From positions 1 to 64,000 of IMG/VR virus record IMGVR_UViG_3300036768_001863: DNA of 64,000 nt; one strand, given 5' to 3'. Origin of the DNA: a virus. Below, in pieces: positions 1 to 64,000 of this stretch. The position numbers were made by a program, and so were the translations under genes. Numbering within the stretch: the first letter of the stretch is position 1; the number at the start of each line of letters is the position of its first letter. The notes below the pieces were generated by a model that saw only the letters and a program-made list of their open reading frames with translations, made no database searches and was not told the DNA's origin.

Positions 1-210
1 GTCGTAGTCGTAGTCGTCGTAATCTTCGTCCTCGTCGTAGTCGTCGTAGTCGTCGTAATCGTCGTCCTCGTCGTAATCTTCGTCCTCGTTCTCGTCGTAG
101 TCCTCTTCCTTCTCGTCGTCACGGCGCACGTTGGCGAAGAGGCATGTCTCCATCCTGTCCGTCTGCTCCGGCAGGCGGTAGGTGACGTTGCGGTTCCTGG
201 TCATGAGCAT
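1..210 (-). CDS. Acidic Asp/Tyr-repeat protein (C-terminus cut by left edge)
   Basis: The gene starts at ATG 210 (or ATG 204), 4 bases after an AAAGGA ribosome binding site. It runs off the left edge, so the C-terminus is missing. The first 34 or so residues are mixed (Arg, Asn, Thr). The rest is a low-complexity run built from Asp, Glu and Tyr, encoded by simple GAC/TAC/GAG/GAT codon repeats. Nothing in it suggests an enzyme. An acidic disordered tail of this type could bind basic protein surfaces or metal ions, but that is speculation. It follows the 258-aa gene with about a 20-base gap and is probably co-transcribed. Confidence 0.6.
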   Translation of the reverse strand, partial: MLMTRNRNVTYRLPEQTDRMETCLFANVRRDDEKEEDYDENEDEDYDEDDDYDDYDDYDEDEDYDDYDYD

Positions 211-229
211 GTTATCCTTTGTCACAGGG

Positions 230-1006
230 TCATTCTGGTCCTTTGTCCTTTTTTTCTTCCTTCGCTTCCGGCGCCGGCTGCGTGCCGTCCTGCTGGCGCA
301 GCACGTTACCGAGCCGTTTTTCCACGTCGGTGGTGTTGCCGTGCTGGAGCGGCAGGGCCTTGAGCTGACCCATGAGTTCCACCAGGTTGTCCCGGATGAC
401 TTCTTCGACCTCTCTGGCCTTGTCCTGCTGGACCTTGCGGACCGTGTGGAACAGTTCCTGGTCGCTGGACCAGTCATGGTTGACTTGGTGGCTGAAGTCC
501 GCGTCCAGGGCCAGTCGCAGGATGTCGGGCGGGCGCACGAACCCTTCTTCCTTCAGGACGATGCCAAGGTAACGGCGCACGTCGTCCGTGAACGGCTCCT
601 GGTCGTCCTCGTCCGGTGGGTGGAGCAGGAGGGCCTCGGTGATGCCCCAGGCGCATTCCAGGCTGTCAGCCGGGTCGAACTCCTCCGGGTCGCACTCGGA
701 GCCGGACAGGACGTTGCACAGCTGCACGAAGCGCGTCACTTCCTTGAAGAACAGATCGGTCGTTACGATGGTGACGGCGGCGCACAGCTTGTCAAGGTTG
801 ACCGGAGGCATCTGGGTATTCCAGGTGTCTTCCACCTCCAGCCGCAGAGTGGTCGGTGTCCAGTTCAGGCACTCGGTCCCCAGCTGGTCCAGGACTAGTA
901 CCAGAAGGGTCGTGGCGTAGCTGCTGTCGTCGGTCAGTATCCTCCTGGCTATGCTCCGCGACGGGTAGGGCAGGTTCCTGCCCCTGCTGGTCTCTTTTTC
1001 TTGCAT
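230..1006 (-). CDS. Unknown phage protein, 258 aa
   Basis: ATG 1006 follows an excellent AAGGAGG site at 5-base spacing. Codons are GC-rich at the third position throughout, so this is the true frame. The sequence is mostly helical and acidic, with a charged Lys/Glu-rich C-terminus (residues about 240-258). I recognise no catalytic motif. Its first 215 bases overlap the 3' end of the upstream 238-aa reading frame in another frame, which is far more overlap than any other gene pair here shows. It may be a virion-associated or assembly protein; no function is assigned. Confidence 0.6.
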   Translation of the reverse strand: MQEKETSRGRNLPYPSRSIARRILTDDSSYATTLLVLVLDQLGTECLNWTPTTLRLEVEDTWNTQMPPVNLDKLCAAVTIVTTDLFFKEVTRFVQLCNVLSGSECDPEEFDPADSLECAWGITEALLLHPPDEDDQEPFTDDVRRYLGIVLKEEGFVRPPDILRLALDADFSHQVNHDWSSDQELFHTVRKVQQDKAREVEEVIRDNLVELMGQLKALPLQHGNTTDVEKRLGNVLRQQDGTQPAPEAKEEKKDKGPE

Positions 1007-1508
1007 CCCTGCCTCCTTGTTGCTGGGGGAAGCGGCGTTCCAGCCACTCCTGTTTCTGGGCGAACAGGGCGAACACGTCCAAGGCGATATGGGTCACGGC
1101 GGGACGTGGCAGCTGGTCCACGTCCTCGTCCTGCACCAGGTCGTACCACTTCCTGGCTCCAGGCCAGACGGCGAAGCGGCGGTCGCTGATGTTGACCGTG
1201 AAGATGGGCACATGGTCGTGGCTCCTGGAGCCTCGGAAGTTCTGTTCCAGCCAGCTGGAGAACGTGCCCAGGTCGCTGTCGATCCTGGCCAGCAGCCTCT
1301 CCCGCTTCGCCTCGGTTACGAATCTGAGGTGAACGAGCCACTCATAGAGGTACAGGCGCAGCTGCTGGTGGACCGTCAGCTTGCCTGCACGCTGCTCCGC
1401 CGTGCGCAGGCCCAGCACGGTGCGTATCAGGTACGCGAACTGGGCAGGTGTCAGGATCGGCATGACCGCGCGTGCCTGCACCAGCGTCGGCTCGATCACC
1501 TGTTCCAT
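792..1508 (-). CDS. Unknown phage protein, 238 aa, 3' end overlaps next gene
   Basis: ATG 1508 opens a frame whose first about 165 residues look like a real soluble helical protein, rich in Arg, Leu and aromatic residues. The last about 70 residues lie inside the next gene and look like an off-frame reading (Arg, Ser, Gly, Pro-rich). Either the long tail is tolerated, or translation shifts +1 near 1010 into the 258-aa frame, or there is an assembly indel. The downstream gene's own strong ribosome binding site favours two separate proteins. No family recognised. Confidence 0.55.
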   Translation of the reverse strand: MEQVIEPTLVQARAVMPILTPAQFAYLIRTVLGLRTAEQRAGKLTVHQQLRLYLYEWLVHLRFVTEAKRERLLARIDSDLGTFSSWLEQNFRGSRSHDHVPIFTVNISDRRFAVWPGARKWYDLVQDEDVDQLPRPAVTHIALDVFALFAQKQEWLERRFPQQQGGRDARKRDQQGQEPALPVAEHSQEDTDRRQQLRHDPSGTSPGPAGDRVPELDTDHSAAGGGRHLEYPDASGQP

Positions 1509-1542
1509 CCCGGTGTCCTGTGCGGCTGCAACCCTCGGGGTG

Positions 1543-1773
1543 TCATTCCTGGCTCTTCTCCTCTGCGGCAGAGGGCTGCTGAGCCAGAACCCTCAATCGC
1601 TCCTCTTCCTTGGCTTGGCGGAACGCTTCACGGGCTTCAGCCCGGGTCCAGTGTCCGCTTGTTCCGCTGGCGGAGACACACAGCCATTTGTGCTGATACC
1701 CTACCGGCGAGCGGTAGACTCCAGGCTTCCATCCGAACCTACGTAAATCCGGATAGCCATAGCCACCACCCAT
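1543..1773 (-). CDS. Small basic protein, 76 aa, unknown
   Basis: ATG 1773 is preceded by AAAGGAGGGG at good spacing. The N-terminus is Gly/Tyr-rich, the middle contains a Trp/Cys segment ending in GTSGHWTRAEAREAF, and the C-terminal third is a charged helix. The middle resembles small DNA- or surface-binding phage proteins that have an aromatic patch before a helix, but I cannot name a family. It stops 34 bases before the next start at 1508 and is probably co-transcribed with it. Confidence 0.6.
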   Translation of the reverse strand: MGGGYGYPDLRRFGWKPGVYRSPVGYQHKWLCVSASGTSGHWTRAEAREAFRQAKEEERLRVLAQQPSAAEEKSQE

Positions 1774-1807
1774 TTGGTCCCCTCCTTTCGATCATACATT
1801 TGTGTGG

Positions 1808-1842
1808 TTAGCGACAGAAGATGTAGGAGCTTCTGCCGCTAA
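1808..1842 (-). promoter_or_regulatory. Intergenic stem-loop, 13 bp
   Basis: Arms 1808-1820 and 1830-1842 pair around a 9-base loop. On the plus strand there is one A.C mismatch (1814/1836). On the minus-strand RNA the same position becomes a G.U pair, so the helix is fully paired in the direction the genes are transcribed. Six T residues follow on the plus strand only, so it would end antisense transcripts, while for the minus-strand mRNA it is a stem-loop without a U tract. It sits between the zinc-ribbon/HEAT gene and the 76-aa gene. Confidence 0.5.
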
Positions 1843-1895
1843 TTTTTTCTGCTGTCTTCCAGAAGAGCACGGGCATGCCTTCTGTCTTGTGGCGG

Positions 1896-2963
1896 CTAAT
1901 AACTGCCGATCTTCTTCATGGCCTCGACGGCGGCCTGTCGTACTCTTTCGTTTTGGTCCAGCCGATACCTGTTCAAGGCGGGCACCGCGTCCTTGCCGTC
2001 CGGGCCGAACTTGCCGATGGCCTTGCACACCTGCTCTCGGATCATCTGGTTTTCGAGTGCCTTGATGAGAACGGGCAACAGGGCCTTACGCTTAGAGGGA
2101 AACTCCTCTGCGATCTCTCCAAGGACCTCGGTTGCTGCAGCCATCCTGGCCACGGAGAGGTAATCTAAACTCTGATTCGGGTCAGACGCGAGCAACTTGA
2201 CCATCATGGCAACCGTTTCGTCGTCGTCTGGTGAAATGGCACCAAGGGCCTTGACAAAGACCACCACGCTGACGGTCGTCTCGCCAACCAGGCAGCGTTG
2301 CAGCACCACTCGCAGAAGCGGGGCGAGTGATCGAGCACTTCTCCTCATCTTTCCGACTTTGTCAACCAACTCAAACAATTCACTTGGATGGTCGATTGCC
2401 AGGCTGATCGCGTACTTGTACAGGTCTGGGCGAACCTGCTCCAATGCCTCGGCGGCCGCCTGCAAGACCTCCTTGTTATTACTCGTCATCGCCTCGCACA
2501 GGGCATAGGCAGACTCCTCTTCCTTGAACTTTGCCAATTCCTTGGCGGCGGCGATCTTCTCGGCGTCCGTACCTTCGCGCAGCTTTTTGCGCGCAAGTTC
2601 CGAGGCGGGAACTAGCTTGGCCGGCTCCTTGGGCTCGGGAGATGGGTCCGCTCCATTCCTCGACCCCGAATCGGTGTTCGTGAGAGGTTTCTTTGTCGTC
2701 GAGGGCCACTTTGCTGATTGCCCACCGAGCTTAATAAAAACGGCTGCTGTACCTACTCCAACGCACAGCCCGAGCACTACGCCGAGCAGCAGGGCGGGAA
2801 TGCGGCTCTTGCTACGGGCAGTTGCCGGCGGCACCGTTGACTTCGACGGCCTCGGCACCACGATGGTCCTTTTGCAGTACGGGCATTTGCCTTGCCTGCC
2901 GGCGGCGGCAGCGTTGATACTCAGACGAGCTTTGCACGTCGGACAGCTGAAGGTGATGGTCAT
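1896..2963 (-). CDS. Zinc-ribbon, single-TM, HEAT-repeat-like protein (355 aa)
   Basis: The start is set at ATG 2963, 9 bases after CGGAG, rather than the in-frame ATG at 2993. Residues 5-30 form a double-CxxC zinc ribbon (CPTC ... CPYC). A Ser/Pro linker and one membrane helix (about residues 58-80) follow. The rest is an Ala/Glu/Leu-rich helical repeat region resembling HEAT or PBS-lyase repeats. This architecture is typical of planctomycete cellular proteins and unusual for a phage, so I infer acquisition from a host. The helical repeats probably bind other proteins while the helix anchors it in the membrane. Confidence 0.7.
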   Translation of the reverse strand: MTITFSCPTCKARLSINAAAAGRQGKCPYCKRTIVVPRPSKSTVPPATARSKSRIPALLLGVVLGLCVGVGTAAVFIKLGGQSAKWPSTTKKPLTNTDSGSRNGADPSPEPKEPAKLVPASELARKKLREGTDAEKIAAAKELAKFKEEESAYALCEAMTSNNKEVLQAAAEALEQVRPDLYKYAISLAIDHPSELFELVDKVGKMRRSARSLAPLLRVVLQRCLVGETTVSVVVFVKALGAISPDDDETVAMMVKLLASDPNQSLDYLSVARMAAATEVLGEIAEEFPSKRKALLPVLIKALENQMIREQVCKAIGKFGPDGKDAVPALNRYRLDQNERVRQAAVEAMKKIGSY

Positions 2964-2989
2964 GGTGTGAACTCCGTAAATGGGTGACG

Positions 2990-3475
2990 TCAACCTGACG
3001 CACGCGCGTCAATCAGGTTTCCAGAGCGGCCGTCAGTCAGTTGCTCTCGACTTTGGCGCACAAGGACAAAGAATCTGGCTGCCCAGAAGGGGATGGGGTT
3101 GCGGTCCAGTTCTTCGGCCAGCTGGAGGTCGTGCTGCTCCCACCACTTCATGGCAGCGTCGGCCTCAGCGAAGAACGGTCGGCCGAATGGGGTCAGCTCC
3201 AGCTCTCTTCGTACTTGCTCGAACAGGACGGGATCCTGCAGGCAGCGCCACAGGTTGGTGAGCTGAAGGTCAATGTCATTGACTACTTCGCTCACCCCCT
3301 GGTAATTCCAGCTCCACAGTTCGCTGAGGGCACCGCCGTAGGGGATGCCTCGAAAGGTGTGTTGAGGAGCAAGTCGGTGGATATGGGGTGCCAGATAGGT
3401 CTTGCCACCAAACCACTTCAACGGAGGTTTCGGGAAGACCTCTCGGTTTGACGATGTCAGGGCGGGTTCAGACAT
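2990..3475 (-). pseudogene. Truncated D12-class adenine-N6 DNA methyltransferase (Dam-like), 161 aa
   Basis: Residues about 18-70 match the N-terminal part of Dam-type (MethyltransfD12) enzymes: the SAM-binding PPLKWFGGKTYLAP segment, YGGALSELW, and VVNDIDLQLTNLW. The catalytic DPPY motif normally lies in the second half. Here the frame stops after FFVLVRQSREQL plus about 18 residues, at roughly half the usual 270-300 aa. The following 27 bases lead straight into the next gene, so no second half is present. It is probably inactive, or at most a DNA-binding remnant. The ribosome binding site is weak. Confidence 0.65.
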
Positions 3476-3536
3476 CGAAGACTAGCTCTGCTCAATCCGA
3501 TGGTCCTTTTGCTGGTGTCTCGGCTCCCATGCGCCC

Positions 3537-3875
3537 CTACATCAGGCTGGCGCAGACTGGGACGTCGATCCGGTAGCGCTTGGGCTGCATGCGGGGGTGT
3601 CCCGCTGGCAGGGGCTGCCCCTGTTCGTCGTGGATATTCTCGAACGACATCCCCTCGGAGTTGACCGGGTAAGGTCCGATGACGTTGCCGTTGATCCGTG
3701 GCGGCACCACGCCCGCGGACTGGGCGTAAACGATGGCCAGGCGGCGGGCTTCGGCGGAATCCAGCTCCGTGAAGGCGGCGGTGAACGGCGGACCGGAGCA
3801 ATCTGACTCGATGACGACCACGCCTTTGGAACGGTCGGGTGCAAACTGGCAGGCACTTTCCACGACGAGCAGCAT
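3537..3875 (-). CDS. Unknown protein, 112 aa
   Basis: ATG 3875 follows a clear GAGGAGG site. The protein looks beta-rich with balanced charge and no membrane segment or cysteine cluster. Its 3' end is separated by 61 bases from the methyltransferase remnant. The gene lies directly downstream of the most structured intergenic region of the window (3927-4089), so its expression is the likeliest to depend on that RNA. No family recognised. Confidence 0.6.
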   Translation of the reverse strand: MLLVVESACQFAPDRSKGVVVIESDCSGPPFTAAFTELDSAEARRLAIVYAQSAGVVPPRINGNVIGPYPVNSEGMSFENIHDEQGQPLPAGHPRMQPKRYRIDVPVCASLM

Positions 3876-3926
3876 GATGGGATTCCTCCTCGATAGGTAA
3901 GGAAAAGCGAATATCTAAGTTTTCCG

Positions 3927-3945
3927 CCCTGGTAGTTTACCAGGG
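3927..3945 (-). promoter_or_regulatory. Small perfect stem-loop
   Basis: Arms 3927-3934 and 3938-3945 are perfectly complementary (8 bp) around a 3-base loop. It lies just downstream, in transcription terms, of the large hairpin at 3949-4028 and upstream of the ribosome binding site for the 112-aa gene. No T tract follows on the minus strand, so it is not a classical terminator. Confidence 0.5.
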
Positions 3946-3948
3946 ATA

Positions 3949-4028
3949 TAGCCGCGGGACCACATGTGTTAATTCTATCCCCTTCGCTTCTGCGAAGAGG
4001 ATGAACAACACATGCGGTCCCGCGGCTA
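3949..4028 (-). ncRNA. Large nested hairpin in intergenic region (candidate structured RNA)
   Basis: A 22-bp stem (3949-3970 with 4007-4028) encloses a second hairpin built on CTTCGC/GCGAAG (about 3976-4001). Each stem has one A.C-type mismatch on the plus strand. Both become G.U pairs in minus-strand RNA, so the minus transcript folds without mismatches. There is no coding frame of note and no U tract. It could be a leader or processing element for the 112-aa gene, a small RNA, or a packaging/replication structure. The sequence alone does not decide. Confidence 0.55.
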
Positions 4029-4072
4029 GCGGGCCACACGTTCCTGGCCAACGGCTATGTGCCGTGGGCAAA

Positions 4073-4089
4073 TTATTTGACGCAAATAA
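4073..4089. promoter_or_regulatory. AT-rich perfect inverted repeat (operator-like)
   Basis: TTATTTG (4073-4079) and CAAATAA (4083-4089) are exact inverted repeats separated by 3 bases, inside an AT-rich patch (about 4070-4102) in otherwise very GC-rich DNA. Such a site is typical of a dimeric regulator or promoter region. I see no convincing -10/-35 pair, so the role is inferred only. Together with the hairpins it makes 3876-4153 the longest gene-free stretch of the window (278 bases). Confidence 0.4.
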
Positions 4090-4153
4090 GGCAGAAATTT
4101 AGGTACCCGTCCTGGGGGTGACGTCTGGGATGGGGTGCTGGGTGCGTGGCCTG

Positions 4154-4477
4154 TCAGAAGGTGAGCTGGACGATCTTGCCGCTGTTGTTGCGGAACGTGA
4201 CCCGTGCCTGCTCCGCGTGCAGCAGCTCCTTCAACCGGCGTTTGCGGTCGCTGGCCATGCCGGCGATGGTCTGCTTGGCGGAAGCGAAGATGTTGGCCTT
4301 TTCCTGGGCTGCGCGGCCGCAGGAACCGCAGCCTCCCTGTCGGCTGCCTCCGCCGCGCACCACTCGTCCGAGGGGGGCCAGGAAGGGGAACTCCTTCACG
4401 ATTGCGTCGTTCAGAGCCATGCTGGCCAGGGTGCTGTCCTCCAGTACGACCAGCTTGCGTCGTGCGTTCTCTGCCAT
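4154..4477 (-). CDS. Small basic protein with CGSC motif, 107 aa
   Basis: The start is set at ATG 4477, 7 bases after GGGAG, because the upstream 25 residues of the open frame overlap the preceding gene and look off-frame. Residues about 45-58 form a Gly/Arg/Cys patch with CGSC. The rest is predicted helical, with a long Lys/Arg/Glu-rich helix in the second half. It might bind nucleic acid or a metal through the Cys pair, but one CxxC is not enough to claim a zinc site. It ends just before the structured intergenic region. Confidence 0.55.
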   Translation of the reverse strand: MAENARRKLVVLEDSTLASMALNDAIVKEFPFLAPLGRVVRGGGSRQGGCGSCGRAAQEKANIFASAKQTIAGMASDRKRRLKELLHAEQARVTFRNNSGKIVQLTF

Positions 4478-4488
4478 CTCGGTGCTCC

Positions 4489-4947
4489 CTATGTGCTGAG
4501 GCTTCCGGATGAGCCGCCTTCCGGCTCCGCTGGCGGCGGCGCTCCGACCCATACCTCCTCGGTTGGGACCAGCTGTTCCATGCGGTCCAGGGCCAGCAAC
4601 AGGTGGTTGACCTCCTCTTGGATCAGGAGCCAGACCTTGCGTGCCTGCTCGACCTGGCGCAGGTCGATCTCAAAGGCTGCGGACCGGAAGATGGGGAAGG
4701 CCGTGCTGTGGTCCGGCGCGTGGGCCGGGTACTCGCTCATGTCCGCGGGGCTGGCCACGCCCAGAAACTCGTCCACGACTTCGTGCGTGTGTGGGTTGAG
4801 AGGATGGCGCAAAAAGAGGAAGACGTTCGGGTCGGTGCCCGTGTGCAAGGGGTCACTGGCCTCCACGCGCAGGCGGTAGGCTCCTAGCCAGAGGTAGTTG
4901 ACGTTGGTGATCTCGAACTTTTTGAGCAGGAGCCGGCGTCGTGCCAT
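4489..4947 (-). CDS. Unknown protein, 152 aa, probable virion-associated
   Basis: ATG 4947. The N-terminus has three Arg then Leu/Lys, followed by a beta-type region (ITNVNYLWLGAYRLRV) and a charged helix around residues 95-125. The C-terminus is Pro/Gly/Ser-rich. There is no signal peptide or catalytic motif. It sits 14 bases after the preceding 122-aa gene and 11 bases before the next, so the three form one transcription unit behind the glycosyltransferases. Function unknown. Confidence 0.55.
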   Translation of the reverse strand: MARRRLLLKKFEITNVNYLWLGAYRLRVEASDPLHTGTDPNVFLFLRHPLNPHTHEVVDEFLGVASPADMSEYPAHAPDHSTAFPIFRSAAFEIDLRQVEQARKVWLLIQEEVNHLLLALDRMEQLVPTEEVWVGAPPPAEPEGGSSGSLST

Positions 4948-4961
4948 CCCTGGTCTCCGGC

Positions 4962-5330
4962 CTACAGACTGAGTGAAAGGATCTTGCCGTCCTCGGACCT
5001 ATAGTACAGCACGAGCGGGCGCGGGCGGTAGCCACGTTTGGCAGCGACCAGGTTGGCCAGGGGCTCCAGGTTGCCGCCGCTGGCCTGGAAGGAGGCTAGA
5101 CGGCGGCCCAGCTCGCTCAGGACGGGCGACATGGTATGGCTGACGGAGCCGCAGCGGTAGCAGGCGCTGGCAGGGGCGCGCACGGTTTGGTTGACCACAG
5201 CCATGTAGGCGTCCCGGCACGACTGCTCCCAATCGGAGAAGCCGGCGGGCAGGGTGGAGAAGAATGCTGGGTCTGCGGCCAGCTGGAACAGAGCAATGGC
5301 GTCAAGGACCAGGGGAGGTCCGTCCTTCAT
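4962..5330 (-). CDS. Unknown protein, 122 aa, CYRC motif
   Basis: The start at ATG 5330 overlaps the TGA of the glycosyltransferase gene as ATGA, indicating translational coupling. A longer open frame to 5654 exists but its extra 108 residues are an off-frame reading of the glycosyltransferase. The protein is mostly helical with one CxxC (ACYRCGS) in the middle. Coupling suggests it works with, or is dosed like, the glycosyltransferase. No family recognised. Confidence 0.6.
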   Translation of the reverse strand: MKDGPPLVLDAIALFQLAADPAFFSTLPAGFSDWEQSCRDAYMAVVNQTVRAPASACYRCGSVSHTMSPVLSELGRRLASFQASGGNLEPLANLVAAKRGYRPRPLVLYYRSEDGKILSLSL

Positions 5331-7363
5331 GGTATCTCCCCCCAGGGGAACTTCTTGCCGGGGCCCACCTGGGAAGTGCCGCGCGGCGGCGCGTCGGACC
5401 AGGCGACCGGCCACTTCTTGCTGCTGAAGTCCGCCAGCTTGAAGCCAGCCTGGTGGACCTGGGCGCCGATGCAGATGTCGCCTCCGTTGTGGACCAGGCG
5501 CTGGTCGGGGATGTGAGCGGCGCGGATGGCCTCGGTGGCCAGGGCCCAGAAGCTGCCCGTGGCGAACACGATCTGGCTGCCGTTGGGCGCCAGGCGCGTC
5601 CCCCGCTCCATGTGGAGCCAGCGTTGTCGCCACCAGGGAGCCTGCTGGAACCACTTCTCGGGATGGTAGCCGCGTTTCCGGAAGTACATCAGGTCGTGGA
5701 CGTAGCGTGGCCCGTACAGCCGGCAGCCGTGTGGGTGGCCCTGGACGATGCGCTCGGCCAGCAGGTCGAGCCAGTCGCTGGACACGACATGGCTGTCGTC
5801 GTCGAACCAGATGACGTAGGAGGTGGTGATGGGACAGGTATCGTCCCAGAACATTTCGCGCATGGCCGGGTACTTCTTGCGCGCCTGGGGGTCATTGGGG
5901 TCGGACCAGTCCGGGTAGATCCTGGTGATGGTGGCCGGGGTGAAGCCGTTCAGGTAGTCCCAGGTGCGCCGGCTGACCTGGTTGGCTGCCACGCGAATGT
6001 CCAGTCTGCCTGGCGGCGTGTGGTCCAGGATGGAACCGAGGCAGCGCTGGGCCAGCGCCGGGTAGTCGCCGTACAGCAGGATGCAGACGGTGAACTTGCC
6101 GCCGATGAATGGGTGGTCTAGCAGGGAAGTCTTGCCCGGAGGACGGGGCGGCGGCTGCTGGAACTCCTTCGGCAGGGGCGGCGACCAGGCGGCGGGTGCT
6201 GGCTGACGTGGCGTCTCTTCCGCCGAACGGTCGGTCGCTGGTGCCGGCGCGGCGGCGCTGCCGTCTCCCTCCCCCTGGCGTGCGGTCGGCGACGGGTCCG
6301 GCGTCGGTGGCGCATCGGTGACGCGGCGGTAGGTGCCCCGCGGCGGCGCGATGGGGGGCAGGATGCCTTTTTCGTAGTAGTTCATGACGGCCTCGACCAC
6401 ATGGTCCACGGTAATCATGGCCAGGCATTCCGGCACGGACTGGGGCAGGTCGCGCACGGGCCTGCGGCACAGGGAGTTCATCTTGCGGGCGTTGCTGTAG
6501 TCGGCCTGCTCGATGGGCACGACCCGGTCTTTCCAGCACCCCCGGGTCAAGTTGCCGACGCCGCAGTCGAGCAGGCCGAGCGTGTGCAGGAAGGTGTGCT
6601 CTACCTTGACGGGGGCGCACTGGTCGCCGAAGGCGGTGGGGTAGTAGCAGTTGGTGTAGGCTTCCCACCAGGGTTCTTCCCGCCCTCCCGCCACGACCAC
6701 GCACGGCTTGTCGAACACGGCTGCGATATGCATGGCGGCGGTGACGCCGCAGAGGACGCCGTCCGCGTGGTAGATGAGGCGGAAGAAGTCGCGCTCGTTG
6801 TTGGTCTTGCCGACCATGCTGGTACAGTTGTGCAGCCGCGGGTGGAAGTGCCGGTGGAAGTCGCCGCCGGCCTGGACGCAGCGGATGCCCTGGTCCGCCA
6901 GCGTGTCGATGACTTCCTGCCAGCGCTGGGCATACCAGACCTTGGCCGTCATGTCCATCTTGCCGCCGGCGACCACGACCCAGTAGCGGTGGTCAAGGAT
7001 GGGTTCCTTTTCTGCCGGACTGAGGTGGATGTCCCCTTTGGGCTCCGTGACGGGCACCTTGATGCCGACTTTGCGCTCGAAGTCCCGGTGGAACCAGCTG
7101 AGGAAGTGGACCTTGAGGCCGCTGCCGGCGGCGCGGATCCCGTCCAGGTACTCCAGGTTGACCAGCTGGCCGCTGGCGCCGTCCGGCAGGGGCTGGCAGT
7201 ATGGATTGTTGCGCCAGAAGACGTTCCGGTAATGCCCCGAGCAGTAGACCTGGTACTTCCCCGGATAGGCCCGGGCGATGTCGCGTACCAGGGCAGACAG
7301 GCAGACCGTGTCCCCCAGTGCCCAGCGGTTGTGCAGGATCAGGGTCGGCTTGCTCGGCGGCAT
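5327..7363 (-). CDS. Two-domain glycosyltransferase: GT9-like (GT-B) plus GT2-like (GT-A)
   Basis: Residues 1-345 resemble the GT9/heptosyltransferase fold. They begin with LILHNRWALGDTVCLSALVR, and the second half has a nucleotide-sugar region (HADGVLCGVTAAMHIAAVFDKPCVVVAGG). A Pro/Ala/Thr-rich linker (about 345-425) joins a GT2-type domain starting near 430 (FTVCILLYGDYPALAQRCL). The GT2 domain carries the metal-binding DDD at residues 521-523 (VIWFDDDSHV). Both folds transfer sugars from nucleotide donors in the cytoplasm. Gene order suggests glycosylation of fibre or collagen-like virion proteins, or host surface modification. The GT9-GT2 fusion is unusual. Confidence 0.8.
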   Translation of the reverse strand: MPPSKPTLILHNRWALGDTVCLSALVRDIARAYPGKYQVYCSGHYRNVFWRNNPYCQPLPDGASGQLVNLEYLDGIRAAGSGLKVHFLSWFHRDFERKVGIKVPVTEPKGDIHLSPAEKEPILDHRYWVVVAGGKMDMTAKVWYAQRWQEVIDTLADQGIRCVQAGGDFHRHFHPRLHNCTSMVGKTNNERDFFRLIYHADGVLCGVTAAMHIAAVFDKPCVVVAGGREEPWWEAYTNCYYPTAFGDQCAPVKVEHTFLHTLGLLDCGVGNLTRGCWKDRVVPIEQADYSNARKMNSLCRRPVRDLPQSVPECLAMITVDHVVEAVMNYYEKGILPPIAPPRGTYRRVTDAPPTPDPSPTARQGEGDGSAAAPAPATDRSAEETPRQPAPAAWSPPLPKEFQQPPPRPPGKTSLLDHPFIGGKFTVCILLYGDYPALAQRCLGSILDHTPPGRLDIRVAANQVSRRTWDYLNGFTPATITRIYPDWSDPNDPQARKKYPAMREMFWDDTCPITTSYVIWFDDDSHVVSSDWLDLLAERIVQGHPHGCRLYGPRYVHDLMYFRKRGYHPEKWFQQAPWWRQRWLHMERGTRLAPNGSQIVFATGSFWALATEAIRAAHIPDQRLVHNGGDICIGAQVHQAGFKLADFSSKKWPVAWSDAPPRGTSQVGPGKKFPWGEIP

Positions 7364-7406
7364 CCGTGGTCCATCTCCCCGTCGGTGCTGCTGCCTGCCT
7401 GGCCGG

Positions 7407-8717
7407 TCAGATGAACTTGGGGCCTGGCCAGTAAGAGTTCTCCTCCTTGAGGGCGCACAGGTCGGCGTCCACGTAGGGGATCAGGTGCATGTGGTGCCAG
7501 GCGGAGGGGTAGCCGTTGGACAGACGCACGGCCTGGAAGCGGCAGCGGATCTCCGGCACGTACTTGGCGAAGTTGCGGTCGGTCACGTACCAGAAGTTGT
7601 TGCTGGACCAGAAGCTCACGTGCGTTGGGTCCTGGTAGGCTCCGCGGCCGCAGCGGCCGCTGTCGTCGCAGACGGCTGGCGTGTGCGTGAGCAGGAAGCC
7701 TCCAGGCACCAGCAGGTCGTACAGGTGGTTCATGAGCCAGGGCACCCGGTTGGCGGGGATGTGCTCCAGGAAATCGAAGGCGCGGAAGCAGCCTACGGAG
7801 TTGGGCTTCAGGTAAGGGAAGAGTCCTTCGGGCTGGAGGACGTCGCACTGGATGCCCAGGGGGTGCTTCTTGACCGCGGGGTCGATGTCGATGGGGATGT
7901 AGCCGTCCGGGCAGTTGTGCGCGCCGCCCAGGTCGTACATGGGCAGCTTCTCCCGCCGGCACCACTCCCGAACAAGGTCGTGCAACCAGCGGTCGCGGTG
8001 CTCGCGCGACCGGCGCTGGATCTCTTCCACGCGGACCTGGCACGTGGTCTGGCCATTCTGCCGGTGGAAGTAAAGCGGACGGTGGATATGCTCGAAGTGG
8101 ATACCCTTGAGGTAGGTGCGGATGAGCAGTTCGTGGTCGTCCGCCACCGGCAGGTCCGGGTTATGCCCGCCGACCAGGCGGTACGCCTCCCGGCTCCAGA
8201 CACGCACATGGTCTGGCGCGTACAGGATCTCACACAGGGAGCGTGGACCGATGGGATGGTGCTCGTTGACCTTGTAGTCGCGTCCCTTGTAGCTCCAGTC
8301 AAACTGGCGCCAGCCCCAGGCAGGCGAGTAGCACTGGCTCTCGTGCTTCATGTTGCAGCTGACATCGTCCGACCAGATGAAGCACAACCTGGGGCAGCGC
8401 TGGGCCGCCGCCACGACCTCCTCCAGGCAGTCATGTGTTATCAGGTCGTCGTGGTCGTACTCTAGCAGCAGGTCGCCGACTGCGTGGTCGCAGGCGAAAC
8501 GCTTGAGCGCACCGATGTTGGTCGCGTTGGAGCGCAGCAGGCGGACCCTGCCGTCTCCCTGAGTGATGTGTTCTACCGTCGTGGCGACCAGGTCGCTCTG
8601 GTCGCCGTTGGCGACGACGACCCATTCCCAGTCCTGGTATGTCTGTTCCTGCAAGCAGGCCCACACGTCTGGCAGCCATGCGGGATTGTGGCTGGGAGTG
8701 AATACACTGACTAACAT
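7407..8717 (-). CDS. GT2-family glycosyltransferase fused to SAM methyltransferase domain
   Basis: The start at ATG 8717 shares its A with the TGA of the fibre gene (TGATG), so the two are translationally coupled. The N-terminal domain begins with the GT2 hallmark VSVFTPSHNPAWLPDVWACL and has the metal-binding DHDD at residues 88-91. The C-terminal domain (about 260-436) has a class I methyltransferase pattern: a Gly-rich start (YDLGGAHNCPDGYIPIDID), an acidic strand end, and the DFLEHIP helix at 315-321. It probably adds a sugar and methylates it, or acts on two sites of the same glycan. The coupled collagen fibre is the natural candidate substrate, by inference. Confidence 0.8.
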   Translation of the reverse strand: MLVSVFTPSHNPAWLPDVWACLQEQTYQDWEWVVVANGDQSDLVATTVEHITQGDGRVRLLRSNATNIGALKRFACDHAVGDLLLEYDHDDLITHDCLEEVVAAAQRCPRLCFIWSDDVSCNMKHESQCYSPAWGWRQFDWSYKGRDYKVNEHHPIGPRSLCEILYAPDHVRVWSREAYRLVGGHNPDLPVADDHELLIRTYLKGIHFEHIHRPLYFHRQNGQTTCQVRVEEIQRRSREHRDRWLHDLVREWCRREKLPMYDLGGAHNCPDGYIPIDIDPAVKKHPLGIQCDVLQPEGLFPYLKPNSVGCFRAFDFLEHIPANRVPWLMNHLYDLLVPGGFLLTHTPAVCDDSGRCGRGAYQDPTHVSFWSSNNFWYVTDRNFAKYVPEIRCRFQAVRLSNGYPSAWHHMHLIPYVDADLCALKEENSYWPGPKFI

Positions 8718-11506
8718 CAGCTGCTCTCTCTCCAGGAGTTCCAGAAACGCTGGTTCCGTTCCATGTCTGCGCGGGTGTGGCGGCGGAAGCGCCAGGTGTG
8801 GCCCTTGCGGACACCCGACAGCCGGACGGTCACGCAGTCCACTTCTCTGTCTGTCTGGACAACTAGTTCGTTGCCCTCTACGCGCGCTGCCACCAGGGCC
8901 AGGTGGCTGGGCACGGCGCCGACGGCCACGATGCTACCTTCTTCGCAAACGTCAAGGAAGATCGGGTCGATGCGTTGTCTCCACTGGAACGTTCTGCCAG
9001 AGGTGCTGCCTGGACGTGCCGTTACTACATGGACGACGTCCTCGAAGCGGACTTCCGGCATTTCCACACAGGCGAGAGCGACGAACTCTGGCTCGTCCCA
9101 GCCGTTCCTTCTACTGTACGGGACGATGGCTGTCTTTTCTCCAGCTGGGCCCTGGTACCCCTGGTGCCCCTGGTACCCCTGGTACCCCTGTTCCCCCTGA
9201 TACCCCTGTTCCCCCTGGTACCCCTGGTACCCCTGGTACCCCTGTTCCCCCTGGTACCCCTGGTACCCCTGTGGACCTCCAGGGTCTCCCTGGTCTCCCT
9301 GATGACCTTGACTGCCCTGGTATCCCTGGTATCCCTGGTCTCCCTGGTCTCCCTGGTCTCCCTGATGACCTTGACTGCCCTGGTATCCCTGATGACCTTG
9401 ACTGCCCTGGTATCCCTGATGACCTTGACTGCCCTGGTCTCCCTGGTATCCCTGGTTCCCCTGTTCCCCCTGTTCCCCCTGTTCCCCCTGGTACCCCTGG
9501 TGCCCCTGTTCCCCCTGTTCCCCCTGGTGCCCCTGGTACCCCTGGTGCCCCTGGTACCCCTGGTGCCCCTGGTACCCCTGGTCTCCCTGTGGACCCTGGT
9601 CTCCATCTGGCCCAGGGTCTCCCTGTGGACCCTGGTCTCCATCTGGCCCAGGGTCTCCCTGTGGACCCTGGTCTCCATCTGGCCCAGGGTCTCCCTGTGG
9701 ACCCTGGTCTCCCTGTGGACCCTGGTCTCCATCTGGCCCAGGGTCTCCCTGTGGACCCTGGTATCCCTGTGGACCAGGGTCTCCCTGTGGACCCTGGTAT
9801 CCCTGTGGACCAGGGTCTCCCTGTGGACCCTGGTATCCCTGATAACCCTGGCTGCCCTGTCCGCCGCAGCGCGGCACTTGCAGGTCAATCGACAGTTCCC
9901 AGTCGCAGTCGGTTGCGTCCCGTACCTGACTGAAGCCGTAGACAAGGAAGCCGACGTCGCCGCAAGTGACTTCGCGGATGTCCAGGAACGGGTTCAGCTT
10001 GATGCAGGGGGCAACGGCGCCGATGTCCAGGCGCCAGATGCACTGGTCTGCCGGCCCGATCCGCTCGAACAGCCAGCTGATCGTCCCTGGGCCTGGTCTG
10101 GGACGTGGCCAGACGAAGCGGGGGTTGGCCGCGGCACGGAGTTCCGGACACGGTGCCCGGCTGTTGATCTCCAGGAACCAGTTGAAGCCGACGCGGTAGA
10201 AGTACCAGTGCGTGTAGCCACCCGCTCGGCCGAACCGGATCGGCGTGTAGCGTCCTGGCCTGCGCGGCAGGACTTCCGGGCAGTTGACCCGCAGCTGCGT
10301 GATGTCCACGTGGTACTGGCAGCCGGCGAGCCTGGCCACGCGCCAGCGGATGAAGCTGCCCGTGCCAGGGTCCACCCGTGTCTGCTCCAACCTGGGGCTG
10401 ATCCGCGGGCAGGGCACGTCCAGGTAGATGTCCAGCTCGAAGTTGCACGACGGCTTCTTGGCGACGACGAAGGTTAGCTGGCCGGCGCCGAACGGGACCG
10501 GCTTCGTCTTGAACGAGCTGGGCGCGATGCGCGGGCAGTGGTACTCGCCGCTGATGTCCAGCTCGAAGGTGCAGCCGATCTTTTTGAAGCGGAAGGACAG
10601 CCGCGGCTCCCGGTTGGTGATCTCACGCAGCTTGGTTGTCCGCGTGGTCAGAGGCTGGATGGCAGGACACGGCGACGTGACGTCGATGTCCAGCTCGAAC
10701 TCGCACTCACCTGGCTTCTTTCTCTTGAACTCGTAGTTCAGCCGGCCGGTGGCTCTGTCGAAGCGGACGATCTTGGTTTCCCGGCGGCGTGGCTCCACCT
10801 TGGGGCAGGGAGCCAGGACATGGATGTCCAGGTCGAAGGAGCACCCTACCTTGAAGAAGTAGAACCAGAGCCTGCCCACCGGCTTGTCGCTCAGGAACCG
10901 GACGTACCGGCTACGGCCGGGCGGCAGAGGACGCACCTCCGGGCACGGCACGGAGACCTGGATGTCCAGGTCGTAGTCGCAGTTCGGCAGCTTCACGAAG
11001 CCGAAGCGGAGCGTACCGAGGCGGTTCCGGGAGAACGGCACTTCCCGGAAGCGAGAGGTCGGCTTGATCTTGGGGCAGTGTACCTGGGCGTCGATTTCCA
11101 GGAGCCAGTCGCAGTCCGGCAGCGGCACGAAGCCGAAGCGCAGCAGGGACGGCCCGTCCGTGAACGGGACGGAGCGCGTCTGCTGCCAGGACGGCTGCAT
11201 CTCCGGGCAGCGCACGTCGGCCTCGACCTCCAGCGCGAAGGAGCAGCAGGCTTCCTTGTGGACGGTCACATCGAGGCGTGGTGTCAGGTGGCGTCCTTGC
11301 TGGATGCTCGTCCGGGAGACAGACAGGTTGGGGCAGGGTGGCTCCGGTGGCAGTTCCGTGATGGGGGGACTGTCGCAGGCGGGTATGTCGGCCGGCGCCT
11401 CCGGGACGCTCGGGTCGCGGATCAGGTCTTCGCACGGAATGCGCGGCACGGGCTCGACCTGGCACTTTTCCGGGTCGAAGGCAAAATCATGCTGGTCGCC
11501 GGCCAT
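8717..11506 (-). CDS. Long tail fibre: Cys/LDI repeats plus collagen-like Gly-X-Y tract (929 aa)
   Basis: ATG 11506 follows GGAGG. Residues about 70-545 hold roughly ten or eleven repeats of about 45 aa, each carrying the pattern C-x-(F/W)-x-L-(D/E)-I then CP-x-(I/V/L/M)-x-P. Residues about 549-792 are an uninterrupted collagen-like tract of [15 protein letters not shown] triplets, encoded by near-identical 9-base units. The C-terminal 135 residues are non-repetitive and could be the receptor-binding or trimerisation head. This is a typical phage fibre layout: repeat shaft, collagen stalk, tip. Regular cysteines suggest disulfides or metal sites. The following glycosyltransferase gene is coupled to it. 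Confidence 0.8.
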
Positions 11507-11519
11507 CCGTTACCTCCGC

Positions 11520-12509
11520 TCAACAGCTTTCCGAGACGTCTGAAACGGTGTCGAAGCACGTCACCAGCCCGGCCATGTTGACGTCGATCACGACCTTGTG
11601 TTCTTCCGGCACGGAGACGATGGTGACGCCGGGACCAGCCGTCAGCTCGAACTGCCGCCCTCCGCTGCCGTTGATGGAACGGAGGACGTCGTTGCAGCGC
11701 GGGCCGCCCTCTAGCAGCTGACTGCCCGCAGGCGGCACCTCGCCCGCGAACAGCGGCGCCGGCTCGCACGGCTCGCCGTCTCCTGCTCCCACGGCGGCGC
11801 CGAAGATAATGGACCCTTCTTCCTGCCGGATGACGGCGTTGTAGCCTGGGACAAAGATAATGTCTCCGACCAGACAGGGCTCGTACACATGCACGGTCCC
11901 CGTCGGATAGGGGAAGATGACCTCCGGGCAGCCGTCGGGAGCCGACACGCGCGTCCGGTCGTCGTTGGCCAGCCCCACCCGGGCGACGTAGGTGCCAGCC
12001 AGGTTCTGGACCAGAGCCGGCTCCACCACGGCGCCGCCGGCGCCGCGCTCGATGACGCCGTCCACGGGCAGCAGCAGCTCCAGCTCCGCCATCTTGCCTG
12101 TAACCAGGAAGCCGGACCAGGCCGTTTCCTCGCATGTGGCAGGAAGAGAGGACGACTGGCTGCTGGCGGAGAAACCTTCGTTGTCGCTGTCGCCAGAGTC
12201 GGCGAACTCCAGGCAGTAGTCCTGCCCTCCCAGCCGGCGGAGGAAGACCAGCGGCGTGCGGAACAGGCCCGGCGCGTCGGACGCGAACTCGAAGTAGAAC
12301 GTGTCGCCCTGTCGGCGCAGGCGGTCCAGGTAGACGGTGTGGACCCCGTCCACGAACCCGGCCGGTCCGTACAGCACGAAGCCGCAGTCCACGACGATGG
12401 CGTGCGGCAGGCGGCGCAGTGTCAGGGGGCCGTGGGGCTGGGCCACCGTCCCTGTCCGGAACGGGTAGGAGCGGTTGGCGTTCTGGTTGTAAAACCCTGG
12501 TTCAGCCAT
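11520..12509 (-). CDS. YP-motif adhesin/fibre paralogue, 329 aa
   Basis: The start is set at ATG 12509 because the 15 residues upstream come from non-coding sequence. The N-terminus carries the motif shared with neighbouring genes (EPGFYNQNANRSYPFRTG). The C-terminal quarter carries a shared module beginning VLRSINGSGGRQFEL. The body is predicted beta-rich. It is one of four to five tandem paralogues (11520-17613), so it probably belongs to a set of tail fibre or baseplate appendage proteins. The exact role is unknown. Confidence 0.65.
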   Translation of the reverse strand: MAEPGFYNQNANRSYPFRTGTVAQPHGPLTLRRLPHAIVVDCGFVLYGPAGFVDGVHTVYLDRLRRQGDTFYFEFASDAPGLFRTPLVFLRRLGGQDYCLEFADSGDSDNEGFSASSQSSSLPATCEETAWSGFLVTGKMAELELLLPVDGVIERGAGGAVVEPALVQNLAGTYVARVGLANDDRTRVSAPDGCPEVIFPYPTGTVHVYEPCLVGDIIFVPGYNAVIRQEEGSIIFGAAVGAGDGEPCEPAPLFAGEVPPAGSQLLEGGPRCNDVLRSINGSGGRQFELTAGPGVTIVSVPEEHKVVIDVNMAGLVTCFDTVSDVSESC

Positions 12510-12513
12510 GCCT

Positions 12514-12528
12514 AAAATCCGTTTTTTA
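12514..12528 (-). repeat. 15-base intergenic motif, copy 1
   Basis: The 15 bases AAAATCCGTTTTTTA (plus strand) occur here between the stop at 12541 and the start at 12509, and identically at 54970-54984 upstream of another gene start. Both copies face the same way relative to transcription. Short AT-rich repeats at gene starts in a GC-rich phage could be a phage-specific promoter or translation element. Confidence 0.4.
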
Positions 12529-12540
12529 GGACTTTCCCGA

Positions 12541-13380
12541 TTAGCCGACCACACCGGTCGCGTTCGCCGGTTCTCCCACGGCCTCGATACGGGCCCCGCC
12601 CGCCGTGGGAATGATGCGCAACACCGTGTCGGCGGCCAGCTGGTGGTTGCTGGTCAGGACCAGGCCGCCGGTCGCGTCCGGCTGGCACTCGAACGTCTGG
12701 TTGGGCCCGACCACGCGCACGCGGCGGATGAACCTCGGCGTGTCATACAGGTCGTTGGGGGCGCACAGCCGGCGGCGAAAGAGCGGGTCGCCGACCACGT
12801 CCACGCGGACGGCGGGCACGGTGCGTTGCGGCCGGCCGCAGCGGTCCAGCACCGTCACCTCCGCGGTGCGGAAGACCACGCCGTCGTCTCCCACCAGCCA
12901 GACCTCGCCGGTGAACAGGGTGCCGTCCTCCAGGCGGAAGCCGCGCACGCCGACCTCGGGGGTCGGGAAATGGACCGTGGACGCGAACTCGCTGCCGTCC
13001 GGGTCGAACTCGTGCGTGCCGACGCCCCAGGACTGGAAGACGGCCAGGCGCTCCGGCGCGCTGACCAGCAGGCCGGCGGGACGGCCGAAGGCGTCCTGGA
13101 ACACGACGGTGCCGCTGCTGCCCACCAGGGGAAAGGTGCCCGTGGCCAGGTCCGGCGTGGTGCTGTCGCCCAGTACCAGGGACACGCGCTGGTGGTCGAT
13201 GCGCACCTTTGCCAGGTACAGGCCGGCGGCGGCACCGACCGGGTACAGGGCGGCATCCAGGAACGTCCCTTCCACCAGGACGCGCCCGTCCCTGCTTGTC
13301 ATGCTAGCCCGCTCGCTGAACGGGTACTTGGTCGCCTCGTGCTGCCGGCGCCATTCCGGGAACAGGGTCCGCTCGGCCAT
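12541..13380 (-). CDS. YP-motif adhesin/fibre paralogue, 279 aa
   Basis: The start at ATG 13380 overlaps the upstream stop as TAATG. The N-terminus has the shared pattern (WRRQHEATKYPFSERASM), including the aromatic, Gln/Glu and YP residues. The rest is beta-rich with many Val/Gly/Asp turns. It lacks the cysteine cluster of the larger paralogues and is the shortest of the set, so it may be a minimal version. Its role is inferred from the family: virion appendage. Confidence 0.65.
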   Translation of the reverse strand: MAERTLFPEWRRQHEATKYPFSERASMTSRDGRVLVEGTFLDAALYPVGAAAGLYLAKVRIDHQRVSLVLGDSTTPDLATGTFPLVGSSGTVVFQDAFGRPAGLLVSAPERLAVFQSWGVGTHEFDPDGSEFASTVHFPTPEVGVRGFRLEDGTLFTGEVWLVGDDGVVFRTAEVTVLDRCGRPQRTVPAVRVDVVGDPLFRRRLCAPNDLYDTPRFIRRVRVVGPNQTFECQPDATGGLVLTSNHQLAADTVLRIIPTAGGARIEAVGEPANATGVVG

Positions 13381-15053
13381 TACGGGTACTCCTGGACGAG
13401 GAAGTTAGAGAAGCGCGCCAGTGCCCGGTTGGCGCCGAAGCCGTTTCTGCCGTTGCTCGGGCCGTAGTCGTTTACCTCCACCGTCAGGGAGACGTCGGTG
13501 CTGCCGGGGCTTGTCACCGAGGTCAGCTGGGCCGTGATGGTGTGGCGGCCGGGCCCGGGTCCAGGGACGACAGTGGCCGCGAGGCGATACCAGTGGTCCA
13601 GGACCAGGCCGGGGACGATGACCGGCGCCACGCGGACGAAGCTGGTGCCGTTGAAGCGACTGACGAGGAACTGCTGGTCATCGTAGTCGATCTCGACCTG
13701 GTAGTAGAAGTCCCGTCCGTTGTCCAGCGGGTGCGGTCGATGGTTGAGTACCAGGGCGGCATTGTGCCGCGCTCCGGTCGGTCCGGGCACCATCTTGACG
13801 TCGGCCTGCAAGCGGCGGCCCGCCGTGCTGTCGTCGAAGCCGTTCCAGACGATGACGTTGCGCATGGCCGCCGTGGCACTGCCGAGACTGTGCCCGGACA
13901 GTGGCAGCGAGGACGAGGACGAGGACGAGAATGACTGGGACGCAGCCAGCTCGGGACAGACAGGGTCGGGGCTGGCGTCGGCGACCATCTGCCACAGGCC
14001 GCTGCGCGTCTCGAAGTCCCGGGCGTTGCCGTCCAGGAAGCAGTCCCGGTAGGGCAACGCCCCCAGGTGCCGCAGCGACTCGGACTCGGCCGGCGGTGGC
14101 GGCAATGGCGGCGGGCTGGCAGGAGGGTGCAGGGGGATCGGATCGTACTCGCTGGGCAGTCTTCCCGTATCGTCGGGCAAATGGGGTGGCAGGCAGGCAT
14201 CTGCCAGGCCCAGGCCGCAGTCGATGACGATGCCGCACGGCCCGTCGATCTTGCCCACGACGGCACAGCCGCGGAACTCTAGGGTGATGGTCCCGTCGCA
14301 GTCAGGTGTCACGGCGTTGATGAACTCGACCGGCTCCGGCTGCCCGCAGGTGCCGGACTCCGGCCGGCCGGCGCAGGGGCCGGCAAATTCCCGAAAGGTG
14401 TTCTTCTCCCGGAGGTGGCCGGGGATGTTGGCTGCTTCGGGTGGCACGGGGAGGCCGTCTGCGCCGGCCGTGTCCGCCAGGCGCAGGACGATGCAGTCGC
14501 GCAGCACGCCGGCGATCTCTCGTTCTTCCTTGCGCAGCAGGAGCGGGGCCAGCGCGCGCAGCGTGACCACGCCCGTCAGGCGGTCCGCGGCGTGGGCCAC
14601 CTGGGCGCTGGTCACGGGGAGGGGGCGGTAGGGCCTGGCGGCGCGCGCCGCCAGGCGGGACTGGCGTGGCGTGGCGAAGCGGCCCTGATAGGGGACGTCG
14701 CGGGTACCGGCGCCGAAGACGACCCAGCCAGCCGTGCCTGCCACCTGGGGCCAGAGGGCATGCACGCGCCCGTCCTCCACTGGCTGGGGGACGGACACGA
14801 CGGCCAGCGGCACATGGCCAGGGATGTCCAGGTCGTCTGCTGCCTGGATGGTCAGCGTGACCAGGGACGGCGTGACGCTCAGCGCGGACAGGAAGGCGTA
14901 CCGTCCCAGGGTCAGCGGCCAGCGCAGCTGCATGTCGGCCAGGACGTGGGACGGCAGGCGCCGGCCGTTGTCGTCCACGGCCGTGGCCGCCTCATCGACT
15001 GGGTAGGCGATGCCCTCGTTCTGCGTGTACCAGTGCAGGTTGCGTATGGCCAT
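13380..15053 (-). CDS. YP-motif adhesin/fibre paralogue with Cys module, 557 aa
   Basis: The start is set at ATG 15053, 7 bases after GGAGA, directly after the upstream stop. The N-terminal motif is LHWYTQNEGIAYPVDEAA. A middle segment (FINAVTPDCDGTITLEFRGC ... DCGLGLADAC) resembles the cysteine module of the neighbouring paralogues. A Pro-rich linker and a Ser-run (SFSSSSSSS) lead to a C-terminal domain that looks like a LamG/concanavalin-type jelly roll (FYYQVEIDYDDQQFLVSRFN). That fold commonly binds sugars, so this may be a receptor-binding appendage. Confidence 0.65.
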   Translation of the reverse strand: MAIRNLHWYTQNEGIAYPVDEAATAVDDNGRRLPSHVLADMQLRWPLTLGRYAFLSALSVTPSLVTLTIQAADDLDIPGHVPLAVVSVPQPVEDGRVHALWPQVAGTAGWVVFGAGTRDVPYQGRFATPRQSRLAARAARPYRPLPVTSAQVAHAADRLTGVVTLRALAPLLLRKEEREIAGVLRDCIVLRLADTAGADGLPVPPEAANIPGHLREKNTFREFAGPCAGRPESGTCGQPEPVEFINAVTPDCDGTITLEFRGCAVVGKIDGPCGIVIDCGLGLADACLPPHLPDDTGRLPSEYDPIPLHPPASPPPLPPPPAESESLRHLGALPYRDCFLDGNARDFETRSGLWQMVADASPDPVCPELAASQSFSSSSSSSLPLSGHSLGSATAAMRNVIVWNGFDDSTAGRRLQADVKMVPGPTGARHNAALVLNHRPHPLDNGRDFYYQVEIDYDDQQFLVSRFNGTSFVRVAPVIVPGLVLDHWYRLAATVVPGPGPGRHTITAQLTSVTSPGSTDVSLTVEVNDYGPSNGRNGFGANRALARFSNFLVQEYP

Positions 15054-15054
15054 G

Positions 15055-16635
15055 CTACGACTCTCCGGCCGGCTGGACAATGGGCGCGGCGCACTGCTCG
15101 CATGCCGTCAGCTTCCGCCGCGGGTCGAGCGGCGCCGTCCGCTGGACCACGGCGCGCACGGCCTCTCCCTCGGGGATGGCGGCCTCGTCCCAGCGCGCCG
15201 AGACCTCCTCGGGCACGTCCACCTCGGGCTGGTCCGGCCCGACCGGTTCCGGAACATGGACGCTGAACGCCACCTCCACGGTGTCGCCGGTCTGGCAGCC
15301 GGGAAAGCAGGCCCGGAACTTGGCCGTGGTCGTGGCGCGGGGCCCGGCGTGGTCCACGAAGAAGCTCACGGTCGGCAGGCGCACCAGCGGGACGTGTCCC
15401 TGCTCCCCGTCCGTGGTTGTCCCCTCCAGGACCGGGTCGGCCACCTGCAGGCGCGCTGGCACCTCGACGGGAGCGCTGCGGGCTGGATGGCGCGTGAAGT
15501 GTCGGAACGTGAAGCGCAGCTCCAGCGGCCCGATGCACAGGTCAGAGAAGTTGCAGTAGGCGGCGCCGACAAACAGCTTGCAGTCGCTGTCGCTGGACAC
15601 TACCAGGCGGGCGGGGCACTCCAGGCGGCGCTGGCGCTCGGCTTCCCAGCGGCCGATGTTGTTCCGGTGCGTGTCCCGTGCGGACTCGGCCAGCAGGCCG
15701 GCCTGCCGCCAGCGCTCCCAGGTGCGGGCCAGCCCGCGGTAGGTGCGCACGAAATAGGAGCAGGCACAGCAGGGGGTGCAGTCGTTGAACAGGCGCACCG
15801 TGCTGGCGGCGTCCGCTGGTGGAAAGTCGTGGTAGGCGTAGACGGCCTCTCTTCCCTCTGGACCGTCGGTGACATGCAGCGCCCGCTGGGCCCGCAGGCA
15901 GCCGTCTAGCTGGAGGAAGAAGTTGCCGGCGGCATCGGGGGCGGTGTGGTTGATGCGGCGCACCAGGACTTCCGTGTCGAGGCAGGACGGCTGGCGCCCC
16001 AGGCCGGCGCCAGGCACGGCGTCCATGTCCACGCGGTCGATGGCGGGTCCGCCGTCCGTGCGCGCCGTGCCGCGGCCTGCCAGCTGGATGTTGTAGCCTG
16101 CCTCCAGGAGGACCGGGCCGCGGAAGGTCTGGAGGCCGACCCGGATGGCGCGCAGCCGCCTCGGCAGACGGTTCAGCGTGCGCGGGTCCAGTTCGCCGTT
16201 GGCCGGAGTGATATGCTGGCTGTAGGTACGGACCTCGGCCCCTGGTTCCCAGTCCGTGTGCAGGGTAAGGCGGCAGACCTCCTCCTCGGTCTCCCACTGC
16301 ACGATGAGCAGGCGTCCTCCCCAGGGGACTTCCCGGTAGGACGTCGCGCTGGTGGAGTCGAAAACGACCCGGTCGTGCGCGTCCAGCACGACGAGGTCTT
16401 TGGCGTGCGTCGGCGCCGGCATGCCGGCCGGCAAGGGGGCCGGCTCCGTGCCGCAGCCGTACAGCCAGGCGAGGCGGAAGGGGTAGACGAGGGCGCAGGC
16501 GTCATCGAGGTAGGACAGGTAGAAGTCGCCGAGCAGATCCTGGATGTCGGCGCTGGGCTCCACCAGGGGGTAGAGGCTGCCGCCGCCGGGCGGCTGGTTG
16601 ACGCCGATGGCCTGGCGCCCGAACTGGTGTGTCAT
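15055..16635 (-). CDS. Fibre/adhesin relative with Cys-rich module, 526 aa
   Basis: ATG 16635. A YP appears near the N-terminus (GGSLYPLVEPSADIQDLLGD) but the surrounding motif is diverged. Residues about 215-300 contain VRRINHTAPDAAGNFFLQLD, then FNDCTPCCACSYF, matching the cysteine module of the 320-aa paralogue downstream of 17613. A charged helical stretch and further Cys-containing beta regions follow. Six or more Cys pairs suggest metal sites or disulfides. It belongs to the same appendage set by context and shared module. Confidence 0.6.
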   Translation of the reverse strand: MTHQFGRQAIGVNQPPGGGSLYPLVEPSADIQDLLGDFYLSYLDDACALVYPFRLAWLYGCGTEPAPLPAGMPAPTHAKDLVVLDAHDRVVFDSTSATSYREVPWGGRLLIVQWETEEEVCRLTLHTDWEPGAEVRTYSQHITPANGELDPRTLNRLPRRLRAIRVGLQTFRGPVLLEAGYNIQLAGRGTARTDGGPAIDRVDMDAVPGAGLGRQPSCLDTEVLVRRINHTAPDAAGNFFLQLDGCLRAQRALHVTDGPEGREAVYAYHDFPPADAASTVRLFNDCTPCCACSYFVRTYRGLARTWERWRQAGLLAESARDTHRNNIGRWEAERQRRLECPARLVVSSDSDCKLFVGAAYCNFSDLCIGPLELRFTFRHFTRHPARSAPVEVPARLQVADPVLEGTTTDGEQGHVPLVRLPTVSFFVDHAGPRATTTAKFRACFPGCQTGDTVEVAFSVHVPEPVGPDQPEVDVPEEVSARWDEAAIPEGEAVRAVVQRTAPLDPRRKLTACEQCAAPIVQPAGES

Positions 16636-16650
16636 GGCGCCTCCCGTGCC

Positions 16651-17613
16651 TTACTCGCACTGGATGCAGCCCCGGTCATGGAGCCGGCTGCCAAGGACAA
16701 TGAGGTCGAACGTATTGACCGACTCGCGCAGGCGATCAACGAAGTCCTCCACGGTCGCTGCCTGCCGGTGGAGTCTTTCCAGGTCGCGCGTGATGCGCTC
16801 CAGGTCGTGGCAGTCGCAGCACGGCTGCGCGCACTTGTCCACCAGGCGGATGCCGTTGGCAATCGGCTCGACCTGGAGGCAGTCGGTGCCGACAATGTGA
16901 AAGTCGCCGGTGGGGGTCGGGCCGACTCCGTTGATGGTGCGGATGGGGTCGGTCACGGCGGCATCCCCCTCGCAGACGCATTCCTCGACCGTGCCCTCGC
17001 CGGAGATGGCATTGAAGCGGATGATTGGATCCTGTCCGGCGATGAGGACGGGGACGATCTGCATGTTCTGCCCGGCCTGAAGCTCCACGACCCCTTGCAG
17101 GGGCGGTGAGCGCTGGTCGCCGTTGACACAGACCAGCGCGGACACGCCGCGGATGATCGGCCGCACCGCGTCCGGCTCCAGCCGCGCGTTCTCCAGGGAG
17201 AAGGTCCAGAAGCCGGGCGGCTGCCCGTCGATGTTTTCCAGGCGGCCGATGACGACCTTGCCCACCGTGTCTGCGAACGGTTCGATGCCGCCCAGGACAT
17301 AGGCCGTGTTGCGCCGGTGGGCCTGCCGGGCGATGAGGGCCGTGGCCACGGGGACTGGCTCGGAGCCCGTCGCCGCCGGCTGGTAGCCGACGACCACGGA
17401 GTAGCCAGTGGCGTAGGCTCCCACGTGGCGGATGAAGAAGCGTCCGGGATCGACGTCCATGCCGGCATGCACGGGCAGGTCGAGTTCGACGATGAAGTCG
17501 TCCGGGATGGTGAAGCTGCCGGAATCGTCTATGCCGCTGGAGTCGTCCGTGAGCGGGTACTTGCGCTGCGCGTTGTGGTTGAGGAACTCCAGGTTCCAGA
17601 GGCCCAGTGACAC
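16651..17613 (-). CDS. YP-motif adhesin/fibre paralogue with CCxC module, 320 aa
   Basis: The start is GTG 17613 after GGGAGGG. The N-terminal motif is the clearest of the set (LEFLNHNAQRKYPLTDDSSG). The C-terminal third holds PIRTINGVGPTPTGDFHIVG, then DKCAQPCCDCHDLER, followed by a charged helix that could form a coiled-coil trimer stem. This N-motif plus ING/CCxC combination recurs in neighbouring genes, and I recall similar proteins in the tail regions of other large phages. Probable baseplate-attached appendage. Confidence 0.65.
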   Translation of the reverse strand: MSLGLWNLEFLNHNAQRKYPLTDDSSGIDDSGSFTIPDDFIVELDLPVHAGMDVDPGRFFIRHVGAYATGYSVVVGYQPAATGSEPVPVATALIARQAHRRNTAYVLGGIEPFADTVGKVVIGRLENIDGQPPGFWTFSLENARLEPDAVRPIIRGVSALVCVNGDQRSPPLQGVVELQAGQNMQIVPVLIAGQDPIIRFNAISGEGTVEECVCEGDAAVTDPIRTINGVGPTPTGDFHIVGTDCLQVEPIANGIRLVDKCAQPCCDCHDLERITRDLERLHRQAATVEDFVDRLRESVNTFDLIVLGSRLHDRGCIQCE

Positions 17614-17668
17614 GGTGGTCCCTCCCTGGCGCTGGCCATTCTGTTTCCTTGCTTCCTGGTCGCAGCGG

Positions 17669-19492
17669 TCAGCTGCCTGCCGTCACGATGCCGACCTGGC
17701 GGAGGATGCCGACCTCAGCCGGGAACCCGTCCGTGGCCAGGCGGCGCACCGTGAAGTAGACCGTTTCTCCCGGCGCCACGGGGAACGGCTCGCTTTCTGC
17801 TTCCACGTACTGGTTGGCAGTGGCCAGGACGCCCTGCGTGTTGCAGGTGACGGCAAACTCCTCGCTCCCTGTCGGTAGCGGCAGGGGGGCCGTCAGCCCG
17901 GCGGGCGGCCGGGGCACGCGGCGCGCGCTGAAGACGAGCTGGGGCAGCGTGCCGGCGGCCCGTGCCAGGACGCTGAAGCGCAGCCTCATCCGGGGCGCCG
18001 GCAGGGACAGGTCGCTGGGCACCTGGACCTTGGCCCGGTACTCCTCCTGCACACCCGGCCGGAAGCTGATGAACATGAGATCGTGGAAGTGTTCCTCCTC
18101 GGCGCCGGCCAGGCGGACCAGCTGGACCTCCAGCTCCTTCGTCTCCGCCGGCGTGACGGCGATGCCGACCAGCCCCTGGTAGACCTGCCGCTCGACGCCC
18201 TGGATGGTCCGCGGCACGGGCGGAACATTGGCAGCCAGCGTGACGTTGCCGGACAGGCCGTAGACTCCTTCCACCAGGGGTCCGCGCCGGAACTCGGCCG
18301 TTTCCGGGTCGAACTCCTTGAGGGCGTGGTGCCCGGCCGCGTTTTCGGCCACGGCCAGGTGGAGGTCCAGGAACAGTTCCAGGTGGCCCGTGCTGGCCGC
18401 GCGCTCCTCGCCGTAGCAGCGCACCTTGATCCGCTGGTCGCCCGAGTGTAGCGACAGCACGGACGTCGCGTCGGTGACGAAATTGGACCGCGTGAACCAC
18501 AGCGTCATGGCCATGTGCAGGCGCCGTGGGCATTCCGGCGTGACCGAGTCCGACAGGCTGTGGGAAACTCCGGTCTGGTAGTCGGTCGGCCAGGGCACGT
18601 CGCCGTGGCAGTCGGACAGCCACCAGATGCCGTGCCGGTCGAGCAGGCACAGGCCGTGCGGTCCGAGCGGCACGCCCGTGGCCCCCACCGTTGCGTCGAG
18701 GCCGCGGTCCCACTCCAGGTATGCCTGGTCGATAGGCTGCGGCGGCCAGGCGTGCTGCAACGCCGGCTCGGCAGCCAGGTTGTAGCCGAACACGGCGCCG
18801 GGAGGCGCCTTGCCGAGGAAGCTGGCATGGTCCGCGGGCAGCCAGCCGCGCAGGCTGGGGTCCGGGTCCGTGATGACGTGCCGTCCCCCTGGCGGGGGTG
18901 GGCTGGTGCTGCCGGCGGGGGCGCACACGAGGCGGAAGCAGTAGTGCGTGTGACGGTCCAGCGCGTCCACGAACCGTGGGGTCACGAACACCTTCCCGTC
19001 CGGCGTGGCGCGCAGGACAGGCACGGCGACGGGAGGCTGGTCCCGCGTCAGGGCGCCGGCCGCCCGGGCAGACAGGTAGTAGTCTCCCGGCTCCGCCGGC
19101 AGGGCTCCCTCGATGGCGGCGCTGATGTCCACGTCGTCCAGGCCAAAGAGCAGGATGTCGGCCAGGGTCGCGTTGATCTTGTCGGCAACGATGCCCCAGA
19201 CCCGGGCGGTGTCCGCGGCCCGCAGCCTGCCGGTGGCCGGGTCGGTTTCCGCCTGGGCCAGGCCGCGCTCGAAGCGGAACGTCTGGTGGTTGTACCAGAC
19301 GGCCATGCCCTGCTGGACCTCGGGCTCGACGCTCTGCCGCCGCGCGTAGACGGTCGATCCGGTGCCGGCCGCCTGGAGGACGTCCCAGAGGTAGCGGACG
19401 TTCTGGTCGATCTGGCGGAGCGGCCGGTTGATCCGGCCGGCCTGTACCGGGTCGCCTTCCCGGATGAGGCGTAGGAAGCTCTCGAAGGACAT
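17669..19492 (-). CDS. Large beta-rich tail fibre or baseplate appendage protein, 607 aa
   Basis: The start is set at ATG 19492 after GGGAGGAGGACAGG. The open frame extends to 20182 but that part is an off-frame reading of the preceding gene. The N-terminal helix (SFLRLIREGDPVQAGRINRP) is followed by domains rich in beta structure, Pro and Trp. A region around residues 190-320 mentions aromatic-rich loops typical of carbohydrate binding. No catalytic triad was recognised. It lies between the 219-aa virion protein and the YP-motif array, so a fibre or attachment role is likely. Confidence 0.6.
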   Translation of the reverse strand: MSFESFLRLIREGDPVQAGRINRPLRQIDQNVRYLWDVLQAAGTGSTVYARRQSVEPEVQQGMAVWYNHQTFRFERGLAQAETDPATGRLRAADTARVWGIVADKINATLADILLFGLDDVDISAAIEGALPAEPGDYYLSARAAGALTRDQPPVAVPVLRATPDGKVFVTPRFVDALDRHTHYCFRLVCAPAGSTSPPPPGGRHVITDPDPSLRGWLPADHASFLGKAPPGAVFGYNLAAEPALQHAWPPQPIDQAYLEWDRGLDATVGATGVPLGPHGLCLLDRHGIWWLSDCHGDVPWPTDYQTGVSHSLSDSVTPECPRRLHMAMTLWFTRSNFVTDATSVLSLHSGDQRIKVRCYGEERAASTGHLELFLDLHLAVAENAAGHHALKEFDPETAEFRRGPLVEGVYGLSGNVTLAANVPPVPRTIQGVERQVYQGLVGIAVTPAETKELEVQLVRLAGAEEEHFHDLMFISFRPGVQEEYRAKVQVPSDLSLPAPRMRLRFSVLARAAGTLPQLVFSARRVPRPPAGLTAPLPLPTGSEEFAVTCNTQGVLATANQYVEAESEPFPVAPGETVYFTVRRLATDGFPAEVGILRQVGIVTAGS

Positions 19493-19542
19493 CCTGTCCT
19501 CCTCCCTGGTTGGTCCAGCCCTCCGCTGCTCCCCTGGCCGCG

Positions 19543-20202
19543 TCAGGTGAGTTTCAGCCGCCATTCCACGCCGACCTGGGACGTCGGCAGCTTGGCCTGC
19601 TGGTCGCCAGCGCCGGCGTACCAGCGGCTCAGGACCAGGTCGCGGGTGGCGTCGTCCTTGTCCACGAAGGCGACCAGGGCGGCACCGAACACCTTGCTGT
19701 TGTTCACGTCGGAAAACGGCTTGCCGTGGGTGCCGACGAGGCCGGACGTCTGGGCAAAGAAGACCGGCATGTTCCCCTTGGGGAACTTGTCCGCGTCGGA
19801 CACCTCCAGGGTGCCGGCGATCAGGGGCACGCGGAGGTAATCGCGGTTGGGGCTGGTGCCCAGGTCGTTGTAGTAGTCGATGCCTTCTCCTGGCCCGCGC
19901 GTCACGACGGGTGGCGTCACGGGGTCGTCCGGGTCGGCCACGTTCTCGAACTCGATGTACATGCCGCCGATGCCGTACTGGTTGCCGCGGCGCAGCAGCA
20001 GGTTGCCGACGATGGCCCCCCACTCGTAGAGGACGTCGTTGTGCGTCCAGTCCGTGACGGGCAGCCATCCGGGCAGGACCAGGGAGGTAGGGCGCTGGAT
20101 GGTCCGGCCGTCGTCTTCCTGGTGCCAGACGCAGACCGGCCGGCCCGCGACGCGGTGCAGGCGGACCTCTCCCCGCGGACATGGCGCAGCTTCGACGGGC
20201 AT
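19543..20202 (-). CDS. Unknown virion-region protein, 219 aa
   Basis: The start is set at ATG 20202 after AAGGAGGG; the frame also opens upstream but overlaps the preceding gene. The protein is mixed alpha/beta with many aromatic residues and a Gly-rich stretch (RRGNQYGIGGMYIEFENV). There is no signal peptide or membrane segment. This kind of sequence, placed between baseplate and fibre genes, is seen as a small appendage or adaptor in large phages. Identification is by context only. Confidence 0.55.
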   Translation of the reverse strand: MPVEAAPCPRGEVRLHRVAGRPVCVWHQEDDGRTIQRPTSLVLPGWLPVTDWTHNDVLYEWGAIVGNLLLRRGNQYGIGGMYIEFENVADPDDPVTPPVVTRGPGEGIDYYNDLGTSPNRDYLRVPLIAGTLEVSDADKFPKGNMPVFFAQTSGLVGTHGKPFSDVNNSKVFGAALVAFVDKDDATRDLVLSRWYAGAGDQQAKLPTSQVGVEWRLKLT

Positions 20203-20218
20203 GGTGCCCTCCTTTTCT

Positions 20219-21766
20219 TCAGATGCAATGGCCGCCGACACGGACCAGACGGACCTCCTCTTCCAGGAACGTGTCTGCCGCGACCTCTTCCTCGCAGGTG
20301 CGTCCTAGAAAGTAGCGTACTTCCTCGCTGTAGCCCGGGGCTTCCTCGCTGCCCGGGCCTTCCATGATAATCTCGTCCGTGTCCGTTTCCAACTGCATCA
20401 GGAGGATGTAGGCCATGTGCGGCGGCAGCAGTTTGCGCAGGACGCGGACATGTCCCAGGCCCAGGTGGTGCGGCCCCTGCCGGCGCGGCCGCAGCTGGAT
20501 TACCAGCAGGTTGTTGCGGAACACGTTCTGGAGCAGGAAACCGAGGGCATTGACCTTCCTGGGAAGGGCCAGCGGTCCCGGGCGCATGTCCCGGGCCTCG
20601 GGCGGCCGCGTGTCCAGCAGCATGGCCAGGGTCTGTCCACGGGCGACCCCCGCCGCGTGTGTCATGCTCCAGAACCTTTCCACATCGGCCGGGTAGCCGC
20701 CAAGCTCAAAATACACGCGCGTTGGCGTCTCCGGCCCGTCGTCCTCCACGACCAGGTCCACCTCCTTGTTGGCGAAGACCACGTCCTGGTAATACCCCTC
20801 ATCCAGGAAGCCGCGCCCGACGGCCAGGGCCTTGATTTCAGGCGGCACCTGGCCGCGGTGGAACGTGAAGAAGCGCAGCGTGTCGGTCAGCGGCTGCCCG
20901 GGCGCCAACCAGTCGCCCACGCGCACCAGCACGGTGCTGTCCCGGTGGAAGGAGTAGGCGCGCCGGCTGGTCACGACCCACTGGTGCCGGCCGTCGCGGA
21001 AGATCAGCTCGACTACCTCGTCTCCCTCAGCCAGGGGCACGTCGCAGATGGCGCTGAGGGCTGCCTCCAGGCTGCGCTCCGTGGCCCCTTCCACCAGGCA
21101 GTCGAAGACGGCGTTGACCAGCGCCAGGGCCTGCGGCGTGGACGGCAGTTGCAAGCCGACGGCGTAGCCGTACTGCGTATGCACCGCGTCTCGGTCCCAG
21201 CCGCTGCGGTACAGCCAGAGGGTTGCCTCGCGGTCCTGGACGCGGCCGTCCACGTAGATTTCCCGCTGTCCCACGCGCTCGTCCGCGAAGGGGTCTTGCC
21301 GGAACCAGATGGCCCCGTTGTCCAGGAAGAAGTCCACGCCCCTGGACCAGGTGAGGCTGGGGGAGGTGATGCGGTTGCTGATGACCAGGACATCGGCCAG
21401 TCCGGCCGGCAGCGGCCAGACATGGTAGCGCGTGTCCAGGGGCTGGTCGTACACCAGCCCGTCCGCATACGTGAACTGGCCGTCGTGGCGGGCCAGGTTG
21501 GCCACGGTCCGGTTCTTCTCAGAGGCGCGCAGGCGCAGGCAGTACCAGTTGTCCGTGTGCAACAGGGGCAGCCGGGACCGGCTCAGGCTGGCCGCCAGGT
21601 GCAGGATGTCGTCGTGGGACTGCTGGGCGAGCTGGCCCCGCGCGTACAACATGCTTTCGACCAGGAAGTTTCCCGCGTAGATGCCGGACCAGAAGCCGCC
21701 TACCTGACGCAAAAGTACCTGGGCGTTGTCGAGGTCAGACGCGGGGAAGCGGAAACTGTCGCCCAT
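20219..21766 (-). CDS. Probable baseplate-associated structural protein, 515 aa
   Basis: ATG 21766, with only a weak ribosome binding site. It is the first gene after the terminator at 21815-21851, so it needs either its own promoter or read-through. The N-terminus (SDLDNAQVLLRQVGGFWSGIY) is followed by long helical and beta segments, with many Trp, Tyr and Arg. The C-terminus is acidic (TCEEEVAADTFLEEEVRLV). The length and position fit a baseplate wedge or tail-fibre attachment protein, but no specific family was recognised. Confidence 0.55.
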   Translation of the reverse strand: MGDSFRFPASDLDNAQVLLRQVGGFWSGIYAGNFLVESMLYARGQLAQQSHDDILHLAASLSRSRLPLLHTDNWYCLRLRASEKNRTVANLARHDGQFTYADGLVYDQPLDTRYHVWPLPAGLADVLVISNRITSPSLTWSRGVDFFLDNGAIWFRQDPFADERVGQREIYVDGRVQDREATLWLYRSGWDRDAVHTQYGYAVGLQLPSTPQALALVNAVFDCLVEGATERSLEAALSAICDVPLAEGDEVVELIFRDGRHQWVVTSRRAYSFHRDSTVLVRVGDWLAPGQPLTDTLRFFTFHRGQVPPEIKALAVGRGFLDEGYYQDVVFANKEVDLVVEDDGPETPTRVYFELGGYPADVERFWSMTHAAGVARGQTLAMLLDTRPPEARDMRPGPLALPRKVNALGFLLQNVFRNNLLVIQLRPRRQGPHHLGLGHVRVLRKLLPPHMAYILLMQLETDTDEIIMEGPGSEEAPGYSEEVRYFLGRTCEEEVAADTFLEEEVRLVRVGGHCI

Positions 21767-21814
21767 CGGTGAGGACCGTGTTACCTGGAGCCGGCCGTGA
21801 CCGGCAGGGGACGG

Positions 21815-21851
21815 AAAGAAAAAGGGCGGACGGTCCGTGGACCGCCCGCCC
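21815..21851 (-). terminator. Rho-independent terminator after the cytochrome/matrixin cassette
   Basis: The stem 21824-21836 with 21839-21851 is 12-13 bp and almost all G-C, with one G.U pair on the minus strand. The minus transcript then reads a U-rich run (TTTTTCTTTCC, 21823 downward). This is the clearest classical terminator in the window and follows the stop of the 230-aa secreted protein by about 42 bases. Confidence 0.85.
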
Positions 21852-21892
21852 GGTGCCCGTGGACAACGACGACGTCTGCTTCTGTCCGGTGG

Positions 21893-22585
21893 TCAATGAC
21901 AGCTCGGGCAGTCGGCTTGGCCCAGGCCCCGGCAGCCACGGTCGGAACGGTAGTTGACCTGCCGCTGCTGGCGAATGACCGCTTGCGGACGCTCCTGGAC
22001 GGTCACTCGCTCGATCACGCTGCGGAACTCCTGGTAGTTGGAGCCTTTCTCGCGCACCTGGTCCGAGCAGCAGCCGTCCGGGCAGGAAGCGGACCTGTCT
22101 TCCTGCTGTGTCACGTCAGCGGCCGGCGCCACGTAGCGGCGCTCGATCACCTCGGTGCGCACGGTCGCCGGGGCCGCGTAATAGTAGACCACGTTGTCTG
22201 GCACAAAGCGCACGTTGGCAGCGCTGTGGTTCGCAAAGCTGAACGTGTTCAGCTGGTTCAGCAGGCCGCGGGAGCGCCGGTCCACCAGCAGCTGCTCGCT
22301 GACGACGTGGCCAGGCACCACGTTGTTATGGACGACCAGTCTGCGCTGCCCGCTGCTGCTCACTGCGGCGGTCGCCGCGGCACCGCCTGTCGTGGTCACG
22401 CGGGTCGTGCTGCGCCGGCCAAACAGGGCGCCGAGCAGGCCGCCGCTCCGCTCCGTCTGGGTCACTGTCTGCTGCGTGTTGCCGCTGCGGACAGCTAAAG
22501 AATTGCCCCGTGCGGCCTGCGGGCCGCCGGTGCCTACCAGCAGGGCGGCTGCCGTGCCGACAAGGGCAACCAGGGACTTGGGCAT
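21893..22585 (-). CDS. Secreted protein ending in CxxCH, 230 aa
   Basis: The start is set at ATG 22585 after AAGGAGG. Residues 1-27 look like a Sec signal peptide (MPKSLVALVGTAAALLVG). The middle is low in cysteine and beta-rich. The end has a Cys cluster (ASCPDGCCSDQV) and the very last five residues are C226-P-S-C-H230, a c-type heme-binding pentapeptide at the extreme C-terminus. The protein is the third of three consecutive CxxCH proteins. It may be a periplasmic partner of the two cytochrome-like proteins. Heme attachment at a terminal motif is uncertain. Confidence 0.65.
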   Translation of the reverse strand: MPKSLVALVGTAAALLVGTGGPQAARGNSLAVRSGNTQQTVTQTERSGGLLGALFGRRSTTRVTTTGGAAATAAVSSSGQRRLVVHNNVVPGHVVSEQLLVDRRSRGLLNQLNTFSFANHSAANVRFVPDNVVYYYAAPATVRTEVIERRYVAPAADVTQQEDRSASCPDGCCSDQVREKGSNYQEFRSVIERVTVQERPQAVIRQQRQVNYRSDRGCRGLGQADCPSCH

Positions 22586-22632
22586 CGTTTGCCTCCTTCT
22601 GTCTGTGCGCTGGTTGGGGGATGGGTGAAGTG

Positions 22633-23322
22633 TCATTCTCCCTTGGACAGGGCATACTGGAGGAGCGTGGCCAGGTGTTTGGGCTCCATTGCCTTGGAAG
22701 CGTCGTTGGCAGCGGTCGGCGGCATCGTACCGCTGGATGCCATGCCGTAAATCTTCCAGCGCTTGTCACTGCTGTGCCGGGCCAGGACCAGGCCGCCGCT
22801 GCCGTCGTCCAGGACCAGGCGGAACTCCGTGCCGTTGGGACCGCTGGCGCGCCCGGACGCACCGTGGCAGCCAAGGCAGTTGGCACGTCCCTGGTATGCC
22901 GCGATGACCTGCTGCTGGAGTTCCAGAGGAGTCGCCGTGTCCGGCGCCAGGGACTGGGGCTTGTTGGGCTGCTGGGGCTGGTTGGTGGACTGTGGACGTG
23001 GCGCTGTCGGCTGCGGCACGTTACCGGACACCAGGGCGCGCAGCTCCTCTCGGATGACGTCGCGGATGTAGGCTTTCTCGCGGTACGCCTCTCCGATGGA
23101 GTAGTAGTACGGCTGGCCGTAGGCGTACACGGGCACGGCCCGCGAGTCCACGGGCACGGTTACGACATAGGGAGCGACGGCGATCTCCTGGGCAATGATC
23201 TTCTGCACGGGGTAGACCTGGGGTGCCGGCGCCGTGTAGGTGTGGGAGTAGTTGGAGCAAGGTACGCTCCGTTGGGGTTGCCCTGGCAGCAGTGCCAGGG
23301 CAAGGAACATGGCCGAGTGCAT
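22633..23322 (-). CDS. c-type cytochrome-like secreted protein, 229 aa
   Basis: ATG 23322 after AAAGGAGAG. A short hydrophobic N-terminus (FLALALLPG) could be a signal peptide. Residues about 20-140 are Pro/Gln/Tyr-rich and probably extended. The C-terminal domain is a mono-heme cytochrome c type: C149-L-G-C-H153 for covalent heme, then GTMPP with Met200 in the usual place of the axial ligand, and a final helix. It would act outside the cytoplasm in electron transfer. Such domains are common in planctomycetes and rare in phages. Confidence 0.8.
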   Translation of the reverse strand: MHSAMFLALALLPGQPQRSVPCSNYSHTYTAPAPQVYPVQKIIAQEIAVAPYVVTVPVDSRAVPVYAYGQPYYYSIGEAYREKAYIRDVIREELRALVSGNVPQPTAPRPQSTNQPQQPNKPQSLAPDTATPLELQQQVIAAYQGRANCLGCHGASGRASGPNGTEFRLVLDDGSGGLVLARHSSDKRWKIYGMASSGTMPPTAANDASKAMEPKHLATLLQYALSKGE

Positions 23323-23335
23323 CCTTGCTCTCCTT

Positions 23336-25012
23336 TCACTTGTCAGGGCGCATTTTCCCGCTTTTGCGGCGTTCGAGCAAGAGCAACCCGGACTCCTGGA
23401 AGCCGCCGCGCTCCCAGGTATGGCGCGGTACGGGCACGCCGGAGAGGGCCAGGCGTCCCAGGCGTCCTTTGGTGGACCCTTCCGGGTAGTCGGGCGTGCC
23501 AGGACCGTAGGCGAGGGCGTCGGACAGCTCCTGGGCGTCCGTGCCCAGCTCGCGCGCCGCCTGGTCCAGCGTGACGGGCTTGTTGTACCAGGCCCGGATT
23601 CGCTGGAAGCTCTGCACGCTCTCCTGCGGCGTCAGGCCCGTGCATTCACGGACGAACTCGGCATAGTTCTCCTGGTCCTGCTGGATCAGCTTCCGCATCT
23701 TCTGCTCTTGCAGGTGGAACTGGTTGATCCGCTCCATGCGGCCGGCGTCGTAGGCATAGAGCTTGAGCCCCTCGCGCAAAAGCAGGGGCATCTCGTTGCG
23801 GTAGCCCAGGATGCCGACGTCGTGGCAGTGGATGCAGGAGCGTGGCGTGAGCAGAACCGTGTTGTGCGGACCGGACGGGTCTCCCTTGACCAGGAACGGG
23901 TTGGCGAAGTCCACCCCTTTGCCCTGGCCGTCGCTGAGGAAGTAATACTGGGCGCCGCGCTCGTCCTGGAAGATGTGTTCTCCGGCGTCGAACTTCAGCG
24001 GGAAGGGGTTCTGCACGAAGTCCTGGTCCCCGGCCGTGCGGAAGACATCGAAAGTGCGCCAGTAAATTCCGATCTTGCTACGCACGCGCCAGACGATGCG
24101 GTTGTTGTAAGCCACGCCGGACATGCCCTGGTCGATCAGCCCTCCCTTGTCGGTCGGGAACTCCTTGAGGTGGTCGAACTCCACCAGCCAGGCCGACTCG
24201 AACTCGGCCGCCGTGCGCGGCGCCTCGCCCTTGACCTTCGTTTTGACCTTCTTGACGACCTCGACCTCCTCCTCGTGCGGCCGCACGCTACCGTCCGTGT
24301 AGCGGTAGTTCACGACCTTCTTTTCCTTCACCTTCTTCTCGACCACGCGGTCAAAGGTGGCATTGGCGTACAGCAGCTGGTAGTAGAACGCCTTGGGGTT
24401 GAAGATCTCTGCTCCCTTGGCGTTGATGAACTCGCCGTTGTCGAAGACGTACCACAGCCACCAGTCACCGCGCACGACGGGGTTGGCCCGCGTCTCGTGC
24501 CGCAGGTAGTTCAGCCCCTTGGCGGCGCTGGGGATGATCGGCTCGCGGTAGTACGGGTCTTCCGCGGAGATATTCTCCCAGACCTGTGGCGACCAGTTGA
24601 ACCAGCACAGGTCGATCCAGTAGATGCGGTTGTCCGTGTTGGGCACGGGCCGTGGCAGGTAAGTGATCGGCGTGCGCGCCGCGTCGTTGCACCCCTTGAA
24701 CAGGGCGCTGGTAGCCGCGGGCAAGAGCTGCCGTGGCACCTCGGCCAGGCTGAAGAAGCGGATGCGGCAACGGTCCTTGTCGTTGACCGTGGCCAGGAAC
24801 TCGGCGCAGCGCTCGAAGATCTGCTCTGGGCTCCAGGCCGGAAACTCGGGCGTCAGCCGGTTGCGCAGGCGCTCCAGGTGCGGGTCGGGCGGCTTCTCGG
24901 CCTGCTTTGCCGCGTTCGTTCCCTGGGCAGGGGCCGGTGGCGCTGCTCCTTCTTGCGCCAGTAAGGCAACGGCTACCGTCGCCAGGCCAAGGACAGCGAC
25001 CAGCTGGCGCAT
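23336..25012 (-). CDS. Secreted cytochrome-c-type domain protein, 558 aa
   Basis: The start is set at ATG 25012 after GGGAGGACC. The open frame extends to 25516, but that part is an off-frame reading of the matrixin gene. Residues 1-24 form a signal peptide (MRQLVAVLGLATVAVALLAQ). The body is rich in Trp, Tyr and charged residues. A single heme-c motif lies at C393-I-H-C-H397, followed by VGILGYRNEMPLLLREG. The C-terminal 100 residues are helical. The layout recalls large planctomycete secreted proteins with one cytochrome domain. The substrate or redox partner is unknown; the next gene encodes a small cytochrome that could accept electrons. Confidence 0.75.
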   Translation of the reverse strand: MRQLVAVLGLATVAVALLAQEGAAPPAPAQGTNAAKQAEKPPDPHLERLRNRLTPEFPAWSPEQIFERCAEFLATVNDKDRCRIRFFSLAEVPRQLLPAATSALFKGCNDAARTPITYLPRPVPNTDNRIYWIDLCWFNWSPQVWENISAEDPYYREPIIPSAAKGLNYLRHETRANPVVRGDWWLWYVFDNGEFINAKGAEIFNPKAFYYQLLYANATFDRVVEKKVKEKKVVNYRYTDGSVRPHEEEVEVVKKVKTKVKGEAPRTAAEFESAWLVEFDHLKEFPTDKGGLIDQGMSGVAYNNRIVWRVRSKIGIYWRTFDVFRTAGDQDFVQNPFPLKFDAGEHIFQDERGAQYYFLSDGQGKGVDFANPFLVKGDPSGPHNTVLLTPRSCIHCHDVGILGYRNEMPLLLREGLKLYAYDAGRMERINQFHLQEQKMRKLIQQDQENYAEFVRECTGLTPQESVQSFQRIRAWYNKPVTLDQAARELGTDAQELSDALAYGPGTPDYPEGSTKGRLGRLALSGVPVPRHTWERGGFQESGLLLLERRKSGKMRPDK

Positions 25013-25035
25013 GCGTGGTCCTCCCTGCTGCCTTC

Positions 25036-25998
25036 TCAGGCAACTTTCTTGCCGTTCAGCCACACGGCATGGAACCGTCCCCGAACCACCAGCTCCGCTT
25101 CGCCTCCGGCCGCAGCGCCATCGGGCGGCGCCGGCGCGTCCTGGCGCGCGCCGTACCGCGCCTGGAAGCGGGGAATGTCGTCGTTCTCCTGGGGCACCTG
25201 GACCGCGGCGTTGTAGTAGGGGGCCATGAGGGCAGACGGCACCCTGCTGTGGTCCAGGCCGAACAGGTGGCCGAACTCGTGACAGGCCACGTTGAGCAGC
25301 AGGATACCGCGCCGCTTCGGGTCCAAGGTCCAGGTTTCGTCCGCGTCGAAGCGCATCAGGAGCTGGTTGTCTCTGCCGGTGGGCAGCTGGGCCCAGGCCA
25401 ACGTGCCGCCGGGGCCATCGAAGTGGGACTGGGGTCCCTGGCCGGTGGCGATCAAGATGTCGGCCTTGCCCTGCTGCCGGACCGGCTCCACATTGATGTT
25501 GCCGTGGCGCGTCCATGCCTGGAAGGCTTCATGGACCGTGCTCTCGAAGTCGGTCCGGGAGATCCCCGGGACGTATTCCAGGATAAAGTACGTGAGGCGG
25601 TCCTTTTGCCAGCGCGGCAGGTTGGCACGGATGAACTGCCGCACGGTGTCGGACGGGTGGCCAGCACGGGCGTGCTCCGGGAAGCCGCAGCGCGGCGCCG
25701 TCATCGCGCGCACGGTCTGGACGCAGACCTTGCCGGTGCGCGGCAGACCGAACCAGGACTGGAAGTCCTTGATAGCGGCGACGATGTCGTCGGCCTGGAT
25801 GTCGCGCCAGCTGGCCAGTTCCTGCGGCAGGTAGCCGAAGGTGTCGAGGTAGGACAGGACGAAGCGGGCGACCTGTGCGTCCGGCGCGTGCCCCCGGTGG
25901 CAGCGGCGCCGTGGCCGGCCGGTGCAGTGGCTGTCCTTCGCCCCTGCCTCCATGTGTTGCAAGAGAAGGTTGACTGCCTTCTGGTTGACGGCTGCCAT
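25036..25998 (-). CDS. Matrixin-type (MMP-like) zinc metalloprotease with cysteine-switch prodomain, 320 aa
   Basis: The start is set at ATG 25998 after AAGGAGG. Residues about 45-105 match the MMP prodomain/peptidoglycan-binding fold (FVLSYLDTFGYLPQEL ... FQSWFGLPRTG). It ends in the cysteine-switch sequence PRCGFPE with Cys104. The catalytic domain carries H240-E-F-G-H244 and GLDH250 (HEFGHLFGLDHS), and a Met-turn (SALMAPYY). These are the defining features of M10A matrixins, where the switch Cys holds the zinc inactive until cleavage. No clear signal peptide is present, so export with the virion or by lysis is possible. Unusual for a phage. Confidence 0.85.
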   Translation of the reverse strand: MAAVNQKAVNLLLQHMEAGAKDSHCTGRPRRRCHRGHAPDAQVARFVLSYLDTFGYLPQELASWRDIQADDIVAAIKDFQSWFGLPRTGKVCVQTVRAMTAPRCGFPEHARAGHPSDTVRQFIRANLPRWQKDRLTYFILEYVPGISRTDFESTVHEAFQAWTRHGNINVEPVRQQGKADILIATGQGPQSHFDGPGGTLAWAQLPTGRDNQLLMRFDADETWTLDPKRRGILLLNVACHEFGHLFGLDHSRVPSALMAPYYNAAVQVPQENDDIPRFQARYGARQDAPAPPDGAAAGGEAELVVRGRFHAVWLNGKKVA

Positions 25999-26029
25999 GC
26001 GCGCCTCCTTACGTCGCCTGGGTCGCCAC

Positions 26030-27682
26030 CTACATGTCGGACGGGACCGTCGCAGCCACCGAGATGCCGATGTCTTCGGGAGAGATGAAGAACTGCACAG
26101 TCCGCGCACTGACCATGCTCGCTGGCTCATCGGGCACGTCCAGCCTCTCGCTACTGCGCAGGTAGCGGACCGAACTGTCGGGATACCGGATGCGTCCCAG
26201 CATGTCAATAGCAGACACGGTCTGGTCGTTGCGCAGGTAGGCGTGGACCACGTCTTGCAGGCGCGACGCATCGAGCCGTCCGATGAAGCCGATGCGGTTG
26301 ATCTCGGTGGCCAAGGCGTCCCGGATGCGGTCCAGGTCCGGGTCGGGCTCGCCGGAGCGCTTGTGGATGGTGAAATGCAGCTGGACGAAGCAGGGCACGG
26401 GGGCCTTGACCAGCAGGTCGTGCGTCGCCGGCCGTTGCTCGCGCGTGCTGAAGTAGTCCTGGATGTCGGCCAGCAGCGGCATGAGGCGGGCCTCCAGCTC
26501 GTACTCCTTCCGGGCGCCGAGGTCGAGGGAGCTGGTGTCCGTTTCCGTGTCATGGAACTGGACCGTGCCGGCCTGGTAGCGGCTGTAGACCCACTCGACG
26601 GAGTCCGGCAGCACGTCTGGAATGAAGCCTGGGCCGGTCAGGTCTGCCACGCGCGTGTCGCGGACGAGAGGGAATCCTCCCGCTGCCGGCGCGGACCGCC
26701 GGGGGCGGATGTTGCCGACCTCGTAGTAGCCGGGTGCCTCGTCCCGGCCGATGGAGAATTGCCAGATGCCGCTACCGTCCGGGCGCTTCTCCACCAGCAC
26801 GGCCTCCTTGACCAGGAGCTGGCGGTGGACCTGCTCCTGGCTACGGACATACCAATCGACGCGGCCGCCTCCGGCCACGGGGAAGATCCAGTGCCGGTCC
26901 CGGCGCATCTCCGGGTCGCCGTAGCCGACCACGGACAGGTGGACGATGTGTGCGAACGCCTCCACGTCGCGCAGCGTGGCGGACATGTGGACGCGTCCGG
27001 CCAGCCCCTTGGCGGCGATGCCTTCTTGCAGGCGCAGCAGGAGTTCCTGGTTGGTTTCTGCCCGGCGGCCGCCCTGGAAGTCCTGGGAGGCGAACGAAGT
27101 GACGTAGGCGGTGGGCGGGGACAGGGGCACGACCAGGGTGTCCTTCTTGATCTCGTACTCTTCCCCCTCTTCTTCCGCTTCCACCTCGATGGTGAAGGCG
27201 AAATGGCCGTCGCCCGTGGGCGACAGCAGACGGTCGCCTGGCTCGTTGATGCTGGACTCTTCCACCTTGGCCGAGAACACGCGCGTGGCAAGGAAGCGCT
27301 TGCCCTGGGCCTCGAACACGCTTCCGGCCGCAATGGTGACGGTGACGTCGTCGCGCAGGATGATGGTCACATGGCCCCTGGCCCGGCTGCCTGGCTTGCG
27401 CCGCAGCCGGTAGTTGGACAGCACGTCATCGACCAAATCGGGGTCCGCCAGGAGGGGGTCGGCCTCCAGGGCGCGCAGGCTGCGCGCCAGCCAGTAGTCC
27501 TGGATGCTGGCCTGCCGTTGCGTCTCCAGAACCGCGTGGTAATAGGCCAGCAGTTCGGCAAAGACGCCGCGGCGGACGTCCAAGTGGGGATTGTCTTCCT
27601 GGATGCGCTGGAGGATCTCGGTCAGGTTCTGTTCCACCTGGTCCGGGTCCAGCTGTGCCAGGGGCCGAAGTCGGATCGTCAT
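26030..27682 (-). CDS. Baseplate J-like wedge protein, 550 aa
   Basis: The start at ATG 27682 overlaps the preceding stop as ATGA. The N-terminal helix (LDPDQVEQNLTEILQRIQED) and the following LLAYYHAVLETQRQASIQDY segment are typical of baseplate J/gp6-like wedge proteins. The central region has the usual beta-rich GHVTIILRDDVTVTIAAGSVF pattern, and the C-terminal third has the duplicated alpha/beta domain (VQLHFTIHKRSGEPD, IRDALATEINRIGFIGRLD). It forms the ring of the baseplate around the tail hub. Its position next to the gp25-like gene supports this. Confidence 0.85.
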   Translation of the reverse strand: MTIRLRPLAQLDPDQVEQNLTEILQRIQEDNPHLDVRRGVFAELLAYYHAVLETQRQASIQDYWLARSLRALEADPLLADPDLVDDVLSNYRLRRKPGSRARGHVTIILRDDVTVTIAAGSVFEAQGKRFLATRVFSAKVEESSINEPGDRLLSPTGDGHFAFTIEVEAEEEGEEYEIKKDTLVVPLSPPTAYVTSFASQDFQGGRRAETNQELLLRLQEGIAAKGLAGRVHMSATLRDVEAFAHIVHLSVVGYGDPEMRRDRHWIFPVAGGGRVDWYVRSQEQVHRQLLVKEAVLVEKRPDGSGIWQFSIGRDEAPGYYEVGNIRPRRSAPAAGGFPLVRDTRVADLTGPGFIPDVLPDSVEWVYSRYQAGTVQFHDTETDTSSLDLGARKEYELEARLMPLLADIQDYFSTREQRPATHDLLVKAPVPCFVQLHFTIHKRSGEPDPDLDRIRDALATEINRIGFIGRLDASRLQDVVHAYLRNDQTVSAIDMLGRIRYPDSSVRYLRSSERLDVPDEPASMVSARTVQFFISPEDIGISVAATVPSDM

Positions 27683-28098
27683 GGCGACGCCCTCGCTGTC
27701 CGGTCTGGCCGCAGAGCGGCGAAGAACGTGACGCGCTGCACCGGTCCGTCCAGCCAGCCGCCTGCCGGGTGTGGGTCATGCGCGAACTCGAAGCCATCGT
27801 CCCAGCGCGTGAGTCCCACGACGGCGTGGGGCCAGTCTCCTCGCGGGCTCTTACCGCTCAGGATGACGGGCACGCCGGGCGTCATGGCCGTCACGGACCG
27901 GCCTTCCGGAGGCAGGCGTACCTCCACGGCCAGCAGGTTACGGCGGGACAGCCATTCCTGGAGACGGCGCCACCAGCCGGGACCGGCGGCCTGGAAATTA
28001 GGCACGTCGTCCAGGTCGAGGATCATGGCCACGCAGGTGGCAAAGCAGTCGCTGCGTTCCGGGTCATTTGTGATGCGCTGGTAGCGTTGTCGGATCAT
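27679..28098 (-). CDS. C39-like/papain-like peptidase-fold protein, 139 aa
   Basis: The start is set at ATG 28098, overlapping the upstream stop as ATGA; the longer open frame is off-frame. The motif RITNDPERSDCFATCVAM places a likely nucleophile Cys at the start of a helix. A later HAVVGLTRWDDGFEFAHDP gives the expected His and Asp partners. This Cys-His-Asp order is that of small C39-like peptidase-fold proteins found in large phages. It could be a tail-associated peptidase or amidase helping penetration, or a structural relative; activity is not proven. Confidence 0.6.
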   Translation of the reverse strand: MIRQRYQRITNDPERSDCFATCVAMILDLDDVPNFQAAGPGWWRRLQEWLSRRNLLAVEVRLPPEGRSVTAMTPGVPVILSGKSPRGDWPHAVVGLTRWDDGFEFAHDPHPAGGWLDGPVQRVTFFAALRPDRTARASP

Positions 28099-28580
28099 CG
28101 CACCGGCACCTGGATCGGGGTGATGAGGGAGTAACTTGTTCCTGCTTTGCTTTCCACCAGCAGGCGGATGGACACCTTGTCGCCTGCCAGGGTCACGCCG
28201 GTCAAGGTCAGGTTGCCGTAGCGCTCGTCGTCGGGGTCGCTGTCCGACTCGATGGCACGCAGCTGGCGGGCCACGTCCAGTCGGGCGGACGAGAACGACT
28301 GCTGCACGTCGGCCACGGTGCGCCACAGCCCCATCTGGGCATCCGTCATGAACAGGGTGCCCTCACGCGGCCGGTACTGGCGCGAGCCGAGCGGTGTCAG
28401 CAGCACGAGCAGGACGCGCTGGGCCAACTTCTGGATGCCCGTGACCAGGGAGCCGCCGTCGTTGGCACGGACCAGTTCCTGGGCCAGCAGCTGGGGCCGG
28501 CCGCGGTACACCGGGCCTATGGCCTGGAAGGCTAGCAGGTCGCTGGTGCGGCCGACGTGGTCCAGGACCGTGCCTGCCAT
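28095..28580 (-). CDS. gp25-like baseplate wedge protein, 161 aa
   Basis: ATG 28580. The central VLLVLLTPLGSRQYRPREGT segment matches the core of the T4 gp25/P2 W family, where LLT-P-G-R/S-P precedes a conserved turn. The N- and C-terminal parts carry the expected helix and beta strands. It is slightly longer than typical gp25 (about 130 aa). Gene order (gp25-like, peptidase-like, J-like) matches contractile tail baseplate modules, where gp25 and J form the wedge joined to the sheath. Confidence 0.7.
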   Translation of the reverse strand: MAGTVLDHVGRTSDLLAFQAIGPVYRGRPQLLAQELVRANDGGSLVTGIQKLAQRVLLVLLTPLGSRQYRPREGTLFMTDAQMGLWRTVADVQQSFSSARLDVARQLRAIESDSDPDDERYGNLTLTGVTLAGDKVSIRLLVESKAGTSYSLITPIQVPVR

Positions 28581-28585
28581 CGCTT

Positions 28586-29038
28586 TTACCCTTTCGTCTG
28601 CTTGAGGACTTGCCGGATGTACTCGACGTAGTTGCGGATGAACGGCCCCCGGTCGTTCCCTTGGCCCATGTGCCTGCCGGCGGCGTGGGCCGTCGCGCGC
28701 GGCCGCCGCAGGGTGTTGCGCTGGCGGAAGGCGCGTTCCATGACCGCCAGCGTTTCCAGCATGGTTGTGGTCAGGACGATGTCACCCGTGGTGCCGGGCG
28801 CCTGGTGGTCCTTCATGGCGTTGACCGCGTCGTTGTTGGCCCGGGTGCGCTGGAAGGGCGCTCCCATGCTTTCGCTGTCCAGCGTTCCGCCTGACCAGCC
28901 GCGGGGGCGATACCATTTCACCTGGTCTCCTGTCCGTCGTCGGTCGGCTGCCAGTTTCGCCCAGTCTTTCATCTCGCGCAGGCGCTTCTCGAAGTTGGGG
29001 TCCATGTCCGCCTTGGACGTGGCCTTGACCTTGGCCAT
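28586..29038 (-). CDS. Unknown basic tail-module protein, 150 aa
   Basis: ATG 29038 after AAGGAGG. The protein is Lys/Arg-rich at the start, with a helix-rich C-terminal half (ETLAVMERAFRQRNTLRRPR) and a Gly/Asn loop. No known motif. It is only 5 bases from the gp25-like gene and 18 bases after the sigma factor gene, so it is transcribed with the baseplate genes. Confidence 0.55.
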   Translation of the reverse strand: MAKVKATSKADMDPNFEKRLREMKDWAKLAADRRRTGDQVKWYRPRGWSGGTLDSESMGAPFQRTRANNDAVNAMKDHQAPGTTGDIVLTTTMLETLAVMERAFRQRNTLRRPRATAHAAGRHMGQGNDRGPFIRNYVEYIRQVLKQTKG

Positions 29039-29056
29039 GATTTGCCTCCTTCCGGC

Positions 29057-29803
29057 TTACAGCAAGGGCCGCATTTCCATCACCTCGTCCAGCTTCTTCT
29101 GGATGCGCAACTTGGCCTGGCTGATGGCCCCAGGGCTGCGCCGGAGCTTGGCAGCGATGTCCTGGTTGGGCAGGGGCCGGCGGCCGTGCAGGCCGAGGCT
29201 GTATTCCATCACCTTCTTGTGGTACGGGTCGAGTTCGTCGTAGACGATCTCCAGCAGGGTATCGTCCCGTTGCCGGACCAGGTCGTTGACGCCCCCAATG
29301 ACGCCTTCCTGGTTCGTGGCCCTGGTCACGGCGCTTTCGGACACGGCGGGATGGTACTTCCGCACCAGGGCCAGCCGGCGGGCCGAGATCCCGGTCCGGT
29401 CGGAGATCTCCTCGTCCGTTGGCTCTCGCCCCAGCTCGTTCTCCAGTTCCCGCGTGGCCGCTTCCAGGTGGTGGCGGTCCAGGGAGACGCGCTCGGGCAC
29501 CTTGACCGTCTGGAGTTGCTGGCGGGCGAAGCGCCGGAGTCCGAGCAGTTGGTTGTAGATGTGGGTGCGCAGCCGGCCGCGCAGCGGGTCGTAGCTGCGC
29601 AGCCCCTGCAAGGCCATGATCCTGGCCCGACCGAGCAGGTTCGGGTTGGACGCGCCGATGTGCGTCTGGATGGCCCCCTCGATGGTCGGCTGCAGCGCCT
29701 TGAGGATGGCCGCGTTGGTGTCGGGGCTCGGGTTTGCCTTCCAGGAGCGGTAAATCTCCCGGAACTCGTCTTCGATCAGGCCATCCGAACGTTCCCTGCT
29801 CAT
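29057..29803 (-). CDS. Phage RNA polymerase sigma-70-family factor, 248 aa
   Basis: ATG 29803 after AGGAG. Residues about 60-95 form a region-2-like helix pair. The clearest part is region 3 (LENELGREPTDEEISDRTGIS, quoted in part, about 120-140), the pattern of FliA/SigH-type factors. The C-terminal region 4 helix-turn-helix (LPNQDIAAKLRRSPGAISQAK) should contact the -35 element. It would redirect host RNA polymerase to phage late promoters. Its location inside the baseplate genes could give positive feedback on virion gene expression. Confidence 0.8.
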   Translation of the reverse strand: MSRERSDGLIEDEFREIYRSWKANPSPDTNAAILKALQPTIEGAIQTHIGASNPNLLGRARIMALQGLRSYDPLRGRLRTHIYNQLLGLRRFARQQLQTVKVPERVSLDRHHLEAATRELENELGREPTDEEISDRTGISARRLALVRKYHPAVSESAVTRATNQEGVIGGVNDLVRQRDDTLLEIVYDELDPYHKKVMEYSLGLHGRRPLPNQDIAAKLRRSPGAISQAKLRIQKKLDEVMEMRPLL

Positions 29804-29854
29804 TTGCTTCTGTCTCCTGGTTGGCTTCTCAGGCTCCCCGGGCGCTGCCGCGCG

Positions 29855-31516
29855 TCACTTGCCGTAAGCGTACGCATCCACCAGCGGCGCCCCCACCACG
29901 ACGGCCTGGCCGAACAGAGGGTGTTCGTCCACGCTGGTGCGCGGCCGCTTGTTCTCCTCCTCGGAACGGACATAGGCCAGCGACAGGCTCGTTCCGGCCA
30001 GGGACGCCTCGGCGTTGATGGTGATGGTGACGCGCTGGACGGAACCGAAGACCACTATGGCCAGCTGGTCCTCGCCGCCAATGAACTTCTCCGGCGTCGA
30101 TTCGATGCGCACCACGGAGCCGGGCGCCACGTCAAAGCGTAGCTTACCCGAAACGGTGCCGACTCGGCCACGCAGCATTTCCTTGACGTAGACGGACTTG
30201 GCGTACTTGTCATACATGTTGTCGCTGGCGCTGGCAATTTGCGCCGGCGTTTGCAGCTTCGGGGCCGGAGCCGTGGCATCCGGCGTCGTGGAGGTAGGAG
30301 TCGGCGCGTTGGTCCGCGTGCCGCTGGAGGAGCCGCCGTACTCGGTCAGATTCCGCAGGGAGAGTAGCCAGGAAGGAGCACGGATGTACATTCTGACGCC
30401 GTCGCCGGCCTGGACGGAGTCCTCCACGTAGCAGCCGCCGATGCGAATGGCTGGCCCTGGCAAGTCTTCCTCGACGCCTCCCATCGTCTGGGAGTCCCAG
30501 CCTGCCACCACGGAAACTCCTTGCAGCGGCCGGACAAGCTCCGCTGACATGTCGAAAAAGTCGTACTCGGTCGGCTTCAGCGTGCGCCAGTGGCCCTTGT
30601 TGTAGCCGGGCGTGTCGGCCACGACCAGGGCCGTGTCGTGGCGGGGAAGGACGGCCATGCCGTACGTGGGGCAGAACTGGCCGACCAGCTTGTCCCAGAA
30701 GGAGAAGGTCGAGTAGGACTCGATGGTTTCGTTGCCGATGGCCATTGCGATGGCACTCTCGATGACGCCGGCGAGGCTGCCGCTTTGGATGGCCAGGGCC
30801 TTGTGGTACTTGGATTCGCCCTTGTAGCAAAGCGAGCCTTCGATCCGGCTCAGGGCGCTGAGCGCCTCCGTGTTGGCCTTGGCCTGGCCGCTGCCCAGGC
30901 AGGCGTCCGTGCTGTTGACCGGCAGTTGCTCCTCCTGGGCCAGGCGGCAGAACACGGCCGAGATCGCCTTCCACAGGTCGCTTCCGGCCCCGACCAGGTT
31001 GTCTGCTATGTCCGCCATCACGATGGAACTGATATTGCCTCCCAGCGACGTGCCGCCTGCCAGGTTTAGCACGGCAGCGGCGTTCAGCTCGGTCGGGTTG
31101 GCCACATGCCCGGTCGCTGTCAGGCAGGAGGAGAAGGTCATGGCAGCGAGCCAGTGGATCAGGCTGGCGGTGGCATAGACCTTGTCGCTGATCTTGCGGT
31201 AGGAGAAGCCGACGAAGAAGCCGTCGAAGATGGTCTTCGGCCCGGTCCATTCCTCTTTCAGGTCGTATTCCTTGCGCGGCTGGAAGATGACCTTGGCCTT
31301 CGTCATCTGGGCTTGCCGCCCCTCGGTGTGGATGGTGGCTAGCTCCTTGGCACCGTCTTGCGCCTTGCGTCCTATGGCCAGCAGGCACACGGCGGTCGGG
31401 ATCTCATTGACGGCCCAGTTGGAGGAAAACTGGGCCACCTCGTAGCGCTTGCCGTCCACTTCCAGGACCAGGGCGTCCTTGGCCGCCAGGTCGGTGTACA
31501 CGTAGGTCTTAGGCAC
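29855..31516 (-). CDS. Tail/baseplate structural protein, 553 aa
   Basis: The start is GTG 31516 after a GGAGG at 8-base spacing; the open frame extends further but overlaps the upstream gene in a different reading. The N-terminal domain is beta-rich (TYVYTDLAAKDALVLEVDG). The middle has several helices with Gly/Ala/Ser. A low-complexity Thr/Pro/Ala stretch (about residues 395-420) separates it from a C-terminal beta domain. It lies between tube-related proteins and the sigma factor, in the position of baseplate hub/tail terminator proteins. Family not recognised. Confidence 0.6.
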   Translation of the reverse strand: MPKTYVYTDLAAKDALVLEVDGKRYEVAQFSSNWAVNEIPTAVCLLAIGRKAQDGAKELATIHTEGRQAQMTKAKVIFQPRKEYDLKEEWTGPKTIFDGFFVGFSYRKISDKVYATASLIHWLAAMTFSSCLTATGHVANPTELNAAAVLNLAGGTSLGGNISSIVMADIADNLVGAGSDLWKAISAVFCRLAQEEQLPVNSTDACLGSGQAKANTEALSALSRIEGSLCYKGESKYHKALAIQSGSLAGVIESAIAMAIGNETIESYSTFSFWDKLVGQFCPTYGMAVLPRHDTALVVADTPGYNKGHWRTLKPTEYDFFDMSAELVRPLQGVSVVAGWDSQTMGGVEEDLPGPAIRIGGCYVEDSVQAGDGVRMYIRAPSWLLSLRNLTEYGGSSSGTRTNAPTPTSTTPDATAPAPKLQTPAQIASASDNMYDKYAKSVYVKEMLRGRVGTVSGKLRFDVAPGSVVRIESTPEKFIGGEDQLAIVVFGSVQRVTITINAEASLAGTSLSLAYVRSEEENKRPRTSVDEHPLFGQAVVVGAPLVDAYAYGK

Positions 31517-32300
31517 GCCCCCGCCTCCTCTCCTCCGTGCGGTAGACCAGGGCGCAAAGCAGGCCGCCGAGCTTGAGCGGCAGCTCCTTTTTCTGCTGCC
31601 AGAGGTTGCGGAACGTGGTCCACGGCTCGTCCCGCTCCAAACCAAACAGCTGGAGCAGCACCGTCTCGCCGACCTGTTCCAGATTGGCAACGATCTGGCC
31701 CAGGTCCAGCTGGGGGCGGTTAATGACCTCCACCAGCCATTTCAGGCCAGCTTGGTCACTGTCGATGCGGAAGCTGTAGCCGGTGCCGAGCAGGTCCATG
31801 CGGTTGGACAGGCCGTGGCTCATGGTCAGGCCAAAGTCCGCGCCTTGTCGGGGCGGCGTCTGACGCTGGACGCGCACCCGGTCGGGCGCCACGACCTCCA
31901 CGGTCAGGTCGTGGCGGCAGCGGCCGCTGGCGTCCGGGGCGGCCGGAGCGCCGATCACGGTTAGGTGGGCTGGCGGACCGTCCAGCTGCGTGACCCTGGG
32001 GAGGAAGGTAGCGTCGGAGATGAAGGCATCGTCGCGCACGTCGTAGGTGATGCGCGGGTCGAGCCGGGTCAGGAAGACTTCGAGCGGAGAGGAGTGCAGA
32101 ACGGCCAGGAGCTGACGGACCCGGTAGTTCAGCATGACCCGGTCGGGGTCCGCGCCGAACAGGACGGTACGGACCGTGTCGAGGTAGCTGGGCAGCTCCA
32201 GGGCCGTGAACTCGGGCGGCACCATCTCCTCGCCGGGGTAGTCGGCCAGGCGGTCCGAGCCGGTCACGTTCAGCAGCAGCGTCCGCGCGTGGTTGAGCAT
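31509..32300 (-). CDS. Tail/baseplate structural protein, 263 aa
   Basis: ATG 32300 lies 1 base from the preceding stop. Residues are mixed: an N-terminal helical part with SYLDTVRTVLFGADPDRVM, a beta-rich middle, and a C-terminal helix ending in a strongly basic RTEERRRGRA tail. Its last bases overlap the GTG of the next gene by 8. Neighbours are a tube-like small protein and a 553-aa structural protein, so it is probably a baseplate component. No family recognised. Confidence 0.6.
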   Translation of the reverse strand: MLNHARTLLLNVTGSDRLADYPGEEMVPPEFTALELPSYLDTVRTVLFGADPDRVMLNYRVRQLLAVLHSSPLEVFLTRLDPRITYDVRDDAFISDATFLPRVTQLDGPPAHLTVIGAPAAPDASGRCRHDLTVEVVAPDRVRVQRQTPPRQGADFGLTMSHGLSNRMDLLGTGYSFRIDSDQAGLKWLVEVINRPQLDLGQIVANLEQVGETVLLQLFGLERDEPWTTFRNLWQQKKELPLKLGGLLCALVYRTEERRRGRA

Positions 32301-32765
32301 TCAAGCCTCCGGCAACGAGGCCATGTTCACGTCCCATTGGACCAGCTTGAGCGCTACATCGACGACGTGTTCGTCGAAGCTGGTGACGAACCCCTCGATG
32401 GTAGTGTCGCCGATGGTCACGCGCACCGGGTCTTTGTTCTTGGACGTCCGGTTGCTCTTGTACCACTCCATCATCTTGCTGGCGCCGGAGTCGTTGCTGT
32501 CGGGGCACTGGCAGGCGAAGGCCAGGCCGGACAGACTGACCTGGCCCATGCGGTCGCCAAACACGTAGATGTAGATGAGCGAGCCCAGCGTGTGCAGGAA
32601 CTGGACGTTGACCTGCTGGTGGACGGTCAGCTGCGTCACGATGGAGCGCTGCGTCTGGAACGTGATCTCTGCCGGCTGCTGGATAGAGAAACGGATGTCG
32701 CACTGCGCTGCCGGGTCGTCCAGCTGGGCCACGGTCCCCGGCTTGGTTGCAAACAGGGTTGGCAT
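32301..32765 (-). CDS. Small tail/baseplate protein, 154 aa (tube-initiator-like context)
   Basis: The start is set at ATG 32765 after AGGAGGG, 2 bases after the tape measure stop; a longer frame is off-frame with the tape measure. The protein is beta-rich (LIYIYVFGDRMGQVSLSGLA, then KDPVRVTIGDTTIEGFV) and closes with the strand VQWDVNMASLP. I recall this pattern as a small virion protein placed after the tape measure in large myophages. It probably caps or starts the tail tube at the baseplate. Confidence 0.6.
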   Translation of the reverse strand: MPTLFATKPGTVAQLDDPAAQCDIRFSIQQPAEITFQTQRSIVTQLTVHQQVNVQFLHTLGSLIYIYVFGDRMGQVSLSGLAFACQCPDSNDSGASKMMEWYKSNRTSKNKDPVRVTIGDTTIEGFVTSFDEHVVDVALKLVQWDVNMASLPEA

Positions 32766-32767
32766 GC

Positions 32768-35700
32768 CTAGCGCCCTCCTGGTCGATACCCTGGGCTGCC
32801 ACCCCAGAAGGCAGCCAGGTCGCCGCGGTAGCCCCCGTCGCTGAAGTAGATGTTCAGGCTGCCCTCGATCCGGGACGGCCGCTGCCAGACGTCGGCCTGC
32901 TGCTGCCGCTGGTCCTGCTGCCGCATCTCCGCCTGGACGCCGTGGAAAGCCTGGCTGTAGAGCGACAGCAGGTCGCTTTCCGAGCTGTGCTTGCGCCGGC
33001 TGCCGAACTGGAGGAACCTTGTCTTTTCCTGCAACTGGATGGCGCGCTCGAAATCCTGCCATGCGGCCTGGCCTGCCGGGGTCAGGACGTTGTCCTTCAT
33101 CTCGAAGCCGTATTTCCGCTGGAAATTCTCCAGTGCTTCCTGCCGTTTCTTTTCGTCCGTGATCTTCAAGACGTCGAAGTAGGCTTTGGCCATTTCATCG
33201 ACGGCTTCGGTCCCTTGCTTTTTGCTCGCCCCCTCTGCCCGCTTGCGCAGGCTGCGGTGCGTTTCCACCAGGGCGCGGCCCAGTTCCTTGCCGCGCGGGA
33301 CGTGCATCATGGCCGCGACGTCCTCGGCGTGCTTGCTCAGGACCCTATCATCTCCTGGCGGGTGGAAGCCGTATTCTTGCAGGATGCCTCGCACGATGGC
33401 CTTGGGGTCTTCGTCCTCGCGTCGGGCAGCCTCCTGCTGCATGCGTTCCAGGCGCTTGCGGATGGACTCTATCCCGGGCAGGTCTTCGCGCCGCAGACCT
33501 TGTTCCTTGAGGATCTGGTCCAGTTCCTTGGCCGCCCGGTCGCGCTCGTTGAGCACGTCGCGGACCTCTCCCAGGCCGCTCTCGGTGATGAAGCCCTTGC
33601 GCTGGATGTACTTGTCCGGGGACACGCCGAACCGTTGCGCATCCTGGGCAATGGACTGCTTGGCCTTCTGCTGCGCTTCCCTGGCCTCGTCGATCTTCCT
33701 CCGGACGTCGGCCAGCTTCTGGTCGATGCTGGCCCGTCGCTTGTTCTTCTCCTCGTCGTTGATGTCGCTCCCCAGCTGGGCCCGGCCGCGCTCCAGCAGC
33801 GCGGCCTGGGAGCGCAGGGCAGCCTCGGACTGCACCGCCTTGTTGTAATCCGACCTCGCCTGGTCCAGGCGCTTCTTCTCCTCCGGCGTGATGACCAGGT
33901 TCTTGTCCTGGCCCGTGGCGGACTTCTCCAGCGCCTCCAGGCTCACTCCGGTCGTTTCGGCCATGCGCTGGAGCCGGGCCGTGCTGGCCTGGTAACGGGA
34001 GATGGCGTCTTCCTGGTCCGGCGACAGCTGCCGCAGGACGCCGACGCCTCGTGCCAGTCTCTCCACCTGGTACTGTTCCTCGTCCGTCATGACCTGGTTG
34101 CGGTCAATGCGCAGGAAGTCCATTGCCCTGGCCAGGCTGGACATGATCTCTTTCTGCTTGTCCGCAATCTGCTTCTTTTCCTCCGTGCTCAGCCTGTTCT
34201 CCTGGAGCTTGCTCAGGATGCCAAGCTCATGGGCAGCGTACTCCTTGCTGGCCAGGCCCTGCTGGACGGCCCATACCCGATTCTTGTCCTCGCTGGACAG
34301 CTTGGACGGGTCTCCCTTCAGGCCGAGAATCGCCATCGCCTTGGCCGTGTCGGGTCCGACGCCGGAGATGGCCGCGATGATGTTTTCCATCTCCTTCTTG
34401 CTCAGCTCGCGCTTGTGGCTCAGGTTGAGCAGGTACTTGGCCTCCTCCCTGTCGCCCATCCGTTCGCGCCGTTGCTGCACGCGCCGCTGCAAGTCCTCGC
34501 TCATTCGGTCCAGCGGCAACCGCATCTGCCAGCGCGCGTAGTTCAGGCTGGCCATGCCATACTTTACCGCCAGGTAGCGCGCCTGCTCGTCCTCGCTCAG
34601 GTCCGCCTTGTCCGGGTCGATACGTGCCAGGTAGCGGATGCGCTGGTCCTGGACGAGGCCGAGCTGCACCGTCTTGATGCGCATTTCCTGTTCTTCCCGG
34701 TTCGGGTCTTTGTTCAGCATCTCCTCGGTCAGGCCGAGCAGCTGCATGGCCTCATTCCGGTCCGCGACGCCCTCGCGCATGCGCTTGAGTACATTTTGCT
34801 TCTCGTCCGGGCTCAGCCGGTCCCAGCGCTCACGGCCGTAGATGCCGATGGCTTCATCCAGTGTGCCGACGCCGAAGCGCAGGCCCGTGACCAGGGCCTC
34901 CTGGAACTCGGACAGGTTGCGTGCCTCTGGGTCGATGCCCAGGGCGCGACGGGCGTTTTCTTCCCGACCTAGTTCCATCGCCCGTTCGCGCACGCGGGCC
35001 AGCTGGTCTGGCGACAGGTCCTGGTTCTTGAGCTGTTGCAGCTGCTGGATCTTGTCCTTATCAACGGGTTTGCCTTCGCGCTGGGCCCTGGCAGTGATGT
35101 CCTGGATCTCCTCGTCGATGACGGCGCTGCGCGCCTCGTGCTCGTCTCCCAGGCGGAACTGCCGCCCCGGCTTGCCGTACTGCTCGCGCAGGGCCTGGCC
35201 AATGGCCAGGTGGCGCTGCTGGATGGCAGCGACTTCCGAGCGCACGCGCGCGATGGTCTGGCGTCCTTCTGGCGTGGTTGGACTGATGTTGTAGTTCTGG
35301 GCCAGGAGGCGGGCCATGTCGTTGGACGTGTGGAGCATCGCCAGCTCCCGCAGGCGTTGCAGGTCGCGCCGCAGGATGTCGCTGTACTCGATGGCCCGGC
35401 CGCCGAGCCGCTGCACTATCTGCGGCGTCTGTACGAGGCGCGAGGCCATGTTTTCCATGTCTTGCACGAAGCGGTCTGTCCGCTCCCGGAAGGCAGCGCC
35501 TTCCTCCGAGGACCAGAACTTGGCAAACCTTTCCTGCTGATCCATCTCGCGCTTCTTCAGGATCATGCGGTCGATCATGGTCTGGTGGACATCTTCTATG
35601 CTCTTTCCCCGCATGCTCGGGTTGGCTTCCACGAAGCGCTGGACCTCGTCCTCGGTTGGCAGCCGGAATTCCGGCATGGCCTTGAACTGCTTGCGGTCTT

Positions 35701-38700
35701 CTTCCGTGACGGTGTGCATACGATCCATGCGCTCGGCGAACAAGGCGCCGATGGCCTGGGACACGACGTGGGGCGTGCGCAGCCTGTCGTACAGCGGTTG
35801 GACTTCATTCTGGTGCCGTTCGTACTCTTCCTTGGTGTAGGAAGTGCCGTCGGTGTCCTTCCACTTCTCACGGTCGGGCCTGCCGGCCTCTACCCAGCGC
35901 CGGTGCTTTTCCGCCAGTGGAACCAGGCCGCTCCGCTTGGCGTCGCCGGCGAGTTGCTTCTTGACGATTTCCCAGTTCATCCGGTCGGCTGCCTGCTCGA
36001 TCTCGTCGGTCCGGACGCCCAGGCGGGCGGCGCGAAGGGTAGCGCTCAGGATCTCGCTGGCCTCACGCTCGGTAAGCATGTTCTGGTTCTGTTCGACCAG
36101 GGCCTTCACGTCTTCCTGGCTGGGGCGCAGCGGCACGAGGCGCCGCTGCATGAGGATGAAGGACCGGACCTCGTCGTCGCTCAGGAACTCGGCCTTCGCG
36201 CTCATCGCTTTGACCTGGTCCGGGTCGATTTCGCCGGCCTCGGCCTGCATGGCCCGCAGCGCCTCCGCTTTGACCTGGGACTCGGGCGCGTTGGCCCCTA
36301 GCATCTGCCGCGCCTTGGCCGTCTCGAAATTGAACATTTTACTGAGCCGGTCGTCCAGCTTGAGTTCATCGAGCCTCTTCTGCGCTTCCTTCAGCTTGTC
36401 CTTGTCCGCTTTATCGCCGAGCGACTTCAGGATGGCGACCTGTTGCTCCGCCTCGATGTACTGGGAGATGCGCTCGATGTCCTTTTGCTTGCGCGTCAGG
36501 AGGACAGCGGACGCCTCCGCCACGCCGATAGGCTTGCCCTGGAAATGCTCCCTGACGTAACGGATGTCACGGGGATCGACCTCCTGGCCGAAACCGCCGC
36601 GCAGGCCGACAATGTCGTTCTGCATGGTGATAAGGTTGCGCGCCTCGCCCTGGAAGCGCTCGATGTCTTCCTGGGACATTCCTTCGGCCGTGAACAGGCC
36701 GAAGGGCTCTCCTGCCTTCACCAGCTCGACGGCCTGGGCATGGAGTTCGCGTTGGGCGACGCGGATACGGTCCAGCAGGCTGGCGCGTATCTCCGGGTCT
36801 GACTCGCGCTGGACCTGATCCTGCATGTCTTCCAGTTCCCGGCGCTTCTCCTGGATCTGGCGGAAGCGCGGCATGAGCGCCCGGTTGATGTCCTGCTTGC
36901 GGATGCCGCCCAGGGCCTGGGCAATGACCGCTTGCAGGCCGTTCGGGTCGTCGGGTCGGACGTTTTGCAGGGCTTCCACGGCACGGGACAGGATGGTGCC
37001 CCTGCCCAGCGGCGCCAGCGCCTTCTGGTTTTCGGCATGGAAGCGCGCTTGCATCTGCTGCCGGTCGGCCTCGTCCAGCGTCAGCCGGTTGTGCAGGCGG
37101 TGTACGTTCTGCACATTGCCGTGGCCGCGAAAGACGCTGGAACGCAGGGCCACGTTGGCGCTGCCGATGAAGCGGTCCGCGGTCTGGCGCAGGAATTGCC
37201 GCTGCTGGCCCTCGTCCATGTCGCCGAACACGTCTTCGTGGCCGGCTGCCCGCAGCTCCTCCCGCAGGATGTTCGCAATGGCGTCGTTGCGCATCTGCGT
37301 GTCAGAGAACTCCTCGGTGCTGAGGTCGAAGATGCGCCGGTTGGCCCGCTGGTACACGTCATCGGCTGCCCGGTTGGCCCGTTGTCTTGCTTCTTCGGCA
37401 GGGAGCCCTTGCCGCTCCAGCTGCTCCCGCAAGCGGCCCTGCAAGGTGCCGCGCAGGGACATGCCGATGAAGTCGCGCACCTCGTCTCCCTGCAACCGTC
37501 GGACGAGCGCGTCCAGGCCGAGGTTGGAGATCTGCTCCCGGTTGGTTTCGCGCTGTTGCAGCATGCTGGCAATGTCGCTGCTGCTGATGTTCGCTGGCCG
37601 CCCCTGGCGGTCCTGGGCTGACTGCATCAGGCGGTAGAACTCGCTGTCGCTGATGTTGACGCTGCGCAGTTGACCTGTCTCGTCCCGGAAAGTGCTGGCG
37701 CCGGTGCGGACGGCCTGGACGTAGCGGGCCGCGGCGGAGTCCTCCTGGAAGCCGCCGACCTGTTCCGCCAGGCGCACGGCTGCGGCCATGCGGTTTGCCA
37801 GGTTCGAGGCGGCCGCCTGCACGCGCAGGTTCGCGTCCATCTGCTGCATCTGGTCCGCGTTGAACACGCCCCAGGCAACGTGGGCGGCGTGTCCCTGGGC
37901 GCGGTAGGCGCCGCCGAAGCCGAGTGCTCCCTGGGTCGCCTGCACGCCGAAGATGGGCTCCAGCCCGAGTCCGGACGCCCGGGCCTGAGCGTGCTGCTGC
38001 AACATGAGGGCGTTGTCGAGCGGCACCCCTGTCTGCCTGGCCAGGTTGTACGTCTGCCGGGCCATCATACCCAGCCTTCCCGGGTCGATCTGCCCGAGGG
38101 AGCCTCCGGTCAGGGCCTCCAGCCCAGAGATCAGTTCCTGCATGGGGGCGTTGGGCCGCCCCATGTCGCCGAAGATGTCGCGCATGGCCGCCACGGCGGC
38201 CGTGTAGGAGCGCAGCGACCGCTTGACCCGGTCCGTATCGAAGGAGCGGATCCTGTCCGCTACCGTAGAGTCGAGCGCGAGCTTGTCGATGTCCTCGGGC
38301 GTCAGCCGGTCCAGCCCCTGACTGACGTTTACTTTTTGCGCCCGCGCGGCCCGCGCCAGGTCGTCGGGCTGGTGCCGCTCCATCTCGATGATGGCGCGCA
38401 TGGCCTGGGAGCGCGGGTCGTCCGGCCGCCATTCGCCCCAGCGCCGTTCCGTGGCGGCGGTGCCGAGCATGCCGCGCGCTTGCAGTTCCTGGATGAGCGC
38501 TCCGGCCTGGCCGGCGGATATGCCCAGCATCCGCGGCAGGTTCTCGTCCGAGTACAGGTCGGCGAAGATGTTCCGTGCCATGCGGCCTGCCGACTCGCTA
38601 GACATGCCCATGCGCCCCGTGACCGGGTCTATGCGGTAGCGCCCCGCTTCCATGATGCGCCGGGCCAGGATCACGGACGATCCCTTGATCCCGCCGAGCT

Positions 38701-39145
38701 GTTCGATGAACCCTGGCATGAACTCGGCAAGGAACGGTGTGACCGTGACGGCCATGTCGGCCAAAGAGTGGGCAGCGGCGCGCTGCTGGACGCCAAAGGG
38801 GGTGCCAGTGATAGCGGCCAGGCCGCGGAAGGAGCGGAAGAACTGTTCCCGGTCGGAGCGGGCTGCCTCGCGCACGGCTTCCTGGATCATACCCTGGAAG
38901 CGCTGGTACATGATGCGGTCGTACAGGTTCTGGTCGTGTCCGACCCCCATCGGTACCATGCCGACCTGGCCCATCATATGGCTCAGCATCGGCTGGAGGA
39001 ACATGCTGGCCAGCTGCCCGAGTCCGCCCTGGATGAAGGGTATACCTTGCAGCGACGAGGCATACGGGGCCGGCTGGCTCGGGTCCGCCAGCGGGATGTA
39101 TCCGGCGGACATCTGCGTGAGCATGGCCGTGGCTGACTGCTGCAT
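32768..39145 (-). CDS. Tape measure protein, 2125 aa
   Basis: ATG 39145; its AGGAG site lies in the end of the chaperone frame. It is the longest gene of the window, almost wholly helical (Gln, Arg, Glu, Ala, Leu-rich), with long coiled-coil stretches and few Cys. It lies between the chaperone pair and baseplate genes, as tape measures do. It sets tail length during tube assembly and is ejected into the host. If helical over its full length at 0.15 nm per residue, it would define a tail of about 320 nm, which is very long. There is no obvious lysozyme or peptidase domain. Early hydrophobic segments (about 20-70) may help membrane passage. Confidence 0.8.
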   Translation of the reverse strand: MQQSATAMLTQMSAGYIPLADPSQPAPYASSLQGIPFIQGGLGQLASMFLQPMLSHMMGQVGMVPMGVGHDQNLYDRIMYQRFQGMIQEAVREAARSDREQFFRSFRGLAAITGTPFGVQQRAAAHSLADMAVTVTPFLAEFMPGFIEQLGGIKGSSVILARRIMEAGRYRIDPVTGRMGMSSESAGRMARNIFADLYSDENLPRMLGISAGQAGALIQELQARGMLGTAATERRWGEWRPDDPRSQAMRAIIEMERHQPDDLARAARAQKVNVSQGLDRLTPEDIDKLALDSTVADRIRSFDTDRVKRSLRSYTAAVAAMRDIFGDMGRPNAPMQELISGLEALTGGSLGQIDPGRLGMMARQTYNLARQTGVPLDNALMLQQHAQARASGLGLEPIFGVQATQGALGFGGAYRAQGHAAHVAWGVFNADQMQQMDANLRVQAAASNLANRMAAAVRLAEQVGGFQEDSAAARYVQAVRTGASTFRDETGQLRSVNISDSEFYRLMQSAQDRQGRPANISSSDIASMLQQRETNREQISNLGLDALVRRLQGDEVRDFIGMSLRGTLQGRLREQLERQGLPAEEARQRANRAADDVYQRANRRIFDLSTEEFSDTQMRNDAIANILREELRAAGHEDVFGDMDEGQQRQFLRQTADRFIGSANVALRSSVFRGHGNVQNVHRLHNRLTLDEADRQQMQARFHAENQKALAPLGRGTILSRAVEALQNVRPDDPNGLQAVIAQALGGIRKQDINRALMPRFRQIQEKRRELEDMQDQVQRESDPEIRASLLDRIRVAQRELHAQAVELVKAGEPFGLFTAEGMSQEDIERFQGEARNLITMQNDIVGLRGGFGQEVDPRDIRYVREHFQGKPIGVAEASAVLLTRKQKDIERISQYIEAEQQVAILKSLGDKADKDKLKEAQKRLDELKLDDRLSKMFNFETAKARQMLGANAPESQVKAEALRAMQAEAGEIDPDQVKAMSAKAEFLSDDEVRSFILMQRRLVPLRPSQEDVKALVEQNQNMLTEREASEILSATLRAARLGVRTDEIEQAADRMNWEIVKKQLAGDAKRSGLVPLAEKHRRWVEAGRPDREKWKDTDGTSYTKEEYERHQNEVQPLYDRLRTPHVVSQAIGALFAERMDRMHTVTEEDRKQFKAMPEFRLPTEDEVQRFVEANPSMRGKSIEDVHQTMIDRMILKKREMDQQERFAKFWSSEEGAAFRERTDRFVQDMENMASRLVQTPQIVQRLGGRAIEYSDILRRDLQRLRELAMLHTSNDMARLLAQNYNISPTTPEGRQTIARVRSEVAAIQQRHLAIGQALREQYGKPGRQFRLGDEHEARSAVIDEEIQDITARAQREGKPVDKDKIQQLQQLKNQDLSPDQLARVRERAMELGREENARRALGIDPEARNLSEFQEALVTGLRFGVGTLDEAIGIYGRERWDRLSPDEKQNVLKRMREGVADRNEAMQLLGLTEEMLNKDPNREEQEMRIKTVQLGLVQDQRIRYLARIDPDKADLSEDEQARYLAVKYGMASLNYARWQMRLPLDRMSEDLQRRVQQRRERMGDREEAKYLLNLSHKRELSKKEMENIIAAISGVGPDTAKAMAILGLKGDPSKLSSEDKNRVWAVQQGLASKEYAAHELGILSKLQENRLSTEEKKQIADKQKEIMSSLARAMDFLRIDRNQVMTDEEQYQVERLARGVGVLRQLSPDQEDAISRYQASTARLQRMAETTGVSLEALEKSATGQDKNLVITPEEKKRLDQARSDYNKAVQSEAALRSQAALLERGRAQLGSDINDEEKNKRRASIDQKLADVRRKIDEAREAQQKAKQSIAQDAQRFGVSPDKYIQRKGFITESGLGEVRDVLNERDRAAKELDQILKEQGLRREDLPGIESIRKRLERMQQEAARREDEDPKAIVRGILQEYGFHPPGDDRVLSKHAEDVAAMMHVPRGKELGRALVETHRSLRKRAEGASKKQGTEAVDEMAKAYFDVLKITDEKKRQEALENFQRKYGFEMKDNVLTPAGQAAWQDFERAIQLQEKTRFLQFGSRRKHSSESDLLSLYSQAFHGVQAEMRQQDQRQQQADVWQRPSRIEGSLNIYFSDGGYRGDLAAFWGGSPGYRPGGR

Positions 39146-39147
39146 CC

Positions 39148-39702
39148 CTATCTCCTGGCTGCCTTTGCCGCCTGCTCTAGTGCCTCGGCCCTGCGGCGGT
39201 CACGCTCTGCGATGGCTTTTTCGATCCGGTTGCTACTTTCCTTATCCCTGTTCCGTTCAGAACGCTTGCGCTCCGTCTCGCGTTTGAACTCTTCAGCCAT
39301 CTTGTCGAGGCGGGCACGGACCTCCGGGTCGCTCGGGTCGCCAAAGACCGACTTGTACAGCTCAGTGAGTCTGTCTATTTCGGACTGGACGGTGTTGTCC
39401 CCTTTCTTCTGCGCGGCCCACGGCTGGAGAAGGTGAATGATGTCGCGGAGGATCGCCTGCGCGCGCTTTTGCGCCTCGGCAAAGTCCTCGTCCCGGATGC
39501 CGCTGTTGCCGACCAGGGCCAGCTGGTAGTGCAGGGCCTGCATCAGTCCTTGGACCTCGTCGTCGTCAGCCAAGGCGCGGATGAGCAGGTTGGCCCGGCG
39601 CCACCAACGTACGTCGCGGACGTCAGCCTGGCGGAAGTCGATGATCCCGCGCGCCGCCGCCCGGATCGTCAGGACTGCACCCTGGTCGGTCGCCAAAAAT
39701 CC
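39148..39702 (-). CDS. Tail assembly chaperone, -1 frameshift extension (gpGT-like), 184 codons
   Basis: This frame has no plausible start codon with ribosome binding site of its own. It runs from the overlap with the 437-aa gene to a stop 2 bases before the tape measure. It is in the -1 frame relative to the upstream gene. The run GGATTTTTGG (39693-39702, minus strand) is a candidate slip point: Phe-TTT can re-pair one base back. The product is helical and highly charged (LDKMAEEFKRETERKR). Slippage would yield a fusion of about 611 aa besides the 437-aa form, as in lambda G/GT and P2 E/E'. Confidence 0.55.
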   Translation of the reverse strand, partial: GFLATDQGAVLTIRAAARGIIDFRQADVRDVRWWRRANLLIRALADDDEVQGLMQALHYQLALVGNSGIRDEDFAEAQKRAQAILRDIIHLLQPWAAQKKGDNTVQSEIDRLTELYKSVFGDPSDPEVRARLDKMAEEFKRETERKRSERNRDKESSNRIEKAIAERDRRRAEALEQAAKAARR

Positions 39703-40982
39703 GAGTGGTACGCCATTGCCTCCATCTTGGCCACCAGCCGGTTGAACTGGTGGCACGTGTTGTTGACCACGCGGAAGACCGCCTCGGTCTTGAGCACCTC
39801 GCGGATGATGTACTCCTCGATGCGGGGCAGCGGCGTGGCATCCTGCTGCAACAGGTAGCTGCCGTCGTCGTCCTTCCACCAGAAGCCGGTTCCGGACTCG
39901 TTGGTGCTCTTGGACAGAGCGTCGGGCAGGTCGTGGAAGAAGCCTCCCTGGTCCGGCAGGCCGTTGCTGCGGAGCTGCTGGAGCTGGAGGAACAGCCGGT
40001 AGCGGTTAATCTTTTCCCAGAAGTCTACCTCGGTAGGCAGCTTGCCCAGGGCTCGGTCGCTGAACGCCTGCTTGTAGACCGTGTCAATCTCCCTGGGCGT
40101 CAGGGTGCGGAAGACGACGGTGACGGCGCCGCCAAACAGTTCGTACTCTTTCGACCAGCAGCGGGCCCCCAGCAGGGCGTGCAGGAACGACATCTTGTCG
40201 GCGTAGGGAGGCTCGGGGACGTCCGGCTGGCTCAAGTCCCACAGGCAGTGAGGGCAAAAGGAAGGCTGGACTTCGGCCCCCGTTTCCGTCCTGTACTTCT
40301 CCTTCTCCTTTTCCTTTTCTGCTTTGGCGGCAGGCGCCGCGCTGGGGGCTTGCCTTGGCCCTTCGGTCGGAGCGTCCTGGGTAGGGGTAGCAGCAGGTGG
40401 TTGCCGTTGCGGCCGGTCGTCCTCGATCTCCAGGACGGCCGCCTGTTCCGGCTGCCTTGACGCTGCTGCCTTCGGGACCGCGATAAGGGCCTGGTGCATC
40501 ATCGGAGCGGCGCCCTTGTCGTTCTTCTCCTGGCTGATCGCCTGCTGGAACTTGGCCAGGCTGTGCATGGCTGACAGGATGCTGGCGCGTTCCTCCGGGT
40601 TCAGTTCGTGCAGTTCCTTGGTCACGGGTGGCTGGAAGGCCGTCACCTTTGCTTCCGCTGGCAAGATGACTGCTTCTCCGGCCTCTGCTTTCTTTTCCTT
40701 GGCTGCCTGGACCAGCAGGCCGGTCACTCCGGATGGCGGGATCGGCATGTCCTCGGTCCAGCCGACAGCTTCCAGCGCCGCTCGCTCTTGCTCGGTCAGG
40801 TTGGACGGCACCACGCCGGCCGCCTTGCCGGCTGGAGTGGCAGACCGTCCTCCTGCCGTGGCCGTGGCAGGAGGAGGTGTAGGTGCGGACGCGGGTGGCG
40901 GCACCGGTGCCAGCCCCTGACCGGTGGCCCGCGCTAGCAGGTCGTCCCGTGCTTTTCTGGCCAGGTCAATGTCTCTCGGCAT
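39669..40982 (-). CDS. Tail assembly chaperone (gpG-like), 437 aa
   Basis: ATG 40982 after AAGGGAC. The N-terminal about 240 residues are Pro/Ala/Glu-rich and probably disordered. A short Cys segment (FCPHCLWDLS) precedes the C-terminal domain. This domain holds MSFLHALLGARCWSKEYELF and TVVFRTLTPREIDTVYKQAF, the sequence style of tail chaperones in other large phages. Placement directly upstream of the tape measure and the overlapping -1 frame support the identification. It coats the tape measure during tail assembly and is lost from the finished tail. Confidence 0.7.
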   Translation of the reverse strand: MPRDIDLARKARDDLLARATGQGLAPVPPPASAPTPPPATATAGGRSATPAGKAAGVVPSNLTEQERAALEAVGWTEDMPIPPSGVTGLLVQAAKEKKAEAGEAVILPAEAKVTAFQPPVTKELHELNPEERASILSAMHSLAKFQQAISQEKNDKGAAPMMHQALIAVPKAAASRQPEQAAVLEIEDDRPQRQPPAATPTQDAPTEGPRQAPSAAPAAKAEKEKEKEKYRTETGAEVQPSFCPHCLWDLSQPDVPEPPYADKMSFLHALLGARCWSKEYELFGGAVTVVFRTLTPREIDTVYKQAFSDRALGKLPTEVDFWEKINRYRLFLQLQQLRSNGLPDQGGFFHDLPDALSKSTNESGTGFWWKDDDGSYLLQQDATPLPRIEEYIIREVLKTEAVFRVVNNTCHQFNRLVAKMEAMAYHSDFWRPTRVQS

Positions 40983-40991
40983 GACTGTCCC

Positions 40992-43730
40992 TTAACGGAT
41001 GAGTTTGTAGTTAGCTGCCATCGTGGCGCCGGCTTCCCAGTCTTCCAGCTTCGGGTCTTCGTATGGTCCCGGCCTGGCCATGTCGTGGCCGGCGCCTGTG
41101 TCGAACATGTTCAGCTTCTTCAACTTGAGAAAGACGCCTGGCTCCTCCAGCCACTTGCGCCTTCCCGGCCAGGGGTAGGTCTGTTCTCCCTGGTAAATGA
41201 CCGGCTTCTCGTCCCAGGGTCTTCCGCCCGAGCCGAGCCCGGTACGGCTCATGGCCATCCAGCGCGCTTCCAGCCATTTGAGCTGCTCGGTCCTGTACTG
41301 CTTGCCTGGGTTGGTCGGAGGGTCGCGGAAGCTGAAGTGGACGTCCTGGATTGTGTCGTCGCTGCCGAGCTGGGTGGGCTGGTAGTAGCGCTGCGCGACC
41401 TGGAAGCGGTGCTTGGCGGTGCCGGCCGTGCGCAGGGCCTGGGCCGCAGCCACCACGGCGGCACAGGTACTCTCCAGGGACGTGGCGAAGCCGTCGGGCA
41501 CCTTGCCGAGGAACATGCCCTTCTTGTCTGCCATGACGCCGGCCGTGGCAAACGACTTGGTGCCGTAGACGCCGCCGCGGACGACGATGCCGCCGTCCTT
41601 GTAGGAGATCAGCTTGCCGCCGAGCAGCAGCTTGACCTCGTCAAAGATGGCATTGCTCTTGCCGAAGGAGTAGACCTTGCGGACGGTGCTGTTGCTGTCG
41701 GACGGGCCGTAGTAGAAGTTGACCTCCCCCGGCGTGAACACGTTGATGTTGTCTCCGGCCAGGTTGAGCCGGGCGCGTCCCTTGTCCGCGTCAATGAAGA
41801 CCCCGTCGCTGGCCGAGCGTAAGTAGACCTCCTTGCTCAGGATGGCGCCGACCGACTGGTCGCACTTGATGATGACGCCAGAGGCAATGACGTCCTCGCC
41901 GTACCTTTGCCGGTACATCTGGGTGCGCCCCTTGGCCTTGTTCTCGATCAGGGTGCCTCCTCTGCCGCCGTTGCCGGACAGCAGCTGCATGTTGCGCTCC
42001 GCCTTGAGGCGGACGTCCTTCTCACTGGAGGAGGCATCGAAGGAGCCCCTGGCCCGCAGGCAGATCTGGTCGGCGAAGCCGAGCAGGTCGGTGCCGGGGA
42101 GCAATTTGACCTTTCCCGGCGCCTCGATGACCACGTCGCCGCCGCCCAGCAGGATATGTTCTCCGCAACCGGCGCCCAGCTGCACAGTGCCATCGTCGTG
42201 GAAGACCAGGAACGACTCGCGCTCGAAGTAGTCCACCTGGCCGTAGCGCTGGTCGATGTGCAGCTTGCGCGGCTGCGCGTCCGGCACGAACGGCCGGTCG
42301 GCCAGGTCTGCGAAGGGGACGTTCTCCTGGATACGGCTGAAGCTGGTCAGCTCGTTCTCCTGCTTGAGCGTGTAGTCCCCCCGGTGGTAATGGAACGGGT
42401 GCAGGGCCTGCCAGTTGACCAGGTAGGCGATGACGTCGTTGACCCCGGCAGCCAGGCGCATGTGCCGGTGCGGCCCCGTGAGCTGGATGTCCTTGATCCG
42501 GTGCTGCTCTCCGCCGCTGCCGACCACGCCGGAGAAGCGGTAGTTGTTCCGGTCCGCGTCGTCGCCGTTCTGGTCCTCGGGCAGGCGCTTCTGGAAGGGC
42601 ACGACCAGCTTGCAGCGCTTGCCGATGTACAGCCGCTTGGCGGACACCAGGCTGTAGGAGCCGTCCAGGCCGATGTGTTCGCGGAACAGGCCGTCGTCGG
42701 GCGGGTCGCCGTTGTCCCGGTAAAGGCGCCTGCCGCCGCTGCGGCCCGGGCGCATGACCGTGCGGAAGTGCCCCTGTCCCTTGTAGCCGCCGTACTCCTG
42801 GTAGCGGTAGCATGGCTGCACGTCCTCGGCGCCGTCCATCAGGTCTATCTTGCCGCGGGGACGGTCGTACTGGACCTCGCGGTCGCTGAATTCCTGGGTG
42901 AACGGTGTGCCGCGGTCGTACAGTCCCAGTGCCTCCCAGGGGTAGGCGGCGATGCCGCGGAAGTAGTGGGCCTCCCCTTCGTCGTCCACGCCCTCCTCCT
43001 CATGCACGGAGGACTCGACCCGGAGGTACTGGCCGGCAAGCCGACACCAGGAGTCGTACCAGGACAGGAACAGGCCGCACATCTCGTTGGCCCGCACCTG
43101 GACGAGCCAGTCGTCGATGGTGATGGCCAGGCCAGTCGGAGTGATCCAGCCGTGCTCGAAGGCGGTAGCGTCCTGGGGGCGGTGGGCCGAGAAGTCCATT
43201 GTCCCGCCTTCCCGGGACAGGCCCTTGATGGGGAACTTGTGCGCTTCCTCGCGCTTCATGCCGGAGTTGCCGCCCTGGACGATCCAGTCCGGGCAGACCA
43301 CCTCGCCCCTGGCCACGAGCGGTGGCAGGACGCCTAGGATGACCCCCCAGTGCAGACCGTTGGGGATGAAGACCAGGACCGAGCTGCCCGGTGGCAACGG
43401 GCCGGTGCGGCGGGGGCCGCAGGGCACCAGGCCGGTGTCTTCCGCCTTGCAGGCGGCGATGAAGCCATTGCCGTCGCCGCACTGGACCTTGTACCAGTTG
43501 AGATAGGGGATGGCATGGACAACCAGGCCGCGGGTGAGACGGCCGGTGGAGCCCAGCGACTGCGTGCGCTGCTGGGACACGCGGAGGGAGTCGCCGAGGG
43601 TGCCGCCGCTGGTGCCGACCAGGGCAGACAGGGAACGCACCCAGTCGTCTAGCTCGTTGATGCGTCGGTCGGCAGGAGGCGTGAGGGGGCTGAAGCCGCC
43701 TGGGTCGGCGCGCGCTCGCTCGTGCAGCAT
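40992..43730 (-). CDS. Baseplate hub/spike protein with OB-fold (gpV/gp5-like), 912 aa
   Basis: ATG 43730 after AAGGTGAG. The region about 70-140 has the OB-fold pattern of baseplate spike proteins (YKVQCGDGNGFIAACKAED, then PGSSVLVFIPNGLHWGVILG). The rest is long and beta-rich. A later part (about 560-700) has short repeats such as VRLKAERNMQLLSGNG and ARLNLAGDNINVFTPGEVNF that resemble the triple-stranded beta helix of VgrG/gp5 spikes. It would form the membrane-piercing tip below the tube. No lysozyme domain is apparent. Confidence 0.7.
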   Translation of the reverse strand: MLHERARADPGGFSPLTPPADRRINELDDWVRSLSALVGTSGGTLGDSLRVSQQRTQSLGSTGRLTRGLVVHAIPYLNWYKVQCGDGNGFIAACKAEDTGLVPCGPRRTGPLPPGSSVLVFIPNGLHWGVILGVLPPLVARGEVVCPDWIVQGGNSGMKREEAHKFPIKGLSREGGTMDFSAHRPQDATAFEHGWITPTGLAITIDDWLVQVRANEMCGLFLSWYDSWCRLAGQYLRVESSVHEEEGVDDEGEAHYFRGIAAYPWEALGLYDRGTPFTQEFSDREVQYDRPRGKIDLMDGAEDVQPCYRYQEYGGYKGQGHFRTVMRPGRSGGRRLYRDNGDPPDDGLFREHIGLDGSYSLVSAKRLYIGKRCKLVVPFQKRLPEDQNGDDADRNNYRFSGVVGSGGEQHRIKDIQLTGPHRHMRLAAGVNDVIAYLVNWQALHPFHYHRGDYTLKQENELTSFSRIQENVPFADLADRPFVPDAQPRKLHIDQRYGQVDYFERESFLVFHDDGTVQLGAGCGEHILLGGGDVVIEAPGKVKLLPGTDLLGFADQICLRARGSFDASSSEKDVRLKAERNMQLLSGNGGRGGTLIENKAKGRTQMYRQRYGEDVIASGVIIKCDQSVGAILSKEVYLRSASDGVFIDADKGRARLNLAGDNINVFTPGEVNFYYGPSDSNSTVRKVYSFGKSNAIFDEVKLLLGGKLISYKDGGIVVRGGVYGTKSFATAGVMADKKGMFLGKVPDGFATSLESTCAAVVAAAQALRTAGTAKHRFQVAQRYYQPTQLGSDDTIQDVHFSFRDPPTNPGKQYRTEQLKWLEARWMAMSRTGLGSGGRPWDEKPVIYQGEQTYPWPGRRKWLEEPGVFLKLKKLNMFDTGAGHDMARPGPYEDPKLEDWEAGATMAANYKLIR

Positions 43731-43869
43731 GGCTTCTTCTCACCTTGCGGTGCGTCTGTGGGCCTGCATGGCCCTGGGAAGGAGGAAGGTGTCCTATCCT
43801 CCTCCTTCCAGTGTTCATCCGGCCGCTGGACGTCCCTGGCCAGCGCTTGCTACCGGTCTGGAGGTCGGT

Positions 43870-44337
43870 CTATCTCACTTCCAGACCGGAGAAGATGACG
43901 GTTGCATTGGTATTGACAACCATGTCGTTGGCATTGACGGACAGTCCCACATTGGTCAGCACGGCTCCCTTCATGTCCCATGTGTCAGGATCGGCGGTGA
44001 GACTCATGCCTCCGAAACAGAAGTTAGATGTGTGGATGGTCAATCTGTTGTCATCACACACGTCTCCGTAGCGGTCGTAGAAAGTGAGAACCTGGTTTCC
44101 CGGACCAAGGATGTGTCCAATGGTACAGGTGCCCTGTGCTCGTCCACTGACGTAGTAGTAGTGTGTTGGAGCACCCCAGTTGCCTAGCTCATAGACGCGC
44201 GTAACGTTTAGTGAGTATTGCAGGTTCAGGTTCTGCATCAGGATCCCGAGTCCCGTCACCGAGCCACCGATGACGCCTTCCTGCGCGTGCATGGCGCCGC
44301 CGTAATTGACTTCTGCCCGCTTGAATACGTCTGGCAT
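43870..44337 (-). CDS. Tail tube protein, 155 aa
   Basis: ATG 44337 after AGGGAGG. Length, beta-rich character and order right after the sheath gene fit a gp19-like tube protein. The N-terminus has a Gly-rich loop (AEVNYGGAMHAQEGVIGG), strands rich in Tyr/Val follow, and the C-terminus is SVNANDMVVNTNATVIFSG. Codons are slightly less GC-rich than in neighbours. The tube lies inside the sheath and carries DNA to the host. Two strong hairpins precede the gene. Confidence 0.75.
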   Translation of the reverse strand: MPDVFKRAEVNYGGAMHAQEGVIGGSVTGLGILMQNLNLQYSLNVTRVYELGNWGAPTHYYYVSGRAQGTCTIGHILGPGNQVLTFYDRYGDVCDDNRLTIHTSNFCFGGMSLTADPDTWDMKGAVLTNVGLSVNANDMVVNTNATVIFSGLEVR

Positions 44338-44357
44338 GGTTTCCTCCCTGTCCAGAA

Positions 44358-44380
44358 GCCCCGGTCCTGACGACCGGGGC
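44358..44380 (-). promoter_or_regulatory. GC hairpin before tail tube gene
   Basis: GCCCCGGTC (44358-44366) and GACCGGGGC (44372-44380) form a 9-bp stem with a 5-base loop. It lies just before the tube gene's ribosome binding site. No U tract follows on the minus strand, so it is more likely an mRNA-processing or stability element than a terminator. Confidence 0.5.
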
Positions 44381-44402
44381 GGCTTCCTTGTGCATTAAGG
44401 TT

Positions 44403-44433
44403 TGGCGGCCGGCTGCTTACTCTCCGGCCGCCA
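44403..44433 (-). promoter_or_regulatory. GC hairpin after tail sheath gene
   Basis: TGGCGGCCGG (44403-44412) and CCGGCCGCCA (44424-44433) pair perfectly over 10 bp around an 11-base loop, directly after the sheath stop at 44442. The minus transcript continues AACCTTAATG, with no U run. It may partly uncouple sheath from tube expression or protect the 3' end of the sheath message. Confidence 0.5.
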
Positions 44434-44441
44434 GTGGACGG

Positions 44442-47288
44442 TCAGATGACAAGGTGGATCTCGACGTTGTTGAACGGATAGGGAACTTTCAGGTTCAGCT
44501 TCACAACGATGCGGTCCTTGAGCGTCAGGTGCTGCCGCGGGCCATCCACGATCTCGGCGTCGATTAGCTGGCCGCCCAGGTTGGGTGTCGCGGACTCGGT
44601 CTTGAGCAGGTCGATCAGTATGTTCGTTTCCGCGCGCAGCCGCGACTCGATGGCTGGCGTGACGTTGGTGACGCCGATGAAGGGACGGAACTGGTCCTTG
44701 AAGCGGTAGCTGATCGAGTCCACGTTGGACGTCAGCATTTCCTCGCGCTGGTTGATGTCGCTGTAGCCTCCCGTGGTCAGGGCGTGCCGCGTGAAGATCT
44801 GGCCGACGTCCGTTTCCATGCCGCGCAGGTCTTGCGTGACGATCCAGGTGCCGCCCGTAGCCATGATGTCCAGCTGCGACCGGTTGAACTTGGCGGTCGT
44901 CCGCGGGACATCGGAGAAGCCGACGATCTCCAGGTGGGTCATGCCCTGGTGCGGCAGGATGCCGGAGCGCAGGCCAGCCAGGGCAGCGTTCAGGAAGTAG
45001 CCTTCCTGGACCGTGCCGGCGGACTCGATCCGGTCGGGCCAGGTGGAGCGGATGCGGCGGTCGCCCCAGGCGCCGGAATTGCGCGCGATCTCCTCGGCTT
45101 CCTCCGTAGCACTCAGGTTCCGCCAGATTTCAAACCGGGCCGGAACCGTGATCGGCGCGCCGACACTGGACAGCAGGCGCAGCTGGTCCTCCGACTGGAC
45201 CTCGTCCACGAGGAACTCGCTGTACTCCTCGTTGCCGAAGCCGTCCGTGGTGTACAGCAGACGGACCACGTCGCCGGCGCGGACCTTGTTGCGCAGGAAG
45301 TCGGCGTTGCCCGACGTGCAGCGCAGGATAGTGTACTGGCTGCCAGGGCTCAGGGGATCGTCCTCGACGACGCCTAGGGCGACCTTGCCGTCCGACGTGG
45401 TCGGCTCGGTGTGGCCCTGGACCTTGGAGGTGGTGGACACAATCGGGATCTCGGGGATCCCTTCCTGGTTGACCCAGAGGACGCGCCAGAGTCCCTGTTC
45501 CGGGCTGGACATTGCCTTGACGTGGGCAGCGTACAGGTCAAGGACCGTCCGGCGGCGCGTCAGCGGCACCAGGCCATAGACGTCGTCCCGGCCAAGCAGC
45601 AGTTCCAGGACGCCGGCCCATGCCTCGTCGTCGTCCGGGTCGCAGACGGCGGTGAACTTCACCTCGGAGCCGTTGCTGTTTTCCAGGGCCTTGAAGACGC
45701 CCCACTTGAGCGGGTTGTCCGGGTGCAGGGCGCCGGAGATGACATTGTTGATGTCACCGACGTCCCGGATGGTGCCGACCTCGTGGCAGAGGTCTTGGAG
45801 CCAGTACCGCACCTCGACGAACATCTCGCCGTAACCCTTGCTGGGCTCCGAGTGGACAGCGAGGGGCTGCTGCACGCCGTTCAGGGTCCACGTCTCGTCA
45901 AAGGCTATGATGCCGGACTTGACCGTGATGTCCGTCTCGCTGGTCTCCCAGTTGGTCAGCGGGGCGAAGCCCACGCGGTTTTTCTCGACCTGGAGCAGCG
46001 GCTTGAGGATGAACAGCGTGAGGTCCACCTCCGAGCCGTCCGGGATGCCCGGGTGGAGGCTGTGCCCCAGCTCCAGGGTGCGCCGCGGCCCATCGGCGAT
46101 GCCCGTGACGGGGATGTAATAGCGGTCCCCCTTGCGCAGGCCGAGGCCGCTGAACGACACGGTGACGCCGAGCGTGCCGACCGGGACGGCCACTCCGGCA
46201 TTGGGCACCACGGTCGGCCCGCTCAGGTCGATGCCGTTGGTAGTGCTGACCTTGATCTGCGGTTTGACCGAGCTGGTGTACAGCCCGCCGCGCGACACGG
46301 TGATGATGTAGGTGGTGTCCTTGCGGCCGTCGTAGGAACCGCCCGAGGTCGGCAGGGGCTGCACGAAGTTGTCCTGCACGGTCACGCGCCAGCGCTGTCC
46401 AGCGATCAGGTCGTCCGGGCTGACGTTGTTCATCCCGGCCGACAGTGAGCAGGCCGCCGAGCTGTCTGTGTCGAAAATGACGCGGAGCCCGCGCGTGCCG
46501 ATCACGGTCGGATGCCCCGCCGCTGACGGCACGACGCTGGCGACGTCGTCCTCGCCGGAGCCCGAGATGACACGCAGGCGGGCCAGGGTGAAGTCGCCGT
46601 TTACCGAGCCCTCTGTGACCAGGATGTCATAGGTTTCCTCGATGTGGCCACTGGGCAGGCCGTCATACAGCGTGTGGTCGGACGTGACCGTGACGCAGTT
46701 GTCTGGGCCGTCCGTCTTGACCACGAACGAGGTGGCTGACTGCGTGCCCGGATTGTTGCTGTCTACCTCGGCGGGGCTGATCACGCTGGGCAGCTCGTCG
46801 CTGATGATCCCCTTCACGTAAGTCCACAGCGTCACGGGCGTGCTGCCGGCGATGCCACGCACCTTGACCACGTCGCCGACCTGGACGTCGCGGTCGAGCA
46901 GGCTGGAGTGGCGGGGGTAGGCATCGCCGTTGCTGGCAAAGTTGACCGTGGCAGAACGAATACGGTTGCGGTAGCCAGCGGTCTTGGTGATGACGGATCC
47001 CTGGCCGATGGTGTCGTGGAAATACTGGAGCAAGGCGTCCTTCAGCCAGAGCTTGACGTAGCTGAAGTCTGCCTTGCCGCCGGCGGGACGTTCCGGCCAC
47101 GGGTAGGCAGTGTCTACCAGCCGGTCATAGAAGCCGAGACGCCCCTGGTCCCTCTCGTCACTGTCCGCGTAGCGGATCAGCTTGGCATGCGGTCCGCTGA
47201 TGTGCGCGCGCAGCGGGTTGGCCACTGCGCTGGGGACAATGCGGAACTCCTGGAACACCAGAACCTGGGGGAGAACATAGGTAGGCAT
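44442..47288 (-). CDS. Tail sheath protein, 948 aa
   Basis: ATG 47288. The N-terminal MPTYVLPQVLVFQEF is typical of sheath proteins of large myophages. The C-terminal part (about 720-948) has the conserved sheath core (GIAF-like loops, YSDINQREEMLTSNVDSISY) and ends in strands and helices that interlock neighbouring subunits (VKLNLKVPYPFNNVEIHLVI). Middle residues 100-600 hold large extra beta domains, making it longer than the usual 450-700 aa, probably displayed outside the tail. It contracts to drive the tube into the host. Confidence 0.8.
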   Translation of the reverse strand: MPTYVLPQVLVFQEFRIVPSAVANPLRAHISGPHAKLIRYADSDERDQGRLGFYDRLVDTAYPWPERPAGGKADFSYVKLWLKDALLQYFHDTIGQGSVITKTAGYRNRIRSATVNFASNGDAYPRHSSLLDRDVQVGDVVKVRGIAGSTPVTLWTYVKGIISDELPSVISPAEVDSNNPGTQSATSFVVKTDGPDNCVTVTSDHTLYDGLPSGHIEETYDILVTEGSVNGDFTLARLRVISGSGEDDVASVVPSAAGHPTVIGTRGLRVIFDTDSSAACSLSAGMNNVSPDDLIAGQRWRVTVQDNFVQPLPTSGGSYDGRKDTTYIITVSRGGLYTSSVKPQIKVSTTNGIDLSGPTVVPNAGVAVPVGTLGVTVSFSGLGLRKGDRYYIPVTGIADGPRRTLELGHSLHPGIPDGSEVDLTLFILKPLLQVEKNRVGFAPLTNWETSETDITVKSGIIAFDETWTLNGVQQPLAVHSEPSKGYGEMFVEVRYWLQDLCHEVGTIRDVGDINNVISGALHPDNPLKWGVFKALENSNGSEVKFTAVCDPDDDEAWAGVLELLLGRDDVYGLVPLTRRRTVLDLYAAHVKAMSSPEQGLWRVLWVNQEGIPEIPIVSTTSKVQGHTEPTTSDGKVALGVVEDDPLSPGSQYTILRCTSGNADFLRNKVRAGDVVRLLYTTDGFGNEEYSEFLVDEVQSEDQLRLLSSVGAPITVPARFEIWRNLSATEEAEEIARNSGAWGDRRIRSTWPDRIESAGTVQEGYFLNAALAGLRSGILPHQGMTHLEIVGFSDVPRTTAKFNRSQLDIMATGGTWIVTQDLRGMETDVGQIFTRHALTTGGYSDINQREEMLTSNVDSISYRFKDQFRPFIGVTNVTPAIESRLRAETNILIDLLKTESATPNLGGQLIDAEIVDGPRQHLTLKDRIVVKLNLKVPYPFNNVEIHLVI

Positions 47289-47321
47289 CTTGTCCTCGCC
47301 TCCATGCGAGAAAGAGCGTGG

Positions 47322-47897
47322 TCATTTGGTTTCTTGCAACAGCACCCCGTCCAGCAGGACGCTCAACGGCACCTTGCGCAGCTTCAGGGACTCCTGCTGG
47401 AGTATCCAGCCCTCGCCGTAGGCCCAGCCCACGGTCACGGGGATGACAAAGCTCTCCCTGGACTCCTCAACTTCCGCGGCGGCACCGACTTCTGTGACTT
47501 GCCAGTTGTACAGTCCCAGGTACTGACGGATGACCGGCGAGAACTGGGTCAGCTCCCGCTGCACTTCCGTTGCCAGGATCTCCGCGCTCGCGCCCGACTC
47601 GTGGATGCAGAACACGGTATGCGACCCGACCCAGAAGGTCTGGTACTGCACGAAACCCTGTTCGGTCGTGCCGACCACGTCCCCCAGCATCATGCGGAGG
47701 TTCTGCCGGCCGTTTGCCTTGATGATGCAGGCGGGTCGCTTTTCCACCAGCTCGCCGCGCCAGCGGTGGATGCTTTCCACCAGGATACCAGTTCGCTCGT
47801 CCTCACGCCAGACCAGCCCACGCAGGTCCGGCTCCTCGATGTTCAGGGGGGTGCTGAAGTGCCGGACCAGCAGGTCACGGATCAGACCCGTTATCAT
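47322..47897 (-). CDS. Tail completion/terminator-like protein, 191 aa
   Basis: Start chosen at ATG 47897; an in-frame ATG at 48020 after AAGGAG is possible but would add a Pro-rich off-frame-looking segment overlapping the upstream gene. The protein has an early helix (ITGLIRDLLVRHFST) then beta strands with Trp and Val. Its position between neck proteins and the sheath gene matches tail terminator/completion proteins, which cap the tube and join it to the neck. No certain family assignment. Confidence 0.55.
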   Translation of the reverse strand: MITGLIRDLLVRHFSTPLNIEEPDLRGLVWREDERTGILVESIHRWRGELVEKRPACIIKANGRQNLRMMLGDVVGTTEQGFVQYQTFWVGSHTVFCIHESGASAEILATEVQRELTQFSPVIRQYLGLYNWQVTEVGAAAEVEESRESFVIPVTVGWAYGEGWILQQESLKLRKVPLSVLLDGVLLQETK

Positions 47898-47952
47898 GAT
47901 GGGCCGCCAGCCGAGCGAGCACAGGGCGCTGGGCGTGATCGGCTGGAGCTTG

Positions 47953-48231
47953 TCACGGCCGGACGGCGGTTGCGGCGGCTGCGGAGGCTGGGGAGAGCAC
48001 CAGCTGGCCGGTGTGCTCATGGATCACTGGCTCCTTCCCAAACATGACCCGGATGACGGACCGGATGTCCGGCTCGTAGGAGCGCAGGTCCAGACGCTCC
48101 AGGCCGAGGCGCTGCCGCTGTCTCCCTGGACTGGCCGGGGCCGGCTGCTGGCCGTGTTCTCCCCTGGGAGGGCGACGGAACTCCGCCAGGGGTCCAATGG
48201 TCGCGGCGGCGCGGCGGGGATAGTAGGGCAT
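47953..48231 (-). CDS. Small basic protein, 92 aa, neck/tail junction region
   Basis: The start at ATG 48231 shares its A with the upstream TGA (TGATG); a longer open frame is off-frame. The first half is Arg/Pro/Gln-rich and probably disordered. The second half (LERLDLRSYEPDIRSVIRVM) is helical. It is small, and its translation is coupled to the neck protein gene. The function is unknown. Confidence 0.5.
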   Translation of the reverse strand: MPYYPRRAAATIGPLAEFRRPPRGEHGQQPAPASPGRQRQRLGLERLDLRSYEPDIRSVIRVMFGKEPVIHEHTGQLVLSPASAAAATAVRP

Positions 48232-49121
48232 CAGTTCTCCTCGTCCGTGGACAGCAAGCCAATCCTGGCCAGCTGGTCCGGTATCTGGATCGTGTACACG
48301 ACCGAGGTGAACGGCACCGGCCGCAACTGCACCTGGGCCACCAGGGGCACGCCGCGCATCTCGGCCGTGTGCTGGACATTGTGGACGTAGTAACGGTCGT
48401 CCGTCTGCCGGGACACCCAGATGTCGCCTTCGGACAGCAGGTGGGAGCCCAGCATCTCCGCGGTGAGGACTACGTCCTGGATCGTGCCGCGCGCCTGGCC
48501 TCCGTCCAGCTCCGTGCGCCGGTACTTGGGCTGGACCTCGGCCCAGACGCACGCCATTGGGTAGTAGTAGCCGCAGCGCTTGCCCGTGCCGTAGCAGTCC
48601 GGGCAATTGGGGTCGCGGACCTCCCGGGTCATGGGGTCCAGGCAGGTCGGACAGTCCGCGCCGGTCCAGCGCCGCTTGAGCAGGTAGCCATCCTGTCCGC
48701 CGGGTCCGAAGCGGTAGCCCAGCAGGCGCTGCCGGACGATCTCCCGGGCCAGCCTCCAGCTGCGCCGGTCCAGCACGCCCATGCCGCCGGTAGGGAGGCT
48801 ATAGTAGGTGCCCTGCGACGTGGTCAGCTTCACCCGGTAGTGGGTCCAGTTGGTCTTGCCCCAGACACGCTGCTCCGGGTCGTGGGCAAAGTAAACGTTC
48901 TCCACCGGCAGGCCCACGTCGGTCCAGTCGTCCGCGTCCGGGTTGCTGGTCGTGCCGACCTGGAGCTGGAACACGAGCGGGGCAGGGTCCGTGAACGTGT
49001 CCAGCAACTCCCACATGATCCGGGTCATGCCGCGGACCAGGTGGCTGACCACGACCCGGTCGAAAACGGTGTCGCAGGACGACGGCAGGCACGGCTGGCA
49101 GGTGCTGCGCTGCTCGGTCAT
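48231..49121 (-). CDS. Neck (head-tail connector) protein with zinc-knuckle Cys motif, 296 aa
   Basis: The start is set at ATG 49121; the frame opens at 49184 but that part lies in the intergenic region. Residues about 160-190 hold CPTC and CPDCYGTGKRCGYYYP, a Cys pattern that probably binds zinc. I recall the CPxCYGTG pattern from neck-region proteins of large phages. The first part is mixed alpha/beta (TRIMWELLDTFTDPAPLVF). It lies between the connector-like 327-aa protein and the tail genes, as expected for a neck component. Confidence 0.65.
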   Translation of the reverse strand: MTEQRSTCQPCLPSSCDTVFDRVVVSHLVRGMTRIMWELLDTFTDPAPLVFQLQVGTTSNPDADDWTDVGLPVENVYFAHDPEQRVWGKTNWTHYRVKLTTSQGTYYSLPTGGMGVLDRRSWRLAREIVRQRLLGYRFGPGGQDGYLLKRRWTGADCPTCLDPMTREVRDPNCPDCYGTGKRCGYYYPMACVWAEVQPKYRRTELDGGQARGTIQDVVLTAEMLGSHLLSEGDIWVSRQTDDRYYVHNVQHTAEMRGVPLVAQVQLRPVPFTSVVYTIQIPDQLARIGLLSTDEEN

Positions 49122-49301
49122 GGCCACGCTGTCCTTCTCCCCCGGTACGCGAAGGCGACTGCCCCATTGAAGTAGGAGAGGCAAGGCAAGGTCAACTTCA
49201 ACTTCCGTCCTGGCTGATAGCTAAAGAAAGCATTTCCGTCCGAAGGGCGGCCTCGCTCCGTCATGTCCCGTAGGGATGGGGCCTGGGGTTTCCTGTCCGA
49301 C

Positions 49302-50285
49302 CTAACGGACCCGGTAGCTGTAGGCAGACCGGACCTCGCCCAGGAAGCCCTTGAGGTTTATTTCGACCTTCTTGTTGTAGAGCCAGGTCATGTATTCATT
49401 CCACAGTTGCTGGCCGTAGGCCAGGTATTCACTCTCCTTGTTCTTGTCCGCGATGGCGACGCCGCCTGCCTGGTGCTGGAGCGCATTGCGCCGGTAGTGG
49501 TGCGCCGCGTAAATGTGCAAACGGGCGATGATCCCCTGCTTCCAGTGGAAGCGGAAAGGGAAGTCCCTGGGCGTGAACGTGCGGACCGGCGGCGGTATCT
49601 CGTTCCAGGCTTGCACCGGTTCCAGGATCGCCTGGAGCAGCTGGTCGTCGGCAAACTCCACGTTGTCGAGCAGGTACTGGTTCTCCGCCGGGTCTGAGTC
49701 CATCATGGCCATGCGGATCTCGTTGATGGTCGGCGGCCCGAGGTCGTCAGCCAGGGTCTCCCGTTTCAACGGGTAGAGGGAACGCTCCACAGACAGCAGG
49801 CCGTCGTTGACCAGGACGACCTTGCCGGCGCCGTTCCGGATGGCCCAGGACAGCTGGTAGATGCCCGCCCGCTCAACAATGTCCTCGCGCAGGGTGGCCT
49901 GCAAGACCCCGGCCAGGGGGTCGTGGGACGTGACTGGCAGCTCCCAGACAGGGTTGAGGTCGCTCACAGGTCCGTGCGCCAGCGCGTCCTTGACGCGCAG
50001 CACGGCGGTGCCGCCTCCGCCTGGCTCCGGGACGGTGGACAGGCTGCTGGAGCTGTCCGACAGCGCGCCCTCGACGTCCAGGTAGCCGGACAGGTCAACC
50101 GCGCGCCCCCTGCGGTCCCGGAAGACGTGCTCCAGGGTGGCTGCCACGCCCTGGTCCACGATGAATGCCTTGACGCGGCGCAGGACCGGGCAGTCGTCCA
50201 TCTCGTGGATGCCGGCCCGGACCACTTCCAGGGCAGGCGCTCCAGCGGGACCGCTGACATGCAACGGCTCGACAATGATGGCCAT
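49302..50285 (-). CDS. Neck/connector protein, 327 aa
   Basis: ATG 50285. The first about 190 residues form a beta domain. The C-terminal about 140 residues are helical (NEIRMAMMDSDPAENQYLLD, HWKQGIIARLHIYAAHHYRR) and resemble the helical domain of connector or adaptor proteins in other large phages. A GTCCG/CGGAC hairpin lies at the stop codon (49295-49310). Order between head and tail genes supports a role where DNA leaves the head. Confidence 0.6.
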   Translation of the reverse strand: MAIIVEPLHVSGPAGAPALEVVRAGIHEMDDCPVLRRVKAFIVDQGVAATLEHVFRDRRGRAVDLSGYLDVEGALSDSSSSLSTVPEPGGGGTAVLRVKDALAHGPVSDLNPVWELPVTSHDPLAGVLQATLREDIVERAGIYQLSWAIRNGAGKVVLVNDGLLSVERSLYPLKRETLADDLGPPTINEIRMAMMDSDPAENQYLLDNVEFADDQLLQAILEPVQAWNEIPPPVRTFTPRDFPFRFHWKQGIIARLHIYAAHHYRRNALQHQAGGVAIADKNKESEYLAYGQQLWNEYMTWLYNKKVEINLKGFLGEVRSAYSYRVR

Positions 50286-50313
50286 GACCTTGCTCCCCTT
50301 TCCGCCGTCCGGG

Positions 50314-50964
50314 TCAGGTCACGACAAGGTGGACGACCCTTGGACGGATCACGCCCTGCTTGAAGACCAGCAAACTGTAATCGCCCACGTCCAGCATCAT
50401 GGGGGACGTCCAGCGACCGTTGACGTCGGTACTGACTGTGGCGACCACGAACTCCTGGCTGCGCCGGCCAGAGGCGTAGTCCGCGTAGCGGAAGCAGCGG
50501 ATGGACGCATTGTCCACGCGCACCCCCGTACTCGTTTCAACCGCCAGGTTGTCCGGGCCGCCGTAGTCATGGTCCACCTGGATAGGTCCGCTGCCCTGCA
50601 AATCAGCCATTTTGGCCGGTGTCACGTCGCGCAGGGAAGCGACCGTGTCCACCGCGGTGTCGGCGGCCAGGCCGATGACGCGAATGGACACCACGTCGCC
50701 GCCCTCCAGCGGCACGGGACGGCTGACAATGATGGTCTCGTGGCAGGACGGCGGCACAGCCACGTCGCTGTCAGGAGAGAGCGGCACGCTGTTGAGGCGG
50801 ATGCGGGCCCGGTACAGGCCGCCGCCGGCCAGTGGCCTGGCAGGGCTGCCCAGTGCCACCCGGGCCATGACCTCGATGGGGGCCGTCCCGGTGTAGACGT
50901 AATGCAAGACCTCGACCTCGTCCGCGATGCTGATGTTCTGCTTGACCACGCGCGCGAGTTCCAT
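50314..50964 (-). CDS. Unknown virion-region protein, 216 aa
   Basis: ATG 50964. The protein is beta-rich with many Val/Arg/Asp turns and no signal peptide. A segment around residues 130-180 (DHDYGGPDNLAVETSTGVRV) suggests an immunoglobulin-like or jelly-roll type domain often used as virion decoration. It lies between the repeat-rich protein and the neck protein. No family recognised. Confidence 0.55.
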   Translation of the reverse strand: MELARVVKQNISIADEVEVLHYVYTGTAPIEVMARVALGSPARPLAGGGLYRARIRLNSVPLSPDSDVAVPPSCHETIIVSRPVPLEGGDVVSIRVIGLAADTAVDTVASLRDVTPAKMADLQGSGPIQVDHDYGGPDNLAVETSTGVRVDNASIRCFRYADYASGRRSQEFVVATVSTDVNGRWTSPMMLDVGDYSLLVFKQGVIRPRVVHLVVT

Positions 50965-51054
50965 TCTCCACCCCTTTGCCTCTGCCTCCTCCGTTTCCTG
51001 GCATGCGCGCTGGTCCCTGGCCAGCGACCAGTGTGGGCTTTCCGCTGCCGTCTG

Positions 51055-54000
51055 CTAGAACATCTGGCCCCCTAGTATGGTAACGAAGATCGGGCAGGAA
51101 AAATTGCCGGTGTGATGGCCGGCGCCATGCACAAACAGGTTGTGGCCGAACCATTCCCCGGACGCGATGCCGTCAGGGTACACGGTCACGGCGCCGCGAC
51201 GGACTTCCGGCATGCCTAGGGCAAGGGCGGAAGAGGTTCCTGCCGGGGCAAGTACCAGTGCCAGCCGCACTGCACCGGACCCTTCCTCGGACGGTATGCC
51301 TGTCGGCGAAACCGTCAGCCCCATGTACGGTACACTGCATGCCTCTTCCGATGGAATCCCGACAGCATGGATGGTGTAGGTAGTCAGCTGGGTGACAGGG
51401 GTGCCGAATAATTCTCCGGATGGAATGCCACTCGGGGATACCGTCAGCTGGACATGTGACGTGCCAAACGATTCTCCGGATGGAATGCCACTCGGAGATA
51501 CCGTCAGACGGATGACAGTGGTGCCGAATACTTCCCCGGATGGAATGCCACTCGGGGATACCGTCAGCCGGATGACAGAGGTGCCGAATAATTCCCCGGA
51601 TGGAATGCCACCAGGAGATACTGTCAGCTGGATGACAGGGGTGCCGAATAATTCCCCGGATGGAATGCCACTCGGGGATACCGTCAGCTGGATGACAGGG
51701 GTTCCGAATACTTCCCCAGATGGAATGCCACTCGGGGATACCGTCAGCTGGATGACAGTGGTGCCAAACTCTTCCCCGGATGGAATGCCACTCGGAGATA
51801 CCGTCAGGCGGATGACAGAGGTGCCAAATGCCTCTCCGGACGGAATGCTGTCCGGTGCAATGATTAGTGTGTCCAGCTGGACATGTGGCGTGCCAAATAC
51901 TTCCCCGGATGGAATGCCACTCGGAGATACCGTCAGCCGGATGACAGAGGTGCCAAACGCTTCCCCGGACGGAATGCCACCAGGAGATACTGTCAGACGG
52001 ATGACAGAGGTGCCGAATACTTCCCCGGACGGAATACCACCAGGGGATACCGTCAGCTGGACACGTGGCGTGCCAAATACTTCCCCTGGTGGAATGCCAC
52101 CAGGAGATACCGTCAGACGGATGACAGAGGTGCCAAATGCTTCTCCGGATGGAATACCACTCGGAGATACTGTCAGCTGGATGACAGGGGTGCCAAACGA
52201 TTCTCCGGATGGAATGCCACCAGGAGATACTGTCAGCTTGATGACAGGGGTGCCGAACGATTCTCCGGACGGAATGCTGTCCGGTGCAATGATTAGTGTG
52301 CCTAGCTGGACATGTGGCGTTCCAAACGCTTCTCCAGACGAAATACCACTCGGAGATACCGTCAGCCGGATGACGGAGGTGCCAAACGCTTCCCCGGGCG
52401 GAATGCCACTCGGAGATACCGTCAGCTGGATGACAGTGGTGCCGAATACTTCCCCGGACGGAATGCCACCAGGAGATACCGCCAGACGGATGACAGGGGT
52501 GCCAAACGCTTCCCCGGGTGGAATGCCACCAGGAGATACTGTCAGCTGGATGACAGTGGTGCCAAACGCTTCCCCGGGTGGAATGCCACCAGGAGATACT
52601 GTCAGCTGGATGACAGTGGTGCCGAATACTTCCCCGGATGGAATGCCACCAGGAGATACCGTCAGCTGGATGACGGGGGCGCCAAACGCTTCCCCGGATG
52701 GAATGCTGTCCGGTGTAACGATTAGTGTGCCCAGCTGGACATGTGGCGTGCCAAACGATTCTCCGGATGGAATGCCACTCGGAGATACCGTCAGACGGAT
52801 GACAGGGGTGCCAAACGCTTCCCCGGGTGGAATGCCACCAGGAGATACCGTCAGACGGATGACAGTGGTGCCAAACGCTTCCCCGGACGGAATGCCACCA
52901 GGAGATACTGTCAGACGGATGACAGGGGTGCCGAATACTTCCCCGGATGGAATGCCACTCGGAGATACCGTCAGACGGATGACAGGGGTGCCAAATGCTT
53001 CTCCGGACGGAATGCTGTCCGGTGCAATGATTAGTGTGCCCAGCTGGACATGTGGCGTGCCAAACGATTCTCCGGATGGAATGCCGCCAGGAGATACCGT
53101 CAGGCGGATGACATAGGTGCCGAATACTTCCCCAGATGGAATGCCACCAGGAGATACCGTCAGCTGGATGACAGGGGTGCCGAATACTTCCCCGGATGGA
53201 ATGCCACCAGGAGATACTGTCAGACGGATGACAGAGGTGCCAAACGCTTCCCCGGATGGAATGCTGTCCGGTGTAATGATTAGTGTGCCCAGCTGGACAT
53301 TTGGCGTGCCAAATACTTCTCCGGATGAAATGCCACTCGGAGATATTGTCAGACGGATGACAGAGGTGCCAAATGCTTCGTCAGACGGGATGCCGGTGCA
53401 GCGGACGGTGAGGCGAAGTCTGGCCGTGCCGAATGATTCCCCAGATGGGATGCCGGTCGGCTCCAGCGGCGCAGGCTCCAGGGCAATCAGCACCGAGGCC
53501 CAAGCAGCTGACCCACTTGCGGTATCGACAACGGTGCCGGTCGGCGACGTGCTGAAATACTCCCGGTCATGTAGGGCTACGGAGCCGCGTTTCCCGCCTG
53601 CGTTTGTCAGGTAACACTGCTGCGTGCCGGAAGTGGCGTCCTCGAAGCGGTAGGTGTACCCTGTGGGGGCCGTGCGCGTCCGGTCATACCCCATGCCGTT
53701 GCAGGCCAGGATGAAGCAACCGGCTCTGGTCGGCGTGATGCTATTGTGTTCGATGGTCGAGTCGCTGCCGGTGTTGAGGGTGCCTACCACGTTGGCAGGA
53801 CTGCCGGTGCGCTTGACGCCGCGGTAAGCGGCAATGCCTCCAATCGGCGCGGTCCCGCTGGAGTGCGTCACCGTCAGGTTGGGCGTGGTGCCTGCGTAGC
53901 GGAAGTACCAGACAGACAATCGGCTGGTAGTGCCGCCGCCGTTGCCCTGGACAAGCTGCGTCCAGCCCGAGAAGGAATGCGCCACGTTGTCCGAGGAGTG

Positions 54001-54111
54001 GACAACGGCGATCCAGACGTCATCCACCTGGGGCGAGGGCGGTGCCCCCAGCGTGATGTTGCCGCTGGCGGCGGAGCCTTCGTCGCCGACGCCAACAAAC
54101 GTGATCGGCAC
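51055..54111 (-). CDS. Repeat-rich virion adhesin: about 35 20-aa repeats, 1018 aa
   Basis: ATG 54111. Residues 1-215 look like a jelly-roll/lectin-type domain (WIAVVHSSDNVAHSFSGWT, SVWYFRYAGTTPNLTV). Residues about 217-908 are tandem repeats with consensus GIPSGEAFGTPVIRLTVSPS, encoded by an almost exact 60-base unit. A longer variant unit with QLGTLIIAPDSIPSGE recurs every 250-440 bases and makes a higher-order repeat. The C-terminal part is diverged repeats and a short tail. Similar 'GI(P/A)S.E.FG' repeats occur in other phage structural proteins. Repeat number could vary by recombination. Confidence 0.7.
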   Translation of the reverse strand: MPITFVGVGDEGSAASGNITLGAPPSPQVDDVWIAVVHSSDNVAHSFSGWTQLVQGNGGGTTSRLSVWYFRYAGTTPNLTVTHSSGTAPIGGIAAYRGVKRTGSPANVVGTLNTGSDSTIEHNSITPTRAGCFILACNGMGYDRTRTAPTGYTYRFEDATSGTQQCYLTNAGGKRGSVALHDREYFSTSPTGTVVDTASGSAAWASVLIALEPAPLEPTGIPSGESFGTARLRLTVRCTGIPSDEAFGTSVIRLTISPSGISSGEVFGTPNVQLGTLIITPDSIPSGEAFGTSVIRLTVSPGGIPSGEVFGTPVIQLTVSPGGIPSGEVFGTYVIRLTVSPGGIPSGESFGTPHVQLGTLIIAPDSIPSGEAFGTPVIRLTVSPSGIPSGEVFGTPVIRLTVSPGGIPSGEAFGTTVIRLTVSPGGIPPGEAFGTPVIRLTVSPSGIPSGESFGTPHVQLGTLIVTPDSIPSGEAFGAPVIQLTVSPGGIPSGEVFGTTVIQLTVSPGGIPPGEAFGTTVIQLTVSPGGIPPGEAFGTPVIRLAVSPGGIPSGEVFGTTVIQLTVSPSGIPPGEAFGTSVIRLTVSPSGISSGEAFGTPHVQLGTLIIAPDSIPSGESFGTPVIKLTVSPGGIPSGESFGTPVIQLTVSPSGIPSGEAFGTSVIRLTVSPGGIPPGEVFGTPRVQLTVSPGGIPSGEVFGTSVIRLTVSPGGIPSGEAFGTSVIRLTVSPSGIPSGEVFGTPHVQLDTLIIAPDSIPSGEAFGTSVIRLTVSPSGIPSGEEFGTTVIQLTVSPSGIPSGEVFGTPVIQLTVSPSGIPSGELFGTPVIQLTVSPGGIPSGELFGTSVIRLTVSPSGIPSGEVFGTTVIRLTVSPSGIPSGESFGTSHVQLTVSPSGIPSGELFGTPVTQLTTYTIHAVGIPSEEACSVPYMGLTVSPTGIPSEEGSGAVRLALVLAPAGTSSALALGMPEVRRGAVTVYPDGIASGEWFGHNLFVHGAGHHTGNFSCPIFVTILGGQMF
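51390..53463 (-). repeat. 60-base tandem repeat array within the adhesin gene
   Basis: About 33-35 units of 60 bases, highly similar at DNA level (unit core CCGGATGGAATGCCACTCGG on the plus strand). Slightly different units with an inserted GTLI-APD coding segment recur near 51850, 52270, 52690, 53015 and 53270. The array stays in frame throughout. Because the repeat is exact in length, the antisense strand is also open over long stretches. Confidence 0.85.
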
Positions 54112-54161
54112 GGGTGCGCCTCACCACACCATGCAGAGACAGGTCCAGGAGGGGACTCTTC

Positions 54162-54431
54162 TTACCCCCCGGTGCTCTGGCTGCCACCGGGCTCGCCGAC
54201 CGCAGCCGTCGAGGCGATGCTTTCTGCCGCTACGACGCGCCGGAGTGCTTCCTTCTGGTCATCGAGCAGTCCGGTCCACATGTTCTCGGCCTCTGCTTGG
54301 GCCAGCAGCTTGTCCCGCTGGGATACCAGCTCCAGGATCTGCGCCCGGCGGGACTCACGCTCTGCCGCCAGGGCGGCGCTGAGATCCGCGATCATCTCCT
54401 CCAGCTCTGCGATCCGTTGCGCTGTGTTCAT
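54162..54431 (-). CDS. Short coiled-coil protein, 89 aa
   Basis: The start is set at ATG 54431, overlapping the upstream stop as ATGA; the longer open frame is off-frame. Most of the protein is a heptad-like helix (QRIAELEEMIADLSAALAAE, then ELVSQRDKLLAQ) followed by a Gly/Ser tail. It probably forms an oligomeric coiled coil. It lies between the repeat adhesin and a 176-aa protein, so it could be a trimerisation or anchoring partner for the adhesin. No family recognised. Confidence 0.6.
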   Translation of the reverse strand: MNTAQRIAELEEMIADLSAALAAERESRRAQILELVSQRDKLLAQAEAENMWTGLLDDQKEALRRVVAAESIASTAAVGEPGGSQSTGG

Positions 54432-54958
54432 TCCTGACACCTCCTGGCTGGCGGCCGCACCGCCACGGTGGGCCTGCCAACGGAACCCCGGGGACGGATG
54501 CCGCCGCACGCGGCGGCACTCTGGCCTGCCTCGTACAGCTTGCGTTGGTCGGAAGTCAGTTGCAGCGGTATGCCCAGGCACCAGAGGAGGGCCTGGTCCG
54601 CAATCTGCCGTTCCGCCACAGCCGCCGTGTCGGCCTCGACCTCCTTGGCCTGGGTGTAGGCGGCCTTGCCGACCTCGTAGGCTGACTCGTGCGGCGCCTC
54701 CAGCCACAGCCTCCCGTCCAGCTCGACCAGGACCATCAGACCGAACCGGCGCACGACGAGCCGTCCGTCTCCCACCCGTTCCGGTCCGAGGTCTGCTGGC
54801 TCCGTGCCCGTGGCCGCGTAGCGGCGCGCCTCCTCAAAACGGCGCTTGAGCGCCAGATAGAAGTCCACGGCGGCCGGCCAGCTCAGGCCGATGCCTCGGC
54901 CGTTGCTCGTGATTACTACCCAGTTGCCGCGACGACCGACCCTGCATTCCTGCCGCAC
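54428..54958 (-). CDS. Unknown protein, 176 aa
   Basis: GTG 54958 is chosen as start because it avoids a 36-base overlap with the upstream gene; an alternative GTG at 55018 exists. The start lies just after the 15-base motif at 54970-54984. The protein has a beta-rich middle (RLVVRRFGLMVLVELDGRLW) and a helical segment (YEVGKAAYTQAKEVEADTAA), then a basic tail. It resembles small phage regulatory or virion proteins but no family is assigned. Confidence 0.5.
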   Translation of the reverse strand: MRQECRVGRRGNWVVITSNGRGIGLSWPAAVDFYLALKRRFEEARRYAATGTEPADLGPERVGDGRLVVRRFGLMVLVELDGRLWLEAPHESAYEVGKAAYTQAKEVEADTAAVAERQIADQALLWCLGIPLQLTSDQRKLYEAGQSAAACGGIRPRGSVGRPTVAVRPPARRCQE

Positions 54959-54969
54959 GGGAAAGTTCC

Positions 54970-54984
54970 AAAATCCGTTTTTTA
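54970..54984 (-). repeat. 15-base intergenic motif, copy 2
   Basis: Identical to 12514-12528. Here it begins at the stop codon of the 136-aa gene and ends about 12 bases before the GTG of the next gene. Sequence next to both copies also shares GGGAAAGT/ACTTTCCC but on opposite sides, hinting at an inverted or duplicated element. Confidence 0.4.
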
Positions 54985-55392
54985 CAACTTGAAGATGCGG
55001 TTCGGCCCGTTGTCCCACTGGATGATAATGTCGCCGCCGTTCGGTGTCACTGGCAGGCCCGTGGCCGTGTCGATGAATGCGATCAGGTACTTGGCCGACT
55101 CGGAAGCTGGCGTGTCATCGTAAATGACAATCGACTCGACAGAGGCCCCGGACACGGTCGAGAGCGTGACGTCGGCCGCGTCGGCCACGCCCGCCGTCGA
55201 GGTCTTGGAAGTGAAGTTGCCGCTGGTGGCGACCCGCGCCCCGGCAGCGATGTCGTCGAGGAAGTCGTCGCTGGACACGGACGGCGTATCGACGCCGTGG
55301 TCCACCAGGACCAAGCGGATGTTGTCCGCTGTCCAGTCGATATTTGCATCCAGGAAGTGCCCGCGGGCAGAGTCAAACAATGCATTGGCCAT
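54982..55392 (-). CDS. Small conserved phage virion protein, 136 aa
   Basis: ATG 55392. The pattern DIAAGARVATSGNFTSKT, DAADVTLSTVSG, then a closing IDTATGLPVTPNGGD and WDNGPNRIFKL, matches a family of small structural proteins common in large tailed phages of many hosts. It is beta-rich, with no cysteines. Its exact place in the particle is not established; it often sits close to capsid or neck genes, as here. The ORF length and ends fit the family well. Confidence 0.7.
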   Translation of the reverse strand: MANALFDSARGHFLDANIDWTADNIRLVLVDHGVDTPSVSSDDFLDDIAAGARVATSGNFTSKTSTAGVADAADVTLSTVSGASVESIVIYDDTPASESAKYLIAFIDTATGLPVTPNGGDIIIQWDNGPNRIFKL

Positions 55393-55419
55393 CAGTGGCA
55401 GTCCCCTTTCTCCCTAGAC

Positions 55420-57063
55420 CTAGATGAGGGGCGATTCCGCAATGACCGTCTCGCTGCCGTCTCCCCACAGGGCGACCAGCTGCGAGCGCGTCCCCATGCC
55501 GCTGCTCAGGCTCAGGCTGCCCGTGTCGTTGCGCAGGTAAAGACGGACCCGGTTGGGCAATGGTATCTGGGGCGCCGGGATCTCTTCCAGCTCGATGTAG
55601 TCGCCGATTCCCACTCCCTGGGCTCCCTGGGCTCCCTGGGCTCCCTGGGCGCCACCGCTGCTGCTGTGCGTGAAGCTGAGGACCACCTGGTCGTTCGCGG
55701 CAAAGGAGCCGTTGCCGGTGATGTAGGACACCGTGAACTTGCGGTAGCCGTTGCCGTTTATCACGTTGCCGCTGACAACGTAGACGGCGAACCGGCTGCT
55801 GTCATCTTCCTTGAAGATGCGCAGGATGCCTCGGTGGGAGACCGGGCCCGTGTCGTCGAAGCTGTCCAGCCAAGAGGTCCGGTCCGCCAGCAGGCGGTCC
55901 AGGTTGTCGGCGTAGATGGTCGTGACCGAGGACGGGACGGCGTGGTCGTAGCGCAGGTAGCCGGGCCCCGGGTCCGAGTCCAGCAGAGACGAGGAGAACG
56001 TGTATGGCGCGCTGTTGCCGCCGGCGTCTCCCCGGCTGCCCTGTGCCCCTGGCACGCCCTGGGCGCCTTGCGCCCCAGGTGGTCCCTGCGCCCCCTGGTC
56101 GCCCTGGAAGCCGGCGTCTCCGGGGCTGCCCTGCGCCCCCTGGGAACCTGTGGCTCCAGGCTGTCCCTGCTCGCCGGCGGGGCCCTGGGGGCCCTGGAGT
56201 CCGGTGCTGCCGGCAGGCCCCTGTTCCCCCGGCACGCCCTGGGCTCCCTGCGGACCAGGGTCGCCCTGTGCCCCCTGGTTCCCCTGGTAGCCCTGGTCGC
56301 CCGGGATGCCTGGCTCCCCCTGGAACCCCTGGGCTCCCACGGCGCCCTGGGCGCCTGTCTCACCCTGCGGTCCCATCGGACCCTGGGCCCCCACGGCGCC
56401 CTGGGCACCTACCGGACCTTGCATGCCCATTGGACCCTGGGCCCCTGTTGGCCCCTGGGGACCAGCATCTCCCTGTTTCCCCTGGGCACCGCTCAGGCCG
56501 GCCATGCCTTGCCTGCCCTGTGCCCCCTGGCTGCCCTGGGCGCCCACGGCACCCTGGGGACCGGCCGGCCCCACCGCGCCTTGGGCGCCGGCCACCCCCT
56601 GCGGCCCCTGGGGACCGGCACTTCCCTGCTTGCCCTGTGCTCCTTGGCTGCCCTGTACGCCGGCTGGACCCTGCGCCCCCACCACTCCCTGGGCGCCGAC
56701 CGGACCCTGAGCCCCCGTCTGGCCCTGGGGGCCTGCTGGGCCCTGCGCCCCCACTGTGCCCTGGGCGCCGACCGGACCCTGAGCCCCCGTCGGACCCTGG
56801 GGGCCTGCTGGTCCCGTGGCGCCGGGCGGACCCTGCTGGCCCGTGGCACCCTGGGCGCCCTGTGGACCTGGACTGCCCTGGCTGCCCTGGAAGCCGTGCG
56901 CTGGCCCCTGGAATCCCTGGGCGCCGACTGGACCGGGCTGGCCCTGGTATCCCTGGTGGCCACGGATGCCTTGGTAGCCGCGTAGTCCCCGCGGGCCCTG
57001 GCTCCCCTGAAAGCCGCGCACGCCGCTGGGACCGGGCGGGCCTTCCCGAGCGGTGGTTGTCAT
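55420..57063 (-). CDS. Collagen-like fibre/head-fibre protein, 547 aa
   Basis: ATG 57063 after GAGGAGG. Residues 7 to about 345 are Gly-X-Y triplets ([20 protein letters not shown] and similar) with a single interruption near [11 protein letters not shown]. Residues about 345-547 form a globular beta domain ([20 protein letters not shown]) with another short GAQ repeat near residue 475. Trimeric collagen-like stalks ending in a globular tip are used as capsid or tail fibres. It follows the capsid genes, so a head-fibre role is plausible. Confidence 0.75.
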
Positions 57064-57077
57064 CTCGCCTCCTCGAC

Positions 57078-57111
57078 AAAAACGGCGGGCCCGGTAAGGG
57101 TGCCCGCCGTT
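57078..57111 (-). terminator. Terminator before collagen-like gene
   Basis: The stem AACGGCGGGC (57081-57090) with GCCCGCCGTT (57102-57111) is 10 bp around an 11-base loop. It is followed on the minus strand by TTTTTG. It ends the transcription unit of the 115-aa gene, and the collagen-like gene's ribosome binding site comes immediately after. The collagen gene would then need its own promoter or read-through. Confidence 0.75.
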
Positions 57112-57154
57112 GCGGGTCCGCGCGACCGACGCGCCGGCGGTGACTGGAAGAGCC

Positions 57155-57502
57155 TCACGGCCCGGACAGGGAAACGTTCCAGCAGGGATCGGCCACGCCG
57201 AGCACGCCGTTGGTCAACTTGAGTGTGCGGACGGAGCCTGGATGGTTCGTGTCCTCCAGGACGGGGCTGGGGGTCTGGATGATCTCCAGGTCGCCACGTT
57301 GCAGGGCGCGCTCGAAGGCGAGGATGGAGCGGCGCGCCTCTCCCCGCTCGAAGCGGACCAGGGACTCCTTGATGTCGCCGAAGACGGTGAACTCTTCTCC
57401 GGCATCCAGCTCGCGTCCGTGCGGCGGCAGGAAGCCGAACTTCTTCCGTCCGCCCGACGTGTTCTTGACGGTGGAGTACAAGCACTGCATATCGTAAGGC
57501 AT
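57155..57502 (-). CDS. Small virion-region protein, 115 aa
   Basis: ATG 57502. A compact beta-rich protein ([20 protein letters not shown]) with a helix ([19 protein letters not shown]) and a final beta segment. It resembles small structural proteins found next to capsid genes in other phages. A terminator follows it. No family recognised with confidence. Confidence 0.6.
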
Positions 57503-57555
57503 GGGTGCCCTCCTCGGTCATCCGGGGAACAGCGCCGCCGGCGCTGGCCAGCTAC

Positions 57556-58014
57556 CTACCGCGACGCTTCCAGCTGTGCCTGGATTTCGGCTGCCTCGGC
57601 TGCCTTCAGGGCCAGGACCGAGTTGTACAGGATGGGGTTGCGGCACAGGTCCACGGCTGCCTGCCACTTGGCCATTTCCTCGTTGGCGGCCTGGGCCTGC
57701 TTGATGCTTCCGTCCAGACCGTGCGAGCTTACGACGTGGTCCAGCATCCGGTTGGCCACGAAGTAGGGGTTAACCGCTGTCGAGCCGGCGTCCTGCGCCT
57801 GCTTGACCACGGCGTCGTGCTCGACCAGGCGCAGCTTGCCGGCCGTTTCCAGCATCCACTGCGCCTCTTCCGGGCTACGGGGGCAGTAGCCGGCTGCAGC
57901 GCACTTGTTGAAGAACACCTGCTGGTGGACGGCGGTGAACAGGTTGTTGTAGGCCGTCTGGACGTCTGGCAGGACGGACTGGTTCTCGTTCACGGGTATG
58001 TACTCCCAGGACAA
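57556..58014 (-). CDS. Small helical virion-region protein, 152 aa
   Basis: ATG 58014. Predicted mostly helical (NNLFTAVHQQVFFNKCAAAG, ANEEMAKWQAAVDLC) with three Cys and a C-terminal Ala/Glu/Gln helix. There is no signal peptide. It lies between the secreted Tyr-rich gene and the 115-aa gene in the head module. Function unknown. Confidence 0.55.
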   Translation of the reverse strand: MSWEYIPVNENQSVLPDVQTAYNNLFTAVHQQVFFNKCAAAGYCPRSPEEAQWMLETAGKLRLVEHDAVVKQAQDAGSTAVNPYFVANRMLDHVVSSHGLDGSIKQAQAANEEMAKWQAAVDLCRNPILYNSVLALKAAEAAEIQAQLEASR

Positions 58015-58041
58015 TTATGGGTCGGCCGGAGCCGCCACGGG

Positions 58042-58398
58042 TCACATGCCGCCAAGCAACTGCCGCAGGCGCGCCAGCTCCTCCGCGCTGAGCGCCTCCT
58101 GCTTCTGGAGCGCCTGTTCGCCGCCGGCCTCACGCAAGAGCTTGCGCAGCAACAGCTCCCGGAGCAGCTGGTCCGTGGCCGTGTCCGGACGAGAAGGCTG
58201 CTGCACGACAACGGGACTGAACACCGGCGCCGGATAGTAGTAATAGCTGAAGTAAGTGACGTAGGCCGGCGATGGAGAATACACCGACCGGCTGGCAGAG
58301 GAGTAGCACGAGGAGCCATGTGCCGCCGCCGGCGCCGCCAGTCCCAGCAGGCTGGCAAGGAACATGGCCGCCGGCACCAGGAACAAGGATGGCCTCAT
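58042..58398 (-). CDS. Small secreted Tyr/Ser-rich protein, 118 aa
   Basis: ATG 58398 after AAAGGGGACC. Residues 1-26 form a clear Sec signal peptide (MRPSLFLVPAAMFLASLLGL, ending AAPAAA). A short mature part is rich in Ser/Tyr (SYYYYPAPVFSPVVV), then a charged helix (LRELLLRKLLREAGGEQALQ). This is a host-style secreted protein in the middle of capsid genes, much like planctomycete small secreted proteins. It may alter the host cell surface or protect the infected cell. No family recognised. Confidence 0.65.
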   Translation of the reverse strand: MRPSLFLVPAAMFLASLLGLAAPAAAHGSSCYSSASRSVYSPSPAYVTYFSYYYYPAPVFSPVVVQQPSRPDTATDQLLRELLLRKLLREAGGEQALQKQEALSAEELARLRQLLGGM

Positions 58399-58428
58399 GG
58401 ATGGTCCCCTTTCTGTCCAGCGGAAGGA

Positions 58429-58827
58429 CTAGCCCTGGTTCTTGAAGAAGTCCTGTCCGATCATGCCGTTGTTGCGGTAGTAGTCGCGCGAGCGCGGGAT
58501 GCCGAGACTGTCCAGCTCGATCTTCCAGGAGTTCGGGCTGTGCGGGATAGGCGGCGCCGACGGGTTGGTCTCATGGTTTGCGATCTCGTCCTTCCTGTCC
58601 GCCGCATAGAACCGGCGCGTGCTCCCCTGGTTGTTGCGGATTGAGGTCCGGACCAGCTCCGGCACGCCAGGCGTGTACCCCTGGCCGGCGACCGTGCCAG
58701 GCGGCTGGACAACGTTGACCCGGGTAATGGCCTGGTCCACGTAGACGCCACGAGGGGCCTGGCTGTTGGCAGCCAGCGTCGTGCGCACGGGCTGGGCCTG
58801 GGGCCTTGGGTCGTTAGGGCTGCTCAT
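58429..58827 (-). CDS. Small virion-region protein, 132 aa
   Basis: The start is set at ATG 58827 after GGAGGAGG; the frame opens earlier at GTG 58848, but that codon lies before the ribosome binding site. The N-terminal half is Pro/Gln/Arg-rich and extended, and the C-terminal half (NSWKIELDSLGIPRSRDYYR) is mixed. It directly follows the major capsid gene. It could be a capsid accessory protein. No family recognised. Confidence 0.55.
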   Translation of the reverse strand: MSSPNDPRPQAQPVRTTLAANSQAPRGVYVDQAITRVNVVQPPGTVAGQGYTPGVPELVRTSIRNNQGSTRRFYAADRKDEIANHETNPSAPPIPHSPNSWKIELDSLGIPRSRDYYRNNGMIGQDFFKNQG

Positions 58828-58853
58828 GGTCTGTCCCTCCTCCGTCACCGGAG

Positions 58854-58870
58854 GCGGCCGGCACGGCCGC
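58854..58870 (-). promoter_or_regulatory. GC hairpin after major capsid gene
   Basis: GCGGCCG (58854-58860) and CGGCCGC (58864-58870) pair over 7 bp around 3 bases, 37 bases after the capsid stop and just before the next ribosome binding site. No U tract. It probably sets mRNA stability or partial termination after the highly expressed capsid gene. Confidence 0.4.
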
Positions 58871-58906
58871 TCCTCCCTTCCCTGTCCTGTCCGTCGTCTC
58901 CGCTCC

Positions 58907-59848
58907 TTACTGGAAGTCGGCGCGGGCCAGACCGCCCGTATGGCCGATGGCGCCGCCCAGCGTCTCGTAAGCGAAGAACTCCAGCATGTATGCTTCGCGC
59001 CGGATGTACATGGTCGTGTCTTCCAGCAGGTAGCTCTTGCCGATGAACTTCGGATCCGCGAACTGGTAGATAGTGTTGGTCGGCACCAGGCCCTTCTTGA
59101 TCGTGATAATCCAGTTGACGCCGAGGAACTGCTGGAGCGACCAGCCGTTCTTCATGATGTCCTCGGCCAGCGTGCCGCCCATCTCGTTGTGGGTGAACTT
59201 GCCCACTTCCTTGATGGTGATGTTGTTCAGCAGGCAGACGTGGACCTCCAGGTTCGACGGCGTGTTGGGCATGATCTTGAGGCTGTCCCAGAGCGTGTCC
59301 CGGGTAATGCCTCCAGCGATGACCTCGTACTGCACCGTGCCAGAGGTCGGCACGACCAGGCCAGGTCCGACCAGGGCCGCGTTGACAGCGCGGAGGAACT
59401 TGCCGTCCTCCTCTGCCAGCATGTCCTTGATGGCGTTGTCGGACAGCACCTGGCGGATGTCCATGACCCAGGTACGCAGCTCGTCCACGTCCTTGGTGAA
59501 GCGCTGCGTGACGATGCGGTCGAACATGACCCGGTAGCGCGGGCCGCGGATGTACAGGTTCGTCGGCAGCGTGGCGAAGGGGATGGAGATGGCCGCGGGG
59601 GAGTCCGGTTCCTTGTCCACCACCTTGACCGGCTTGTCCGTGTCCACCTGCCGGTCCAGCTCGTCGTTGGTGATCTGGAGCGGCGGTATGAGGCGCCGGT
59701 AGAAGCCGTCTTCACGCATCTTGGTGCGCGTGAAGTCATTGATCCCGTCGATGGCCTGCTTCTCCATGACCGGGTCATTGCTGGAGAGATACTCGAAGGC
59801 GGCCTCGGACATCATCTTCGATTCTTCTCGCGTGAGTACCTGGGGCAT
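58907..59848 (-). CDS. Major capsid protein, 313 aa
   Basis: ATG 59848 about 10 bases after GGAGGT. Sequence features fit an HK97-type capsid protein: an N-terminal helical arm (REESKMMSEAAFEYLSSN), an early Arg/Leu segment (FYRRLIPPLQITNDELD), a mixed core with a long helix (RTWVMDIRQVLSDNAIKDML) and the closing Gly-rich FAYETLGGAIGHTGGL loop. Length is typical for a large-phage capsid without extra domains. Order (protease, scaffold, decoration-like, capsid) supports the call. The protease may trim the N-terminus. Confidence 0.8.
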   Translation of the reverse strand: MPQVLTREESKMMSEAAFEYLSSNDPVMEKQAIDGINDFTRTKMREDGFYRRLIPPLQITNDELDRQVDTDKPVKVVDKEPDSPAAISIPFATLPTNLYIRGPRYRVMFDRIVTQRFTKDVDELRTWVMDIRQVLSDNAIKDMLAEEDGKFLRAVNAALVGPGLVVPTSGTVQYEVIAGGITRDTLWDSLKIMPNTPSNLEVHVCLLNNITIKEVGKFTHNEMGGTLAEDIMKNGWSLQQFLGVNWIITIKKGLVPTNTIYQFADPKFIGKSYLLEDTTMYIRREAYMLEFFAYETLGGAIGHTGGLARADFQ

Positions 59849-59893
59849 GATCGGTAGACCTCCGTGCAGAAGGTATGTTCATCCTTGGAAACG

Positions 59894-60030
59894 GGGCGGC
59901 CACGGCCGCCCTCACCTTCCGGACCGTCCGCCTTTCTAGTGGCGGCACGCCACGGCCGGCATGTGTGAAGACGGTGCGCCCCAGGCATACGACCATGCGC
60001 TGCGCCGCCGGGGCGGCCCCGGCGCGGCGC
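59894..60030 (-). promoter_or_regulatory. Three GC hairpins between decoration-like and capsid genes
   Basis: Stem 1: GCGCCGCCGGGG (60002-60013) with 60017-60030, with a 2-base bulge. Stem 2: GTGGCG/CGCCAC at 59939-59953 with a 3-base loop. Stem 3: GGGCGGCC/GGCCGCCC at 59894-59911. No U tract follows any of them. The gene-free stretch (59849-60040, 192 bases) holds nothing else obvious. Clustered hairpins ahead of the capsid gene fit RNA processing or a strong-translation leader. Confidence 0.5.
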
Positions 60031-60040
60031 TGCCGGGCCA

Positions 60041-60571
60041 TTACGACGGGAATACGGGGAACGGCCAGAAGGCGACCGCGTCGTGCCCGTAGCCGTTGTC
60101 CACAATGCCGCGGCTGACGAAGCCGACGATCATGTCGGTGTACAGCGTACCCGGCCGTAGCTTACCCGCGTGGACGCCGGACAGCGGCGAGGTCAGCGGC
60201 GTGTTGATGTTGAAGGTGTCCGTCTTGACGAAGGCAGTGCTCACCAGCTCGTAGGCGCCCACGGCCACCAAGGCCATCGCCTGCCCGGTCGGGTTGATGG
60301 CAACCCACACCCCTTTCTCAGTGGCCGGGTCGCCGCCATCGTTCTTGACGTCGGGATCGTTGGAGCCGTTGAACATGAACAGGGGCATCACCCGGAGCGT
60401 GCCCACGCCCAGTTCGTACTTGCCGTCCGCGTTCAAATGGACCACGGCACCCGGCGGCACGTCCTGGGTGACGGTCTCGTCGAACTCGGTATGGAAATCG
60501 ACGGCGGCGGGGGCTGGCCAGCCCTTCAAAGCGTTCAGCGTGTTCGCCGTCATCTGGCGAGGAGCGGACAT
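60041..60571 (-). CDS. Capsid decoration-like protein, 176 aa
   Basis: ATG 60571. The protein is beta-rich (PPGAVVHLNADGKYELGVGT, LVAVGAYELVSTAFVKTDTF) with a Gly/Asp-rich loop, no cysteines and no signal peptide. Size, beta content and position directly upstream of the major capsid gene are those of head decoration proteins. It would bind the capsid surface after expansion and stabilise it. Family not proven. Confidence 0.6.
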   Translation of the reverse strand: MSAPRQMTANTLNALKGWPAPAAVDFHTEFDETVTQDVPPGAVVHLNADGKYELGVGTLRVMPLFMFNGSNDPDVKNDGGDPATEKGVWVAINPTGQAMALVAVGAYELVSTAFVKTDTFNINTPLTSPLSGVHAGKLRPGTLYTDMIVGFVSRGIVDNGYGHDAVAFWPFPVFPS

Positions 60572-60640
60572 AACGGTATCCTCCGTGAAACCCTTGCTTC
60601 GTGCAGTCCATGCACTTCCGTCGCGCCGGTCCGGCTTGTC

Positions 60641-61126
60641 TTACTTGCCGATCAGGGCCAGCAGCGGCCTGTCCGAAGCCTTGACGAACGAGGTCTTGCG
60701 CCCGACCACCGGGTCGTTCAGCGAGTCGTACTCGCCCTCCTTGGTCAACGGCCCGTTCCCAGGGACGTAACCCCCGTTCAGGCCCAGCGATCCCGGGTCT
60801 ACAGCCTCGCCGTTGTCGCCGGCCGACTTCGCCCTGCCCGACTTGAAGGCAACCAGCTTGTCCACAGCGGACTTGAGCAGCTGCATGGTCTCAGCGTGGC
60901 TGTTGAGCATGGCGGCGGCCGCCTCCTTCTGGTGCTTGGCCACCACGCCCACGTCAATCATGTAGTTCAAAAGCGCGCCCCGCAGGTCGCTGGCCCGCTT
61001 CTGCGCGCGGCGGTGGACCTCGATCTCGTCCAGCGCTCGCTTGCCCAGGAAGCTGGAGACCTCGACGTACCGGATCATGTTGTCCAGCAGCGACGAGGGC
61101 ACGGTGATGTAGGTGTTGGTGTTCAA
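60641..61126 (-). CDS. Unknown head-module protein, 161 aa
   Basis: ATG 61126 after GGAG. The first about 100 residues are helical (VEVSSFLGKRALDEIEVHRR, NYMIDVGVVAKHQKEAAAAM). The rest is Gly/Asp/Asn-rich and probably a flexible tail. It lies between scaffold and decoration-like genes. It could be a minor core protein, or form part of the scaffold assembly. No family recognised. Confidence 0.55.
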   Translation of the reverse strand: MNTNTYITVPSSLLDNMIRYVEVSSFLGKRALDEIEVHRRAQKRASDLRGALLNYMIDVGVVAKHQKEAAAAMLNSHAETMQLLKSAVDKLVAFKSGRAKSAGDNGEAVDPGSLGLNGGYVPGNGPLTKEGEYDSLNDPVVGRKTSFVKASDRPLLALIGK

Positions 61127-61209
61127 TTTTCACTCCTCCGTGAGCACGGGTGTCCTGGCCGGACATCCGCGTGGACGGTCCCGTCCGGCGCCGGTCGGCA
61201 TGTTCCGCG

Positions 61210-62556
61210 TCATGCGGCGGCGGCCCGGCGCGCCCGCGAGCGCTGCACGATCTCCTTGATGTAGTTGCGCATCTCAGCGACCTTCGTACCTGCCCGCTTC
61301 TGTGCCTGCGCCGACTTGTCGGCCGCCGGCTTCTCGGTAGCAGCCGCCGCGGCGGCCGGCGCCGCGCCGCCGTCGGGCGCGGCCATGTCGTTCGCCACCT
61401 CTTCGGCAATCGCGGTTTCGAGTTCCTCCGGGGTCACGCCGAGCTGCTCCAGGACATCGACCAGCTGGTCGGCCTCCGCGTCATCCGCGTCGCCGCCTTC
61501 TTCCCCGCTGTCACCGGTGCTCAGCGCATCCAGCAAGGCGTCCTCGGCTGCGGCATCATTCGCGGACGAGGATTCGTCCGTAGACGGCTTGTTGTCATCA
61601 GCGGCGGCAGCAATAGCAGCTGCGACCTCGGGCGGTATCTCGTTGCCGGCGCCCGCCTGCTGGGCCGGGTCTTCGCCCGTCGCGGTCTTCTCCGCACCGC
61701 CGACCAGGAAGTTGTCCATGAAGCAGATGAAGCGGTCGGCATCGTCCGACGCCGTCTTGATGATCTCGTACATCGTGTTGACGACCAGACTGTCTGCCGC
61801 CTGCTTGTCGAAGTTGCCGCTCAGCAGGCTTGCCATTTCCCAGCCGGCCTGCTGGGCCAGCCAGGGGTCGATCTGGGCCTGCTTCTGCTGCTGGCCGGCG
61901 TACGATGCATACGGTGCGCTCTGGACCTGGCTCAAGTAGGCGATCTGGGCGCAGACGGTGTCGCCGGCCTCTTTCATCAGCCGGGCCAGCTGCTCCAGCG
62001 GCGTGTTAGAGTCCAGGGCATACTTGTGCCCGTCCAGCTCGTCGTTCTCGGTGGAGGCAGGATGGTCCGTGCCGCCGAGGCCGCCCTCTCTTTTGTCCTC
62101 CTTGCCGGCCTTGGCGGACTCCGTTTCGTTCTTAGGGTCTTCGCCCGTGGGCTGGACGTTGGTGCCGATCTGCATTTGGTCGTCTGCAGCCGAGCCGCCG
62201 ACGCTGACCGCTTCTCCCTCTGCTGTCTTCTGCCGGCCGCCGGGACGGCGAGCGAAACGCGCGGCCAGGTCGAAGATGTTGAAGGCGCCGTTGGCGCTGC
62301 CTACCTTGGCCTCGGATGCATTCTGCACGCTGGGAGGACCTTGGTCCTCGTTGACGTCCTCCGTGTTCTCGTCGAAACGTTCTCCCGTGGTGACGTCCTG
62401 CAAGCGGTCATCCACCTCACCGCTTGGATGATCGGTCTCGCCGCCCTGGGAACCAGGTTCGCTGAGAGGCTGATCGTCCTCAGCAGTCTTGATCTGGCCG
62501 ACTTGCCGAAGGAACTGCTCGATGGTACGGATCGAATTCTGCGCGGAGGTAGGCAT
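61210..62556 (-). CDS. Prohead scaffold/core protein, 448 aa
   Basis: ATG 62556. The protein is strongly acidic, Ala/Gln/Glu/Asp-rich and helical, with a long disordered N-terminal region and a basic C-terminal helix (AEMRNYIKEIVQRSRARRAA). This is the usual design of capsid scaffolds: the basic end binds the capsid subunit. It is located directly after the prohead protease, which would degrade it during maturation. Length (448) is larger than many scaffolds, as expected for a large head. Confidence 0.7.
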   Translation of the reverse strand: MPTSAQNSIRTIEQFLRQVGQIKTAEDDQPLSEPGSQGGETDHPSGEVDDRLQDVTTGERFDENTEDVNEDQGPPSVQNASEAKVGSANGAFNIFDLAARFARRPGGRQKTAEGEAVSVGGSAADDQMQIGTNVQPTGEDPKNETESAKAGKEDKREGGLGGTDHPASTENDELDGHKYALDSNTPLEQLARLMKEAGDTVCAQIAYLSQVQSAPYASYAGQQQKQAQIDPWLAQQAGWEMASLLSGNFDKQAADSLVVNTMYEIIKTASDDADRFICFMDNFLVGGAEKTATGEDPAQQAGAGNEIPPEVAAAIAAAADDNKPSTDESSSANDAAAEDALLDALSTGDSGEEGGDADDAEADQLVDVLEQLGVTPEELETAIAEEVANDMAAPDGGAAPAAAAAATEKPAADKSAQAQKRAGTKVAEMRNYIKEIVQRSRARRAAAA

Positions 62557-62637
62557 GTGACTGCACTCCTTTGCAAGTTTCCGGCCGCGTGTGTTCCGTC
62601 ACGGCGGCGAGTGGCCTTCGTGGACTGGGCCCGTTGG

Positions 62638-64000
62638 TTAGCGTGCCTGATTTTGGCAGCACGACAACCTTGCGGTCAAGAGGAAGTCATCATCGGACCC
62701 GGCGATCCGCTGCAGGGCGGCCACCTTGTAGACCGCGTAGTCGCGGGCCAGCTCCTCTGCTGCCTGGTCGTCGTGGTCCGCTGCTGCTGTCCTGGCCGGC
62801 GCGGCCGCAGCACCTTGCCGCAGCGCGGCCCGCTGCGCGCGCTGGAAAACGGCATTTTTCTCCAGGGAGTAAAGACAGCGCACCCGCTCGGCGTAGCGGC
62901 GCTGGCTGGCAGACGCCAGCTTCTCTCCGGGCGCGTAACGGTTCCGCGACAGCCTTCTTTCCAGGCTGCCGTCCGCGATCATGCGACGGTAGACACCAGG
63001 CAGTCGGACGGCGGCGGCAGAGGCCAGCGCTGCGCGCTTGGTCAGGCGGGCAAAATCGCGCAACGGCAGGATGATTTTCTGGTCCGCCAGGGCGCCCAGG
63101 GCAGCGGCCATCTTGACGTTGTCATTGTCGCCCAGGCCAATGGCATCCAGGTCGAAGTCGGGTTGCACGCTGGTGGTGAAGGCGTACCGGGCCGCCGCAT
63201 CTGCCGGGTCGCTGGCTGCGCCGACCTGGTCCTCCAGGTCGGCCAGGCCGTGGGCCAGCTTCACCTGTCCGGCCAGGAAGAGCGCCCGGCGGTCTGCCCA
63301 GGGACCGTCCTGGGCCAGAACCACGTCCAGCGGCGCCAGAACGCCAAGGTCGTCCGCCAGCTGGGCCCCGCCGCGATACCCGGGCAGGAGGTCGGCAGCT
63401 GACTTGGTGAGATAGTCGGCCTTACCGCCGTAGGCGATGCGGTCCGCTGGCCGGAAAACGGCGCTGATGTCGAACCAGTGCGGCTCGTCGTTGTCCACGT
63501 AGAGGATGCGCGCGTCGTTGCCGTGCTTGACTAGACGGGTGAGGTTCTCGGCGCAACCTCCCCCCTTGCAGGAAGCAGACGTGCAATACTCCTCGCGCGA
63601 GCGCGCCCGGTTGCCGCACTCGCTGCACACGTCGTAGGGCACGCGGCACGCCATGCTGACCGGGATGTCGTCACCCCGGGCGAGCTTCTCCAGCTCCCGG
63701 TCGGCCACCCGGCCGCCGTTCCGCTCGGCCGCGGACTTCTCCCTGTTGAGGGCCACCAGAAGCTCGACGCGGCGCATGTCCGGGTTGTAGGCGGACAGCC
63801 GGACCTGGCCGTAGCTGATGTTTGGATCCTTGTTCTTGTGATTGCGGTAAAAACGGGCGAACTTGACGAAGGTGTCGTGGTACTTCTTGCAGACCGCTTC
63901 CCGGAAGGCGTCGCCGTTCCGGTTGGGGCCGTATGCCTCCGACGCCCCCAGAGCGATCAGGTGGACCGGTTCCTCGTCCGCGGCAATCTTGACTGTGTCC
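62638..64000 (-). CDS. Prohead (capsid maturation) protease, 5' end cut by right edge
   Basis: The frame continues past an in-frame Met at 63777 to the right edge. The extra part is clearly coding: GASEAYGPNRNGDAFREAV, then FARFYRNHKNKDPN, which contains the likely catalytic His. Further on, SAYNPDMRRVELLVALN is typical of gp21-like prohead proteases of large phages. The likely nucleophile Ser is in DIPVSMACRVPYDVCSECGN. A Cys pattern (CSECGN ... YC ... CKGGGC) probably binds zinc. The long C-terminal region (about 280 residues) is helical and may be a scaffold-like extension. It cleaves scaffold and capsid proteins. Confidence 0.8.
   Translation of the reverse strand, partial: DTVKIAADEEPVHLIALGASEAYGPNRNGDAFREAVCKKYHDTFVKFARFYRNHKNKDPNISYGQVRLSAYNPDMRRVELLVALNREKSAAERNGGRVADRELEKLARGDDIPVSMACRVPYDVCSECGNRARSREEYCTSASCKGGGCAENLTRLVKHGNDARILYVDNDEPHWFDISAVFRPADRIAYGGKADYLTKSAADLLPGYRGGAQLADDLGVLAPLDVVLAQDGPWADRRALFLAGQVKLAHGLADLEDQVGAASDPADAAARYAFTTSVQPDFDLDAIGLGDNDNVKMAAALGALADQKIILPLRDFARLTKRAALASAAAVRLPGVYRRMIADGSLERRLSRNRYAPGEKLASASQRRYAERVRCLYSLEKNAVFQRAQRAALRQGAAAAPARTAAADHDDQAAEELARDYAVYKVAALQRIAGSDDDFLLTARLSCCQNQAR

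Follow-up and report, generated by a model that had tools for sequence, protein, structure and literature searches.

The window analysed here is a 64,000-nucleotide stretch of viral DNA (positions 1 to 64,000 of IMG/VR record IMGVR_UViG_3300036768_001863). On its minus strand, at 21893–25012, three consecutive genes, denoted A, B and C, each carry a single CxxCH motif; their coordinates, lengths and motifs agree with the original prediction (Table 1). On its upstream side A is adjoined by a matrixin gene (Peptidase_M10, E 1.1e-33; PG_binding_1, E 2.3e-6), beyond which lies a gene for a baseplate J-like protein. In both the window phage and its relative L009 the genes sit inside the tail operon, flanked by baseplate J/matrixin on one side and by the 515-aa gene on the other. 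A strong terminator had been placed at the end of the operon; the hairpin is indeed present, but terminator-like sites as a class show no excess over shuffled sequence (5, against a mean of 4.1, sd 1.9). The best 9-residue means of N-terminal hydrophobicity are 2.72 for A, 2.81 for B and 2.26 for C. The leader of B is thus not the weaker one it was said to be, but no positive charge is found at the beginning of either the window copy or the L009 copy.

Table 1. Features at and around the A–B–C locus of the window.
Feature	Coordinates	Strand	Description
Gene A	23336..25012	-	558 aa; CIHCH at residue 393 (C393-I-H-C396-H397); putative exported protein
Gene B	22633..23322	-	229 aa; CLGCH 149-153, Met200 in GTMPP; putative exported protein
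Gene C	21893..22585	-	230 aa from ATG at 22585; hydrophobic leader; CPSCH at C-terminus
Terminator-like hairpin, strong	21824..21851	-	12 pairs, 10 of them G-C, then TTTTTCTTT
Matrixin-type (M10) metalloprotease with peptidoglycan-binding-like domain	25036..25992	-	start codon approximate
Baseplate J-like protein	26030..27682	-	next upstream after matrixin; phage context
515-aa protein	20219..21766	-	downstream of the module; kept in both L009 and L030
Fourth CxxCH ORF	16651..17613		CCDCH

Gene A followed by gene B was found at 15 of 15 distinct loci, the window included, on phage contigs of 19–595 kb. The gap between the two genes ranges from about -10 to 594 nt, and at L027 it holds a 191-aa ORF. 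CxxCH is kept in all 15 A and all 15 B proteins, which upholds the claim that a phage record encodes putatively exported, c-type-cytochrome-like proteins. Both genes are under purifying selection, with dN/dS values of 0.10–0.34 for A (four pairs, a fifth being saturated) and 0.10–0.28 for B (five pairs). Distances between A proteins correlate with those between the heme domains of B (r = 0.90; 0 of 10000 permutations equally high), though co-inheritance alone would produce the same result. At 10 of the 15 loci, N-terminal hydrophobicity was compared with a threshold reached by 2 of 48 called window ORFs, and all ten B proteins and nine of the ten A proteins lay above it; the remaining A begins, as judged by eye, with a twin-arginine-like sequence.

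Among 50,697 deposited phage records LR756511.1 is the sole carrier of A, which makes the pair a rarity there; window B matched none of these records, and the B protein of LR756511.1 matched only its own. Both genes are absent from the 194-kb record of a distant relative of the window phage that has the same tail-gene order (G010/L030). One source dataset could be tied to an environment: IMG 3300047160, the origin of L024, L027, L049 and L053, is a tropical soil coassembly according to PMC10434106. Among the open-licence papers listed, covered mainly at title and abstract level, none was found to describe the pair, and the main text of PMC7162821 contains neither 'cytochrome' nor 'LR756511'.

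The B protein consists of a Pro/Gln/Tyr-rich N-terminal half and a monoheme cytochrome c-like domain at the C-terminus. All 15 B proteins carry, at +38 to +53 after the CxxCH, an M-P motif whose Met is a candidate distal ligand, and in these sequence features B resembles class I cytochromes c. The window copy scores 16.4 bits with Cytochrom_C against a cut-off of 21.3 and falls under every Pfam cut-off. In the genome-level search, 5 of 16 records hold a B orthologue that passes the Cytochrome_CBB3 (PF13442) cut-off, though in two of these it does so only together with flanking sequence; in single-protein scans, one of them on three B proteins, fewer were recovered and L053 alone passed PF13442. 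All matches of phage B proteins to 'Planctomycete cytochrome C' lie under the model cut-off and do not support a planctomycete host, a link that had been raised. The YTV model (PF07639) matched 0 of 16 records and its controls only under cut-off, while PSCyt1 matched neither the window record nor any control. The cytochrome c assembly family PF01578 was found in 0 of 12 records (the pair-bearing G011–G015 lie outside this set) and in 9 of 14 control genomes. An AlphaFold2 model of B, built on a 3-row alignment, was unusable (mean pLDDT 32.8).

Five A proteins gave nothing over cut-off against Pfam and NCBIfam, nor did the window copy, the only one compared, against PHROGs; A belongs to a family for which neither Pfam nor NCBIfam has a model. 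The profiles A6, A7 and A14 found no convincing match among solved structures, the one cytochrome-named match being cbb3 subunit II at E 0.6, and the AlphaFold2 model (4-row alignment, mean pLDDT 39.9) was again unusable. Within the family, CxxCH is present in 17 of 17 aligned members, the invariant columns being C393, C396, H397, N109, P153, Y154, R181, D183, Y210, V300, R305, G315, D342, E345, R530 and E534. Of the Met, His and Lys columns that lie elsewhere, the best conserved is a His kept in 12 of 17 rows, at a position that is Arg in the window copy.

A sole cellular relative of A came from a plasmid search: WP_227705619.1, a c-type cytochrome of Neorhizobium petrolearium (NZ_CP123001.1). 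Two scans of cellular genome contigs with A found no relative. Residues ~471-906 of this protein align with residues 53-494 of A at 19% identity over 510 columns (E 7e-14 as a single comparison). Its domain order is cytochrome c domains, then Cytochrome_CBB3/PSCyt1 at 370-445, then the A domain from ~471.

No known cytochrome family is matched by A, and its CxxCH might therefore serve, in principle, to bind a metal. B would then be the sole cytochrome, and A an exported protein of some other function with a metal or structural site. The failure of every cytochrome model to reach its cut-off in A, and the lack of a conserved Met, His or Lys as second heme ligand, fit such a site; yet no further Cys or His that might complete a zinc site is kept in at least 15 of 17 rows beside the universal CxxCH, A stands next to B at 15 of 15 loci, and its domain is fused to cytochrome c domains in Neorhizobium. 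We regard this explanation as unlikely, though not negligible. Five-coordinate c-hemes exist, so the lack of a conserved second ligand does not exclude a c-type heme in A.

At 8 of 15 loci a phage protease is encoded a short way upstream of A, matches under cut-off included; the Pfam scans behind this count covered the flanks of the loci other than L027, L049, L050, L053 and L054. M10 proteases pass the cut-off in the window, L009 and L051. Papain-like proteases are just over it in L017 and just under it in L010, L020 and L025; that of L023 matches only with a profile containing L023, and one small ORF separates it from A. Two candidates recognised by eye, C39-like in L024 and sedolisin-like in L026, have no Pfam match.

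The position of the genes within the tail operon of the window phage and L009, from baseplate J/matrixin to the 515-aa gene, would suit virion components, that is, cytochromes borne on the tail and brought to the host envelope on infection. We consider this improbable. The neighbour scanned at each of four further loci encodes thymidylate synthase (L024, L025), tRNA-His guanylyltransferase (L010) or, in L027, a portal protein, which is itself structural. The leaders, moreover, suggest that A and B are exported from the infected cell, and virion proteins normally have no export leaders.

The third gene differs from the other two. The original prediction had three heme proteins, with conservation of the motif in homologues as a check; the motif is kept in A and B but not in C, as a CPSCH-type CxxCH is found in 1 of 9 third genes and is missing from 8, and the closest relative of C ends in HHCR with no CPSCH. 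Since its motif is unconserved, C is probably no cytochrome. C proteins are of low complexity and sometimes Tyr-rich (16.3% Tyr in L024). The motif of the fourth CxxCH ORF reads CCDCK in a relative.

Chance and assembly error were considered for the locus as a whole. Of the 139 ORFs called heuristically in the 177-kb record, 4 contain CxxCH, against a mean of 0.48 after residue shuffling; four such ORFs were reached in 3 of 2000 shuffles and three in a row in 0 of 2000. Over 13339-35012 the window is matched at 100% identity by a separate IMG/VR contig of 182,719 bp, and its gene order around the locus is shared by L009 at protein identities of 40–78% (30% for C). With a separate contig identical across it, the locus is unlikely to be chimeric, the possibility on which the original prediction was to be checked. 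The window record has baseplate J and wedge matches as well as matches to DNA polymerase, primase and helicase, and none to the terminase and portal models. Terminase was found in 9 of 16 records and portal in 3 of 16, all pair-bearing, and one or the other in 10 of 15 pair-bearing records; since the terminase model also matches 11 of the 14 control genomes from bacteria and archaea, terminase alone is no proof of phage. Unrelated genes with coincidental motifs, or a piece of host DNA fused to a phage contig, are very improbable: coincidence fits C, and the window record itself lacks terminase and portal matches, but coincidence is contradicted for A and B by their conservation at 15 loci, and the identical contig, the syntenic L009, the phage genes in other pair-bearing records and the rarity of such CxxCH counts in shuffles also stand against this reading.

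We favour, with moderate confidence, a model in which the products of A and B make up a c-type heme redox module of two exported proteins, encoded by the phage, matured by the host and acting in the host envelope. It starts from what was observed, namely conservation, hydrophobic leaders, pairing, phage context and the cellular fusion. Both proteins would be carried across the host inner membrane, where the host's own cytochrome c maturation machinery would attach covalent heme to them. B would be a class I monoheme cytochrome, ligated by the His of CxxCH and the Met of the M-P motif and equipped with a flexible Pro/Tyr-rich stretch, and would shuttle electrons. A would be the larger partner; because it keeps one CxxCH and no conserved Met, His or Lys, its heme is probably open or Tyr-ligated and probably does not simply pass electrons on but performs chemistry, such that an envelope component or some small molecule is reduced or oxidised. 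Heme attachment, the direction of electron flow, catalysis by A and action in the host envelope during infection are the parts of the model that we infer. The earlier proposal that the phage reroutes periplasmic electrons is plausible. An improbable extension is that A, as an exported catalytic heme enzyme with B as its dedicated cytochrome, oxidises the envelope of the infected cell together with the upstream phage protease, for example by cross-linking C or host wall proteins; if true, phages would possess a system that remodels the surface of the host by redox chemistry.

If the heme pair holds, various phages, most of them uncultured, would intervene in electron transfer beyond the cytoplasm, and its recurrence on distantly related phage contigs suggests that these viruses tamper with host-surface redox chemistry. 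Metabolic genes of phages are already known; the case here is a dedicated, conserved and putatively exported pair of candidate heme proteins on 15 distinct phage contigs, which may also serve as a marker pair for finding further such phages. The description of cytochromes as almost unknown in phages is fair, though not absolute: a phage soxD with a CxxCH motif has been published (PMC8190135), and PMC12542629 mentions a 'cytochrome C' of a Microcystis virus.

Among known systems, the class I cytochromes c (PF00034, PF13442, PF07635) are like B in the CxxCH, the M-P that follows it and, in five records, a PF13442 score over cut-off; they are unlike it in that B has a Pro/Tyr/Gln-rich N-terminal stretch of variable length and a window copy under cut-off. 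In WP_227705619.1 an A domain likewise goes together with a B-like heme domain, which there lies before it, but the two are part of one 1157-aa protein with extra cytochrome c domains and a DUF4384 match under cut-off, whereas the phages have two genes with one CxxCH each. SoxD, the sulfane dehydrogenase cytochrome subunit, is, as A–B may be, encoded by a metabolic gene of c-type-cytochrome-like character on phage contigs; its conserved motif is CxxCHG (PMC8190135). SoxD is a known enzyme subunit with SoxC as partner, whereas A belongs to no modelled family. Of two soxD phage contigs described in PMC8190135, the first cytochrome motif is missing in one and the second in both, whereas A and B keep their motif throughout.

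The CxxCH motif is kept in A and B at all 15 distinct loci that were read, once per protein (15/15 for each), and in every B (15/15) an M-P motif lies 38–53 residues past it. The third gene, C, is different: at the nine loci where it is readable only the window copy carries CxxCH (1/9), and its nearest relative ends in HHCR. The gene product is often Gly-, Val- or Tyr-rich, with a hydrophobic start above threshold in 8/9 and just under it in the window copy. The original count of three putative heme proteins thus drops to two, A and B. Within the window record, CxxCH occurs in 4 of the 139 ORFs of a heuristic gene call, against an average of 0.48 in shuffled proteins; three neighbouring CxxCH ORFs arose in 0/2000 shuffles. 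The fourth such ORF (16651-17613, CCDCH) was set aside; a 79% identical relative reads CCDCK.

Features of the A/B/C locus, in transcription order
Feature	Position	Strand	Placement
Baseplate J gene	27682-26030	minus	
Matrixin-type metalloprotease gene	about 25992-25036	minus	between baseplate J gene and A
A	25012-23336	minus	after metalloprotease
B	23322-22633	minus	after A
C	22585-21893	minus	after B
Strong terminator-like hairpin	21851-21824	minus	between C and 515-aa gene
515-aa gene	21766-20219	minus	past hairpin

The window covers the first 64 kb of a virus record of 177,475 bp which, judged by its baseplate J, wedge and minor tail protein matches, is a phage. The rest of the record holds matches to DNA polymerase, primase, replicative helicase, RNA polymerase beta subunits, ribonucleotide reductase and thymidylate synthase, families listed jointly for 74 proteins rather than for single ones. 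Terminase and portal models found no match in this record, which reflects divergence or a fragmentary record. The same record contains two collagen-repeat genes (8717-11506 and 55420-57063; Pfam Collagen E 5.5e-39 and 5.3e-55), two glycosyltransferase-like genes within one gene run (Glyco_transf_9 and Glycos_transf_2, 5327-8717) and, in the tail operon, a 248-aa protein (29057-29803) that matches sigma-70 region 3 above cut-off (33.8 bits) and has 63% identity to its L009 counterpart and 37% to that at L030, loci of two other records.

A separate 182.7-kb IMG/VR contig carries an identical copy (100%, over 21,674 bases); it was left out of the locus count, as this contig and the window record may stem from common reads or from one virus population. 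At L009, in a 234.9-kb contig, A is 58% identical and is flanked by the same genes upstream and downstream. The 595-kb phage record LR756511.1 holds a more distant A and is alone in carrying A among 50,697 deposited phage records; this copy led to IMG/VR contigs of 340.9, 103.4, 50.9, 18.8, 343.4, 254.0, 98.7 and 83.0 kb, and further A-bearing IMG/VR contigs measure 54.4, 48.8, 61.3, 61.9 and 51.4 kb. Excluding the 103.4-kb contig (same sample, same A and B), the distinct loci are the window, L009, L010, L017, L020, L023, L024, L025, L026, L027, L049, L050, L051, L053 and L054. The GC content of the loci read spans 40 to 71%. B comes after A at 15/15, with a 191-aa exported-looking ORF in between at L027. 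A profile from ten B proteins matched B in 11/12 records and then in 4/5 further ones; the fifth, L053, was missed by the profile and its B was found by direct reading. Terminase was matched in 9/16 records and portal in 3/16, one or the other in 10 of the 15 pair-bearing records; as 11/14 control genomes also ring with the terminase model and 4 with the portal model (possibly prophages or cross-matches), these matches are support, not proof.

A distance correlation shows that A and B travel together (A against the B heme domain, r = 0.90; 0/10000 label permutations as high), although correlation alone does not imply contact. By simple Nei-Gojobori counts, dN/dS is 0.10-0.34 in four pairs of A, with a fifth pair saturated, 0.10-0.28 in five pairs of B, and 0.09 and 0.45 in the two pairs of C; since dS is 0.7 to 2.7, these figures are rough.

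We take B to be a class I cytochrome c that carries an additional low-complexity stretch at its N-terminus. Window B reaches 16.4 bits against Cytochrom_C, below the cut-off of 21.3, and B orthologues pass the Cytochrome_CBB3 cut-off in 5/16 records, in two of these only once adjoining sequence was included. The best match is the B of L053, with 32.4 bits in this search of whole records and 29.7 bits as a single protein (cut-off 27). Among the B proteins scanned singly, that of L053 passed, those of L017, L049 and L050 lying slightly below.

For A, nothing above cut-off was found in Pfam and NCBIfam (five proteins), no match in PHROGs (window copy) and nothing convincing among solved structures; AlphaFold models of A and B were unusable. 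An alignment of 17 A rows (the 15 loci, the second LR756511.1 copy and a Neorhizobium A domain) has CxxCH in 17/17 and 13 more invariant positions (N109, P153, Y154, R181, D183, Y210, V300, R305, G315, D342, E345, R530 and E534). Outside the motif no Met, His or Lys is invariant in these rows, the best column being His in 12/17, with Arg in the window. Because the alignment lacks a conserved second ligand, while Tyr154 and Tyr210 are invariant, A is predicted to hold a heme with a free or Tyr-ligated site and should serve as reductase or oxidase. B, with candidate His and Met ligands, should be an electron carrier. Hydrophobic N-terminal starts, seen in 9/10 A and 10/10 B examined, would direct A and B to export from the cytoplasm. 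The cytochrome c assembly family PF01578 was matched in 0/12 records searched and rang in 9/14 control genomes, from which we infer that host maturation machinery would attach the heme to A and B.

A second, shorter A-like gene is present in two huge phages, at L014:1447-2625 in LR756511.1 (392 aa, CIACH) and L042:1507-2703 in G007 (398 aa, CVACH); no second B was found. Immediately before each lies a cysteine-peptidase-like gene whose product looks exported (in L014 a C39 match of 15 bits, below the cut-off of 22; in L042 by eye), and a thymidylate-synthase-like gene, by eye, is nearby downstream.

Against the heme-module reading count the weak match of window B, the rarity of the pair among deposited phages and one related phage without it. 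The latter, G010, has neither A nor B, though its tail-gene order is common with that of the window phage (31-37% identity). Between its baseplate J gene and its homologue of the 515-aa gene (L030:5018-9113) stand different genes, which look by eye like an exported protein and a papain-like ORF but were not matched by the profiles made for those families at other loci.

A protease shortly upstream of A at 8/15 loci (two unrelated types, of which some score at the model cut-off or slightly below it), together with the often Gly-, Val- or Tyr-rich C, hints that the A/B module may work on the cell envelope. The upstream protease and C composition are also the basis of a bolder reading, judged improbable, in which an exported A/B redox pair remodels the envelope of the infected cell. 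An exported-looking family of ~240-285 aa precedes A at seven loci (L010, L017, L020, L023, L024, L026 and L027); a profile built from these same loci also matches weakly in L049 (E 3e-12) but matches neither the window record nor L009. That A and B are virion components, as also proposed originally, draws mainly on gene position in one lineage, whereas the scanned neighbour at four other loci is ThyX (L024, L025), Thg1 (L010) or portal (L027).

Phage cytochrome c genes have been reported in passing, as soxD (PMC8190135) and a Microcystis virus cytochrome (PMC12542629), while a paper on viral nitrogen-cycle genes (PMC8115048) reports seeing no electron carriers of this kind in the phages it studied. 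Among the open-licence literature matches listed, no title or abstract describes phages with a conserved pair of genes for an exported heme module. Broadly speaking, we regard the pair as a redox gene cassette carried by phages, its partner family being unnamed in any library searched.

A single cellular relative of A was found, within a protein of Neorhizobium petrolearium whose annotation is c-type cytochrome. In the region L019:1-10200 (NZ_CP123001.1) its gene comes after genes annotated to the caspase, OmpA and ferredoxin reductase families, a possible cellular operon with the A domain. In the protein, further cytochrome c domains are followed by a Cytochrome_CBB3/PSCyt1 heme domain (370-445) and then by the A domain (about 471-906); the fusion of two domains is classic evidence that separate counterpart proteins work together.
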